From Raphanus sativus (lineage: Eukaryota > Streptophyta > Magnoliopsida > Brassicales > Brassicaceae), in the NCBI RefSeq assembly GCF_000801105.2, contig NW_026615338.1:1-64000 (forward strand): DNA of 64,000 nt. Reading direction: 5' to 3'. Both the position numbers and the translations under genes were made by a program. This document shows, in pieces, positions 1-64,000 of the stretch; the stretch's first letter is position 1; each line of letters begins with the position of its first letter. The notes under the pieces were generated by a model. The model ran no database searches and had not been told where the DNA came from. It saw nothing but the letters and a program-made list of their open reading frames with translations.

Positions 1-454
1 AAAAAGAGTCATTAAGGAACAGGCTCCTGTTTGACTTGTGTAACGAAATAAGAAAACATAGTCTAAAAATAACATAAGGTACTTATGTGGTTCGAGAGTA
101 TCATGCTAGGTGATTTGATTAGCAAGACAAGGCCTCGTTAAAAACCTATCTTAGCAAAACCCAGTGGGAAAAACTAAGACAGGAAAAGAGCACACTTCTC
201 TTGCTAGCCTAGATGATACTCAGCTTGATGGTGAGATAGCTTGGATGGTGATAAGGGTGTCTTGAAGTATCAAGCTTCCTCCAAGACATTCATCTTGATT
301 CAGAGACTTCCTAAGTAAACCTCCAATAGCTTCTTTGAGCTTCTTAACTCTAGCACGAGTCATTGGTCCTTCTGAAACTTCTAAGGCATCCTCTTGAGCT
401 GGTTGATCTTTAGTCTCATCTTCTTCATCATCTATCTGGTCCATGATCACATCA
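1..454 (-). repeat. G1 3' LTR (partial, runs off left edge)
   Basis: On the minus strand the LTR begins TGATGTGATC just after the purine tract at 455-472. The last 235 bp of the pol reading frame lie inside it. The rest is U3-like AT-rich sequence with a conserved hairpin at 145-183. The start was placed by analogy with G2 and G3, whose LTRs begin TGATG directly after the same kind of purine tract. Confidence 0.65.
145..183 (-). other. Conserved covarying hairpin (G1 copy)
   Basis: Arms 145-154 and 174-183 pair over 10 positions, with one G-U in the minus-strand RNA. The loop carries the conserved TCCCACTGGG core. In the minus sense it is followed by GGTTTTTAACGAGG. It lies in the LTR, downstream of the pol stop. 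Confidence 0.7.
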
Positions 455-2117
455 TCCCCTCCCTCTTGAAAAGGATTTGTCCTCAAATCTGGTTCATCTG
501 CAATAAAAGGGATCAAGTCAGTAACATTGAAACTATTACTCACGTTGTACTTACCTTGGAGATCCAGCTTGTAAGCATTGTTGCTGATCTTCCTTATGAC
601 CTCAAAAGGTCCATCTATTCGCAGCATGAGCTTAGACTTCCTCTCATCAGGGAACCTTTCTTTCCTTAGGTGAACCCAAACTTGGTCACCTTCTTTAAAG
701 ACCATCTCACGTTTGCCTTTGTTTGCATGCTTGACATACTGCTTAGTCTTTTCTTCAATGTTACGCCTTGCTTGCTCATGGAGTTGTTGCACCATCTCTG
801 CCTTCTTCTTTCCATCAAGACTAACTCTTTCACACTCAGGTAAAGGTATTAGATCTAAAGGAGAGGTGGGATTGAACCCATAAACAATCTCGAATGGTGA
901 AAACTTAGAAGCAGAATGCACAGCATGATTATATGCAAACTCACAATGAGGTAAATAGTCTTCCCATGATTTCAAATTCTTTTTAATGAATGCACGCAAG
1001 AGTGTTCCTAGAGTTCTATTTACTACTTCAGTTTGTCCATCAGTTTGCGGATGACAAGTAGTAGAGAACAATAACTTAGTGCCTAACTTAGACCAAAGTG
1101 TCTTCCAAAAGTAACTAAGAAACTTAGTGTCTCTATCAGATACTATAGTTCTAGGCATGCCATGTAAACGCACAATCTCTTTAAAGAACAAATTAGAAAC
1201 ATGCAATGCATCATCAGTTTTGTGACAAGCAATGAAGTGAGCCATTTTGGAGAACCTATCAACAACTACAAAGATTGAATCCTTTCCGGTTCTAGTCCTA
1301 GGCAATCCAACAATAAAATCCATAGAGATGTCATTCCAAGGATGATAAGGAATGGGTAAAGGAGTATACAAACCGTGAGCTTGAATTTTGGACTTAGCTT
1401 GCTTACAAGTTGCGCATCTCTCACAGATTCTCTCCACATCTCTCTTCATGCGAGGCCAAAAGAAATGATCCTGCAAAACTTTAAGAGTCTTGGCAATACA
1501 AAAATGCCCCATAAGACTTCCTCCATGTGATTCCCTAACAAATAAGTCTCTCAAAGAGCAATTAGGAATACACAAACGATTATCATAGAAGAGAAACCCA
1601 TCTTGTCTAAAGTAATGACCAGAAGCAAACTTTTCACAAGATTTATATGCATCTTTAAAATCAGGATCGGTTTCATACATTCCTTTAAGTTGTTCAAATC
1701 CTAACAACTTAGCATCAAGAGTGTTCAAGAGGACATACCTTCGAGATAGTGCATCAGCCACTATATTGTCCTTACCTTGTTTGTATTTGATCACATATGG
1801 AAAGGTTTCTATGAACTCAACCCATCTGGCATGTCTCTTGCTGAGCTTGTTTTGCCCCTTTAAGTACTTAAGAGACTCATGATCCGTGTGTATCACAAAC
1901 TCCTTAGGCCAGAGGTAGTGTTGCCAAGTTTGCAAAGCTCTCACAAGCGCATAGAGTTCCTTGTCATATGTTGCATAGTTGAGTGTAGCTCCTCCAAGCT
2001 TCTCACTGAAGTAAGCTATTGGTCTCTTATCCTGCATTAAGACAGCACCAATACCTATACCGGAAGCATCACATTCAATCTCAAACATTTTATTAAAGTC
2101 AGGAAGAGTAAGGAGAG
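220..2117 (-). pseudogene. G1 pol C-terminal segment (RNase H, integrase, tail)
   Basis: The segment begins where A interrupts the frame and reads leftwards. It holds RNase H (FEIECDASG, then THDHESLK-like and DALSRR), the IN zinc-binding HHCC region (HGGSLMGHF to ERCATCKQ), and the IN catalytic residues in DISMDF, SDRDTKF and the Glu of HPQTDGQTE. It ends in a C-terminal domain ([18 protein letters not shown]). The tail [15 protein letters not shown] lies past the purine tract, in the LTR. This piece has no internal stop. It is one third of a broken gene: the first residues of the open frame upstream of 2117 belong to the LTR of A, not to G1. Confidence 0.85.
455..472 (-). other. G1 polypurine tract
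   Basis: On the minus strand this reads TTTTCAAGAGGGAGGGGA just before the LTR start TGATG. It is in frame and codes for part of NPFQEGGDD. It would prime plus-strand synthesis. Confidence 0.6.
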
Positions 2118-2630
2118 TGTTGAGATGAAGCATAGTGACATAAGAGTAATCAGAGGAGAAGAAGAGATTCAAATGATACAAGGAAATGGTGTTACCTTGA
2201 AACACAAGTATGGCCGTACAACTTGGGAGACAAGGCAACACTACAACTTGTAAACAAGCCTTGAACAGCAAGGAGATCCTTCCTAAGTCGCCTCTGATGT
2301 GTTTGAAAGAAGAGAGAGACGTTGGAGTGTGAAGACAAGAAGGAGGATGTCGGCAAGAGTTTAATATTGTATTACTCTTGCCTTGGAGCCGTTCATGAGA
2401 GGTCGCTATCCAAGACCAGGCGACCAGACCACTTGCTCATTTGTTTATGCTTTTCTCCTTTGTTCTCTTATGCTGCTTATGTCGATATAACTACATTGTA
2501 TGTGAACCATTTCAAGTTAAGTGAATGAAACATGAAACCACTTCACTAAACTCTCTCTCGGATTCTCTCAATCTCACTCTCTTAGTTACTAATTCTCATC
2601 ACTCTTCACACTTAATCTTTAATTCTCACA
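2118..2630 (+). repeat. A 5' LTR
   Basis: It starts TGTTGAGATG and ends TTCTCACA, directly before a primer-binding site. It is 513 bp against 515 bp for the partner at 47916-48430. The difference is one CT unit near 2549. Confidence 0.95.
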
Positions 2631-2642
2631 TGGTATCAGAGC
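2631..2642 (+). other. A primer-binding site (tRNA-iMet type)
   Basis: TGGTATCAGAGC directly follows the LTR and matches the 3' end of initiator tRNA-Met, the usual plant Ty1 primer. Confidence 0.9.
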
Positions 2643-2646
2643 TCTC

Positions 2647-3214
2647 TGTTAAAATGAGGTGATAATATTGAGGAGAAGCTAAGGGTGAGATCACAAGAGT
2701 AAAAGAAGAGGTTGAGGAAGTTGGTGTAATAGTAAATAGTGAAATACACTCTTCACTATTTACTATTTACTATCCAGAAGTTACTATGCAAGGTGTGAGA
2801 GTTACTTGTGAAGCAAGGAAGTGGAAATGTATGAAGCAAGGAAGAGGGAAGAGAGGAGGCGCGGATGGTTTGAAATGGACACTGTAGGTGACCGTTGAAG
2901 AGGATAAGAAACCTTATCTATTGCTACAGCAACCAGACCAGGCTGGCAAGTCAAGACACACTCCTCCTTTTGACCAGCACATGTGGTTAACCTCAGCCAT
3001 TCATTTCCCTTTGTTCACATGCGTGCATAGTGCTTTTACAACCCTAGCTGCGCAACTCTCTCTCTATATATACTCTTGTAATCACAACTTTGAGACTAAT
3101 GAGAAATGTGCCTCCCAAATAGTAATTTCTGGTTTCTTCATTCTTAATCTCTTAGATCTTTGATTCACAAACTCTCTCAATCTCTTAAAACTCTTTCTAA
3201 TCTCTAAAATATCA
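2647..3214 (+). repeat. B 5' LTR
   Basis: 568 bp, TGTTAAAATG to AAATATCA. It has a TATA-like element at 3065-3072 and is the same length as the 3' copy, with no difference seen by eye. Confidence 0.95.
3065..3072 (+). promoter_or_regulatory. TATA box of B LTR (5' copy)
   Basis: TATATATA follows a CTCTCT run about 140 bp before the LTR end, a normal place for an LTR TATA box. The 3' LTR has it at 25415-25422. Confidence 0.55.
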
Positions 3215-3226
3215 TGGTATCAGAGC
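3215..3226 (+). other. B primer-binding site
   Basis: TGGTATCAGAGC directly after the LTR; iMet type. Confidence 0.9.
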
Positions 3227-3572
3227 CAGGTTCATTAAAAGAAAGAGTATTTCGTGATCTTTGAAGAATGTTCTTGAGTGTTCTTGAGTGTTCTTGAGTT
3301 TTTTGGTGAGCTAGATCTTTGAAAATTTGAGTTTGAGTCTGTTGGTGTTTCTTTTGGAGGACAAGCTACAAGGAGGTTCCTTTAGGTGTTTGACAAGCTC
3401 AGAAGGAGAGTCTAGCTTGCTGAGAAGCTTGGCGAGTTGTTTGGAGAGTCTTGGAGGAAGATCTAAGCTATAGCTTAGTACTTTGGATGTTGTTTGTGGA
3501 TTGCTGAGGCTTGTGTGTTGATCTCTGTGTTTGCGGTTGGTTATTGATGAATAACAACCAGTGTAACAGGGA
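3227..3572 (+). other. B leader, non-coding
   Basis: There is no open frame of note. It contains three tandem copies of TGTTCTTGAG near 3269-3298. Unlike its relatives it lacks the AGAGC/GCTCT hairpin and the TTCCGCA box found after the primer site in A, C, D, E, F and I. Confidence 0.6.
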
Positions 3573-4108
3573 AATGGAGTGGAGTTGGTCAAGCTGGTTG
3601 AAGACAGCCTTGGAGAGCTGTGGGATTTGGGAGAAATGATGTAAAGGTGGGATCTTTGAAGGAGGTCACTACTGATGGTGTAAAGGTGGGATCTTTGAAG
3701 GAGGTCACTACTGATGAGAGTAATGATGTAAAGGTGGAGTCTTTGAAGGAGATGGCTACTGATGGGAGTACACTGCTCAAGGGGATTGAAGAAGTTCATG
3801 AGAACAAGATCAGTCTTAGGAGAGTGCGTGAGGTCAAGGAGGGGATCCTTGGAGTTAGAGATCATCTAATGGAGCTGCAACACTTGTGGGATGAACTACA
3901 AGGGTTGAGAACTCGTGTGGGTGCTACACCAAAGCAAGAGGTGATAGCAAGGCTCTTGGTGAGCATGGAGTTATCTTATGGATGGCTATTTGAGATGGTT
4001 CTCAATGGAGAACAACTCGCAGATGTGGAAGGAATGTGTGTGCTGGTGGAGAGAGCACACAAGATGATGAGAGATTGGTTAACCATGAGTAGGAGTGAGG
4101 GCTCATAG
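3573..4108 (+). pseudogene. B degenerate Gag remnant
   Basis: The ATG at 3573 opens a short frame whose WLKTALESCGIW stretch resembles the Gag N-terminus of the family (LVKTALGGRGLW). It stops after about 21 codons. A second frame, open from about 3620, has three copies of a 13-residue unit (VKVGSLKEVTTDG), then a stretch that aligns loosely with the Gag core (LWDELQGLR for LWAELEMLR). It ends at TAG 4106-4108, in frame with the following protease. A 33-bp duplication (4081-4103 and 4114-4135) brackets that stop. No CCHC knuckle is visible. Non-functional as a normal Gag. Confidence 0.7.
3635..3765 (+). repeat. Tandem repeat (39-bp unit, three copies) in B gag
   Basis: The unit GTAAAGGTGGGATCTTTGAA-and-on is present three times. 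The copies are 39, 48 (9 extra bases) and 39 bp and keep the reading frame. They encode repeats of VKVGSLKEVTTDG. Confidence 0.8.
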
Positions 4109-6204
4109 AGGCTAACCAGGAGTAGGAGTGAGAGCTTCCGGAAGAAGAGGAAAGGGAGAATGCTTGCTAAGGGGTTTAGCAACATGATAAGGTGTAGGAA
4201 GAGAGTTGTGGGAGTATGCAACTACTCTGCCTATATGGGAGAAGGAAGCATGGTTCCAAAGAAGCCAGAAGTAGATGAGCATGTAACCAAGGAGGAATGG
4301 AGTGAGTTTGTTAAGCATATGTATGCTTTGGTTACGACCCGGAGGGATAGCTCTCCTACCAAAGCATACACATCAAACAAACCCATTATCATTGATTCTG
4401 GTGCAAGTCATCACATGATCAGTGATAGACATCTACTAAAGGATATAAAAACATCCAGTGGAGGAGTAAAGATAGCAAATGGGGACATGATCCCCATAGA
4501 AGGAGTGGGGAAGCTCAAACTGTTTGACAAGGAGACTAATGCATTCTACATGCCTCGGTTTGAATCAAACTTGCTATCAGTGAAGAGAGCAACGGTTGAT
4601 CTAGGTTGTCAAGTAGTATTCAGGCCAGAAGAAGTGGAGTTTCAAGACTTAAAGACTGGAAGAGTCATTGGTAGAGGTGATAGCAAGAATCAGCTATACC
4701 ATCTACTTGTGACCAAGGAGTTTCCTAATCCTATGTGTTTGAGCAGTGCTGCTGAGAAAGTGGACAACATGATTTGGCATGCAAGGCTAGGACATCCACA
4801 CGCTCGTGCTATTGGATTGGTAATGCCTAAAATGTCATTCAACCACTTGGAGTGTGAAGCATGCATTCTAGGGAAGCATTGTAGGACAGTGTTCCCAACT
4901 TCAGAGACAACCTATGAGCATTGCTTTGATCTAGTTCACTCGGATGTGTGGACTGCTCCATGCATGTCTAGAGATAGCCAGAAGTACTTTGTGACTTTCA
5001 TTGATGAGAAGTCAAAGTATACTTGGCTGACATTGCTTCCATCTAAGGACAGGGTGTTGGAGGCGTTTATGAACTTCCAGGCATATGTATCCAATCAATA
5101 CAATGCCTCGGTGAAGATATTGAGGTCAGATAATGGAGGTGAATACATCAGCAATGCATTCAAGAGCCATCTAGCCAAGCATGGGATTGTGCACCAGACT
5201 AGTTGTCCTTATACACCACAGCAGAATGGTGTAGCTGAGAGGAAGAATAGGCACTTAATGGAGGTTGCAAGGTCAATGATGTTTCATGCAAATGTCCCAA
5301 AGAAATTTTGGGGAGATGCTGTGCAAACTGCTTGCTATCTTATCAACCGGGTCCCAACAAGGATTCTGAAGGATGTGTCTCCATTTGAGGTGTTGAATAA
5401 GAAGAAGCCTTTCATTGATCATCTAAGGGTATTTGGATGTGTGTGCTATGTGATGACTCCAGGAGAACTGAGGAACAAGTTGGAAGCCAAGAGTACAAAG
5501 GCTATGTTCATTGGATACTCCAACACACAAAAGGGTTATAAGTGTTATGATCCTGATGAAAAGAGAGTGATGGTGTCTAGAGAAGTGAAGTTTGTTGAAA
5601 CAAAAGGGTATTATGAAGAAAAGGAGTGGGAGAATTTGAAGGATTTGTCTCAAGCTCCATCTGATAGGGCAACAACACTGAGAGTGATGTTGGAAAGGTT
5701 AGGGATAGGAGTATCCCTGGATCCGAGTTCTGGAAGAAGAGAGTCTTCCAACCAGCATGGTGAAGCTGTGAGAACAACTCCTCTTGATCATGAGAGGGGG
5801 AATGGAACTGAATCTCAAAATCAAGGAGATTCAAGTCAACAACATGATCAAGAGGCGACTGCTGGAGTAGAGAGTGGTGCTCAATCTAGTGAAGATGAGC
5901 AAAGAGAAGATACTTTTACTGGTTCAGATACTCAATCTAGTGAAGATTGGGGAGAAGATTCTGGTGGATCAAATGAGAGTGGTGAACAAGAGCCACAAGA
6001 AGAGGAACAAGTGCAAGAGTTAAGGAGAAGCACTAGGGTGAAGAGAGATTCCTCCAACTGGGTAAACACAAGGGTGTACTACAATGCCCAGGCTGTGGAG
6101 CATCCATCTCAAGCCGTGTGTTCCTTTGCAGAGTTCCCGGATGAACATGTAGCTTTCACAGTAAGCTTGGATGAGTGTTACATCCCAAGAACTTATGAGG
6201 AAGC
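4109..6204 (+). pseudogene. B protease-integrase segment (first half of pol)
   Basis: Open without stops from just after the TAG. It has the PR motif IDSGASHHM (near 4390), IN zinc-binding HARLGHPH to CEACILGKHC, and IN catalytic residues in HSDVWTA, RSDNGGEY and the Glu of GVAERKN with D,D35E spacing. A Ser/Glu-rich variable linker follows, ending at YEEAV, where E interrupts the frame. Removing E (TSD gaagc) restores it to the segment at 23317. It is intact apart from E and the missing Gag. Coding past 6204 in the same frame is LTR sequence of E. Confidence 0.85.
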
Positions 6205-6803
6205 TGTTGACATGAAGCTAATAAGAGGTGTAATCATAGAAGAATAGAGAAGAAGAAGAAACTCAGGAAGCCCTTCCTAACTAGGAAGCCTTTCCAGATT
6301 AAGAAGAAGTCCTTCCTGAACAGGAAGCCCTTCCTAAATGGGAAGCCTGTCCAGATTAAGAAGAAGTCCTTCCTGAACAGGAAGCCTTTCCTAAGACAAG
6401 AAGAAGCGTGTATGATCATGGAAATAAGGAAGATATGAAGTAAGCACATGGGGAAATTGAAGTGGAGAAAACCGTTGATGTGAAGACAAGGGAGAGAGAC
6501 AAGTTGAACATTTAAAACAATATAAGTCACATGCACTCCTAGCCGTTTGGAGCAGTCACTTTCTCGGATCAGACCATGGAGAAGACCACCTTTGTTTACT
6601 ATAATTCTTCTTGTCTTGTTTGTCCTGATTTCTCTATTTAACTATGTTGTATGCTTACCATTTTAATTAAGGAAAACGATTTCCTCACTTCTTTATACTT
6701 TGCGCATCTCTCTCTCTCTCTCTCTCTCGGATTCTGCTCATCTTTCTCTCTTTGATTCTTCAGTTCTAACCAATATTACTCTCTTAATTCATACAAATTA
6801 TCA
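6205..6803 (+). repeat. E 5' LTR
   Basis: TGTTGACATG to AAATTATCA. U3 carries a 57-bp tandem repeat, and a CT microsatellite lies near 6707-6728. The partner is at 22719-23316. Confidence 0.95.
6264..6395 (+). repeat. 57-bp tandem repeat in E U3
   Basis: Units at 6264-6320 and 6321-6377 are followed by a partial third. Each holds CAGGAAGCCCTTCCT-type inverted repeats, and the unit junction makes CTTCCTGAACAGGAAG. The same array is in the 3' LTR (about 22778-22909). Confidence 0.8.
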
Positions 6804-6815
6804 TGGTATCAGAGC
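6804..6815 (+). other. E primer-binding site
   Basis: TGGTATCAGAGC directly after the LTR; iMet type. Confidence 0.9.
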
Positions 6816-6850
6816 ATCAAAGCTCTTGAAAACTATTCTCACTTCCGCAA
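6811..6850 (+). other. E leader module: AGAGC/GCTCT hairpin plus TTCCGCAA box
   Basis: AGAGC (6811-6815) pairs with GCTCT (6822-6826) across a 6-nt loop, and TTCCGCAA follows at 6843-6850. The arrangement recurs in A, C, D, F and I. It overlaps the 3' end of the primer site. Confidence 0.6.
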
Positions 6851-6921
6851 TACTCTGTTCTTTAATTTCTATTCTCTGTTTCCAAACATTCTCTCTCCTG
6901 TTCTTGGCGGTTTGAAGAAAA

Positions 6922-8741
6922 ATGGAAGACAACAACAACAACAACAACAAGCATCTCAACATACCTGTGACCTTAAAAGGGATTAATTATCTCTTTTGGG
7001 CCAGGATGGTGAAGAGAGCTCTTGGTGGAAGAGGTTTATGGAAGTATGCTATAACAGAAGCAGCTCCAAAAAAAACCATCCAAGGCAAAGATGGGAAAGA
7101 AGAGGAGGTGGTAGCTGATGAAGAAAAATGGAGTCAAGAAGACCTCATGGTTCTCACAGCCCTTCTCAGCTCCCTTGAGCCAGCAATCATGGAGTCCTAC
7201 TCATACTGTGAGACTACCAAGCAGCTGTGGGACACTCTTTATAAGGTTTATGGAAACATCTCCAACCTTACTAGAGTGTTTGAAGTGAAAAGAGCCATCA
7301 ATGCTCTCAACCAAGGAGATGTGGAGTTTCAGCCTCACTTTGGCAAGTTCAGATCCCTTTGGGCAGAGATGGAGCTGCTTAGACCACACACAACTGATCC
7401 TACCACTCTCCTAACCAGGCGTGAAGAGGACAAAGTGTTTGGACTGCTGCTCACTCTCAACTCTTCATATGGGAGCCTGATTAAGCACATCTTGAGATCT
7501 GACAAGCTACCTGACCTGGATGAAGTGTGTGCTCAAATCCAGAAGGAAGAGGGCTCAGTTGGTCTATTTGGAAACAAAGGAGACCTCAACATGGCTCACC
7601 AAGCTGAAGAAGCTGTCGCAAATAAGGCTTACAAGCAAGAAGAGAGGAAAGTCTTGATCTGTGACCACTGCAAGAAGAAGGGTCATATCAAGGACAAGTG
7701 CTGGATCCTTCACCCACATTTGAAGCCAAACAAGTTCAAAGAGACTCGCCCTCAGTTCCAGGATGCTAGAGCAAACTTCTCAGCTGATGGGACTGAACCA
7801 ACCACACCACACTCCATGGGAACAAGCAGCAATGGCGTGGGAAGTGCTATGACCTCCACATCAGTGTATGCAACACCAAGGGCCAACCTGGATGAAACCA
7901 TCAAGAAGTCTGACTTAGATGCTTTCATCAAAGCCTTAAAAGAATCTGGTATATCTAAAACCCTTGGTACTTCTCTTAGTGCTTGTCACACTGTTGGTAG
8001 TTCTATGAATGTTTTTAAATCAGCTAAACCATTAATTATAGACTCTGGTGCTTCCCACCATATGATTAGTGATTTAAGCTTGATTAAAAACATTGAACCA
8101 GCCTTAGGAAATGTGATGATAGCCAATGGAGATAAAATTCCAATAAAAGGTGTAGGTGATCTCAAACTGTTTGACAAAGTGTCTAAAGCTTTTTATATGC
8201 CCACATTTGCTTCAAACTTGCTATCTGTTAAGAGAGTGACTAATGATTTAAATTGTCAAGTTACTTTCAGGCCTAACAGTGTTTCTTTTCAGGATATTGA
8301 TTCTAGTAAGTTGCTTGGCAAAGGTGTTACCAAGGGAGACTTGTACTTGCTTGAGGACACAAGACCAGCTTCTGATTTATCTTGTTATTTCAATTCTGTT
8401 TCTGAATTCCCTAAAGATGTAATATGGCATGCTAGATTAGGACATCCTCACTCTACTGCCTTGAACATCCTGTTGCCTAGCATTTCTTTTAAAAGTGATT
8501 GTGAGGCTTGTATCTTAGGAAAACATTGTAGAAATGTGTTTCCTAAATCAATGACCATCTATGATAATTGCTTTGATTTAATCCATTCTGATGTGTGGAC
8601 TGCCCCATGTGCATCTAGAGAGCAACATAAATACTTTGTGACATTTATAGATGAAAAGTCTAAGTACACTTGGATAACTTTGTTGCAATCAAAAGATAGG
8701 GTGCTAGAAGCTTTTAAAAACTTTCAGAACTATGTCACTAA
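6922..8741 (+). pseudogene. E Gag-protease-integrase segment
   Basis: The start is the ATG at 6922, which gives MEDNNNNNNKHLNIPVTLKG, the family Gag start. The Gag core covers about residues 10-220, the CCHC knuckle CDHCKKKGHIKDKC lies near 246, PR DSGASHHM near 373, the IN zinc-binding residues near 500-535 and the first IN Asp (HSDVWTA) near 555. The frame is broken inside the IN core by F. Seven more in-frame codons before a stop (to 8775) belong to the F LTR. No defect is seen other than the insertions. Confidence 0.9.
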
Positions 8742-9181
8742 TGTGAGAATTGATAGAAATATGAGAAACAAATAGAGAAATGTTGTTGGAGAATGAAAAA
8801 CAGTGAAGAACAATGGAGAGAGAGAGAGTGACGAAAGTAAAGAGAGACAAAGAGAGAAATAAGTTTCTTGATTGATTCTGTGTGATACAAGTTGCATAAA
8901 TAGATACAAGAGAAGATAATGAGACAATTGCAATAGATTAAACAATTGGAGACAGAGATCAGGTATGTCACTCTCGCCTGAACACTGAAAGTGACCTCTC
9001 CTCTTCCTCTTTCCTCCTTAGCTCAACATGTGACTCCTTGTTGTCTCAAGCTCCAACAGCTCCATCCACTTGCTTACTGGCGAGATATTTGAATCCTCCA
9101 CACACTTTTACTTGTCTTCCAAGACACTCTTGTGCAGATGGACTTAAACTCTCTCTTGATCTTTATTGCTTCATCTCAACA
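8742..9181 (-). repeat. F 3' LTR
   Basis: 440 bp, starting TGTGAGAATT and ending TCTCAACA on the plus strand. It is the downstream LTR of a minus-strand element. Confidence 0.95.
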
Positions 9182-9196
9182 CTCCCCCTCAAGCTT
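9182..9196 (-). other. F polypurine tract
   Basis: Minus strand AAGCTTGAGGGGGAG abuts the LTR. It is the same 15-mer as in A, B, C, D and E. Confidence 0.85.
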
Positions 9197-9250
9197 GACC
9201 ATGTGGAACAAGTCAAGCTTGGAAGACCATGAAGCATTCCCTCATTAAAA

Positions 9251-9291
9251 CCTTGATATGCAAAACCCAGTGGGACAAAAACATATCAAGG
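9251..9291 (-). other. Conserved covarying hairpin (F copy)
   Basis: Arms 9251-9260 and 9282-9291 are a perfect 10-bp inverted repeat (CCTTGATATG / CATATCAAGG) around a 21-nt loop with the TCCCACTGGG core. It lies between the pol stop and the polypurine tract. Confidence 0.8.
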
Positions 9292-9320
9292 AAAGAGTAG
9301 AACACTTCATGGAAAGGGGA

Positions 9321-12300
9321 TCACTGAGATGAAAGATCCACGAGTCCAAGCTTTGAATGGATGAACTCGCAAACCTTTGCACTTGCAGCCTTGGTGAAGA
9401 TATCAGCCAACTGGTCTTCACTTCTGGTGTAACATGGAAGAATGATCTTCTGCTCAACAGCTTGTCTGACCTTGTGACAATCCACTTCAATGTGTTTAGT
9501 CCTCTCATGGAACACATTGTTGGATGCTATGTGTATTGCAGCTTGATTATCACAATGCATAGTGATTGGTGTTGCAGCTTCAATTCCCAAATCTTTTAGC
9601 AACCCCTTGATCCAAATCAACTCGCTTGTAAGCTTCCTCATGGCTCTATATTCAGCTTCAGCACTAGAGCAAGACACCACCTTCTGCTTCTTGCTCTTCC
9701 AAGTTACCAAATTTCCTCCAATAAAAGTGCAGTATCCAGTAGTTGATCTCCTATCAACTCTGTCCCCTGCCCAATCAGCATCACAATATCCAACTATCTC
9801 AGTGTTGTTGTTGCATCCCATCCATACTCCTTGTCCTGGCGCCTCTCTTAGATACCTCAGTATCCTTTCAACCATGCTCCAGTGATACATCTTGGGATTT
9901 TGCATGTGCTGGCTTACTTGATTGACTGCAAAACACACATCTGGTCTTGTGATGGTGAGGTATATCAGCTTTCCAACCATCCTTCTATAATGCTTAACAT
10001 CAGTGTATGGTTGATTCTCAATCTCCCCCTCACGCATCACTTTGTACCCATCTTCAAGTGGAGTCTTTGCAGCTTTTCTTCCTAGATCACCAGCCTCTCT
10101 TAGCAGATCCAATGTATACTTCCTTTGAGACAGGAATAGACCTTCCTTGGATCTGCATATCTCAATGCCTAGGAAGTATTTGAGCTCTCCCAAATCCTTG
10201 ATATCAAATGATGACTTGAGATATGCCTTAGTTGCAAGTATGCCCTCTTTATCACTGCCAGTGATGATGATATCATCCACATATACCAAGATCACAATGA
10301 TTCCCTTCTTGCTGGTCAGTGTGAACAATGTGTGGTCAGCCTCAGATTTCACAAAACCTCTTCCATTGAGCGTGGTGCTTAGTTTGTGATACCAAGCTCT
10401 AGGTGATTGCTTCAATCCATAGATGGCTTTCTTCAGTCTAAGGACATTTCCAGGCTTCACTAGATGCTCTAGACCAGGGGGTGGTTTCATGTAAACTTCA
10501 TCTTCCAACTCTCCTTGTAGGAAAGCATTCTTCACATCCATCTGCCATAGATCCCACTCTAGATTTACTGCCAAAGATAGGACTATCCTTATGGTATGCA
10601 GCTTGGCTACTGGCGCAAAGGTGTCTAGATAATCCTCTCCATAGGTCTGAGTGAAGCCTCTTGCTACCAGTCTTGTCTTACGCCTCTCTACTGTACCATC
10701 AGCATTGTATTTGATTGTGAAGATCCACCTGCTTGTTACTGCCCTCTTGCCTTTGGGTAACTCTGCTTCATACCATGTATCATTGATGATCATGGCACTA
10801 GTCTCACTTCCCACTGATTCCCTCCATTCAGCATGTTCCATGGCTTCTTCATATGACCTTGGGATGTACTCTTGATCCAACTCCCCAATAAACACCACAT
10901 GCTCTTGAGGATATTGAGCTAGAGAGCACACTGCTTGTATAGGATGAGCTACAGCTTGAGAGTTGAAGTAGACCCGGTTGTTCTTCCAGTTTGATGCTGG
11001 TTGCTTGATCCTAGCACTTCTTCTTAGTTGTGGATTTGTTGAACCTTCTTCAGGTGTCACTGATCCACTATTCTGTTGGTTTGAGCTCACCACTGTCTCC
11101 TCTTGAGTACTGTGATCTTGCCCCTCTTGCGCATGATGCTCAGCTTGATCATGACTTGCTGAAACATCCTCTTGATGTTGTTCGGATCGATTGTCCCCCT
11201 CAGGATCAAGGTGAGTGATTTCTGTGTCCCCATTATCACTTACTAATCCTGGTTGCACTGGTACTGTCTCTTGTACTTCAGGTATCCTCTTAATGGGTAT
11301 ACTGATGCCAAGACTCTCCATTACTCTTCTGAGGCTATCAGCTCTATCTGAAGTAGGTTGGGATAGATTCTCCAAATCTTCCCAATTCTTCCCATCATAG
11401 TAACTCCTAGACTCCATGAACTTGACATCTCGTGAGATTAAGACCCTCCTGGTCTCTGGTACATAACACTTGTAGCCTTTCTGGTGAGGAGAATACCCAA
11501 TGAACACTGCCTTTGTGCTTCTTGCATCAAGCTTGTTCCTCTGCCCTCCTGGTACCAATACAAAGCAGATACATCCAAACACCCGCATGTGATCCAGAGA
11601 TGGTTTGCTCTTGTTGAGAACTTCATAAGGAGAGATGTCATTGAGAACTCTAGTTGGGGTTCTGTTGATCAGATGACACGCAGAAACCACAGCATCACTC
11701 CATAACCTCTTTGGAACACTCATGTGGAACATCATTGATCTAGCCACCTCCATAAGATGCCTGTTCTTCCTTTCAGCAACTCCATTTTGCTGAGGAGTAT
11801 AAGGACAACTGGTCTGATGAATAATCCCTTGTTGAGATAAAAATTGCTTGAAAGCTCCACTTGTGTACTCTCCACCATTATCTGACCTGAGAATCTTCAC
11901 CTTAGCACTGAAGTGGTTGGTGACATGAGAATGATAATTCTTGAAAGCTTCCAAGACTCTATCCTTAGACTGGATCAGTGTGACCCAAGTGTACTTGGAC
12001 TTCTCATCAATGAAGGTAACAAAGTACTTGTGATTCTCTCTGGACATACAAGGTGCAGTCCACACATCCGAGTGAACCAGGTCAAAACACTTCTCATAAA
12101 TCGTGTTGGACCTTGGGAATACTGTCTTGCAATGCTTCCCCAAGATGCATGCTTCACACTCATCATTTTTAAACACCACTCCAGGAAGCATCAGATTGAG
12201 TGCTCTAGTGTGTGGATGTCCCAACCTAGCATGCCATATAGTGCTCTCAACCCCAGCAGATGTACTGACCAAGCAACATGAGGAAGATTCAGCTAGTTGT

Positions 12301-13325
12301 GTCTTTTGGAGATGATACAGCTCCTGATGGCTGTGACCTCTTCCAATAACCTGTCCTGTCTTTAAATCTTGAAACTCAACCTCATCTGGTCTGAAGACAA
12401 CCTGACAACTCAGATCAACAGTAGCTCTCCTCACAGATAACAGGTTAGATGTAAACTTAGGCATATATAAGGCAGTTGATTCCCTATCAAACAACCTAAG
12501 GTTCCCTATCCCTTCTATCTTCACCTTATCACCATTAGCTATCAGAACATTTCCAGTAGCAGGCTGGATATCACTAATCAAGTTCCTATCACTAATCATG
12601 TGATGACTAGCTCCTGAATCTATAATAATGGGTTTAGAGTCAGGAGATGATATACCAGCCTTCTTGGATGAGATGAGGGATTGAGCAGCTTTGATGAATA
12701 GATCAAGGTCTCTTCTGGTTGCTAGGGCATCAGGGTTTGTTGCGCCAGTCTCACTTCTCCACCATTCTCCTCTAGTGGTGTCACTACTGAGCGCTGAGTA
12801 CAGGGTTCTTCCCTGAATCACTGGATGCTCAAACTCCTTGAGCTCATATCCAGCTGATTGACTTCTAAGAACACCAACTTCTCCTAAGTCTGGTACCTTT
12901 CCTTCTCTAAGGAAATAATTTATCAGGTTCTTGTAGGTTGAATCCAGGTGCAGCAGTAAGCTCAGAAACTTGTCCTGCTCATAAACAACTTGAAGACACT
13001 CCCATAAACTTCCATAGCCAGTCTGAAGAGTCTCCCACAGGTTCCTGGCGGTTTGAATGTGGGAGTGTGCCTTCAAGATTGGTGTAGACAGAGAGTTGTG
13101 TATGATTCCAAGTGTTTGCTGGTCTTCTTGAACCCACTTGTGGTCACGCCTCATGCGTGTGAGCTTGATATCCTCTTGAGTCATCTTCTTTGAAGTTCCA
13201 GTCTCCATGATGTGGCTGTCCCAAAGTCCATGACTCCCCAAGGTGAATCTGGCCACTCTTGACCATATCAAATAATTAGACCCCTCTAGGGTTACTGAAA
13301 TAGAAATCTCTGATTTTTCCATCAT
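9321..13325 (-). CDS. F Gag-Pol polyprotein (Gag lacks CCHC knuckle)
   Basis: 1334 residues, uninterrupted. The start is the first of two ATGs (MMEKSE). The Gag start resembles relatives (SVTLEGSNYLIWSR), but about 60 residues of the core are missing after GYGSLWEC, and the CCHC knuckle is absent. PR DSGASHHM is at about residue 236, against 373 in D. IN HHCC, HSDVWTA, RSDNGGEY and VAERKN are all present, as are RT MDVKNAFLQG, YVDDIIITG near 1015 and RNase H DADWAGD. Pol therefore looks functional while Gag is about 125-140 residues short. It may depend on Gag made by a relative such as D (inference). Confidence 0.9.
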   Translation of the reverse strand: MMEKSEISISVTLEGSNYLIWSRVARFTLGSHGLWDSHIMETGTSKKMTQEDIKLTRMRRDHKWVQEDQQTLGIIHNSLSTPILKAHSHIQTARNLWETLQTGYGSLWECLQVVYEQDKFLSLLLHLDSTYKNLINYFLREGKVPDLGEVGVLRSQSAGYELKEFEHPVIQGRTLYSALSSDTTRGEWWRSETGATNPDALATRRDLDLFIKAAQSLISSKKAGISSPDSKPIIIDSGASHHMISDRNLISDIQPATGNVLIANGDKVKIEGIGNLRLFDRESTALYMPKFTSNLLSVRRATVDLSCQVVFRPDEVEFQDLKTGQVIGRGHSHQELYHLQKTQLAESSSCCLVSTSAGVESTIWHARLGHPHTRALNLMLPGVVFKNDECEACILGKHCKTVFPRSNTIYEKCFDLVHSDVWTAPCMSRENHKYFVTFIDEKSKYTWVTLIQSKDRVLEAFKNYHSHVTNHFSAKVKILRSDNGGEYTSGAFKQFLSQQGIIHQTSCPYTPQQNGVAERKNRHLMEVARSMMFHMSVPKRLWSDAVVSACHLINRTPTRVLNDISPYEVLNKSKPSLDHMRVFGCICFVLVPGGQRNKLDARSTKAVFIGYSPHQKGYKCYVPETRRVLISRDVKFMESRSYYDGKNWEDLENLSQPTSDRADSLRRVMESLGISIPIKRIPEVQETVPVQPGLVSDNGDTEITHLDPEGDNRSEQHQEDVSASHDQAEHHAQEGQDHSTQEETVVSSNQQNSGSVTPEEGSTNPQLRRSARIKQPASNWKNNRVYFNSQAVAHPIQAVCSLAQYPQEHVVFIGELDQEYIPRSYEEAMEHAEWRESVGSETSAMIINDTWYEAELPKGKRAVTSRWIFTIKYNADGTVERRKTRLVARGFTQTYGEDYLDTFAPVAKLHTIRIVLSLAVNLEWDLWQMDVKNAFLQGELEDEVYMKPPPGLEHLVKPGNVLRLKKAIYGLKQSPRAWYHKLSTTLNGRGFVKSEADHTLFTLTSKKGIIVILVYVDDIIITGSDKEGILATKAYLKSSFDIKDLGELKYFLGIEICRSKEGLFLSQRKYTLDLLREAGDLGRKAAKTPLEDGYKVMREGEIENQPYTDVKHYRRMVGKLIYLTITRPDVCFAVNQVSQHMQNPKMYHWSMVERILRYLREAPGQGVWMGCNNNTEIVGYCDADWAGDRVDRRSTTGYCTFIGGNLVTWKSKKQKVVSCSSAEAEYRAMRKLTSELIWIKGLLKDLGIEAATPITMHCDNQAAIHIASNNVFHERTKHIEVDCHKVRQAVEQKIILPCYTRSEDQLADIFTKAASAKVCEFIHSKLGLVDLSSQ

Positions 13326-13518
13326 GTGTAGCTGGATAACATCAAGAGTAGCTAGTATCCAGTGGAAAAGACTTCAAAGGAATTATCAGAGTGAGAAAAA
13401 GAAATTTAAAGAAGAATTGGATGAACTTTGCTATTTTTGGCAAAATCTGGATAAGAGAATGAAGAACACACCAAGAACAGTATGAACTTTGCCAAAAATA
13501 GAAATAAAAACACAGAGA

Positions 13519-13557
13519 TTTGCGGAAGAAAGAAAGGTTTCAAGAGCTTAAAGCTCT
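13519..13557 (-). other. F leader module: hairpin plus TTCCGCAAA box
   Basis: In the minus sense, AGAGC (13553-13557) and GCTCT (13543-13547) pair, followed by TTCCGCAAA at 13519-13527. Same order as in E, I, D, C and A. Confidence 0.6.
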
Positions 13558-13564
13558 GATACCA
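13553..13564 (-). other. F primer-binding site
   Basis: The minus strand reads TGGTATCAGAGC directly after the LTR; iMet type. Confidence 0.9.
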
Positions 13565-14004
13565 TGTGAGAATTGATAGAAATATGAGAAACAAATAGAG
13601 AAATGTTGTTGGAGAATGAAAAACAGTGAAGAACAATGGAGAGAGAGAGAGTGACGAAAGTAAAGAGAGACAAAGAGAGAAATAAGTTTCTTGATTGATT
13701 CTGTGTGATACAAGTTGCATAAATAGATACAAGAGAAGATAATGAGACAATTGCAATAGATTAAACAATTGGAGACAGAGATCAGGTATGTCACTCTCGC
13801 CTGAACACTGAAAGTGACCTCTCCTCTTCCTCTTTCCTCCTTAGCTCAACATGTGACTCCTTGTTGTCTCAAGCTCCAACAGCTCCATCCACTTGCTTAC
13901 TGGCGAGATATTTGAATCCTCCACACACTTTTACTTGTCTTCCAAGACACTCTTGTGCAGATGGACTTAAACTCTCTCTTGATCTTTATTGCTTCATCTC
14001 AACA
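13565..14004 (-). repeat. F 5' LTR
   Basis: 440 bp, same as 8742-9181 as far as read. Its right end is followed by TSD actaa. Confidence 0.95.
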
Positions 14005-15932
14005 ACTAACCATTTTAATGTCAAGATTAAAATTCTTAGATCAGATAATGGTGGTGAATACACTAGTACAGCCTTCAAACAACATCTTGCCTCGCAAGGA
14101 ATCATCCACCAAACCAGTTGCCCTTACACACCTCAACAAAATGGTGTGGCAGAGAGGAAGAATAGGCACTTGATGGAAGTGGCCAGGAGCATGATGTTTC
14201 ACTCAAACGTGCCTAAGAGGTTTTGGGGAGATGCAGTGGTTACTGCTGCCTATCTCATCAACCGCACACCCACAAGAGTCCTTCTCAACGCCACCCCTTA
14301 TGAGGTACTGAACAAAACCAAATCATCCATAGATCATTTACGTGTGTTTGGGTGTGTGTGCTTTGTTTTGATTCCAGGAGAGCTCAGGAACAAGTTAGAG
14401 GCTAAGAGCAGAAAGGCAATGTTTATTGGTTATTCAACACATCAGAAGGGTTACAAATGCTATGTACCAGAGACAAGGAGGGTTCTGGTGTCAAGGGATG
14501 TTAAGTTCATGGAGTCACAAGGCTACTATGATGAGAAGAGTTGGGATGAGCTCAAGGATCTTTCTCAATCAGCCACTGACAGAGCTAACAACCTTAGAGT
14601 GATTATGGAAAGACTTGGTATCAATCTACCAAAGATACCAGAGAAGGTCAGGGAGACCTCCACACAAGCTGCTGAGGATACAGTAGAAGATGATGGAGTA
14701 TCTCACCTTGATCATGAGGGGGGCAATGGAAGTGATCAGCATGCGCCAGCTCAACCTGAAGAGAACTCAGTAGTGTCTCATGATCAAGATGAGATAGGAG
14801 AACAACCACAAGCAGCTACTGAAATCCAACAAGGAGAGCCGAGTGACAACAATGGAACTGATCAGATACAGCCCTTGAGGAGAAGTACAAGAACCAGGAG
14901 ACCAGCCTCAGATTGGAAGAACACAAGGGTGTACTTTAATGCTGAAGCTGTGGCACATCCAGTGAGTGCAGTATGTTCTCTTGCGCAGTACCCACAAGAA
15001 CATCAAGTTTTCATAAGTGAACTTGATCAGGAGTACATCCCAAAGACCTATGAAGAGGCTATGCTACATGAAGAATGGGGAGAGTCTGTTGGTGATGAAA
15101 TGGGAGCCATGATCAGGAATGATACATGGTTTGAAACTGAACTCCCAAAGGGCAAGAAGGCAGTGACAAGTCGCCTCTTGTTTACCATCAAGTATGGAGC
15201 TAATGGGAAGCCAGAAAGGAGGAAAACAAGACTAGTTGCAAGGGGATACACTCAAGTGTATGGTGAAGACTATCTAGATACATTTGCACCAGTGGCCAAG
15301 CTGCATACCATAAGAGTTGTTCTATCTCTTGCTGTCAACTTGGAGTGGGATCTATGGCAGATGGATGTGAAGAATGCTTTCTTACAAGGAGAATTGGAGG
15401 ATGAAGTGTATATGAGACCACCTCCTGGCCTAGAAGATATGGTGAAACCAGGGAATGTTTTGAGGCTAAAGAAGGCTATCTATGGCTTGAAGCAATCTCC
15501 AAGAGCCTGGTATCACAAGCTCAGCACCACTCTCAATGGGAAAGGATTTGTAAAATCCGAGGCTGACCACACTCTCTTCACTCTAACCAGCAAGCAAGGT
15601 ATTGTTGTGATTCTAGTGTATGTTGATGACATTATCATCACTGGTAGCAACAAGGAAGGTATCCTCTCAACTAAATCATTTCTTAAAAGTGCATTTGATA
15701 TTAAAGATTTGGGAGAATTGAGGTACTTCCTTGGGATTGAAATATGCCGCTCTAAAGAGGGGCTCTTCTTATCTCAAAGGAAGTACACACTTGACATTTT
15801 AAATGAGGCAGGAGACCTTGGAGGTAGACAAGCCAAAACACCATTGGAAGAAGGCTACAAGGTACTGCGAGAGGGGGAGTATGAAGCTACTCCATTCAAA
15901 GATGTCAAGAAGTATAGAAGAATGGTGGACAA
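14005..15932 (+). pseudogene. E integrase-RT segment
   Basis: Continues E after F. It has the second IN Asp (RSDNGGEY), the Glu of GVAERKN, IN C-terminal KAMFIGY, then a Ser/Glu-rich variable linker. The RT motifs TRLVARGYTQ, MDVKNAFLQG, YGLKQSPRAW and YVDDIIITG follow. It stops at YRRMVD, where G2 interrupts it. No internal stop. The open frame running from 13861 to 16215 is a chimera of F LTR, E pol and G2 LTR; only this middle part is real. Confidence 0.9.
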
Positions 15933-16651
15933 TGATGCAAACCTAGCTGAACAAGGAGCCAATGCGGAGCATGAGGAGCTGATTCAGCTGAGTGATACTG
16001 AAGAGGAGACAAGTGAGCTAGATGTTGCTGAAGAGGAGACAAGTAAAGCCCACGACAACCATGAACTCATAACCAAGTTAGGCCCGGTTACAAGATCACA
16101 AACCAGGAGATTGAAGAATGCAAATTCGATGTTGGTTTATTCTAAACCAGAACCAACTTCGATGGAGAATCAAGTCAAGGAATTCTTCAATTACTCAGTC
16201 TTCGAGATTGCCTAGTTCTAAGTGTTTTCTTCTTAGTTTCACACAAGTCTTGTTGCAAGTTTCCACATTCTTTCTTTGTCATTGTTCTACATAAACCGTG
16301 AGAATCCAAAGTATGATTCATTCACTTTTTCAATAAAAATCTTTCCTTTGTTATTGTGAATCCTTTGTTCAGTTTCTGAACACTGTTTGCCTAGGAGTTG
16401 ATTCTCTGCAAGGCTTTGGCTTTAGATCATTGTTTGTGGGCGTAATACTCACGATCTCTAGCACATCTACACAAGTGTTTGATCTCTCCATCGATCTACA
16501 CTGAAGTTCATCACCATATCTATCTCAATCCATCAACCATCTCACCATCTTTCAAGGAGACAATACCATCCTTGTTCTAATCCGCAAAACACAACCCATA
16601 TCACCCTCAGATCCATCCAAAAGGGAAAACAAACCATCAAGGGTTTCATTA
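15933..16651 (+). repeat. G2 5' LTR
   Basis: It begins TGATGCAAAC. By comparison with the TSD at the far end it terminates in TTA. Its first ~214 bp match the sequence that codes for the Pol tail in the 3' copy. Confidence 0.9.
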
Positions 16652-16653
16652 AG

Positions 16654-16665
16654 TGGTATCAGAGC
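16654..16665 (+). other. G2 primer-binding site
   Basis: TGGTATCAGAGC, 2 nt after the LTR end; iMet type, common in chromoviruses. Confidence 0.85.
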
Positions 16666-17086
16666 AGATTGAGGGCTTTTGATTCAGGGTTTGTACTCGA
16701 TTTCCTTCTTCTCTTTGGGAACCTCTTTTGATCATTCTGTGAATCTATCCATCTCTTCTCTATCTATCTAAAAGTGCGAGGGGGCCGACCAGTATAAAAA
16801 AAAGAAAGATCAAAGCATCTAAGGCTGAAGAGAAATCCAGCCAGACTGAAGAGAAATCCAGTCTCTGGTGGTAAAGCCTCTTGCGAACTAAATCTCTTAA
16901 TACTGTCTATCTTTTCTTCTCTTTGGGGTAGGGAATTGACTTCAAAAGGCTTGAACTCTGTTTGCTATTGAACTCCTGGATTCACAAACTGAAACACTTG
17001 AGAGAAACACTTGAGAGAAACACCAGTGAGGCTTCGGCTATCATATTGTGTTCTAACCTTTCTTGTTGAGTTTCTTAATAGGAATC
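16666..17086 (+). other. G2 leader, possible 5' UTR intron
   Basis: Non-coding. A donor-like GGTG|GTAAAG lies at 16871 and a pyrimidine-rich acceptor TTTCTTAATAG ends at 17081, five bases before the Gag ATG. A 211-nt intron is possible but unproven. Confidence 0.4.
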
Positions 17087-20000
17087 ATGTCGGATGAAGA
17101 GCATGAGCGGGAAGATCATCCAAATCTATTCAACAAAGTCCAGATGGATGCTATGATGTCAACTCTGATGAAAGCAATAGATAAGAAACTTGAATTTGAA
17201 AGAAATTCCTTTGCTACTAACAATGTTTTAGGTAGTGCTTCTCAGGCTAGGAAAGCTGCTAGAGAGAAAAGGAGAGGCAAGAGAGTAGCTACTGGCTTGA
17301 CTGATGATGATATCACCTCTTCCGGAAGGAGTTCGGATGAAGTAAGATCAGTTAGAGCACCATCTCAGACCAGAACCAACCGTGCAGAGAGACACAGGCC
17401 AGATGATAGTCTTGGTAACATCAAGCTCAGAGTACCAGTCTTCAGTCGTACCAGCAATCCAGACGAGTACCTTGATTGGGAAAAGAAGATAGAGTTGATC
17501 TTTGAATGTCACAACTACTCAGAGTTAAAAAAGGTTAGACTTGCAGCAACTGAGTTCAATGGTTATGCTCTTCATTGGTGGGATCAGATCACTTCAACAA
17601 GAAGAAGAACCGGAGAAGCAGCAGTGTCAGGCTGGTTTGAACTCAAGACTCTCATGAGGAAACGATTTGTTCCAAGTCATTACCACAAGGATGTTCATCT
17701 GAAACTAAGGAGGCTCACTCAAGGAACTAAGAGCGTGGAGGATTACTATCAGGAGATGGAGACTCTCATGATAAAAGCATCTGTTGTTGAGGATTCTAAT
17801 GCAACTATGGCTCGGTTCCAAGCTGGTCTCAACAGAGAAATACAAGATCGATTGGAGCTGCAAGATTATGATGACATCTATGAGCTTCTTCACAAAGCTA
17901 TCCTCATTGAGCAACAACAGAAGAGAAAGAACAGCTCCAAGGGTTCATACGGCAACAACTACAGGACAACCAAGGATGAGAAAAGCCTAGCTAAACCCAA
18001 GGAAGAACACAAAGCCTATCAGCGTGATGATAAGGGAAAAGCACCAGCAACTAGATCAAGAGATGTGAAGTGTTTCAAGTGCCATGGCATTGGTCACTAT
18101 GCGAATGAATGCACTAACAAGAAGGTGATGATTCTCTTGGATAATGGAGATATTATATCTGAGGAAGAGAAAGCTGATACTTCCGAGGAAGAGTTAATAG
18201 ACTATCCAGTCCGAGGACAGCTCCTGGTTACAAGAAGGTCTCTTCAGGTCCAATCCAAACCAGAAGACATTGATCAAAGGGAGAATCTTTTTCACACTCG
18301 TTGTACTGTTTATGATAAAGTTTGCAGCTTGATTATAGATGGTGGAAGTTGTACTAACGTGGCTAGTGAATCTCTTGTAGCAAAGCTTGGGCTGAAAACA
18401 GGGAAGCATCCTAGACCCTACCCACTTCAATGGCTTAATGAGGGAGGCGAGCTGAAGGTTACTGAGCAAGTTATGGTTCCTATAACCATTGGGAGGTATC
18501 AAGATGAGATAGTGTGTGATGTACTACCCATGGATTCAAGTCATATTCTCTTAGGCAGGCCTTGGCAGTATGATAAGAAAGCTATCCATGATGGGTTTAC
18601 AAATCGCCACTCCTTCACTCACAGAGATAAAAAGATTGTGCTTGCACCTTTGTCACCTCAAGAAGTACATGAAGATCAGCTACAACTAAGGCTCAGGCGA
18701 CAAGAAGCCAAGGAGAACTCATCTGACTCAAAGAAGGGAACTAACCCTTTGGCCAAAAACAGTGAGATCAGGAAAGCTTTGATTCTCCAACAACCTTTGC
18801 TTTTGTTTATCTTCAAAGGTTCACTACTAACTTCTTCTAACCATGCTCCGGAGCTTCCGAAAGGGTTTGAGTTTATCTTGCAGGAATATGGAGATGTCTT
18901 TCCAAGAGAGAGTCCAGCTAGCTTGCCACCTTTCAGAGGGATTGAACACCAAATAGATCTGGTTCCAGGCGCTTCTCTTCCAAATAGACCAGCCTATAGA
19001 ACCAACCCAGACGAAACCAAGGAGTTGCAAAGGCAGGTTGATGAGCTGATGGCTAAAGGACACATTAGAGAAAGCATGAGCCCTTGTGCCGTGCCTGTAC
19101 TACTGGTGCCAAAGAAGGATGGAAGCTGGCGCATGTGTGTTGACTGCAGAGCCATCAACAATATCACTGTAAAGTACAGACATCCTATCCCTAGACTTGA
19201 TGATATGCTTGATGAATTGCATGGGTCTTGCATTTTCTCTAAGATAGATTTAAAGAGTGGATATCATCAGATTAGGATGAAAGAAGGAGATGAATGGAAA
19301 ACTGCTTTTAAAACAAAACATGGTTTGTATGAGTGGCTTGTTATGCCTTTCGGTTTAACTAATGCTCCTAGCACCTTCATGAGACTAATGAATCATGTTT
19401 TGAGAGCCTTCATAGGACACTTCGTGGTAGTTTATTTCGATGACATCTTGATCTATAGCAAAAGTTTGTCTGAGCACACTGAACATTTGAGAATTGTTTT
19501 AGAAGTACTTAGGAAAGAATCTCTTTTTGCTAATCTTGATAAATGTACTTTTGGAGCAGATCACCTTGTGTTTCTAGGCTTTGTTGTTTCAGCTCAAGGG
19601 ATCAGGGTGGATGAAGAAAAAGTAAAAGCCATCCGAGATTGGCCAGTTCCTAAGAGTGTGAGTGAAGTCCGGAGCTTTCATGGACTAGCTGGGTTCTACA
19701 GAAGGTTTGTCAGAGACTTCAGCACTATTGCAGCACCCCTCACTGAAGTTATCAAGAAGAATGTGGGGTTCAGATGGGAAGAGGCACAAGAAGAAGCTTT
19801 TCAGAACCTAAAAGGGAAGTTGACTGAAGCACCTTTGCTTGCACTCCCTGATTTTTCTAAGACTTTTGAAATTGAATGTGATGCTTCTGGAATAGGTATT
19901 GGAGCAGTGCTGATGCAAGAGAAGAAACCCATTGCCTACTTTAGTGAAAAGCTTGGAGGTGCTATGCTGAACTACCCGACTTATGACAAGGAGCTTTATG

Positions 20001-20962
20001 CATTAATCAGGGCTTTGGAGACATGGCAGCACTACTTGTGGCCAAAAGAGTTTGTGATCCACACTGATCATGAATCACTCAAACACCTGAAGGGACAACA
20101 CAAGCTGAATAAGAGGCACGCCAAGGAATCACATGGTGGAGGTCTGATGGGGCATTTTGGTGTTGCTAAGACCTATGCTATTCTAAAGGAGCACTTCTAC
20201 TGGCCAAACATGAAGAGAGATGTCGAGAAGATATGCAGTAGATGTATCATTTGTACTCAAGCAAAGGCTAAGGCTCGGCCTCAAGGTTTGTACACTCCAC
20301 TTCCCATCCCTGATGCACCTTGGGTAGACATATCAATGGATTTTGTGTTAGGATTGCCTAGGACTAAGAAAGGAAGGGATTCGATTTTTGTGGTGGTAGA
20401 TAGGTTCTCTAAAATGGCTCACTTCATAGCTTGCCACAAAACTGATAATGCTCTTCACATTGCTGAGTTGTTCTTTAAAGAAGTGGTTAGACTTCATGGC
20501 ATGCCTAGGAGTATTGTCTCTGATAGAGATACCAAGTTCTTGAGTCATTTCTGGAAAACCCTTTGGTCTAAGCTAGGAACTAAGCTGATGTTTTCTACTA
20601 CTTGTCACCCACAAACTGATGGGCAAACTGAAGTAGTTAATAGGACCTTGGCTACTCTCTTGCGTGCTGTGATTAAAAAGAATATTAGGACTTGGGAAGA
20701 TTGTTTGCCTCATGTTGAGTTTGCTTATAATCACTCTGTTCACCGAGCTACTAAGTTCTCACCTTTTCAAATAGTTTATGGGTTTAATCCTTTGACTCCT
20801 CTTGATTTGTTGCCTATACCATACAAAGAGCAGATTAATCTTGATGGAAAGGCCAAGGCCGAGTTTGTTGTTTCTTCCATGAGCAGGTTAAGAAGAATAT
20901 TGAGGAGAGAACCAAAGAGTATGCAAGATTCGCCAACAAAGGCAGACGAGAACTCATACTAG
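17087..20962 (+). pseudogene. G2 Gag-Pol (internal deletion, then frameshift)
   Basis: The start is the ATG giving [10 protein letters not shown]. Domains: Gag core about 100-280, CCHC knuckle [14 protein letters not shown] near 328, PR IIDGGSC near 415, RT with [10 protein letters not shown] and YFDDILIYS near 782, RNase [10 protein letters not shown] near 925. At [10 protein letters not shown] (near 1013) about 97 residues present in G1 and G3 are missing, removing the RNase H C-terminus (DALSRR region). The IN HHCC, DISMDF, SDRDTKF and HPQTDGQTE motifs remain. The frame shifts near 20868 and ends about 30 codons later. It cannot make normal RNase H or IN C-terminus. Confidence 0.88.
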
Positions 20963-21417
20963 AACCAGGAGACTTGGTGACAATCCACTTGAGGAAAGAA
21001 AGGTTTCCTGAGGAAAGAAAGTCCAAACTCTTGCCAAGAACAGATGGACCATTTGAAGTACTGGAGAAGATCAATAACAATGCCTACAAGATCGATCTTC
21101 AAGGGAAGTATGCTATTAGTAATACTTTTAATGTTGCTGATCTAATTCCTTTTTGTGCTGATCATTTAGATTTGAGGACAAATCCTTTCAAAGGAGGAGG
21201 GGATGATGCAAACCTAGCTGAACAAGGAGCCAATGCGGAGCATGAGGAGCTGATTCAGCTGAGTGATACTGAAGAGGAGACAAGTGAGCTAGATGTTGCT
21301 GAAGAGGAGACAAGTAAAGCCCACGACAACCATGAACTCATAACCAAGTTAGGCCCGGTTACAAGATCACAAACCAGGAGATTGAAGAATGCAAATTTCG
21401 ATGTTGGTTTATTCTAA
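20963..21417 (+). pseudogene. G2 integrase C-terminus and LTR-encoded tail (out of frame)
   Basis: After the frameshift the IN C-terminal domain is readable in another frame (DGPFEVLEKINNNAYKID, NTFNVADLIPF). It runs through the purine tract (NPFKGGG) and on for 214 bp into the 3' LTR, with a tail containing GPVTRSQTRRLKNA, and stops at 21417. G1 and G3 have comparable LTR-encoded tails. Confidence 0.8.
21190..21203 (+). other. G2 polypurine tract
   Basis: AAAGGAGGAGGGGA abuts the LTR start TGATG and is translated in frame. Confidence 0.7.
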
Positions 21418-21923
21418 ACCAGAACCAACTTCGATGGAGAATCAAGTCAAGGAATTCTTCAATTACTCAGTCTTCGAGATTGCCTAGTTCTAAGTGTTTT
21501 CTTCTTAGTTTCACACAAGTCTTGTTGCAAGTTTCCACATTCTTTCTTTGTCATTGTTCTACATAAACCGTGAGAATCCAAAGTATGATTCATTCACTTT
21601 TTCAATAAAAATCTTTCCTTTGTTATTGTGAATCCTTTGTTCAGTTTCTGAACACTGTTTGCCTAGGAGTTGATTCTCTGCAAGGCTTTGGCTTTAGATC
21701 ATTGTTTGTGGGCGTAATACTCACGATCTCTAGCACATCTACACAAGTGTTTGATCTCTCCATCGATCTACACTGAAGTTCATCACCATATCTATCTCAA
21801 TCCATCAACCATCTCACCATCTTTCAAGGAGACAATACCATCCTTGTTCTAATCCGCAAAACACAACCCATATCACCCTCAGATCCATCCAAAAGGGAAA
21901 ACAAACCATCAAGGGTTTCATTA
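21204..21923 (+). repeat. G2 3' LTR
   Basis: 720 bp; differs from the 5' copy by one T near 21397, which changes the reading frame of the LTR-encoded tail. Right TSD gacaa at 21924-21928. Confidence 0.93.
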
Positions 21924-22577
21924 GACAAGCTTATCTATCTAACCATCACCAGACCTGATCTGTGCTTTGCTGTGAATCAAGTGAGCCAGCACATGGGATC
22001 TCCTAAGGTGCATCACTGGAACATGGTGGAAAGGATCTTAAGGTACTTAAGAGAGGCGCCTGGCCAAGGAGTATGGATGGCATGTAACAAGAGCACTGAA
22101 GTAGTTGGGTATTGTGATGCTGATTGGGCTGGAGACAGAGTTGATAGGAGATCAACCACTGGCTATTGTACCTTTATTGGAGGTAATCTGGTCACATGGA
22201 AGAGCAAGAAGCAGAAGGTGGTGTCATGCTCAAGTGCTGAGGCAGAATATAGATCAATGAGGAAGCTTACAAGTGAGCTGATATGGATCAAGGGACTGCT
22301 AAAAGACTTGGGGATCGAGATCAACACTCCAATGACTATGCATTGTGACAACCAGGCTGCAATACACATTGCATCCAACTCAGTCTTCCATGAGAGGACT
22401 AAGCATATAGAAGTGGACTGCCACAAAGTAAGACAAGCAGTGGAGCAGCTAGTGATCCTTCCATGTTACACTCGGAGTGAGGATCAACTGGCCGATATCT
22501 TCACCAAGGCAGCCAGCAGCAAGGTCTGTGAGTTCATTCATCCTAAGCTTGGACTCATAGACCTCACTTGTCACTGA
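21924..22577 (+). pseudogene. E RT end and RNase H segment
   Basis: Continues E after G2 with LIYLTITRPDLCFAVNQ, then RNase H (YCDADWAGD, SSAEAEY, HCDNQAAIH) and the C-terminal DQLADIFTKAA. It stops at 22577. No internal stop. One change from the family consensus at the junction (MVD for MVG) is visible. Confidence 0.9.
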
Positions 22578-22608
22578 TCCCCTTGCCTTGAAGTATTCTA
22601 CTCTTTTT

Positions 22609-22651
22609 CCTTTGCTTGGTTTTTATCCCAAGTGGTTTTTCCAAGTAAAGG
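22609..22651 (+). other. Conserved covarying hairpin (E copy)
   Basis: Arms 22609-22619 and 22641-22651 pair over 11 positions with one G-U, around a loop with TATCCCAAGTGG. It is followed by GGTTTTAATGAGGGA. Confidence 0.78.
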
Positions 22652-22703
22652 TTTTAATGAGGGAATGCTTCATGGTTTCCAAGCTTGATCAATCTCTATG
22701 GTC

Positions 22704-22718
22704 AAGCTTGAGGGGGAG
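22704..22718 (+). other. E polypurine tract
   Basis: AAGCTTGAGGGGGAG abuts the 3' LTR. Confidence 0.88.
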
Positions 22719-23316
22719 TGTTGACATGAAGCTAATAAGAGGTGTAATCATAGAAGAATAGAGAAGAAGAAGAAACTCAGGAAGCCCTTCCTAACTAGGA
22801 AGCCTTTCCAGATTAAGAAGAAGTCCTTCCTGAACAGGAAGCCCTTCCTAAATGGGAAGCCTGTCCAGATTAAGAAGAAGTCCTTCCTGAACAGGAAGCC
22901 TTTCCTAAGACAAGAAGAAGCGTGTATGATCATGGAAATAAGGAAGATATGAAGTAAGCACATGGGGAAATTGAAGTGGAGAAAACCGTTGATGTGAAGA
23001 CAAGGGAGAGAGACAAGTTGAACATTTAAAAACAATATAAGTCACATGCACTCCTAGCCGTTTGGAGCAGTCACTTTCTCGGATCAGACCATGGAGAAGA
23101 CCACCTTTGTTTACTATAATTCTTCTTGTCTTGTTTGTCCTGATTTCTCTATTTAACTATGTTGTATGCTTACCATTTTAATTAAGGAAAACGATTTCCT
23201 CACTTCTTTATACTTTGCGCATCTCTCTCTCTCTCTCTCTCGGATTCTGCTCATCTTTCTCTCTTTGATTCTTCAGTTCTAACCAATATTACTCTCTTAA
23301 TTCATACAAATTATCA
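22719..23316 (+). repeat. E 3' LTR
   Basis: 598 bp. Relative to the 5' LTR it has one CT unit fewer and one extra A near 23030. It carries the 57-bp tandem repeat. Right TSD gaagc at 23317-23321. Confidence 0.95.
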
Positions 23317-24849
23317 GAAGCTGTAGCTATAAAGGAGTGGAGAGAATCAGTGGCTGATGAGTCTGGAGCTATGATTAAAAATGAAACTTGGTATGAGAGT
23401 GAGCTACCTAAAGGGAAGAAGGCAGTGACAAGTAAATGGGTGTTCACAATCAAATTCTATCCAGATGGGAGAATAGAGAGGCGCAAGTCTAGGCTGGTGG
23501 CAAGGGGATTTACTCAGACATATGGTGAGGACTATGTGGAGACCTTTGCACCAGTGGCTAAGCTCCACACTATCAGGATTGTATTGTCTCTAGCTGTGAA
23601 TCTTGAGTGGGATTTGTGGCAAATGGATGTGAAGAATGCATTTCTTCAAGGAGAATTGGAAGATGAAGTGTATATGCATCCACCACCAGGTCTTGAACAT
23701 CTAGTCAAGAAGGGCAATGTGCTGAGGTTAAAGAAAGCCATCTATGGTCTTAAGCAATCTCCAAGGGCGTGGTACAATAAGCTGAGCACTACACTGAATG
23801 GGAGAGGATTCAGGAAGTCAGAGTTGGATCACACTCTCTTTACCTTAACCACTCCATCCGGGATTATTGTGTTGCTGGTCTATGTTGATGATATCATCAT
23901 CACAGGAAGTGATAAGGAAGGTATCAAGGCTACAAAGGAGTACCTTAAAGCAAGCTTTGAGATCAAAGACTTGGGAGAAATGAAATACTTCCTTGGGATT
24001 GAGATATGCAGATCAAAGGAAGGGTTGTTTCTGTCTCAAAGGAAGTATGTGATTGATCTCTTGAAAGAAGCTGATGCATATGGTGGAAAGACAGCTAAGA
24101 TGCCAATGGAGGATGGTTATAAGGTTCCACGTGAGGGGGAGATTGAAGATAGCAAGCCATTTCATGATCCTAAGCTATACAGGAAGATGGTGGGGAAACT
24201 GATCTACCTTACCATCACAAGACCTGATGTGTGCTTTGCGGTGAATCAAGTGAGTCAGCACATGCAAGTTCCTAAGGAGCATCACTGGAGAATGGTGGAA
24301 AGGATCTTGATGTATCTGAATGGAACAACTGGTCTTGGAGTTTGGATGGGATGTAACAAGAGTACTGAGGTTGTAGGCTATTGTGATGCGGATTGGGCTG
24401 GAGACCGAGCAGACAGAAGATCAACAACTGGTTATTGTACATTCATTGGAGGTAACCTTGTCACATGGAAGAGCAAGAAGCAGAAGGTAGTTTCTTGCTC
24501 TAGTGCTGAGGCTGAGTATAGAGCTATGCTTAAGCTCACTAACGAGCTAGTATGGATCAAGGGGATCCTGAAGCATTTGGAGATTGAGCAAGCAACCCCA
24601 ATGGTGATGCACTGCGATAATCAAGCAGCCATCCATATAGCCTCTAACTCAGTGTTCCATGAAAGAACCAAGCACATTGAGGTGGATTGTCACAAGGTGA
24701 GACAGATGATGATACTTGGGGTGATTCTGCCGTGTTACACTAGGAGTGAGGATCAGTTGGCTGATGTGTTTACAAAGGCAGCAAGGCAAAAGACAATGGA
24801 GTCCATTCATATCAGATTGGGGCTCATTGATCTTTCGCCTAAGCACTAG
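23317..24849 (+). pseudogene. B RT-RNase H segment (second half of pol)
   Basis: Continues B after E: EWRESVADESGAM, RT TRLVARGF-like, MDVKNAFLQG, YGLKQSPRAW and YVDDIIITG, then RNase H YCDADWAGD, SSAEAEY and DQLADVFTKAA. It stops at 24849. Free of stops, so Pol of B was intact before E landed. Confidence 0.9.
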
Positions 24850-24886
24850 TTTATACACTCTCCTGATCATGTGATCTCTACTCTTT

Positions 24887-24927
24887 CCTCATTAAGGTTT
24901 TGTCCCAATGGGTTTTCTTTAATGAGG
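24887..24927 (+). other. Conserved covarying hairpin (B copy)
   Basis: CCTCATTAAGG (24887-24897) and CTTTAATGAGG (24917-24927) pair at all 11 positions, with one G-U. The 19-nt loop has GTCCCAATGGG. The arm sequence is quite unlike that of E or F. Confidence 0.8.
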
Positions 24928-24981
24928 TTTTAACGAGGGAGATCTCATGGTCCTTCCAATCTTAACTTGTTTCACATGGTT

Positions 24982-24996
24982 AAGCTTGAGGGGGAG
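24982..24996 (+). other. B polypurine tract
   Basis: AAGCTTGAGGGGGAG abuts the 3' LTR. Confidence 0.88.
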
Positions 24997-25564
24997 TGTT
25001 AAAATGAGGTGATAATATTGAGGAGAAGCTAAGGGTGAGATCACAAGAGTAAAAGAAGAGGTTGAGGAAGTTGGTGTAATAGTAAATAGTGAAATACACT
25101 CTTCACTATTTACTATTTACTATCCAGAAGTTACTATGCAAGGTGTGAGAGTTACTTGTGAAGCAAGGAAGTGGAAATGTATGAAGCAAGGAAGAGGGAA
25201 GAGAGGAGGCGCGGATGGTTTGAAATGGACACTGTAGGTGACCGTTGAAGAGGATAAGAAACCTTATCTATTGCTACAGCAACCAGACCAGGCTGGCAAG
25301 TCAAGACACACTCCTCCTTTTGACCAGCACATGTGGTTAACCTCAGCCATTCATTTCCCTTTGTTCACATGCGTGCATAGTGCTTTTACAACCCTAGCTG
25401 CGCAACTCTCTCTCTATATATACTCTTGTAATCACAACTTTGAGACTAATGAGAAATGTGCCTCCCAAATAGTAATTTCTGGTTTCTTCATTCTTAATCT
25501 CTTAGATCTTTGATTCACAAACTCTCTCAATCTCTTAAAACTCTTTCTAATCTCTAAAATATCA
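24997..25564 (+). repeat. B 3' LTR
   Basis: 568 bp, same as 2647-3214 by eye. TATA-like TATATATA at 25415-25422. Right TSD ctctc at 25565-25569. Confidence 0.95.
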
Positions 25565-25571
25565 CTCTCTT

Positions 25572-25606
25572 GCTCTTGAGACCTTAATTTCTTTTTCACT
25601 TCCGCA
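25572..25606 (+). other. A leader module, right part (GCTCT arm and TTCCGCA box)
   Basis: GCTCT at 25572-25576 would pair with AGAGC at 2638-2642 if B were absent. TTCCGCA lies at 25600-25606. B sits in the loop of this hairpin. Confidence 0.55.
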
Positions 25607-25694
25607 TAATCTCTGTTCTTATCTTTCCCTTTTTAGCAAAATTTCTTTGTGTTCTTGAGGTGTTCTTCATTTATCACTCCAGAATTTGCCAAAA

Positions 25695-27429
25695 ATGGAA
25701 AAGTCATCCAAAGTCTCCATTCCGGTTACACTCACTGGTGTAAACTATCTCTTGTGGTCTAGGCTTGTTAAAACAGCCTTGGGAGGAAGAGGTCTCTGTT
25801 CTCACATAACAGAAGACAAGCCCTCTAAAGAAACTGTCCAAGGAGGGGACAGTACTGAAGTTGTGGTTGCTACCGAAGACAAGTGGGATCAGGAGGATCT
25901 CTTGGTGCTGTCTATCATCCAAAGCAGCCTTGACGCACCAATCTTGGAAGCTTACTCTTACTGTGAGACTCCCAAAGAGTTGTGGAACACTCTTCAGAAG
26001 GTGTATGGCAACATATCAAACTTGAGTAGAGTGTTTGAGGTCAAGAGGGCCATTAGCTCACTCCACCAAGAAGACATGGATTTCAACCAGCATTTCGGCA
26101 AGTTCCGAGCCTTGTGGGCTGAGTTGGAGATGCTGAGGCCATGTACTGTGGACCCTAGCATACTTAAAGACCGGAGAGAAGAAGACAAGGTGTTTGCCTT
26201 ACTCCTCACCATGAACCCCGGTTACAATGACCTCATTAAACACTTGCTGAGGGCCGAGAAGCTACCAACCTTGGAAGAAGTATGCTCTCAAATCCAGAAG
26301 GAACAAGGGTCGGTTGGACTCTTTGGAGGCAAAGGAGAGCTTGTGTTGGTGAACCAAGCTGAAGGCACAGCAAACAAGGGGCAGTACAAGCCGGAGGACA
26401 AGAAAGTGTGGGTTTGTGACCATTGCAAGAAGAAAGGGCATGGCAAGGACAAGTGCTGGATTCTCCACCCTCACCTCAAGCCAATGAAGTTCAGGACTCC
26501 TCTCAATGATGCAAGAGCCAACTACTCTGGTGAGATGGGTGAACCAAGCACTCCAAACCCCACACGAGCCATTTCAAACACCAATCCAGCTGGTGAAGGC
26601 AAAGCGCTTGTATCAAGCAACTCCAGTACCTTGAGAATCACTCCTGATGATACCATCAAGAGATCTGACATTGAGGCTCTCATCAGGGCCCTCAAGGACC
26701 ACTCTGGTAACACCTTTGGTACCTCTTTACATGCTACTAATATTGACTATTCCTTGAATGCGATTACTAGCTCTAAAATGAACAAACCTTTAGTGATTGA
26801 TTCAGGGGCTAGTCATCATATGATAAGTGATCTAGGGTTGATTAAAAATATTGTTCCTGCCCTAGGAAATGTTTGTGTAGCTAATGGAGAGTTGGTTCCA
26901 ATTAAAGGGGTGGGTGATCTTAGGATATTTGAAAAAGACTCTAAAGCCTTTTATATGCCTAGTTTCACTTCCAACTTGTTATCAGTAAAAAGGGTTGCCA
27001 CTGATTTAAATTGCCATGTTACCTTCACTCCTAATGATGTTTTGTTTCAGGATATTGAAACTAGTAGGTTGCTTGGCAAAGGTGTAACCAAGGGAGACTT
27101 GTACTTGCTTGAAGACACTAAGCTTGCTTCCGATTTATCTCTTGCTTTAAATTCATGTTTTAATTTCCCTAAAGATGTAATGTGGCATGCTAGATTAGGT
27201 CATCCTCACTCTCGTGCCTTGAACATCATGTTGCCTAGTATTTCTTTTCAAAAAGATTGTGAAGCTTGTATCTTAGGAAAACATTGTAAAACTGTGTTTC
27301 CTAAATCGAGTACTATCTATGAATGTGCCTTTGATTTAATTCACTCTGATGTTTGGACTGCACCATGCGCATCTAGGGAGTTTCATAAATACTTTGTGAC
27401 ATTCATAGATGAGAAAACCAAGTATACTT
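25695..27429 (+). pseudogene. A Gag-protease-integrase segment
   Basis: Starts at the ATG giving MEKSSKVSIPVTLTGVNYLL; an in-frame TTG nine bases earlier is not needed. Gag core about 8-225, CCHC knuckle CDHCKKKGHGKDKC near 241, PR IDSGASHHM near 368, IN zinc-binding HARLGHPH to CEACILGKHC near 495-530, first IN Asp HSDVWTA near 550. It ends at EKTKYT, where C interrupts the frame. Intact apart from insertions. Confidence 0.9.
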
Positions 27430-28180
27430 TGTGAGAATTAACACAACAGAGTGTGAGAATGAAATAGAGACAGAGTATGGTCGGATTTAGTGAGAAGAGA
27501 ATGAAGAAAGTATGTGAGAATGAAAGAGAATGCAGTGAAGAGAATAAGTAAGTTTTAAGAGAATTCTTGAGAGATTGCTTGAGAGATTTAGTAACCAGAG
27601 ATTATAAGAGATAGAACTGAGTATATTGAAGTGAGAGAGCACCTCTCCTTGAGATACAATTCGTCACACAAGGGCTATATATAGCCAAGATACATCCAGA
27701 AACCCTAGCTAATAGATAAACAATATCTTAGGGTTTACTTAAACTAATATTATCTTAGACAGAATTAAACAATCATTATAGTGGGGAAATCTGAATCAGA
27801 GCAGGCTGGAGAGAGAGAGTGTGGCACGTCCAGAATGGGTGAAAGTGACCTGACCCAACAGCTCTTTGGCTAAGGTAACATGTGATCTCCTTTTGAATTC
27901 AAACTAGATGCTTGGCGCCAATACTGTCTAACACTCTGAAGTATTGTCGACAGGAACTCCCTGACTTTGCACCATCTTGATCATTGCCCTGATAATGCAC
28001 ATTCTTGATCTTGATACTGATCTTGCACATTTCCCTCTTGGTGATTCAGAGCATGATCCGGATACTGTTTGATTCATGATCTTCCTTGCGCATACTTTGG
28101 GCATTATTTCTTTTGCACCAACTTTGCACAAGTCGTCTTGATCACTCTCAGCTACTGCTTCTTCCTTCTTCATTCCAACA
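27430..28180 (-). repeat. C 3' LTR
   Basis: 751 bp, TGTGAGAATT to CATTCCAACA on the plus strand. A palindromic TATA region lies at 27673-27686. Confidence 0.95.
27673..27686 (-). promoter_or_regulatory. Palindromic TATA box of C LTR
   Basis: GGCTATATATAGCC, a perfect 14-bp palindrome with TATATATA at its centre. Copy at 37795-37808 in the 5' LTR. Confidence 0.55.
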
Positions 28181-28195
28181 CTCCCCCTCAAGCTT
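28181..28195 (-). other. C polypurine tract
   Basis: Minus strand AAGCTTGAGGGGGAG next to the LTR. Confidence 0.85.
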
Positions 28196-29064
28196 GACCA
28201 TAGGAGATCCTTGGGCAAGCTTGGAACTATGAAGAAGCTCCCTCATTAAAAACCTTGCAAAGAAAACCTCATGGGATAAAACTTTGCAAGGGAAAAAGAG
28301 TAGAGTTCAACACAGCTTGGGGATTGGCCAGTGAGTCTAAGGAACTCAGATAACTCATGGTGGAGTCCTTAGACTCTGGATCATGGCCTGACTTGTGCTG
28401 CAAGGATGAACTCCATAACTTGCACACACCAACATCTCGGAACTCTTCTTTAGGCCGGTTGTGTCTCCCCCTCTCTTCTGACTACTCGCCATCTTGAAAG
28501 GGCTTAGGGACCACCAGCTTCTACTTCAGAGAGCTCCACTAAGGTACCTGATACATTATCCCAAAGGTGCATCAGTTCTTAAGGCAAAGCATCCAATCAC
28601 AACAAGCTCAATAACATTTCAAGTGTAAGAACAATCATAAATGTATTGAGATGAGTTTAAGGCACTTCCCTTTCATCAGTATGGTGGGGAGTGAATTCCA
28701 CTTGAATCCCCACTTGGTAAGGACACAATCCGGATCATGGAAGCTCAATCTCATGCTTGGAACTGAGAAATGGAAGGACCAAGCTCGTATGGAAGGCATA
28801 TGTTCTCTAGATGGCTTCTTTGATCCGGTTGGTAGTTTCAAATTGTTCCTCTTGAACACTTCTTATTTCACAGCTTGTCTCCCCCTTGCTTCTAGCTTCT
28901 TGCCTTCTTCTTGGTTGAGATCAAGCCAACATGTCTTTGAGATGATAATGAGGAGTGTTTACCCTCCTGGCTTTCACTTGAATCCCCCACTTCAATCCCT
29001 TTCTGAATGGCCTTGCAAGGCACTTGTAATACAGACTTTGTAGGGCCAATTGCTTCACCATCAA
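28196..29064 (-). other. C internal non-coding region, left part
   Basis: Contains the conserved hairpin (28253-28291), then no credible reading frame. Two diverged copies of a phrase like TCTCCCCCT..CTTCT..CTTCTTGCC lie near 28465 and 28878, and phrases like CACTTGAATCCCCAC near 28700 and 28975. This suggests diverged repeats about 400 bp long; a third copy lies past D near 34830. D is inserted at 29065 (TSD atcaa). Confidence 0.6.
28253..28291 (-). other. Conserved covarying hairpin (C copy)
   Basis: Perfect 10-bp arms (CCTTGCAAAG / CTTTGCAAGG) around a 19-nt loop with the TCCCATGAGG core. Kept although C has lost all of pol. Confidence 0.8.
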
Positions 29065-29602
29065 TGTTAGATTATGAGAATTAAGAGAGTACTTAAGAGA
29101 GTTTATGTGAATCAGATGATGAACATTGAGAGAGAGATGGCGAGAATAGAGAGAGAGAGTGACAAAGAGAATTTGAGGAAATGTTTTCCTTGCTTTAATT
29201 GATTCATGTGACAATGTATATAAAGAGAAACAAATCTCAAAGATAATAATAAACAAAGGATTGTACTAAACTAATAAACAACTCTGTCTTGGACTGTTGT
29301 AGCACAGATCTCTCAGATGATAGTGACTGATCCCAAACGGCAGGAAGGACCACAAAGACTTTGCAGCTTGATTTCCAACGGCTCCTTTCTTTTCTTTGGC
29401 GACCTGATCACTTCTCTTTGACAACATCAGGCTCTCTTATAATTTAAATACTCCCCTTTCCCTCTCTTGCACTCCAAGCTAGGTTAAGTGGTTTGAACAG
29501 ACTTGTACTTCAAGTTAGATTAATCCTTTGCGCCATCTTGTATATATTTGCTTCATCTTCTCATTAATCACACCAGCTGCTCTTTATTTCTTCATGTCAA
29601 CA
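29065..29602 (-). repeat. D 3' LTR
   Basis: 538 bp, TGTTAGATTA to TCATGTCAACA on the plus strand. Confidence 0.95.
29217..29224 (-). promoter_or_regulatory. TATA box of D LTR
   Basis: TTTATATA on the minus strand. The 5' LTR, which would drive transcription, has it at 34402-34409. Confidence 0.5.
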
Positions 29603-29617
29603 CTCCCCCTCAAGCTT
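29603..29617 (-). other. D polypurine tract
   Basis: Minus strand AAGCTTGAGGGGGAG next to the LTR. Confidence 0.88.
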
Positions 29618-29669
29618 GACCATAGTGATTGGTTAAGCTTGGAAACCATGAAGCATTCCCTCATTAAAA

Positions 29670-29712
29670 CCTTTACTTGGAAAAACCACTTGGGATAAAA
29701 ACCAAGCAAAGG
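29670..29712 (-). other. Conserved covarying hairpin (D copy)
   Basis: Arms 29670-29680 and 29702-29712 pair at 11 positions with one G-U in the minus-strand RNA; same arms as E. Confidence 0.78.
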
Positions 29713-29743
29713 AAAAAGAGTAGAACACTTCATGGCAAGAGGA

Positions 29744-32700
29744 TTAGTGACAAGAGAGGTCTATGAGTCCAAGCTTAGGATGAATGAACTCACAAACCTT
29801 GCTGCTGGCTGCCTTGGTAAAGATATCAGCTAGTTGATCTTCACTTCTAGTGTAGCATGGTAGAATCACTTGCTGCTCCACTGCTTGTCTCACCTTGTGG
29901 CAGTCCACTTCTATGTGTTTTGTTCTTTCATGGAAGACTGAATTGGATGCAATGTGTATTGCAGCCTGGTTATCACAATGCATAGTCATTGGTGTGTTGA
30001 TCTCGATCCCCAAGTCTCTCAACAGCCCCTTGATCCATATAAGCTCACTTGTGAGCTTTCTCATTGACCTATACTCTGCCTCAGCACTTGAACAAGACAC
30101 CACTTTCTGCTTCTTGCTCTTCCATGTGACCAGGTTCCCTCCAATGAATGTGCAATAGCCTGTGGTTGATCTCCTATCAACTCTGTCTCCAGCCCAATCA
30201 GCATCACAGTAGCCAACAACCTCAGTACTCTTGTTACATGCCATCCACACTCCTTGACCAGGCGCCTCTCTTAGGTACCTTAAGATCCTCTCCACCATGT
30301 TCCAATGATGCACCTTAGGAGCTCCCATGTGTTGGCTTACTTGGTTCACAGCAAAGCACACATCAGGTCTGGTGATTGTTAGATAGATAAGCTTGCCCAC
30401 CATTCTTCTATACTTCTTGATATCATCAAATGGAGTAGATTCATACTCCCCCTCTCTCAGCACCTTGTAGCCTTCTTCCAATGGAGTCTTGGCTTTTCTG
30501 CTCCCAAGGTTTCCTGCCTCATTTAAAATATCAAGTGTGTACTTCCTTTGAGATAAAAATAACCCCTCTTTAGAGCGGCAGATTTCAATCCCAAGGAAGT
30601 ACTTTAACTCTCCCAAATCTTTGATATCAAAAGCATGTTTAAGGAAAGTTTTAGTTGAGAGAATACCTTCCTTGTTGCTACCAGTGATGATAATGTCATC
30701 CACATAGACTAGGATAACCACAATACCTTCCTTGCTAGTTAGAGTGAAGAGAGTGTGATCAGCTTCTGATTTTACAAAGCCTCTCCCATTGAGTGTAGTG
30801 CTTAACTTATGATACCAGGCCCTTGGAGATTGCTTCAAGCCATAGATTGCCTTCCTTAATCTGAGAACATTTCCTGGTTTTACCATGTTCTCAAGACCAG
30901 GAGGTGGCCTCATGTAGACTTCATCCTCCAATTCTCCTTGAAGAAAGGCATTCTTCACATCCATCTGCCATAAATCCCACTCAAGGTTGACAGCAAGAGA
31001 CAAGACAATCCTTATGGTGTGCAACTTAGCCACTGGTGCAAATGTGTCTAAATAATCTTCACCATACACTTGAGTATATCCCCTTGCAACCAGCCTTGTC
31101 TTTCTCCTTTCTGGCTTTCCATTTGCCCCATATTTTATGGTAAAGAGGAGCCTGCTTGTCACTGCTTTCTTGCCTTTAGGGAGTTCAGTTTCAAACCATG
31201 TACCATTCTTATCCATGGCGCCCATCTCATCACCCACAGATGCATTCCATTCTTTGTGTTGCATAGCTTCTTCATATGTTCTTGGAATATATTCCTGATC
31301 CAGCTCACTCATAAAGACTTGATGCTCTTCTGGATATTGAGCAAGAGAACAGGTTGCACTGATTGGATGAGCTACAGCTTCAGCATTGAAGTAGACTCTT
31401 GTATTGTTCCAGTTTGAGGCTGGCTTCCTGATCCTTGTACTTCTTCTCAAAGGTGCACTGGTCTGCTCAGATTCATTTCCAGTGCTTGGCGCCTCCTCTT
31501 GAGTATCAACAGCTGGTTCAGAGTATCTCTCATCTTGATCATGAGCCATTGAGTTTTCTTGATCTTGCGCAGGATGCTCAACACTTTCACTGCCCCCCTC
31601 ATGATCAGGATGAGTAACTTCAATATTATCAGCACCAATAGATGGTGCACTCGCTGGAATTGCTTCCACCCTAGGTAGAGAAGGCATACTGACTCCCAGG
31701 CTCTCCATTACTCTCCTAAGGTTGTCTGCTCTATCCGAGGCTGATTGAGAAAGATCTTTGAGCTCATCCCAACTCTTTCCATCATAATAGCCTCTGGATT
31801 CTACAAACTTCACATCCCTTGATATCAAGACTCTCCTAGTCTCTGGTACAAAGCATTTGTAGCCTTTTTGATGAGGAGAATAGCCAATAAAAACTGCTTT
31901 GGTGCTTCTGGCCGACAGCTTATCTCTTTGTTCTCCTGGTATCAAAACAAAACAAAGACACCCAAACACACGCATATGTTCTATAGATGGTCTAGTTTTG
32001 TTCAGTACCTGATAAGGAGATTGATCTTGAAGGATCCTGGTAGGAGTCCTATTGATTAAATAGCAAGCTGTAAGCACTGCATCTCCCCAATATCTTTTAG
32101 GCATACTGGTATGGAACATCATGCTCCTGGCCACCTCCATTAGATGTCTATTCTTCCTCTCAGCTACACCATTTTGTTGTGGAGTGTATGGGCAGCTAGT
32201 TTGATGGATCATCCCATATTTGGCCAAGTGTTGTTTAAATGCATTGCTTGTGTATTCTCCTCCATTATCTGATCTCAAAATTTTTATCTTGGCATTGAAA
32301 TGGTTAGATACATAATTTTGAAAATTTATGAAAGCTTCTAAGACTCTATCTTTAGATTGCATCAAAGTGATCCAAGTATATTTGGATTTTTCATCTATAA
32401 AAGTCACAAAATACTTATGATGCTCTCTAGATAAACATGGGGCAGTCCATACATCAGAATGAATCAAGTCAAAGCAATTTTCATAAATAGTACTTGATTT
32501 AGAGAAAACAGATTTGCAATGTTTGCCTAAGATACAGGCCTCACAATCACTTTTAAAGGAAATACTAGGCAACATGATGTTTAAGGCTCTAGAATGGGGA
32601 TGTCCTAATCTAGCATGCCACAGTACATCTTTAGGGAAATTAGAAATAGAATTTAAAGCATGGGATAAATCGGCAGCAAGCTCAGTATCTTCAAGCAAGT

Positions 32701-34117
32701 ACAAGTCTCCCTTGGTGACACCTTTGCCAAGCAACCTACTAGTGTCAATATCCTGAAAGTAGACATCATTAGGAGTGAAAGTAACACTGCAATTCAAGTC
32801 ATTAGTAGCTCTTTTAACAGATAACAGATTGGAGGTGAAACTAGGCATATAGAAAGCTTTAGAATCTTTGTTAAACAGCCTAAGATCACCAACACCTTTA
32901 ATTGGTACTCTTTCACCATTAGCTATTGTAACATTTCCTAAGGCAGGGACAATGTTTTTAATCAATTTTAAATCACTTATCATGTGGTGACTAGCTCCTG
33001 AATCTATAACTAAAGGTTTTGCCAAATCAAATTTAGTTATAGCTTTCAAAGAAGTACCACAAGCAGTAGCATGGAAAGAGGTACCAAGTGAGTTACCAGA
33101 GTTATCCTTAAGAAGTTTGATGAGAGCCTCAATGTCAGACCTCCTGATAGTCTCATCTTGATTGTTCCTTAAGGTTGAGCCACTGCTGGACGCCCCTCCT
33201 TTGCCCTCACAAGTATCACTAGTCTGGCGCATGGGGTTGTGTGGAGATGGCTCACCAATATCACCAGAGAAGTTTGCTTTGGCATCATTGTATCCTGTCT
33301 TGAACTTCTGTGGTTTGAGGTGGGGATGGAGTATCCAGCACTTGTCTTTGCCATGACCTTTCTTTTTGCAATGATCACAGATCCACACCTTCTTGTCTTC
33401 TGGTTTGTAAGAGCTTTTGTTTGCTGCTCCATCAGCTTGGTTGGCGAGTATCAAGTCCTTCTTTCCTCCTCCAAAGAGACCCACTGAGCCTTGCTCCTTT
33501 TGAATCTCACCACATACTTCATCTAGAGAAGGCAGCTCCTTGTTTCTTAGGATGTGCTTGATAAGGTCACCATAGCTTGAGTGAAGAGTTTGTAGCAAAG
33601 CAAAGACTTTATCTTGCTCTCTCCTTTGGTTAAGGACATCAGGATCAATAGTTGCTGGCCTGAGCATCTCAAGTTCAGCCCACAAGGATCTGAACTTCCC
33701 AAAGTGCTTATCAAAATCAGTGTCCTCTTGACTGAGTGTATTGATAGCCTTCTTGACTTCAAAGACCCTACTGATGTTGGATTTGTTTCCATACACCTTC
33801 TGGAGTGTATCCCACAGCTCCTTTGAAGTTTCACAATAGGAGTAACCTTCTTGGAGTGAGGGATCAAGACTGTGCTGAAGAATAGATAACACCAGCTGGT
33901 CCTCCTGACCTTTCTTCTTGGCGCCTGCATCAGCTACAACAACCTCTTTGCCATCCTCTCCTAGGATGGTTTTCTTTTGTGGCCTACCCTCTTCAACAAT
34001 CTCCCAAAGACCTCTGCCTCCAAGAGCTGTCTTAGCAAGCCTAGCCCAATGTAAGTAGTTAGCTCCCTTGAGAGTAACTGGAATCACAACCATTCTTGAG
34101 TTTTCTGCCATATCCAT
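29744..34117 (-). CDS. D Gag-Pol polyprotein, intact
   Basis: About 1457 residues, one frame. The start is the ATG at 34117 (MDMAENSRMVVIPVTLKG); an in-frame TTG just before it is not needed. Approximate residues: Gag core 10-230, CCHC knuckle CDHCKKKGHGKDKC 248-261, PR DSGASHHM 373, IN zinc-binding HARLGHPH to CEACILGKHC 502-535, IN triad D556 (HSDVW), D618 (RSDNGGEY) and E654 (VAERKN), giving D,D35E. A variable linker covers 800-900, RT MDVKNAFLQG is near 1053, YVDD at 1139-1142, RNase H DADWAGD near 1306, SSAEAEY near 1345. All catalytic residues are present. It makes the virus-like particle protein and replication enzymes of the element. Clade within Ty1 not assigned. Confidence 0.95.
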   Translation of the reverse strand: MDMAENSRMVVIPVTLKGANYLHWARLAKTALGGRGLWEIVEEGRPQKKTILGEDGKEVVVADAGAKKKGQEDQLVLSILQHSLDPSLQEGYSYCETSKELWDTLQKVYGNKSNISRVFEVKKAINTLSQEDTDFDKHFGKFRSLWAELEMLRPATIDPDVLNQRREQDKVFALLQTLHSSYGDLIKHILRNKELPSLDEVCGEIQKEQGSVGLFGGGKKDLILANQADGAANKSSYKPEDKKVWICDHCKKKGHGKDKCWILHPHLKPQKFKTGYNDAKANFSGDIGEPSPHNPMRQTSDTCEGKGGASSSGSTLRNNQDETIRRSDIEALIKLLKDNSGNSLGTSFHATACGTSLKAITKFDLAKPLVIDSGASHHMISDLKLIKNIVPALGNVTIANGERVPIKGVGDLRLFNKDSKAFYMPSFTSNLLSVKRATNDLNCSVTFTPNDVYFQDIDTSRLLGKGVTKGDLYLLEDTELAADLSHALNSISNFPKDVLWHARLGHPHSRALNIMLPSISFKSDCEACILGKHCKSVFSKSSTIYENCFDLIHSDVWTAPCLSREHHKYFVTFIDEKSKYTWITLMQSKDRVLEAFINFQNYVSNHFNAKIKILRSDNGGEYTSNAFKQHLAKYGMIHQTSCPYTPQQNGVAERKNRHLMEVARSMMFHTSMPKRYWGDAVLTACYLINRTPTRILQDQSPYQVLNKTRPSIEHMRVFGCLCFVLIPGEQRDKLSARSTKAVFIGYSPHQKGYKCFVPETRRVLISRDVKFVESRGYYDGKSWDELKDLSQSASDRADNLRRVMESLGVSMPSLPRVEAIPASAPSIGADNIEVTHPDHEGGSESVEHPAQDQENSMAHDQDERYSEPAVDTQEEAPSTGNESEQTSAPLRRSTRIRKPASNWNNTRVYFNAEAVAHPISATCSLAQYPEEHQVFMSELDQEYIPRTYEEAMQHKEWNASVGDEMGAMDKNGTWFETELPKGKKAVTSRLLFTIKYGANGKPERRKTRLVARGYTQVYGEDYLDTFAPVAKLHTIRIVLSLAVNLEWDLWQMDVKNAFLQGELEDEVYMRPPPGLENMVKPGNVLRLRKAIYGLKQSPRAWYHKLSTTLNGRGFVKSEADHTLFTLTSKEGIVVILVYVDDIIITGSNKEGILSTKTFLKHAFDIKDLGELKYFLGIEICRSKEGLFLSQRKYTLDILNEAGNLGSRKAKTPLEEGYKVLREGEYESTPFDDIKKYRRMVGKLIYLTITRPDVCFAVNQVSQHMGAPKVHHWNMVERILRYLREAPGQGVWMACNKSTEVVGYCDADWAGDRVDRRSTTGYCTFIGGNLVTWKSKKQKVVSCSSAEAEYRSMRKLTSELIWIKGLLRDLGIEINTPMTMHCDNQAAIHIASNSVFHERTKHIEVDCHKVRQAVEQQVILPCYTRSEDQLADIFTKAASSKVCEFIHPKLGLIDLSCH

Positions 34118-34204
34118 CAAGAACAGCTCAAGAACAGCAAGAACAACTCAAGAACAGAGAGAAAAATCAAAGAAAAAGAAATAAAAGAAGAACAGAGTAA
34201 TTGA

Positions 34205-34242
34205 TTTGCGGAAGAGATTAGGTTTCAAGAGCTTGTTGCTCT
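34205..34242 (-). other. D leader module: hairpin plus TTCCGCAAA box
   Basis: In the minus sense AGAGC (34238-34242) pairs with GCTCT (34228-34232), then TTCCGCAAA at 34205-34213. Confidence 0.6.
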
Positions 34243-34249
34243 GATACCA
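34238..34249 (-). other. D primer-binding site
   Basis: Minus strand TGGTATCAGAGC directly after the LTR. Confidence 0.9.
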
Positions 34250-34787
34250 TGTTAGATTATGAGAATTAAGAGAGTACTTAAGAGAGTTTATGTGAATCAG
34301 ATGATGAACATTGAGAGAGAGATGGCGAGAATAGAGAGAGAGAGTGACAAAGAGAATTTGAGGAAATGTTTTCCTTGCTTTAATTGATTCATGTGACAAT
34401 GTATATAAAGAGAAACAAATCTCAAAGATAATAATAAACAAAGGATTGTACTAAACTAATAAACAACTCTGTCTTGGACTGTTGTAGCACAGATCTCTCA
34501 GATGATAGTGACTGATCCCAAACGGCAGGAAGGACCACAAAGACTTTGCAGCTTGATTTCCAACGGCTCCTTTCTTTTCTTTGGCGACCTGATCACTTCT
34601 CTTTGACAACATCAGGCTCTCTTATAATTTAAATACTCCCCTTTCCCTCTCTTGCACTCCAAGCTAGGTTAAGTGGTTTGAACAGACTTGTACTTCAAGT
34701 TAGATTAATCCTTTGCGCCATCTTGTATATATTTGCTTCATCTTCTCATTAATCACACCAGCTGCTCTTTATTTCTTCATGTCAACA
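34250..34787 (-). repeat. D 5' LTR
   Basis: 538 bp, same as 29065-29602 by eye. Right TSD atcaa at 34788-34792. Confidence 0.95.
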
Positions 34788-34792
34788 ATCAA

Positions 34793-36948
34793 ATCACCTT
34801 TGAGCTTCTTCTTATGACCTGAGCTTGTCTCCCCCTTTCTTCTGGCTTCTTGCCTCCAATTAGGGGTTGAGACAAAGCTTGCCTTTGTTCATGAGCTCAA
34901 TAGGTACTTCCCTTGCATCAGTGTCTAGAATGTTGTTGAGGAGTGCTGAGCACTTGAATCCTCCACGCTTTTCTTCTCTCAACCAGCCTTGCATTGTTCT
35001 CTTGAATTTTAATCATGAAGGGGGACTTTGCAGCTCCATGATCTTCCACCATCATGTGATTGCTCAGCCAAGAATATCCCTAATTGAATAATCCTTATAT
35101 CCTTGCATCTGACTGGTGAGCACATTGAGGAGTGACAGCATTTCCATACTGATCACTTTGACCCTCTTTTTAAAATTTCCAACCTCTTGTTGGCCTTCTA
35201 TGAGGAAATGAGACATTGAACACTGAAAGCTTCATGGATCTTCTGGTAGCTCACTGATATTCCCCTCCTTTCACACAACCTCCTGCTGTGTTCAAGTGCT
35301 TGGACGTTACCACCATATTGCATTCACAGAACACTGAAAGCTTCACAGAGATACCAGCTTCTTCTTGAGTCTTGGTTGCTTCTTCTTCATCAGTAGCTAT
35401 CTTGAGAACTGCCCTTCACCAGATTAGCTCCCCTTCTTTGAAGAACCACCAAGTACTCTCCTACTGATCATTGAAGCTTCTCAATACTCCCCCACAAGCT
35501 TGGGACTGAGTATAGGAAGAACCAAGCTTGGAAGGATGATAGCTTCATGATCAGATCACAACATCAAACCATTACACTCTCACTACTGGTTCTGCCATCT
35601 TCACGGAATGCTTGTGTCTTCATAAGCTCTCCACAACCACCTCAACACCTGAGGCCGCTTTGCTAGAGTATCCTTCTTCATGCACAGCCAAGACTGCTCT
35701 GAACAGTCTCTTCGCTAGACACGCCACTACCTAAACCCCTGAGAGCTTCATCTTCATTCTTTGGTAATGGTAAGGAGGGAAAAAGGTCTTGAACTTTGGC
35801 TCCTTAGGTCACTCACATGATTCCCACCTTAAGCTTGAATTGAGTATAGATTCAAGCTTGAAAATGTGCCTCACTAAGCTTAAAATCAGGAGCACACCAC
35901 CCTAACAGCTGCGCTTAAATCACTGATTCACCATCTGCCTTCATCTTCAAGTACCATTGGATCACCGGTCTTCCTCTTGACTTAAGTGGTGACCTTCTTT
36001 TCTTGTGTGTCTTGGACCAGGAGCTCAACAACCCTCTTGGTCTGCGCTTCTTATAACCAGTCCTTACATCACAAGCAACTCTCATTGTCTTTCCTTGTGT
36101 GTCTTGGACCAGGAGCTCAACAACCCTCTTGGTCTGCGCTTCTTATAACCAGTCCCTACATCACAAGCAACTCTCATTGTCTCTTACAATGGACCAAACC
36201 TTTCTCTTGTCTTGTGGAAGATGTATGAACTCATATCACATCCTGAAACAACACTCAACCTCCAAACAAGATAAGACACACACTAGGATCAGACCTTGGT
36301 AAAACACCAATCCTGATCCCAATGTTATAAAAAAAAATGCAATGGACAGAATCTAAACAACTCATTCAAATCAAATCCATGCAACCAACTCTCTAAATGC
36401 ACATGAATGAAAACTCATTACAGACAAGGCAATTAGGCTACTTTTAATGATCATTTAAGCAACAATATGAATAAAAGACAATCAGAGACTAGAAAACACA
36501 TCTAATCACCTTACACAATTTACGAATGCATCACTGGACCAGGAACAACACATGGATGCAAAGAAAAATCAGAAACAATTTTAAAGATGCAATACAAGAC
36601 CAGGAAACTCTCCTAGACCTCTATCAATGAAACAAAACAGAAACAGAGACTAAGCAACACACTTAGACCAATTTAAAACCAGAACAACACAACTTCAGTA
36701 TCATGGGACAGAAACTAGGTTCAACAACCCTAGCAACATGAGCCTGTCCCAAGAACAAAACAAATCACACAACACAAATAATTAAACTAGAACCTGAACT
36801 AGACAAAACCTTGCTAGTAAATTCCTAGAACATAACACACACAACCAGAAACAATTTAAACAATTAAACAATCTCAAATTAAAGTTCAGGAGGTTAGCTT
36901 ACAACTCAAGGAACCTGAGCTAGTTCCTTGTACCTCCATGGACATGGT
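34793..36948 (-). other. C internal non-coding region, right part
   Basis: No credible reading frame on either strand. It holds degenerate look-alikes of the family 3' end (CTCCCCCACAAGCTTGG near 35487, TTAAGCTTGAATTGAG near 35830), a 92-bp tandem duplication at 36002-36182, and an A-rich stretch from about 36320 to 36890. Confidence 0.6.
36002..36182. repeat. 92-bp tandem duplication in C
   Basis: Copies at 36002-36093 and 36094-36182 (second slightly short) start CTTGTGTGTCTTGGACC and differ by only a few bases. Confidence 0.9.
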
Positions 36949-37272
36949 TCATCTGAACTTGGCAGGTTTGAGGTGTGGGTGAAGGTCCCAACACTTCCCC
37001 TTTGTGTGTTTTTCCTTCATGTCAGGAACACACTTAAACTCCCTCCTGTCCTCTTGCTGGTCGTGGGTCTTGGTGGTCAGAGAATGAGCTCCAGCTTTGT
37101 TGGCCAGAGAATAGTTTGAACAGCCTAGCTTTGAAGCTTCTTCAGTAACCTTGCTCCAAGAATGGTTTCTTTCATGAATTTTCTTCAGCAATTTGGAACA
37201 GAGGAGGTGGTTTAGTATCTTCTTTGTACCCTTGACAGTCTCTTGGGTCGCCATTTCTTTTGTGTTCTCCAT
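36949..37272 (-). pseudogene. C Gag remnant
   Basis: From the ATG at 37272 (MENTKEMATQETVKG) a frame of 107 codons ends in a sequence close to the family knuckle. HTKGKC and WDLHPHLKPAKF match KDKCWILHPHLKP, but the first CX2C pair is broken (CVPDMKEKH). It stops right after AKFR. The Gag core is largely deleted. The longer open frame back to 37566 crosses the primer site and is not coding. Confidence 0.65.
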
Positions 37273-37504
37273 CTTGAAGAGTTTTTGGACCAGTAGACAA
37301 TAGAATGTCCCTACTGGTTTTGCAACAGACTGGACTTTGATGAGGCTTGCTGGACTGAGCTGAAGCCTTCTTGAGTTCCAGACACTAAAGTTCTCCTTTA
37401 TCTTGAGTTCTGGTGAGTCTCTTCCCTCCTGGAAAAGCTTTGGACCAGAGGAAACAAGGATGAACAGAAACAGAGTTTTAAAGAGTAATAATAACTGGAA
37501 ATGA

Positions 37505-37544
37505 TTTGCGGAAGCTTTATAGGTTCTCAAGAGCTTGTGGCTCT
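37505..37544 (-). other. C leader module: hairpin plus TTCCGCAAA box
   Basis: In the minus sense AGAGC (37540-37544) pairs with GCTCT (37530-37534), and TTCCGCAAA lies at 37505-37513. Kept in an element that has lost pol. Confidence 0.6.
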
Positions 37545-37551
37545 GATACCA
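37540..37551 (-). other. C primer-binding site
   Basis: Minus strand TGGTATCAGAGC directly after the LTR. Confidence 0.9.
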
Positions 37552-38302
37552 TGTGAGAATTAACACAACAGAGTGTGAGAATGAAATAGAGACAGAGTAT
37601 GGTCGGATTTAGTGAGAAGAGAATGAAGAAAGTATGTGAGAATGAAAGAGAATGCAGTGAAGAGAATAAGTAAGTTTTAAGAGAATTCTTGAGAGATTGC
37701 TTGAGAGATTTAGTAACCAGAGATTATAAGAGATAGAACTGAGTATATTGAAGTGAGAGAGCACCTCTCCTTGAGATACAATTCGTCACACAAGGGCTAT
37801 ATATAGCCAAGATACATCCAGAAACCCTAGCTAATAGATAAACAATATCTTAGGGTTTACTTAAACTAATATTATCTTAGACAGAATTAAACAATCATTA
37901 TAGTGGGGAAATCTGAATCAGAGCAGGCTGGAGAGAGAGAGTGTGGCACGTCCAGAATGGGTGAAAGTGACCTGACCCAACAGCTCTTTGGCTAAGGTAA
38001 CATGTGATCTCCTTTTGAATTCAAACTAGATGCTTGGCGCCAATACTGTCTAACACTCTGAAGTATTGTCGACAGGAACTCCCTGACTTTGCACCATCTT
38101 GATCATTGCCCTGATAATGCACATTCTTGATCTTGATACTGATCTTGCACATTTCCCTCTTGGTGATTCAGAGCATGATCCGGATACTGTTTGATTCATG
38201 ATCTTCCTTGCGCATACTTTGGGCATTATTTCTTTTGCACCAACTTTGCACAAGTCGTCTTGATCACTCTCAGCTACTGCTTCTTCCTTCTTCATTCCAA
38301 CA
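37552..38302 (-). repeat. C 5' LTR
   Basis: 751 bp, same as 27430-28180 by eye. Right TSD tactt at 38303-38307. Confidence 0.95.
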
Positions 38303-39492
38303 TACTTGGATCACCTTGCTTATATCAAAGGATAGGGTGTTAGATGCTTTTATAAATTTTCAAAATTATGTATCTAACCATTACAATGCCAAGATAAAAA
38401 TTTTGAGATCAGATAATGGTGGGGAATACACAAGCACAGCATTTAAACAACACCTATCCAAGCATGGAGTGATCCATCAAACAAGCTGTCCATACACTCC
38501 ACAACAAAATGGAGTGGCTGAGAGAAAGAATAGGCACCTTATGGAGGTTGCTAGGAGTATGATGTTCCACATGAATGTGCCAAAGAGGTTTTGGGGCGAT
38601 GCAGTGATGATAGCATGCTACCTGATCAACAAGATACCAACCAAAATCTTGCAAGATCAGTCACCACATGAGGTATTAAACAAATATCGTCCATCTATAG
38701 ATCACCTTCGGGTATTTGGGTGTGTGTGCTTTGTTTTGATTCCAGGACAACAAAGAAACAAGCTGGAACCAAAGAGCACCAGAGCCATGTTTATAGGCTA
38801 CTCTCCTCACCAAAAAGGATACAAGTGCTATGTGCCAGATACCAAGAGGGTTCTAGTATCCAGGGATGTGAGTTTTGTTGAGTCCAAAGGCTACTATGCA
38901 GAAAAGAGTTGGGATGAAGTAAAAGACTTGTCTCAATCAGCATCAGATAGGGCTGAGAACTTGAGAAGAGTTATGAGGGGCATTGGCATCAGTATACCAG
39001 GAGGGAATACAACAGCTGAGTCAAGCTCTCATCAGGAGGGTTCCACAAGCAATAGAGACCAGGAGGGTCCTAGTAATGAAGCTGCTGCGGATGCTCCTCT
39101 TGATCCTGAGGGGGGGAAGATAACTGAGATACAACCACAAAGCTCAGTTTCTCATGATCAAGCAGAGCAACCAGAAGGATCAGTGGGTAGCAGAGATCAG
39201 ACGGATGATGAGGCTACAATACTAGAAGAACCAGCTCAAGCTCAACCACCAAGAAGAAGTGAGAGGATCAGACGTCCTCCAACAGATTGGGTGAATACAA
39301 GAGTGTATTTCAACTCACAAGCTGTGGCTCATCCCATCCAAGCTACATGCTCTCTAGCTCAGTTTCCTGAGAACCACCAAGTCTTTATGGCAAATGTGGA
39401 TCAAGAATTCATTCCGAGAAGCTATAAAGAAGCCATGGAGATAGATGAATGGAGAGAGTCTGTGGAGGATGAGATGGGGGCTATGGAAAAGA
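38303..39492 (+). pseudogene. A integrase segment and linker
   Basis: Continues A after C. It begins TWITLLISKDRV and has RSDNGGEY (near 38407), the Glu of GVAERKN, IN C-terminal RAMFIGYSPHQKGYKC, a Ser/Glu-rich linker and the start of the RT region (WRESVEDEMGAMEK), where G3 interrupts the frame. Bases upstream in the same frame belong to the C LTR, and those downstream to 39542 to the G3 LTR. Confidence 0.9.
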
Positions 39493-40421
39493 TGATGAGG
39501 ACATTGAACCTGATCTTACTGAACCAGACATTCAGGACATGATCAGCAACATTACCAAACCAGAGACTGAGCAAGAAGTGCCCATACCAACCGTGTTTAA
39601 GGGAGCTATCACTAGACAAAGAGCTAAGATACTTCAACATAAATTTAATGAGAGCATGATACTTGCTTCTGATCTTGGACAGGTTAAACAAGCTGAGGAA
39701 GATATCAAAGATGTGATCAAGAGAGATGCTGTGAAGATAGAGGAACCAAATGGGAGTTCTCAAGCATCAAGAGAAGATCTTTGGCCACTCATACCTGATC
39801 AGAGTCACAACCATTTGATGATCATTACCATAGAAGAACCCAATGCTTAAGAAGGTTCTTGGACATGGTTAGCTACGAGGCAAGCTCCTTGTGTGTGCTC
39901 TTTTCCTTACTCTTGGTTTTGTCCCACGAGGTTTTCCAGGAGGAGGTTTTTAACGAGGCCACAACTAGCTTACAAATCACCTTGAAGCATCTCGGTCCAA
40001 GACTAAGAAGAAACCATTTCTTCTTTGTTTCCTTATTTGAACCTTATGTTATTTTAAGTTCATTTCATTTGCATAGACAAGGGATATGTCCTTAGTCTTT
40101 ATATTGTTTTGCGAGACTCATGGGAGAAACACTTTTGATATTTTTTTAATAAACTTTCTTTGAAAGAAAACCTAGAGCTCTCTCAAACAGAACTCGCCGC
40201 CTCCTTGCCTTGTGAGACCAGCACCTCCACGGTTTGAAGGTTCCTTAGTGTTGTATCACGAGCTCTCCATCCCTCGTGTGGTGCACATCAATCCATCTTG
40301 TTCCTCACCCACGGCTTCTCTTGTTTGATTAGATCAAAACAATAGAACCACCTCTTGGTCTAGATCGGCTCCATCTCTCTTGCTTGGATCATACAGCCTT
40401 TGTCAGCTTAGGCTTGTATCA
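39493..40421 (+). repeat. G3 5' LTR
   Basis: TGATGAGGAC to TTGTATCA, 929 bp. The hairpin copy is at 39906-39946. Confidence 0.95.
39906..39946 (+). other. Conserved covarying hairpin (G3 5' LTR copy)
   Basis: Arms 39906-39916 and 39936-39946 pair at 10 of 11 positions (two G-U). The 19-nt loop has GTCCCACGAGG. It is followed by TTTTTAACGAGGCC. Confidence 0.65.
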
Positions 40422-40425
40422 TTTC

Positions 40426-40437
40426 TGGTATCAGAGC
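40426..40437 (+). other. G3 primer-binding site
   Basis: TGGTATCAGAGC, 4 nt after the LTR end; iMet type. Confidence 0.88.
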
Positions 40438-40452
40438 TGAAGTTCCTTCAGC
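40436..40452 (+). other. Hairpin at the end of the G3 primer site
   Basis: GCTGAAG-TTC-CTTCAGC, a perfect 7-bp stem with a 3-nt loop, overlapping the last two bases of the primer site. Confidence 0.6.
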
Positions 40453-40825
40453 ATCAGGTTGTATCTATCCTCCTTAGTTGTTTCAAATCTTGTAGTTCAT
40501 CTTGTTTCATTCGTTTTGCTTTTATCAAAACCAAAAAAAATATTTAGTTCAGTTGTTCTTGTTTCGTTTAGGTTTCGTGCATCCATATCTCTTGAAAACC
40601 CATATCTTGTTACTTGTTCATCTCGTTCTAGTTCATATTGTTTCATCCATTCGATTCAAAAAAAAAAAAAAAAGAAGAAATCTTTCAAGTTGCATCAACC
40701 GTGTTCTTCAAGCATATTTCAAACTTTCCTTTTTAGCTTGATCGGTTTTCCCTTTTACTTTATTCTCTTTCCATTAATCTTATTTTCGAGATTTACCTAA
40801 GTTGTTCTTCTCTTTGACAGGTACA
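40453..40825 (+). other. G3 leader, possible 5' UTR intron
   Basis: Non-coding with an A-run near 40658-40673. A donor-like CAG|GTTGTA lies at 40458 and an acceptor TTCTCTTTGACAG ends at 40820, five bases before the Gag ATG. Splicing is only inferred. Confidence 0.4.
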
Positions 40826-43800
40826 ATGGGAGAAGCATCCGAGTTGGCTACTATGATGCAAGCCTTCAATGCAATGAGGGAAGAGTTGAAGGAGATGCGC
40901 CAAGACCTTGGAGATAGGCTAACCAGAGTTGAGCAGAGACCCACGGCTCAAGCTACTCAAACTGCTGAGAGGTTTCCAAACCGAAACCAGCAGTACCAAG
41001 CTCCAAACAACAGGCGTACTGGAGTGCACTTCAATGATGATCCAGAGACTAGTACTCGGAATCAGCAGAATGAAGAAGATACTGGACAACAACATGGTCC
41101 TTATCCGAGAGCAAGAGTTCAACAAGATGACTATGGAGAAGAGGCAGAGGAGGAAGAGGATTACTTACCTCCACGTAGAGCTCCACGGAGACCCATCCGC
41201 AACCAAGGCTATGAGGAAGATGACTATGCAACTCCGCAGAGAGGACATCGCCAACAACACCACAACCAAGGACCGGATCTTTTAAAGATGACACCACCAC
41301 AGTATGCTGGAAAGGTTGATCCTGAAGCTTACCTTGATTGGGAAAAGAGGATGGATCACATCTTCTCTTACTACAACCATCCTGGTCCCAAGAGAGTTGC
41401 TTTGGCAGTAGCTCAGCTCACGGACAATGCCTTATCCTGGTGGGATAGGTTGTGCTCTGACCGTAGGAGAGGGCACTTGAGGCAACTAGACGCCTGGTTA
41501 GACATGAAAGATGCTATGAGGCTGAGGTTTGTGCCACAACATTATCACCGAGACTTGCACAAGAAGTTCAGAACACTTAAGCAAGGAAGCAAGTCAGTTG
41601 AGGAGTACTATGAGGAGTTTGAGAAGTTAAGAAACCGCCTTGATCTCAATGAGGATGAAGAGACGATCATGGCTCAGTTCATAGATGGGTTGCAAGATAG
41701 AGTGAGTGGCAAGGTTGAGAGACAAGCTTATGGAGATCTCAAAGACCTATTCCACATAGCCGTGCAAGCTGAGCAACATATCAAGAAGAAGGGCACCAAG
41801 GGTAGATCCCAATCCAACTGGAACTCCAACAACAACAGCAACTACAACAAACCAGTAGACAAGGGCAAAGGGGTTGAGGGAGACACTCGCTCAAAGTCTC
41901 AAGCGACTGATAACAACAAAGACACCAGGGCAGAGCCATCTAAGACTACCACTCCTCAACGTGCTAGAGATATCACTTGTTTCAAGTGTAGGGGCCGAGG
42001 ACATATGGCTAGAGAGTGTCCGAACCAGAGAGTGATGATGCTCACTGAAGATGGGTATGAATCACATGATGAGGATGCACCTGAGTTGCAAGCCGACTAT
42101 GGAGAGATGCAATATCCAGACGTGGGAGAGAGCTTGATGATCAGGCGTGTGCTTAGTGTCATGTTGGAACCAGCTGAGACTATCCAAAGAGAAAACATCT
42201 TCCATAGCAGATGCACTATTAAAGGCAAGGTATGTAACCTCATCATTGATGGTGGGTCTTGTACTAATGCCGCGAGTGCTTACATGGTTGATAAGCTTGG
42301 CTTAGTCAAGGTCCAGCATCCGCATCCATATAGGTTAAGATGGTTAGATGATAAGGTTGAGCTGCAGATCAAAGAGCAAGTTACTATCCCTTTTAGCATT
42401 GGTAAGTATCAAGATGAGGTAGTTTGTGATGTAGTGCCTATGCAAGCTGGGCATGTTTTGTTAGGTCGACCTTGGCAATGGGATAGAGAGACAAGACATG
42501 ATGGTAGATCAAATATGTATACATTCATGCATAACAAGCGTAAGATTAGTCTAGCTCCTCTCACTCCTGCTCAAGTTCATGAATTGCATTTGCAAATGGT
42601 TAAGGAGAAGGAAAAATCTGTTAAGTCAAATTTCCTAATCCAGCCTAGCTATATAAGAAAGGCAACTGCTACCAAACACACAATGCTACTAATGATCTTT
42701 AAGGAGCTTTTGAGTGCAGGTTCAGGTGAAGTGGAGTATCCACCAGAGGTTACTAAGCTTCTTGACAAGTTCAAAGACTTGTTTCCAGAAGAGATTCCAC
42801 ACGGCCTACCACCACTAAGGGGCATTGAACATCAAATAGATTTCATACCAGGAGCTGCTCTGCCAAACAAGCCAGCTTATAGAGTAAACCCCGAGGAGGC
42901 CAAGGAGTTGGAAAGACAAGTTCAGGACCTATTGGACAAGGGGTACGTGAGGGAGAGCCTAAGTCCTTGTGCGGTTCCTGTCTTACTAGTACCAAAGAAG
43001 GATGGGACTTGGAGGATGTGTGTAGACTGCCGTGCAATCAACAACATCACCATCAAGTATAGACACCCCATTCCCCGGCTTGATGACATGCTAGATGAGC
43101 TAAGTGGAGCCACCATCTTCTCCAAGATTGATCTTAAGAGTGGGTACCATCAGGTAAGGATGAAGGAAGGTGATGAGTGGAAGACAGCTTTTAAAACAAA
43201 GCAAGGTCTCTATGAGTGGCTGGTGATGCCATTTGGACTCACCAATGCTCCTAGTACTTTCATGAGACTCATGAATCACATCCTTAGACCCTACATCAGT
43301 AAGTTTGTTGTGGTATATTTTGATGATATTTTAATTTATAGTACAAACTTACTTGATCATGTGTCACATCTTGAGCAAGTATTAGAAACACTTCGCAAGG
43401 AAGGACTCTATGCAAACCTCAAGAAGTGCACATTCTGCACTGATAAACTTGTTTTCCTAGGTTTTGTTGTGAGTTCACAGGGATTACAGGTTGATGAAGA
43501 GAAGGTTAGAGCAATCCAAGAATGGCCAGTACCCACAAGCATCAGTCAAGTCAGAAGTTTTCATGGGCTAGCCAGTTTCTACAGGCGGTTTGTTCAGGAT
43601 TTCAGTAGCATAGCAGCACCTCTCACTGCCATTGTCAAGAAGAGTGTTGGATTCATGTGGGGGAAAGCTCAAGAAGAGGCTTTTCAGGCTCTCAAATACC
43701 GGCTAACTCATGCACCAGTGCTAGTTTTACCAGACTTCAATAAGACATTTGAAGTAGAGTGTGATGCTTCAGGAATTGGGATTGGGGCAGTACTACTACA

Positions 43801-45733
43801 AGGAGGCAAACCAGTGGCTTTCTTCAGTGAGAAACTCAGTGGAGCTGCTCTTAACTACCCTACATATGACAAGGAGTTATATGCCTTGGTGAGAGCTTTG
43901 GAGACATGGCAGCACTATCTCTTATCCAAGGAATTTGTGGTGCACACTGATCATGAGACCCTTAAACATCTAAGAGGGCAAACCAATCTCAAGAGAAGAC
44001 ATGCTAGGTGGCTGGAGTTTATAGAAACCTTTCCATACATCATCAAGTATAAGAAGGGTAAAGAGAACATTGTAGCTGATGCACTCTCCAGGAGACATGC
44101 CTTGATCGCCACAATGGAAGCTAAGGTGCTAGGATTTGAGTTCATCAAGGAACTATATGGGGAGGATCCGGATCTTGCTGACACCTACACCAGCTGCACT
44201 AAAGGACCTCACGGGAAGTTCTACTTGCATGAGGGGTTCTTGTTCAAGAGCAAGAGATTATGTATTCCTCAGTGTTCTTTGAGAGACCTGATCACTAGAG
44301 AAGCTCATGGAGGAGGTCTCATGGGACATTTTGGAATAGACAAGACACTTGCTGTAGTCAGAGAGCATTTCTATTGGCCGCACCTAAAGAAGACAGTAGA
44401 AGCTCATTGTGCAAGATGTGTGGTATGCAAGAAAGCTAAGTCAAGAGTACAACCCCATGGTCTTTACATGCCACTGCCCATTCCCACAGCCCCTTGGGTG
44501 GACATATCCATGGATTTTGTACTAGGACTACCCATGATTCAACACAAAGACTCAATCTTTGTTGTGGTGGATAGGTTTTCCAAGATGGCACACTTCATAC
44601 CTTGTGCCAAAGTGAATGATGCATCCAGGACAGCTGACTTGTTCTTCAGGGAAGTGGTTCGCTTACATGGGATTCCAAGAACCATTGTATCAGATAGAGA
44701 CACCAAGTTCCTCAGCCACTTCTGGAAGACACTATGGAAAAAGCTTGGGACAAAGCTACTCTACTCAACTACTTGTCATCCACAAACTGATGGGCAGACA
44801 GAAGTTGTTAACAGAACTCTCTCCACCTTGCTTAGAGCCACTATTGGAAAGAACATGAAGAATTGGGTTGATTGTATTCCCTTCATAGAGTTTGCATACA
44901 ACCGGGCTCAACACTCAGCTACAAAGATGTCACCATTTGAAGCTGCTTATGGGTTCAATCCAAAGACACCTCTCGATCTTACTCCTTTACCTCCAACTGA
45001 AGTTATTAGTCTCACGGGTGAAGCCAAGGCTGCTTATGTCAAGGAATTACACCACAAAGTCCAGGAGAATCTAGAGAAGCGAACTGACCAGTATGCTAAA
45101 CAAGCTAACAAGGGTCGCAAAGAGGTTATATTTGAACCAGGAGAGTGGGTTTGGTTACACATGAGGCAAGAGAGGTTCCCTAACCAGAGGAGTTCTAAGT
45201 TGAAGCCAAGAGGCACTGGTCCCTTTCAAGTTCTCGAGAGGATCAACAACAACGCCTACCGTCTTGACCTGCCAGGTGAGTTAAATGTATCATCCACTTT
45301 CAATGTTACTGATTTGTCTCCTTGTTTTGCAGATGAACCAGTTTTGAGGTCAAAACCTTTTGAAGAGGGAGGGAATGATGAGGACATTGAACCTGATCTT
45401 ACTGAACCAGACATTCAGGACATGATCAGCAACATTACCAAACCAGAGACTGAGCAAGAAGTGCCCATACCAACCGTGTTTAAGGGAGCTATCACTAGAC
45501 AAAGAGCTAAGATACTTCAACATAAATTTAATGAGAGCATGATACTTGCTTCTGATCTTGGACAGGTTAAACAAGCTGAGGAAGATATCAAAGATGTGAT
45601 CAAGAGAGATGCTGTGAAGATAGAGGAACCAAATGGGAGTTCTCAAGCATCAAGAGAAGATCTTTGGCCACTCATACCTGATCAGAGTCACAACCATTTG
45701 ATGATCATTACCATAGAAGAACCCAATGCTTAA
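40826..45733 (+). CDS. G3 Gag-Pol polyprotein, intact
   Basis: About 1635 residues from the ATG giving [15 protein letters not shown] Gln/Arg-rich N-terminus is followed by Gag core about 150-320, CCHC knuckle [14 protein letters not shown] near 384, PR IIDGGSC near 473 (DGG rather than DSG, as also in G1 and G2), RT with [10 protein letters not shown] and YFDDILIYS near 829, RNase [12 protein letters not shown] and DALSRR, IN HHCC (HGGGLMGHF to CARCVVC), then IN DISMDF near 1225, SDRDTKF near 1290 and the Glu of HPQTDGQTE near 1326. The C-terminal domain ([18 protein letters not shown]) leads through the purine tract (PFEEGGND) into a tail encoded by the 3' LTR with [12 protein letters not shown]. 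No chromodomain seen. No defect seen. Confidence 0.94.
45363..45375 (+). other. G3 polypurine tract
   Basis: AAGAGGGAGGGAA abuts the LTR start TGATGAGG and lies inside the open reading frame. Confidence 0.7.
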
Positions 45734-46304
45734 GAAGGTTCTTGGACATGGTTAGCTACGAGGCAAGCTCCTTGTGTGTGCTCTTTTCCTTACTCTTGGT
45801 TTTGTCCCACGAGGTTTTCCAGGAGGAGGTTTTTAACGAGGCCACAACTAGCTTACAAATCACCTTGAAGCATCTCGGTCCAAGACTAAGAAGAAACCAT
45901 TTCTTCTTTGTTTCCTTATTTGAACCTTATGTTATTTTAAGTTCATTTCATTTGCATAGACAAGGGATATGTCCTTAGTCTTTATATTGTTTTGCGAGAC
46001 TCATGGGAGAAACACTTTTGATATTTTTTTAATAAACTTTCTTTGAAAGAAAACCTAGAGCTCTCTCAAACAGAACTCGCCGCCTCCTTGCCTTGTGAGA
46101 CCAGCACCTCCACGGTTTGAAGGTTCCTTAGTGTTGTATCACGAGCTCTCCATCCCTCGTGTGGTGCACATCAATCCATCTTGTTCCTCACCCACGGCTT
46201 CTCTTGTTTGATTAGATCAAAACAATAGAACCACCTCTTGGTCTAGATCGGCTCCATCTCTCTTGCTTGGATCATACAGCCTTTGTCAGCTTAGGCTTGT
46301 ATCA
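45376..46304 (+). repeat. G3 3' LTR
   Basis: 929 bp, same as 39493-40421 by eye. Its first 358 bp encode the Pol tail. Hairpin copy at 45789-45829. Right TSD aaaga at 46305-46309. Confidence 0.95.
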
Positions 46305-47772
46305 AAAGAATGGAACCTACTTTGAGAGTGAGCTCCCCAAAGGCAAGAAGGCAGTGACCAGCATGCTTCTGTTCACAATCAAGTATCTAGCTAATGGGAA
46401 ACCTGAGAGTAAGAAGACCAGGCTAGTAGCAAGAGGCTACACCCAAGTGTATGGAGAGGATTATCTAGAAATGTTTGCTCCAGTAGCAAAGTTACACACC
46501 ATAAGGGTTGTGCTCTCTCTTGCCGTGAATTTGGAATGGGATCTTTGGCAAATGGATGTCAAGAATGCATTCTTACAAGGAGAGCTAGAAGATGAAGTAT
46601 ACATGCGCCCACCACCTGGAATGGAAAGCATGGTCAAGCCTGGCAATGTTTTGAGACTGAGGAAAGCAATATATGGTCTGAAGCAATCCCCAAGAGCCTG
46701 GTATCACAAGCTGAGCTCAACACTGAATGGAAGGGGCTTTGTCAAATCTGAGGCTGATCACACCTTGTTCACCCTGACCAACAAGCAAGGGATCATTGTT
46801 ATACTCATCTATGTTGATGATATAATCATCACAGGCAGTAACAAAGAAGGGATCAGCTCAACCAAAGCATTTCTTAAAGCAACATTCGACATCAAGGACT
46901 TGGGAGAGCTCAAGTACTTCCTAGGGATTGAGATTTGCAGATCTAAGGAAGGGCTGTTCCTATCACAAAGAAAATACACCTTGGATTTGTTAAAAGAAGC
47001 TGGTGATCTTGACAGTAGAGCTGCTAAAACACCACTAGAAGAAGGATACAAGGTGATGCGTGAGGGGGAGATAGAAGATAAGCCATATGGAGATGTAAGG
47101 CACTATAGGAAAATGGTGGGAAAGCTCATCTATCTAACCATTACAAGACCGGATGTATGCTTTGCTGTGAACCAAGTCAGTCAGCACATGCAAGCGCCAA
47201 AGATGCACCATTGGAACATGGTGGAAAGGATTCTGAGATACCTAAGAGAGGCACCAGGACAAGGAGTATGGCTAGGGTGCAACAAGAGCACTGAGATAGT
47301 GGGGTATTGTGATGCAGATTGGGCTGGAGACAGAGTGGACAGGAGGTCTACTACTGGATATTGTACCTTCATAGGAGGCAACTTAGTCACTTGGAAGAGC
47401 AAGAAGCAGAAGATAGTCTCATGCTCTAGTGCAGAAGCTGAGTATAGAGCAATGAGGAAACTCACCAGTGAGCTAATCTGGATGAAGAATCTGCTAAGGG
47501 ATTTGGGAATTGAAAGCAAAGATCCCATCACAATGCATTGTGATAACCAGGCAGCCATCCATATAGCCTCCAACAATGTGTTCCATGAAAGAACCAAACA
47601 CATTGAAGTTGATTGCCATAAAGTCAGACAAGCAGTGGAGCAACGCATCATACTGCCATGTTACACCAGAAGTGAAGAGCAACTGGCAGACATCTTCACC
47701 AAAGCAGCAAGCCGAAAGGTCTGTGAGTTCATCCATTCAAAGCTTGGACTCATAGACATATCATCTCACTGA
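46305..47772 (+). pseudogene. A RT-RNase H segment
   Basis: Continues A after G3: FESELPKGKKAVTS, TRLVARGYTQ, MDVKNAFLQG, YGLKQSPRAW, YVDDIIITG (near 46812), RNase H YCDADWAGD (near 47310), SSAEAEY, HCDNQAAIH and EQLADIFTKAA, with a stop at 47772. No internal stop. The frame upstream of 46305 is G3 LTR. Confidence 0.9.
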
Positions 47773-47804
47773 TTCTCCCCTTCATGAAGTGTTCTACTCT
47801 TTTC

Positions 47805-47847
47805 CCTTGGCGTGGTTTTTGTCCCATGTGGTTTTACCTAGCCAAGG
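47805..47847 (+). other. Conserved covarying hairpin (A copy)
   Basis: Arms 47805-47815 and 47837-47847 pair at 9 of 11 positions around a loop with GTCCCATGTGG; GGTTTTAATGAGGGA follows. Confidence 0.7.
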
Positions 47848-47900
47848 TTTTAATGAGGGAATGCTTCATGACTTCCAAGCTTGACTTGTTTCACATGGTC

Positions 47901-47915
47901 AAGCTTGAGGGGGAG
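47901..47915 (+). other. A polypurine tract
   Basis: AAGCTTGAGGGGGAG abuts the 3' LTR. Confidence 0.88.
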
Positions 47916-48430
47916 TGTTGAGATGAAGCATAGTGACATAAGAGTAATCAGAGGAGAAGAAGAGATTCAAATGATACAAGGAAATGGTGTTACCTTGAAA
48001 CACAAGTATGGCCGTACAACTTGGGAGACAAGGCAACACTACAACTTGTAAACAAGCCTTGAACAGCAAGGAGATCCTTCCTAAGTCGCCTCTGATGTGT
48101 TTGAAAGAAGAGAGAGACGTTGGAGTGTGAAGACAAGAAGGAGGATGTCGGCAAGAGTTTAATATTGTATTACTCTTGCCTTGGAGCCGTTCATGAGAGG
48201 TCGCTATCCAAGACCAGGCGACCAGACCACTTGCTCATTTGTTTATGCTTTTCTCCTTTGTTCTCTTATGCTGCTTATGTCGATATAACTACATTGTATG
48301 TGAACCATTTCAAGTTAAGTGAATGAAACATGAAACCACTTCACTAAACTCTCTCTCTCGGATTCTCTCAATCTCACTCTCTTAGTTACTAATTCTCATC
48401 ACTCTTCACACTTAATCTTTAATTCTCACA
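47916..48430 (+). repeat. A 3' LTR
   Basis: 515 bp; differs from 2118-2630 only by one CT unit near 48351. Right TSD gagag at 48431-48435. Confidence 0.95.
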
Positions 48431-48491
48431 GAGAGGAGAATGAGTGAGCTTCTCTTTAAGGCATTGAAAGGCGGTTTCTTATGCTTCTCCC
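48431..48491 (-). pseudogene. G1 RT/RNase H connection fragment with stop codon
   Basis: A 60-bp sliver of G1 between A and H. In the minus frame it reads AFQCLKEKLTHSP, the start of the segment before RNase H. A TAA at 48479-48481 replaces the codon that is Gln or Glu in relatives (as in EAQEEAF), consistent with a C-to-T change. It shows that G1 was already decaying or was hit later. Confidence 0.8.
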
Positions 48492-50008
48492 TGATGTCTT
48501 GCATATTTCCATTGTTTTATCTTCATATTTGCATGCATTTTGATCATCTAGAATAGGATTTAGGCTTGTTAGGTTGCATTTTGCATACATAAGTCTTTAT
48601 CAGGTGTTGGAGTACCACATGGAGCATTTGGGATGCATTAGAGACTCAAAAGAAGCAAAAGGAGTGATTTAGAGACGTTCAGGGCCGCAGCGACTACCTT
48701 GCAGCGGGTCTAAGCAGTCGCTCCGACCTCATCACCTGGAGCGACCACGCCCCAGCGGCTCCCACCACCCGCTGCGTCTTGCCAGCCTGGAGCGGCTTCA
48801 TCCCAGCGACCCGTGCTGCTCGCTCGTCTTCTTTGGAGCGACCATGCGGAGCGAGTAGAGCCGGTCGCTGCGGATCATCAGCTGGAGCGCCTTCGGAGCA
48901 GCGAGGAGTGCTGCTCGCTCGTCCCATTTGCAGCGACCGATCGGAGCGGCTGTCTCCACCCGCTGCGCTTTTTCCCTGGAGCGATCCCGAGCCAGCGAGA
49001 GGACCAGCTCGCTCGTCTCATTTGCAGCGGCCGCGTGGAGCGACCCCTCCTGGTCGCTCCGAGCCCGTTTCATCTCGAACTTAAACATTTCTCAGGGGCA
49101 TTTTAGTCATTTGTATGCACGTTTTTCTGTTCTAAAACCTAAGTTTAAGTATTGTGTAAGCCATCAGAGGCTAATCTATCTTTTGTTACTTGGTAAACAT
49201 CAAAAACTATTGGAGATTTCATCTTTTGAATCATTGATTCTCTTGTTCTTATTTTATTTCTTGTTGATTTCTGTTATTTCATCTCTGTTTATGATCAATC
49301 TGAAACTCAATATGAGTTTAAGAATGATTATGAACTTTAGTGAGTAATCCACCATTGAATTCATGGGTTAGGAAGATTTAGGGTGATTAAGTTAGTTCTA
49401 GGATGTTTTAGTATAATCAAACCTTATTCCTTGCCTAGGAGAGTATTCATAATGCATCTGATGAGTTGGCCTCTCAAAAGTTGATCTTTAGACATCTCCC
49501 ACCCACAAGGTGTTCGATGATATGTCTGAGTCAACTCTCCTAAGCTCTTAACACACTTTACCAAAGACATTTGTTGTTAAGGGTGTTAAGATAGCCAATA
49601 GACTTGTTTGTTAATGATTGCTTTTATATTATTCAGCCAAAGACATTTGATGTCTGAAATATGTTAGCAAATGAGCATTCATCTAGACATAGAGTTTGTT
49701 TAAGATTGTGTCTAAGCTTAAGGTTGATTAGTTTGATTGATTGTTGCCATCCTTAGTTCGAAACTTGATCACCCAAGGTCTAAATTCCTATACCCATGAG
49801 TTCTCCTTTCTCATAAAAGAAAGTTCTTTGATTTACTGTTGTTATTGTTTAGTTACTGCATCTTAGGTTCTAGAAATCATCAAATCTTCGATTGCACTTA
49901 GATTAAGGAAGTACTTGTATTCTTGGTGCTTTGAATCCCTTGGAATTGGTTCGACATTTCACTCATATTACAACATTTGTTTTAGGAAATTTGAAACTCC
50001 TAGCATCA
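48492..50008 (+). repeat. H 5' LTR
   Basis: 1517 bp, TGATGTCTTG to CCTAGCATCA. It contains a GC-rich block of about eight 48-bp repeats at 48686-49067. The rest is AT-rich. Confidence 0.95.
48686..49067. repeat. GC-rich ~48-bp degenerate tandem repeat (about 8 units) in H LTR
   Basis: Units of 44-52 bp start GGAGCGACC or GCAGCGACC and hold an internal inverted repeat (AGCGA...TCGCT). Both strands are open in several frames because of the base composition, but no frame looks like a protein. Second copy at 57370-57751. Confidence 0.8.
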
Positions 50009-50011
50009 AAT

Positions 50012-50024
50012 TGGCGCCGTTGCC
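50012..50024 (+). other. H primer-binding site (tRNA-Asp type)
   Basis: TGGCGCCGTTGCC, 3 nt after the LTR; the usual primer site of Tat/Athila elements. Confidence 0.85.
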
Positions 50025-50136
50025 AAATTCCGAGTTGATTTAAACATTGAGATTTAGTCACTTACTTGAGACTAAGTCATTTTTCTTTTTCTGTTTACTG
50101 ATTCTACATTTTCATCCCTCTTTTCATTTCAGGTGT

Positions 50137-53100
50137 ATGAACTTGAGGAGCAAGGGCACATCAGACCTAGTTCCACTTGTACCTGACATCAGAGCACTTG
50201 AGAGAGGTATATCCAGACAGAGAAGAGCTCAGCAGGACATCGATATGGATCCACCTGCAAACGGTCAAGGGGTTAACCCTCAGCACCCTCCGCGACCTGC
50301 TCGACCGATTGGTACCTATGACCGTCCCAACATCAATGGTCATAGGCTTGGCATTAGAGCCCCAGCTGTGGAGGCTAACAACTTTGAGGTCAAACCAGGA
50401 CTCCTCAACGTGATCGAGAACAACAAGTATCATGGCTTGGCTGTAGAAGACCCATTTGATCACTTGGACAAGTTTGACAGCTACTGTGGTTTGTCAAAGA
50501 CCAATGGTGTGTCCGAGGATGCCTTCAAACTCAAGCTATTCCCTTTCTCTCTGGGAGATAAGGCACGTCAGTGGGAGAAGTCTCTACCTAGCGACTCCAT
50601 CACCACCTGGGATGACTGCAAGAGAGCATTCTTGGAGAAGTTCTTCTCTACTTCAAGAACTGCTAAGCTAAGAAACGAGATATCCAGTTTCCAGCAGAAG
50701 AACTTGGAAGGCTTCAGTGAAGCTTGGGAGAGATTCAAGGGCTACCAAGCTCAGTGTCCACACCATGGTTTCTCCAAAGAGAGCTTGCTGAGCACTTTCT
50801 ACAGGGGTGCACTTCCTAAGTACAGATCCAGATTGGATACTGCAAGTAATGGGTTCTTCTTGGGGAGAACTGAAGCAGATGCAGAGGAGCTGGTTGACAA
50901 CATGGTGAAGAGTGACGCAGTCTACAGTGGAGACCATGACAGAGGAGATAGAACTGATGATAAGCAGACGAGGAAAGAGTTAAAGGCTTTGCAGGATAAG
51001 ATCGACATTCTGATTGCTGATAAGGCTACACAAGAGCAGCTGAACTTCGTTGGTAACCCAGCACAAGAAGCACCTCCTGGTGCTAATGAAGTTGATGGTT
51101 TGGAGGGTCAAGAGGAACTGTGTTTCATCAACAACAATGGCAGTTGGTACAAGAAGGAGCCCAATTTTCAGTACAACAACTACCAACAACGATCTTACCC
51201 AAACAACCAGCAGAATGGTTACCAACCTAGGAGCAACCAGCAAGGCAACTCTCAGCCTCAGCAGAATCCTCCTCCTGGTTTTCCCAACAAAGGAAACCCA
51301 TCTTCTCAGCAGCAAGCTCATCCTTTTAGTTCTGCTCCTCCAGCCAGCAGCACAGATATTCTACTGAAACAAATCTTGGAGTCTCAAACTAGAAGTGAAA
51401 AGCATGTTGGCTATGAGCTCAAGAATCTCCACAACAAGATTGATGGTAGCTACAATGAGCTCAACAACAAGTTCAAGGCCTTGGAGAACCAATTTGCTTC
51501 TTTGACTACTCACCAAAACCGCCAGCAAGGTTCTCTACCTGGAAAACCTGAGCAAAACCCCAAAGAAACAATGAAGGCTGTTACTCTTAGGAGTGGAAAG
51601 CAGTTGCCTCCTCCAACTCTCACCAAGGATGCTGAGAAACAAGGAGGGGGGGTAGCCATCAACATTGATGATGAGGTTGTGATTGTGGATGAGAAGATCA
51701 ATGATGAGATCTTAGAGAAGATTGTGGAAGCCAAAGGCAAAGGAAAGGTGGGAGAAGAGAAGCAACCAGTGAAAGATGGTCAAGCTGCTGCTCCAGCAAC
51801 TGAGAACCCTTTTGTTCCCCCTCCTTATGAGCCCAAACTTCCATTCCCTGGAAGGTTTAAAAAACAGCTGTTGGAGAAGTACAAAGCCTTGTTTGAAAAG
51901 CAGATGAGTGAAGTTCAGATTACAATGCCCATCATTGATGCTTTCATGCTGGTTCCTCAATACAGCAAGTTCCTCAAAGATGCTGTAGCTGCAAAGAAGA
52001 AGGAGATGCAAGGTATGATGATCCTCACTCATGAGTGTAATGCCATCATTCAGAGACTTGATGTTCCAAAGAAACTAGAAGACCCAGGATGCTTCACACT
52101 GCCTTGTGCTCTTGGACCTATGGTTTTTGAGAGATGTCTCTGCGATTTGGGAGCTAGTGTCAGCTTGATGCCTTTGTCAGTTGCAAAGAAGCTTGGTTTC
52201 ACTCAGTACAAGAAGTGTAGACTCTCATTGGTGTTGGCTGATCGTTCAGTGAAGTACCCTGTTGGCATCTTGGAAGACCTTCCTCTTATGGTCGGAAACT
52301 GTGAAATCCCTACAGATTTCGTGGTACTTGAGATGGGTGAAGAAGCTCAAGACCCCTTAATCCTTGGGAGACCTTTCTTAGCTACAGCTGGAGCTATTGT
52401 GAATGTGAAAGAAGGCAAGATTGATCTCCACTTGGGTAAAAGGCATATTCTCCACTTTGACATCAAGGAGGTTATGAAGAAACCAACTGTACAAGGGCAA
52501 ATCTTCTACATTGAAGAGATGGATGCTCTGGCTGATGAACTCCTTGAAGAGCTGTCTCTAGAAGATCCTCTACAGCTGGCTTTGACAGTGGAGAAAGAGG
52601 CTGAAGTGATTGAGAACCTGGAGAGTACTGCCTATGGGATGATGCTGGATTCACACAAGGGGTTTGAGAGTAAGGATCAGTATGAAGAGCTGCCACAAGT
52701 GGTCCATCAAGTAGCTTCAGTGACTCAACAAGAGAACACCCAGCATGATGACTGGAGCGAGCTTAAGGCACCCAAGGTGGAGCTCAAACCACTTCCCCAT
52801 GGTGTAAGGTATGCATTCCTTGGCCCTAATGAGACCTATCCTGTCATTGTGAGTAGTGAACTTACTGAACCTGAGCTTGCTGAACTTTTGAAAACACTTA
52901 AAAGATTTAGAAAAGCAATAGGTTACTCCCTTGATGATATCAAAGGGATCTCACCCACTTTGTGCATGCATAGGATACATCTTGAGGATGAATCAATGAC
53001 TTCTATCGAGCATCAAAGAAGGTTAAATCCTAACCTGAAGGATGTTGTAAAGAAGGAGATTCTTAAACTCTTAGATGCTGGTGTGATTTACCCTATTTCA

Positions 53101-53688
53101 GATTCTAAATGGGTATCTCCTGTGCATGTGGTTCCAAAGAAGGGTGGGATCACTGTGGTGAAAAATGATAAGGATGAATTAATACCCACAAGAACCATCA
53201 CAGGACATAGAATGTGCATTGATTACCGAAAACTGAACTCTGCATCTAGAAAGGATCATTTTCCATTGCCATTTATTGATCAGATGCTTGAGAGACTTGC
53301 AAATCATCCATTCTATTGTTTTCTTGACGGGTATTCAGGGTTCTTCCAAATACCCATACATCCCAATGATCAAGAGAAAACGACATTCACATGCCCCTAT
53401 GGTACCTTTGCTTATCGAAGGATGCCATTTGGGCTGTGCAATGCTCCAGCCACCTTCCAAAGGTGCATGATGTCAATTTTCTCTGATCTTATTGAGGATG
53501 TTGTGGAGGTGTTTATGGATGACTTCTCTGTCTACGGATCTTCTTTTCTGCTTGTTTGTCTAATTTGTGCAGGGTCCTACAGAGATGTGAAGACACCAAC
53601 CTTGTGCTCAACTGGGAGAAGTGTCACTTCATGGTTAAGGAAGGGATTGTTCTTGGGCACAAGATATCAGAGAAGGGGATTGAGGTAG
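50137..53688 (+). pseudogene. H Gag-PR-RT reading frame, frameshifted at about 53545
   Basis: Starts at the ATG giving MNLRSKGTSD, four bases after an acceptor-like CATTTCAG. The Gag core covers about 70-270 (FSLGDKARQWEKSLP near 137). It is Gln/Asn-rich and without a clear CCHC knuckle. PR has CDLGASVSLMPLS near 666. RT has RMCIDYRKLN near 1026 and FMDDFSVYG near 1127. After YGSS the frame departs from its relatives, at a run of four T (53544-53547), and ends 45 codons later. Real coding continues one base out of phase in the next entry. Confidence 0.85.
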
Positions 53689-55724
53689 ACAAAGCAAAGA
53701 TTGATGTGATGGTCAGTTTGGCTCCCCCAAAGACAGTGAAAGACATCAGGAGCTTCTTGGGGCATGCTGGTTTCTATAGAAGGTTCATTCAGGACTTCTC
53801 CAAGATCGCCAGGCCACTCACTAGACTGTTATGCAAGGAAGAGATCTTTCTCTTTGGTAAGGAATGTCTAGAAGCTTTCAAGAAGTTGAAGAATGAGCTT
53901 GTAAATGCTCCCATTGTCCAGCCACCAGATTGGAGTCTACCCTTTGAGATCATGTGTGATGCTAGTGACTATGCTGTGGGAGCTGTCTTGGGACAGAAGA
54001 AAGATGGCAAGACTCATGTGATCTACTATGCGAGCCAAACCTTGAATGATGCTCAGATGAAGTATGCCACAACTGAGAAGGAGATGCTAGCCATTGTATT
54101 TGCATTTGAGAAGTTCAGGAGCTATTTGGTGGGGTCTAAAGTCATTGTCTACACAGATCATGCAGCTTTGAGACACCTTTTGGCCAAGAAAGATGCAAAA
54201 CCGAGGCTTTTGAGATGGATCCTTTTGCTCCAGGAGTTTGATTTGGAGATTAGAGACAAACCTGGAGTTGAAAATGGTGTAGCTGATCACTTGTCTAGAC
54301 TGAAGATAGAATGTGGTGTTCCTATTGATGAGGGACTTCCAGAAGAGCAGATCATGGCTATTGGAGCAGTGATGGCAGCTTGTGAGACTGGTAGAAAGCT
54401 TGAAGAGGTTAAAGCTACTGAAGAGAAGGAACCTTGGTATGCTGATTTGGTGAACTACTTAGCCACAGGAAAAGAACCTTTGAATCTTGTGGGCTATGCC
54501 AAGAAGAAGTTCTTCAAGGATGTGAAGAGATACTATTGGGACGAGCCTTACCTCTACATTCTCTGCAAGGATCAGCTCTACAGAAGAGTGGTTGCCAATG
54601 AAGAAGTTGAAGGGATCCTTACACACTGTCATGGATCATCTTATGGAGGTCACTTTGCCACCTTCAAGACTGTTGCAAAAGTGCTACAAGCAGGATTCTG
54701 GTGGCCACACATGTTCAAAGATACACAAGATTTTGTTTTGAGGTGTGATTCATGCCAAAGAAGAGGAAATATTACCAAGAGGAATGAGATGCCTCAGAAT
54801 CCTATCCTTGAGGTTGAAGTGTTTGACGTGTGGGGCATTGACTTCATGGGACCATTCCCCTCATCTCATGGCAACAAATACATCCTTGTGGCTGTTGATT
54901 ATGTTTCAAAATGGGTGGAAGCCATAGCAAGTCCCACCAATGATGCAAAGGTGGTAACCAAAATGTTCAAGAGTGTCATCTTTCCAAGGTTTGGAGTCCC
55001 AAGAGTTGTGATCAGTGATGGAGGCTCCCACTTTATCAACAAACTGATTGAAGGACTTCTCAAGAAGAAAGGTGTGAAGCACAAGGTAGCAACTCCTTAC
55101 CATCCTCAGACAAGTGGTCAGGTTGAGGTTTCTAACAGAGAGATCAAGTCCATTTTGGAAAAGATTGTGGGGATTACAAGGAAGGATTGGTCTACTAAGC
55201 TTGATGATGCACTTTGGGCTTATAGGACAGCTTACAAGACACCCTTGGGAACCACACCTTTCAACCTTGTGTATGGGAAATCTTGTCATCTGCCAGTGGA
55301 GCTTGAGTACAAGGCACTATGGGCAGTGAAATTGCTGAACTTTGACATCAAGAATGCCAAAGAGAAGAGACTTTTTCAGCTCCATGAACTTGATGAGATA
55401 AGGATGGATGCTTTTGAGAATTCAAGGATCTATAAGGAAAAGACCAAGGCTTTCCACGACAAGAGCATTCTGAAGAGAGACTTCCAGGAAGGAGACCAAG
55501 TTCTTCTTTACAACTCTAGGCTAAAGCTGTTTCCAGGAAAGCTCAAGTCAAGGTGGTCCGGTCCATTCAAGGTCAAGGAGATCAGACCTTATGGAGCTAT
55601 TGTTTTGTGGGGTACTGATGGAAGAGACTTCACAGTCAACGGGCAAAGAGTTAAGCTCTACATGGCCACAGCACCAAGGGAAGATGGAGTCTCAACTCCA
55701 CTTTCTGATCCCACCCCGGCCTAA
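53556..55724 (+). pseudogene. H RT end, RNase H and integrase frame
   Basis: Picks up RT after the frameshift: [20 protein letters not shown], then the RT thumb ([16 protein letters not shown]), RNase H ([30 protein letters not shown]), IN HHCC ([11 protein letters not shown] to CDSCQRRG) and the IN triad in GIDFMGP, SDGGSHF and the Glu of [10 protein letters not shown]. The stop at 55724 follows an IN C-terminal domain ([12 protein letters not shown]). No other defect. An error in a T homopolymer in the assembly could also explain the split. Confidence 0.87.
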
Positions 55725-57161
55725 CCCAAAATGAGGTAAAGTCAAGCTAGAGACTTAAAACAAGCTCACTTGGGAGGAAGTCCCATGCCTATCCTTGCAC
55801 ATATTGCATTTCTATTCTTATTTTCAATATTTTTATCTTGTTTTCATCTCTAATAAAAAAAAAAAAAAAAAAAAAAAAAAATCAAAATCATTTAGTTTGC
55901 ATCATTTGCACTTTTAGGAGAGTCTAGAGCATATAGGTTGCATTCATTTGCATTGGGAGCAATGATTTAAAATGCCTTGTAGAGAGCACTGTCTAGCCTT
56001 GCTTAGTTCATGCGCCTCTCTCGAAAACCTTGTAAGTTTCGTGCCTTGAAAACTCTCCCTGAAACTCAATCTCTTAAGCCAACTACAACCCTTAATGAAC
56101 TGAATGAACTTAATTTCTTGCTCATGGTCCCTTGTGTGCTAAGTCATGGATGCACACACTAGAGTTGTCGTGCCTTTTATGCCAATCTTTTTGACAATCT
56201 CTAGTGGCAGTCCACTCCCTGAAACCCTCTCCTCCTTTTAAGCCTTCCTTGATTGTTGAGTGAGGCCTTTTTCGGAAAGTCTTACATGTGCATAATCTTG
56301 AGAGTATTGGGAACGACAATGCTCAGTCTTCATTCTTGCTAGATTGTACACTATTGTCTAGCTATAGGTGGGGAGGTGAGTGTTGAGAAGTTTGACTTGG
56401 GAATTTGAAGGTTGAATGAAAACGATTGAACTCTTGTGCTTAACTGTCTCTTTGGGAATTGTATAAAACCTCTAGCTCAAATTGTGAAAGTCTTGGCCCC
56501 CAAAATAAAAAAAAAAAGAAAGCAGCAAAATAAAAAAAAAAAATAAAAAAATAAAAAAAGAAAAAGAATAAGAAAGGGGGCTAGCAAAGTGTGAATGAGC
56601 TAAGAGGTTGTGTTTTAAAAGTTTAAATATTTCCCTTGATTAAGAGTTTGTGGATGTGTTCTTGAGATTTTTGGGTGAGAGATGTGAGATGGGTGTAACT
56701 TGGGATTTTAATTGTGTCACTAGTATGTTTGAAAAAGGGTAGAACAATGAAGATTGAGCATTGTATGCATTAGTTGATCCCTTTCTTAGATATATTATGT
56801 GCAATGTCAAGGCTACTTGTTTTGAGTGTTAAACCTTGAAGATAATGAGTTATGAACCCCTTGATCACTAGAACAAAAAGCCTTCCCTTACCCAAATGAC
56901 TTGGACCAATTGACCATTTGCATAGAGTTCACTTGTTGTATTGCTTAATGAATGTGAGAGTTGGCTAAGCTGAATGTGTAAATGAATAATGTTGAGTTAA
57001 GATAGGCCTAGAGAAGCTAGAGGATAATAAAGGAGAGTGTGCTTGTGCTGAATTCTTATGTTGAAGCGAGTGCTTGTGTGTTTCTCTTGGCTATGAGCTC
57101 CCACTTTCAAACCTCTTCCCCTATGAGTCCTAGAAAGTTCACTTGAGGACAAGTAAAGGAC
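55725..57161 (+). other. H 3' non-coding region, no env-like frame
   Basis: About 1.4 kb without a credible reading frame. It has a run of about 28 A at 55854-55881 and an A-rich low-complexity patch at 56500-56570. No membrane-protein-like frame is seen on either strand. Confidence 0.7.
55854..55881 (+). repeat. Poly(A) run in H
   Basis: About 28 consecutive A, following TCTCTAAT. It is not at an element end. Confidence 0.9.
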
Positions 57162-57175
57162 AAGTTTGGGGGAGT
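57162..57175 (+). other. H polypurine tract
   Basis: AAGTTTGGGGGAGT abuts the 3' LTR. Confidence 0.75.
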
Positions 57176-58692
57176 TGATGTCTTGCATATTTCCATTGTT
57201 TTATCTTCATATTTGCATGCATTTTGATCATCTAGAATAGGATTTAGGCTTGTTAGGTTGCATTTTGCATACATAAGTCTTTATCAGGTGTTGGAGTACC
57301 ACATGGAGCATTTGGGATGCATTAGAGACTCAAAAGAAGCAAAAGGAGTGATTTAGAGACGTTCAGGGCCGCAGCGACTACCTTGCAGCGGGTCTAAGCA
57401 GTCGCTCCGACCTCATCACCTGGAGCGACCACGCCCCAGCGGCTCCCACCACCCGCTGCGTCTTGCCAGCCTGGAGCGGCTTCATCCCAGCGACCCGTGC
57501 TGCTCGCTCGTCTTCTTTGGAGCGACCATGCGGAGCGAGTAGAGCCGGTCGCTGCGGATCATCAGCTGGAGCGCCTTCGGAGCAGCGAGGAGTGCTGCTC
57601 GCTCGTCCCATTTGCAGCGACCGATCGGAGCGGCTGTCTCCACCCGCTGCGCTTTTTCCCTGGAGCGATCCCGAGCCAGCGAGAGGACCAGCTCGCTCGT
57701 CTCATTTGCAGCGGCCGCGTGGAGCGACCCCTCCTGGTCGCTCCGAGCCCGTTTCATCTCGAACTTAAACATTTCTCAGGGGCATTTTAGTCATTTGTAT
57801 GCACGTTTTTCTGTTCTAAAACCTAAGTTTAAGTATTGTGTAAGCCATCAGAGGCTAATCTATCTTTTGTTACTTGGTAAACATCAAAAACTATTGGAGA
57901 TTTCATCTTTTGAATCATTGATTCTCTTGTTCTTATTTTATTTCTTGTTGATTTCTGTTATTTCATCTCTGTTTATGATCAATCTGAAACTCAATATGAG
58001 TTTAAGAATGATTATGAACTTTAGTGAGTAATCCACCATTGAATTCATGGGTTAGGAAGATTTAGGGTGATTAAGTTAGTTCTAGGATGTTTTAGTATAA
58101 TCAAACCTTATTCCTTGCCTAGGAGAGTATTCATAATGCATCTGATGAGTTGGCCTCTCAAAAGTTGATCTTTAGACATCTCCCACCCACAAGGTGTTCG
58201 ATGATATGTCTGAGTCAACTCTCCTAAGCTCTTAACACACTTTACCAAAGACATTTGTTGTTAAGGGTGTTAAGATAGCCAATAGACTTGTTTGTTAATG
58301 ATTGCTTTTATATTATTCAGCCAAAGACATTTGATGTCTGAAATATGTTAGCAAATGAGCATTCATCTAGACATAGAGTTTGTTTAAGATTGTGTCTAAG
58401 CTTAAGGTTGATTAGTTTGATTGATTGTTGCCATCCTTAGTTCGAAACTTGATCACCCAAGGTCTAAATTCCTATACCCATGAGTTCTCCTTTCTCATAA
58501 AAGAAAGTTCTTTGATTTACTGTTGTTATTGTTTAGTTACTGCATCTTAGGTTCTAGAAATCATCAAATCTTCGATTGCACTTAGATTAAGGAAGTACTT
58601 GTATTCTTGGTGCTTTGAATCCCTTGGAATTGGTTCGACATTTCACTCATATTACAACATTTGTTTTAGGAAATTTGAAACTCCTAGCATCA
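57176..58692 (+). repeat. H 3' LTR
   Basis: 1517 bp, same as 48492-50008 by eye. GC-rich repeat copy at 57370-57751. Right TSD ctccc at 58693-58697. Confidence 0.95.
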
Positions 58693-60583
58693 CTCCCCAT
58701 TTGAATCCAACATCTTTTTTGATCACTTCAGTTAAGGGAGCTGCTATAGTGCTAAAATCTTTGACAAATCGCCTGTAGAAACCAGCAAGCCCATGGAAAC
58801 TTCTTACTTCACTCACGGTGGTTGGACTTGGCCATTCTTGGATCGCTTTGATCTTTTCTTGATCCACTTTAACACCATCTGCACTCACAACAAAGCCTAA
58901 AAAGACCAAGTTATCTGTTCCAAATGTACACTTCTTAAGATTGGCGTAAAGAGATTCTTTTCTAAGCACATCAAAGACAGCCCTAAGATGTTCTATATGA
59001 TCATGATAGCTTTTGCTGTAAACTAAGATGTCATCAAAGTAAACAACAACAAAGATGCCTATGAATGATCTTAGAACATGATTCATTAAGCGCATGAAAG
59101 TACTAGGTGCATTCGTCAAACCAAATGGCATCACTAACCATTCATACAATCCATGTTTAGTTTTAAATGCAGTTTTCCACTCATCACCTTCCTTCATCCT
59201 AATCTGGTGATAACCACTCTTAAGATCTATCTTAGAAAAGAAGCAAGACCCATGCAATTCATCTAGCATGTCATCTAATCTAGGAATAGGATGGCGATAC
59301 TTTACAGTGATATTGTTGATGGCTCTGCAGTCAACACACATTCTCCAGTTACCATCTTTTTTTGGCACAAGAAGCACTGGAACGGCACAAGGACTCATGC
59401 TTTCTCTGATATGTCCCTTTTCCATAAGCTCCTCCACTTGCTTTTGTAGCTCTTTAGTTTCAACAGGGTTGGTCCTGTAAGATGGCCGGTTTGGAAGTGT
59501 AGCTCCAGGAACAAAATCTATTTGATGCTCAATCCCACGAATTGGAGGTAACCCAATTGGATTGTCTTCTGGAAAGATATCTTTGTATTCCTGCAAAAGA
59601 GAAGATAGTTCACTCGGATAATCCGGTGTTTTATTAGCAACAGTTAGAAGGTTTTCTTTAAACCTGAGTAAAACAAAAGAATTTTGAGAGTAGAGAATTC
59701 TTTTGATCTCCCCTGTTTTGGCATAGAGATTGTGTTGCTTGCTTTGATCAGGCTTGAGATCGATCTTCTTCTTTTTCTGAAGTTGAAGTTGATCTTCATG
59801 AACCTCTTTGGGAGTTAGAGGCACCAGCACGGTTTTCTTGCCATTATGCTCAAAGGTGTGCTTGTTAGTATAACCATCATGCATCACACGCCTGTCTGAT
59901 TGCCAAGGTCGTCCAAGAAGAATGTGGCTTGCCTCCATAGGTAGTATATCACATAGAACCTCATCTTCGTATTTACCAATGGCTATGGGAATCAGAACCT
60001 GAGTTGAGACTCTCATTTCTCCTTCTTCATTAAGCCACTGCAACCGGTATGGCTTTGGATGTTTCTGAACTTTCAAACCCAACTTTGCCACCATTGTCTC
60101 ACTGGCCACGTTGACACAACTTCCTCCATCAATGATGAGACTACAGACCTTTCCTTGAACCAGACATCTAGTGTAGAACAAATTCTCACGCTGCTCAGTC
60201 TCTTCTGCCTTGGTTTGGAGATTCAGAAGTCTTCTTGTTACTAGTAACCTTCCTCTGACCGGTTCTTCTTCAGACTCTGCCTCAGATTGCTCACGTTCAG
60301 TGTGGATCTTCTCATCCTGAGACAAATACTCTCCAGTGTCTAGAAGGATCATGGTTTTCTTGTTAGTACATTCGTTGGCATAGTGTCCACGCCCTTGACA
60401 CTTAAAGCACTTGACATCCCGAGACTTTGAACCCGTAGCTATTGCTTTTCCTTTTTCTTTGTCAAAGATACTGCCAGGTTTAGTGTCATCCTTCTGGTGC
60501 AGCCCTGGAATGGCTGTATCTCCCTGGATCTCTTGTCGGTGGGTAGATGCTTTGATAATCCTTGCAAACAGAGAATCAAAGAC
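58693..60583 (-). pseudogene. G1 Gag end, protease and RT segment (5'-truncated)
   Basis: Reading leftwards from about 60583: an unrecognised start, the Gag end with CCHC knuckle CFKCQGRGHYANEC (60363-60404), PR IIDGGSC (near 60125), RT with [10 protein letters not shown] and YFDDILVYS, then the RT thumb ([16 protein letters not shown]) to GFKWG, where H interrupts it. A stop (TGA on the minus strand, 60584-60586) bounds the frame upstream. The Gag core expected from G2 or G3 is absent, so the element is truncated at its 5' end. Confidence 0.85.
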
Positions 60584-60586
60584 TCA

Positions 60587-61184
60587 ATCTGCTTCAAGGC
60601 TTGTGGATAGATGATAGATGTTGATGATGAACTTTGCTAAAGAGCTATGGATTGCTCAGAAGCTGTTTTGCTACTCAAAGACACAGAATCACCCTGTATT
60701 GTCTAAGATGGATTCACAAGGAATTCCTTCCTTTAAGTGAGGTCAATGTTCTTAAGCTGAACAGAGAAAGCAAGAGACAAAAGCAAGCAAAGCTGCTGTA
60801 AAATTATTAGATTCAAAGTTGTTTCTCTCTTGGCTGCTGCCGTGAGTTTTAACACCAAAACAAGTCTAACCTAACCAAATTGGTTAAGAATTTCGAAATC
60901 CCTCCCTAATCCCAATTAAAATTGGTTTACTAATCCTAATTTGTCTCTGGTTTGAATTAAATGAAAACCAATGAAAACCAAATAAGCCCAGCCCAATTAC
61001 ATTGCAATTAAATTAAACCAACAGGCTGGTTTATCTTGAATCTCTCCTCCTGGTCTTGTACCCACGAAATTGGCTAAGTATTTAAGACTCTCCACTTGTA
61101 CTCTCAGCCTTAATCGAGTTACTGGTCCGGTCCACAAGCTGGCTAGCTCGTCTGGTTCTTCTCTGCTCAAGTCTGGCTCTTCTC
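60587..61184. other. Unassigned sequence between truncated G1 and element I
   Basis: About 600 bp that matches none of the eleven elements by eye. No credible reading frame, LTR end, primer site or conserved hairpin. AT-rich from 60860 to 61020, with AGCCCAGCCCAAT at about 60987-60999 (TGGGC twice on the minus strand, a plant promoter-like motif). It may be old flanking DNA or a solo fragment. Confidence 0.4.
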
Positions 61185-61729
61185 TGTTGACATGAAGAGA
61201 ATAAAAGATAACACATGTATACACGCTATCAAGGAGACTTTGATGAAGAGTGCATATCAAGGTAATCACTTGAAGTGCAAGGCAAAGGGAGAGAGGGAGA
61301 ATTTAAATGAGTGAAGTATTATTTAAATAGACAAGGAAGGCTTAGTATGTCGACATGAGAAGGAAGAGAGAAGCTGAGGAAGGTCACGGGATTTCTAAGG
61401 AAGAGAGGAGCTGATCAAGCGCAGGGAACCGTTGTGACCTGTCGCTTTCTGCCCATCTGAACGAGCCTGATCGACCAGACCTCTCTCCTCATTGTTTAAT
61501 CTTTCACTTGTACTATCTCATTGTTTATTCTTTTCTCCCTTGTCGCAATGCATCTTGTCTAGTCTTTAAATAGACCTTGTAACATGTTGAATCATTTTAA
61601 GGAAATATAATTCCTCTTTACTCTTTGATACTCTCTCTCTCTCTCATTCTCTCTCGCGAGTTCATCACTAATCCCATAATAGTCTCTTTAATTCTCACCA
61701 CTTCTCCTACTAATTCATACAATTCTTCA
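61185..61729 (+). repeat. I 5' LTR
   Basis: 545 bp from TGTTGACATG to ACAATTCTTCA, placed by the primer site that follows and the TGTTGACATG start shared with E. The partner is outside the window. A weak TATA-like TTTAAATA lies at 61565-61572. Confidence 0.85.
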
Positions 61730-61741
61730 TGGTATCAGAGC
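61730..61741 (+). other. I primer-binding site
   Basis: TGGTATCAGAGC directly after the LTR. Confidence 0.9.
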
Positions 61742-61780
61742 ATCAAAGCTCTTGAAACCTACTTCTTTTACTTCCGCAAT
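61737..61780 (+). other. I leader module: hairpin plus TTCCGCAAT box
   Basis: AGAGC (61737-61741) pairs with GCTCT (61748-61752); TTCCGCAAT lies at 61772-61780. Confidence 0.6.
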
Positions 61781-61857
61781 TACTCTGATTTTGCTGTTCT
61801 TGTTTCAAATTCATTTTTCAACTTTCTCTCTCCTGTTCTTGGCGATTTGGAAGCAAG

Positions 61858-64000
61858 ATGGATGAAAACAACAACAACCACAAGCACCTCAACATTCCTG
61901 TGACTTTGAAAGGGATTAACTATCTATTCTGGGCCAGGATGGTGAAGAGAGCCCTTGGCGGCAAAGGACTATGGAAGTATGCCACAACTGAAGCACCTTC
62001 CAAGCCTACTGTCCAAGGAGAAAAAGGGAAAGAGAAGGAGGAGAAGGAAGAAGCTGATGAAGATAAATGGGGCCAAGAAGACCTCATGGTGCTCTCAGCT
62101 CTCCTTAGCTCCCTTGAACCCTCAATTATGGAGTCTTACTCCTACTGTGAGACCACCAAGCAGCTATGGGACACACTGTACAAGGTGTATGGGAATGTTT
62201 CCAACCTGACAAGGGTCTTTGAAGTGAAGAAAGCTCTCAACAGTCTCAACCAAGGAGACATGGAGTTTCAACCCCACTTTGGCAAGTTCAGGTCCCTTTG
62301 GGCCGAGCTGGAGCTACTGAGACCTCATACCATGGATCCTGACATCCTTCTAGCAAGGCGTGAAGAAGATAAGGTCTTTGGGATGTTGCTCACACTCAAC
62401 ACTTCCTATGGAGCTCTTATCAAACACATCTTGAGGGCAGATAAACTCCCTGATCTGGATGATGTTTGTGCTCAAATCCAGAAGGAAGAAGGTTCAGTGA
62501 GCCTATTTGGAAACAAAGGAGACCTGAACATGGCGCATCAAGCTGAAGAGGTGGTAGCTAACAAAGCAACCTACAAGCAAGAGGACAGGAGATCCTTGAT
62601 CTGTGACCACTGCAAGAAGAAGGGTCATCTCAAAGACAAGTGCTGGATCCTGCACCCTCACCTAAAGCCAAACAAGTTCAAGGAACCAAGGTCACAGTAC
62701 CAGGATGCAAGAGCTAACTTCTCAGCAGATGGTGCTGAGCCGGCGACTCCAAACCAAGGTGGTGGAAGCGCCATGGCATCTACATCAGTGTACAACACAC
62801 CAAGGCCTAACCTGGATGAACTTCTCAAGAAATCTGACTTGGATGCTCTCATCAAGGCCCTAAAAGAATCTGGTATCTCTAAAACTCTTGGAATTTCTCT
62901 CAATGCTTCTCACACTGCTGGTGATGTTTTAAACTTGTTAAAATCGGCTAAACCATTGATAATTGACTCTGGTGCTTCACATCATATGATTAGTGATTTA
63001 AGCCTGATTAAAAACATAGTCCCAGCCTTAGGAAATGTGATGATAGCTAATGGTGATAAAATTCCAATCAAAGGGGTTGGCGATCTTAAGCTATTTGATA
63101 AAGAATCAAAAGCCTTTTATATGCCAACCTTTGCTTCAAACTTGTTATCTGTTAAGAGAGTCACAAATGATTTAAATTGTCATGTTACTTTCACTCCTAA
63201 CAGTGTGTATTTTCAGGATATTGATTCAAGTAAGTTGCTTGGAAAAGGTGTCACAAAAGGAGATTTATACTTGCTTGAGGACACAAGACCAGCATCTGAA
63301 TTATCTGTTGCATTTGTTTCTGTTTCTGATTTCCCTAAAGATGTAATGTGGCATGCTAGATTAGGACATCCTCATTCTCATGCCTTGAACATCCTGTTAC
63401 CTAGTGTTAAGTTTCAAAATGATTGTGAAGCTTGTATTCTAGGAAAACATTGTAGAAATGTGTTTCCTAAATCCAAGACTATTTATGATAATTGTTTTGA
63501 CTTGATTCATTCGGATGTGTGGACTGCCCCTTGTGCATCTAGAGAACACCATAAGTATTTCGTGACATTCATAGATGAAAAGTCTAAATACACTTGGATA
63601 ACTCTGTTGCAATCTAAAGATAGGGTGCTAGAAGCTTTTAAAAATTTTCAAAACTATATCACTAACCATTTCAATGTCAAGATTAAAATTCTTAGATCAG
63701 ATAATGGTGGTGAATACACTAGCACAGCTTTCAAACAACATCTAGCCGCGCATGGAATCATACAACAAACTAGCTGTCCCTATACTCCACAACAAAATGG
63801 CGTGGCTGAAAGGAAGAATAGGCATCTAATGGAGGTGGCCAGGAGCATTATGTTTCATGCAAATGTCCCTAAGAGATTTTGGGGTGATGCAGTTGTCACT
63901 GCCACTTACCTTATCAACCGCACTCCCACTAGAGTCCTCCTTGATTCTACACCATATGAGGTACTGAACAAAACTAAACCTTCCATAGATCATTTGAGGG
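61858..64000 (+). CDS. I Gag-Pol polyprotein (partial, open to window end)
   Basis: Starts at the ATG giving MDENNNNHKHLNIPVTLKG, matching E. Gag core about 10-225, CCHC knuckle CDHCKKKGHLKDKC near 253, PR DSGASHHM near 371, IN zinc-binding HARLGHPH to CEACILGKHC, IN HSDVWTA, RSDNGGEY and VAERKN. The window ends in the IN C-terminal region (EVLNKTKPSIDHLR). No stop seen. The RT half lies outside the window, so integrity cannot be judged. Confidence 0.92.
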   Translation, partial: MDENNNNHKHLNIPVTLKGINYLFWARMVKRALGGKGLWKYATTEAPSKPTVQGEKGKEKEEKEEADEDKWGQEDLMVLSALLSSLEPSIMESYSYCETTKQLWDTLYKVYGNVSNLTRVFEVKKALNSLNQGDMEFQPHFGKFRSLWAELELLRPHTMDPDILLARREEDKVFGMLLTLNTSYGALIKHILRADKLPDLDDVCAQIQKEEGSVSLFGNKGDLNMAHQAEEVVANKATYKQEDRRSLICDHCKKKGHLKDKCWILHPHLKPNKFKEPRSQYQDARANFSADGAEPATPNQGGGSAMASTSVYNTPRPNLDELLKKSDLDALIKALKESGISKTLGISLNASHTAGDVLNLLKSAKPLIIDSGASHHMISDLSLIKNIVPALGNVMIANGDKIPIKGVGDLKLFDKESKAFYMPTFASNLLSVKRVTNDLNCHVTFTPNSVYFQDIDSSKLLGKGVTKGDLYLLEDTRPASELSVAFVSVSDFPKDVMWHARLGHPHSHALNILLPSVKFQNDCEACILGKHCRNVFPKSKTIYDNCFDLIHSDVWTAPCASREHHKYFVTFIDEKSKYTWITLLQSKDRVLEAFKNFQNYITNHFNVKIKILRSDNGGEYTSTAFKQHLAAHGIIQQTSCPYTPQQNGVAERKNRHLMEVARSIMFHANVPKRFWGDAVVTATYLINRTPTRVLLDSTPYEVLNKTKPSIDHLR

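Follow-up and report, generated by a model that had tools for sequence, protein, structure and literature searches.

A fold with two U-rich loops in Ty1/copia and Ty3/gypsy retrotransposons of Raphanus sativus: a candidate double-domain ENE

Introduction

The window analyzed in this study is a stretch of 64,000 nucleotides of Raphanus sativus DNA (contig NW_026615338.1, positions 1 to 64,000). A preliminary description of its sequence reported that six Ty1/copia elements (A-F) each carry, between the pol stop and the polypurine tract (PPT), a hairpin whose arms differ between elements, yet pair with their own partners around a nearly constant loop. The copy in element F, at 9251-9291, raises the question of whether this hairpin is a selected RNA structure and what it may do for the element. 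Packaging, dimerisation, export and plus-strand priming had been proposed as roles, and whether such a structure was already known had been left open.

An element of the same layout has in fact been published for a plant copia retrotransposon, namely the ENE of Arabidopsis Copia93/Evade (PMC12501189). It comprises four U-rich tracts that are flanked by pairing sequences and have G-C pairs adjacent to them. The Evade ENE RNA combined with A20 melts in two phases, and either U-to-C changes or changes in the adjacent G-C pairs abolish this two-phase melting; deletion of the ENE reduces the RNA level, half-life, extrachromosomal DNA, and copy number (PMC12501189). The term dENE is not used in that study. 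For the rice hAT transposon TWIFB1, a double ENE is reported, with a crystal structure in which it is bound to a 28-mer poly(A) (PMC10855403, PMC10078130). According to the papers that cite the work, Tycowski et al. (2016) catalogued plant and fungal transposon ENEs, about 200 motifs, and the catalogued motifs are strongly associated with LTR retrotransposons (PMC12501189).

Results

All six hairpins were found at the positions given as central stems in Table 1, on the minus strand in C, D, and F. Folding with 30-40 nt of flank around each hairpin revealed a rod-like fold of ~90 nt, in which the hairpin forms the central stem. This module consists, in order, of an outer stem, a U-rich internal loop (loop 1), the central stem, a second U-rich internal loop (loop 2), and a small C/G cap. 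The arms of the preliminary description were thus real, but the outer stem and the second U loop had been overlooked. Similarly, the trailing GGTTTTAAYGAGGGA was indeed constant, but it is not a mere tail; it forms one strand of the lower U loop and of the basal stem.

The outer stem is closed by CUC/GAG and is broken by one bulged purine, which is A in the six copia copies and G in the two gypsy copies described below. In loop 1, U3-5 (only three U in B and F) on the 5' side lies opposite U4-5 with AAC or AAU; in loop 2, U4-5 lies opposite U4-5. The central stem between them is 9-11 bp long. Two U-rich loops with facing U tracts, as well as G-C pairs at all four loop borders, were present in all eight distinct modules of the window; next to one of these borders, F and H have an additional U-G pair and C has a U-U. 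The stems vary with their pairing kept, and the loops and borders are fixed; the loop letters and the U tracts were unchanged across two copia lineages and gypsy. The constant letters UCCCA and AAYGAG exceed what U-A-U triples alone need. In the hand alignment, own partners paired at 11 of 11 central positions in B, D, E, and F and at 10 of 11 in C. Hairpin A paired at 9 of 11 positions, with a 2x2 internal loop that the preliminary description lacked. In gypsy G (39905-39947) and in many copies of the second copia lineage, the central stem has one bulged base following its fourth pair.

Table 1. Modules and host-element features in the window (CM, covariance model).
Feature	Position	Strand	Evidence and remarks
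Copia F module	9224..9314	-	Fold, CM E 9.7e-20 (training copy); central stem 9251-9291
Copia E module	22584..22678	+	Fold, descriptor, CM (training copy); central stem 22609-22651
Copia B module	24865..24953	+	Fold, descriptor, CM (training copy); central stem 24887-24927
Copia C module, pol end degraded	28224..28317	-	Fold, descriptor, CM (training copy); central stem 28253-28291
Copia D module	29643..29737	-	Fold, descriptor, CM (training copy); central stem 29670-29712
Copia A module	47780..47874	+	Fold, CM (training copy), missed by descriptor; central stem 47805-47847 with 2x2 internal loop
Gypsy G (CRM-like) 5' LTR module	39883..39971	+	Descriptor, CM E 8.7e-9, outside training set
Gypsy G 3' LTR module	45766..45854	+	CM E 8.7e-9; identical to 5' LTR copy
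Gypsy H module, after pol ORF	119..206	-	Descriptor, CM E 2.5e-9, outside training set
G gag-pol ORF	40778..45733	+	RVT_1, RNase H, integrase, SH3_Tf2-1
F gag-pol ORF (copia)	9321..13373	-	RVT_2
H pol ORF (Ty3/gypsy)	220-2436	-	
G LTRs	39493-40421 and 45376-46304		Identical pair

A covariance model trained on the six window copia copies only returned, at E up to 1, nine places in the window: the six training copies, the module in H, and both G LTR copies. G and H belong to Ty3/gypsy by Pfam; the gag proteins of copia and gypsy elements are of different Pfam families (Retrotran_gag_2 in copia vs. Retrotrans_gag in gypsy). The scope of the preliminary description, which was restricted to Ty1/copia, was hence too narrow. 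We call G CRM-like because its gypsy coding region enters the 3' LTR, by ~358 nt of the gag-pol ORF, and its LTRs end in TGATG...ATCA, both of which are features of CRM group A (PMC3059260). The module was present in six of the six window copia elements with a 3' pol end. The gypsy elements J and K yielded no module with the same model at E up to 1. The pol of J (15932-21923) is ~70-73% identical to that of two module-bearing loci elsewhere in the genome (L075 and L076), indicating that related gypsy elements can lack the module; the pol of L076 is 90% identical to that of H and 62% identical to that of G. The LTRs of element A (2112-2630 and 47910-48430) enclose ~45 kb of nested insertions, including B, E, F, D, C, J, and G, and several LTR pairs are 100% identical, which shows that these insertions are young.

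A structure-only descriptor, which contained no TCCCA or GAGG letters, matched eight places in the window, all of them module copies (five of the six copia hairpins, with A missed, and three gypsy copies), and no place in 200 dinucleotide-shuffled windows. A looser single-ENE descriptor matched two places, both within known modules (B and H), as compared with a mean of 0.04 and a maximum of 2 in 200 shuffles. The fold z-scores of A-F ranged from -4.3 to -7.9, and that of gypsy H was -5.4; the fold of gypsy G by itself was not significant (z -1.6; 11 of 200 shuffles folded equally well).

The pairing of the arms was then scored in an unfitted MAFFT alignment of the eight modules. In this alignment, 79.8% of the cells paired vs. 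69.5% after shuffling (reached by 0 of 500 shuffles), and only 37-53% paired when the partners were slid along it. The covariation score was 0.389 vs. 0.201 (0 of 500). Two of the five covariation measures were weak, with the observed number of pairs changed on both sides reached by 21 of 500 shuffles and that of further pair types by 185 of 500. When central arms were swapped between modules, the own 3' partner was the best or tied for all eight 5' arms; the own mean was -13.8 kcal/mol vs. -5.2 kcal/mol for swapped partners, and 2 of 40320 re-pairings were as good, the arms of D and E being identical. For the outer stem, the corresponding values were -17.1 and -8.9; the own partner was the best or tied in 7 of 8, and only 6 of 40320 re-pairings equalled the observed one. 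We also employed a tree-aware null on the hand-fitted alignment, in which a paired ancestor received an equal number of changes placed on the branches. None of 2000 replicates reached the observed pairing (85 of 88 cells in the central stem; 66 of 80 in the first ten positions of the outer stem), and the number of cells changed on both sides was reached by 0 of 2000 for the central and 1 of 2000 for the outer stem. In a strand energy test, the sense strand was favored for the outer arms (34 vs. 6 of 40) and not for the central arms (better in 8, worse in 20, and tied in 5 of 33).

The module is abundant outside the window. The R. sativus genome to which the window belongs (433 Mb) contains 1970 exact matches (984 + 986) to the 21-nt core GGTTTTNTCCCANNNGGTTTT, a count in which LTR-borne copies figure twice per element and from which modules that differ from the core at one position, for instance those of A, C, D, E, and F in the window, are left out; the reversed core had no match. 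Of 100 listed matches, 60 were sampled. Anchors on both sides were present in 59 of the 60 loci, and in each of these 59 the central arms paired over 7-11 bp. The central arms made up 33 distinct pairs, 7 of which came from the window; duplexes of own partners averaged -9.9 kcal/mol vs. -4.8 kcal/mol for swapped ones, and 0 of 100000 re-pairings were as good; the own partner was the best or tied in only 11 of the 33 rows because close relatives share arms. Among 40 distinct outer arm pairs from 67 modules, the values were -11.6 and -7.0, again with 0 of 100000 re-pairings as good, and 33 of the 40 own pairs reached -8. The covariation scores and swap tests in the window, together with these genome-wide re-pairing tests, support the earlier claims that the arms covary and that the RNA structure is selected.

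By the similarity of their upstream DNA, 40 of the 60 sampled loci belonged to a second copia lineage, 5 to CRM-like gypsy elements, and 3 to the copia lineage of the window, with 12 unplaced. Only nine of the 60 loci (four copia and five gypsy) had a direct match to pol close to the module; many of the loci without one appear to be decayed or non-autonomous copies. The pol of the second copia lineage is ~24-32% identical to that of D. The module is therefore present in two distant copia lineages and in CRM-like gypsy elements of one genome. Named pol relatives among the matches listed were mainly from Brassica and Arabidopsis, the best being 92% identical (Brassica oleracea). Pattern scans of IMG/VR and GTDB contigs returned no relatives, the three IMG/VR pattern matches being without flanking U tracts and arms as judged by eye, and an IMG/VR search with a piece of the reverse transcriptase returned none either. 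A literature search for the motif letters gave no plant-transposon occurrence among the matches listed, as judged by title.

The position of the module was also compared between elements. In all seven window elements with a readable pol stop (that of C is degraded), the outer stem begins 7-31 nt past the stop on the sense strand; in G, the 3' LTR module lies 31 nt past the stop at 45733. In the longer genome loci, the core lies 46-50 nt past the pol stop in four of five and 114 nt past it in the fifth (L074). In the six window copia elements, the module precedes the PPT, and 40-45 nt separate its end from the 3' LTR; in a locus of the second copia lineage (L073), it likewise follows the pol stop and precedes the PPT, and the LTR that comes next measures 135 bp. 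In G, by contrast, it follows the PPT and occupies LTR positions 390-479. What the elements have in common is a module at the head of the predicted 3' UTR, whereas its order with respect to the PPT varies. The G LTR has a TATA (608) and a poly(A)-signal-like AATAAA (656) downstream of the module, the AATAAA being 177 nt after it; the 5' LTR copy is upstream of both sites and hence probably not transcribed. In two loci of the second copia lineage (L072 and L073), a PPT-like GGGGGAGT occurs just before the module and a terminal GGGGGAGT-TGTT occurs after it.

Discussion

What could such a module do? On the basis of its four U tracts, two internal loops, G-C borders, and probable place in the 3' UTR, which are those described for the Evade ENE, we consider it very probable that the hairpin forms the inner part of a double-domain ENE, which would clamp the poly(A) tail of the retrotransposon RNA. 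The covariation of both stems, the loop letters and U tracts kept across lineages, the sense orientation close behind the pol stop, and the place ahead of the AATAAA in G also speak for this reading. In each U/U pocket, some four adenosines from the tail of that same RNA would be held in U-A-U triples. Clamping of the tail would slow deadenylation and give a longer-lived RNA, which in turn could permit more reverse transcription and a higher copy number. Lying just past the pol stop, the module would be included in the 3' portion of transcripts terminating in the 3' LTR. Counting against an ENE, the full length of an LTR separates the copia module from a poly(A) site in the 3' LTR. The same holds for the short 5' tract of loop 1 in B and F, the constant letters UCCCA and AAYGAG, the central arms that do not favor the sense strand, the fold of G that is not significant by itself, and the lack of an Rfam family at its gathering score over the module.

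Like the Evade ENE, the module lies, in copia elements, in the spacer between the ORF and the 3' LTR of a plant element and has four U-rich tracts with G-C pairs beside them, a likeness of layout. It differs from the Evade ENE in that another copia lineage and Ty3/gypsy elements carry it as well, that it lies inside the LTR in G, and that its copy number is high. As described, the TWIFB1 dENE similarly has two ENE domains in one transposon RNA; TWIFB1, however, is a DNA transposon of rice. The KSHV PAN ENE and the MALAT1/MEN-beta triple helices are described with a single U-rich pocket, as opposed to two in the module, and belong to nuclear RNAs of a virus and animals rather than to plant RNAs (PMC12846552, PMC11411715). 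With Rfam 15, modules G and E at a relaxed cut-off brought no family near its own cut-off. The module very probably belongs to a known kind of element, the ENE, and the sharing between copia and gypsy may be new. In a search that reached few subscription journals, no title or abstract opening among the papers listed described the motif in CRM or other gypsy elements.

The roles in the preliminary description fit less well than a double ENE, whose anatomy the module has. A packaging or dimerisation signal, that is, a structured site recognized by gag that brings full-length RNA into the particle, would explain a covarying stem with a constant loop in a replicating RNA and its occurrence in every window copia element with a 3' pol end. 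We regard this as unlikely because one and the same module occurs in copia and gypsy elements although their gag proteins are of different Pfam families, its constant parts are U tracts with G-C borders as in an ENE, and it lies at the far 3' end. Another 3' UTR function, such as export, localisation, poly(A)-site choice, or a source of small RNAs, appears about equally improbable. The location and the strong fold fit it, but constant U loops would be needless in a small-RNA source, and for a layout with two pockets a specific meaning is already on record (PMC12501189).

Plus-strand priming would have the module present the PPT, as in Sireviruses, plant copia elements that likewise carry a conserved paired element close to their 3' LTR (PMC2829016). 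The short distance of about 40-45 nt from the end of the module to the 3' LTR in window copia and the PPT-like tracts on both of its sides in the second copia lineage agree with such an aid. The Sirevirus inverted repeat, however, encloses the terminal PPT, whereas the module does not and in G sits on the other side of it (PMC2829016). Since the module precedes the PPT in copia but follows it, inside the LTR, in G, its place being fixed relative to the pol stop and variable relative to the PPT, we rejected plus-strand priming and consider it highly improbable. For classic copia elements, the Sirevirus study reports that the linker has no conserved motif (PMC2829016). Chance pairing or common descent without structural selection has an equally slight probability. 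The window holds only eight modules, of which D and E are near-identical, two covariation measures were weak, and own central partners prevailed in only a third of the genome-wide rows, where relatives share arms; against this stand the shuffled windows without a descriptor match, the tree-aware null with a paired ancestor on the hand-fitted alignment, and the genome-wide re-pairings, none of which was as good for either the central or the outer arms.

The letters common to both superfamilies suggest one origin of the module, by exchange or deep descent. More tentatively, and with somewhat more doubt than confidence, we propose that one RNA cassette, alike in loop letters, cap, and position past the pol stop, passed between Ty1/copia and Ty3/gypsy and was amplified to ~2000 core copies, with UCCCA/AAYGAG hinting at contacts to poly(A) or protein beyond U-A-U triples. 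Convergence under poly(A) binding is the alternative to one origin and still has to be reckoned with. If the cassette did pass in this way, it would constitute a portable anti-decay module swapped between superfamilies. If the double-ENE reading is correct, protection of the tail by a triple helix would be common equipment of abundant retrotransposons of two superfamilies in an Arabidopsis-related plant and no peculiarity of a single very active Arabidopsis element. The large set of natural variants, in which stems change and pockets are constant, would then allow tests of which letters poly(A) clamping requires and of how it affects copy number.

At the gathering cut-off, Rfam 15 reported only snoR71 in the whole window, away from the modules, at 50665-50771 on the minus strand (78 bits vs. 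a cut-off of 40). This match lies antisense inside a Retrotrans_gag-coding stretch (~50533-50808) of gypsy K (ORF 50044-53688). The snoR71 family may in part represent a retrotransposon gag segment, or K may carry a snoRNA-like sequence.
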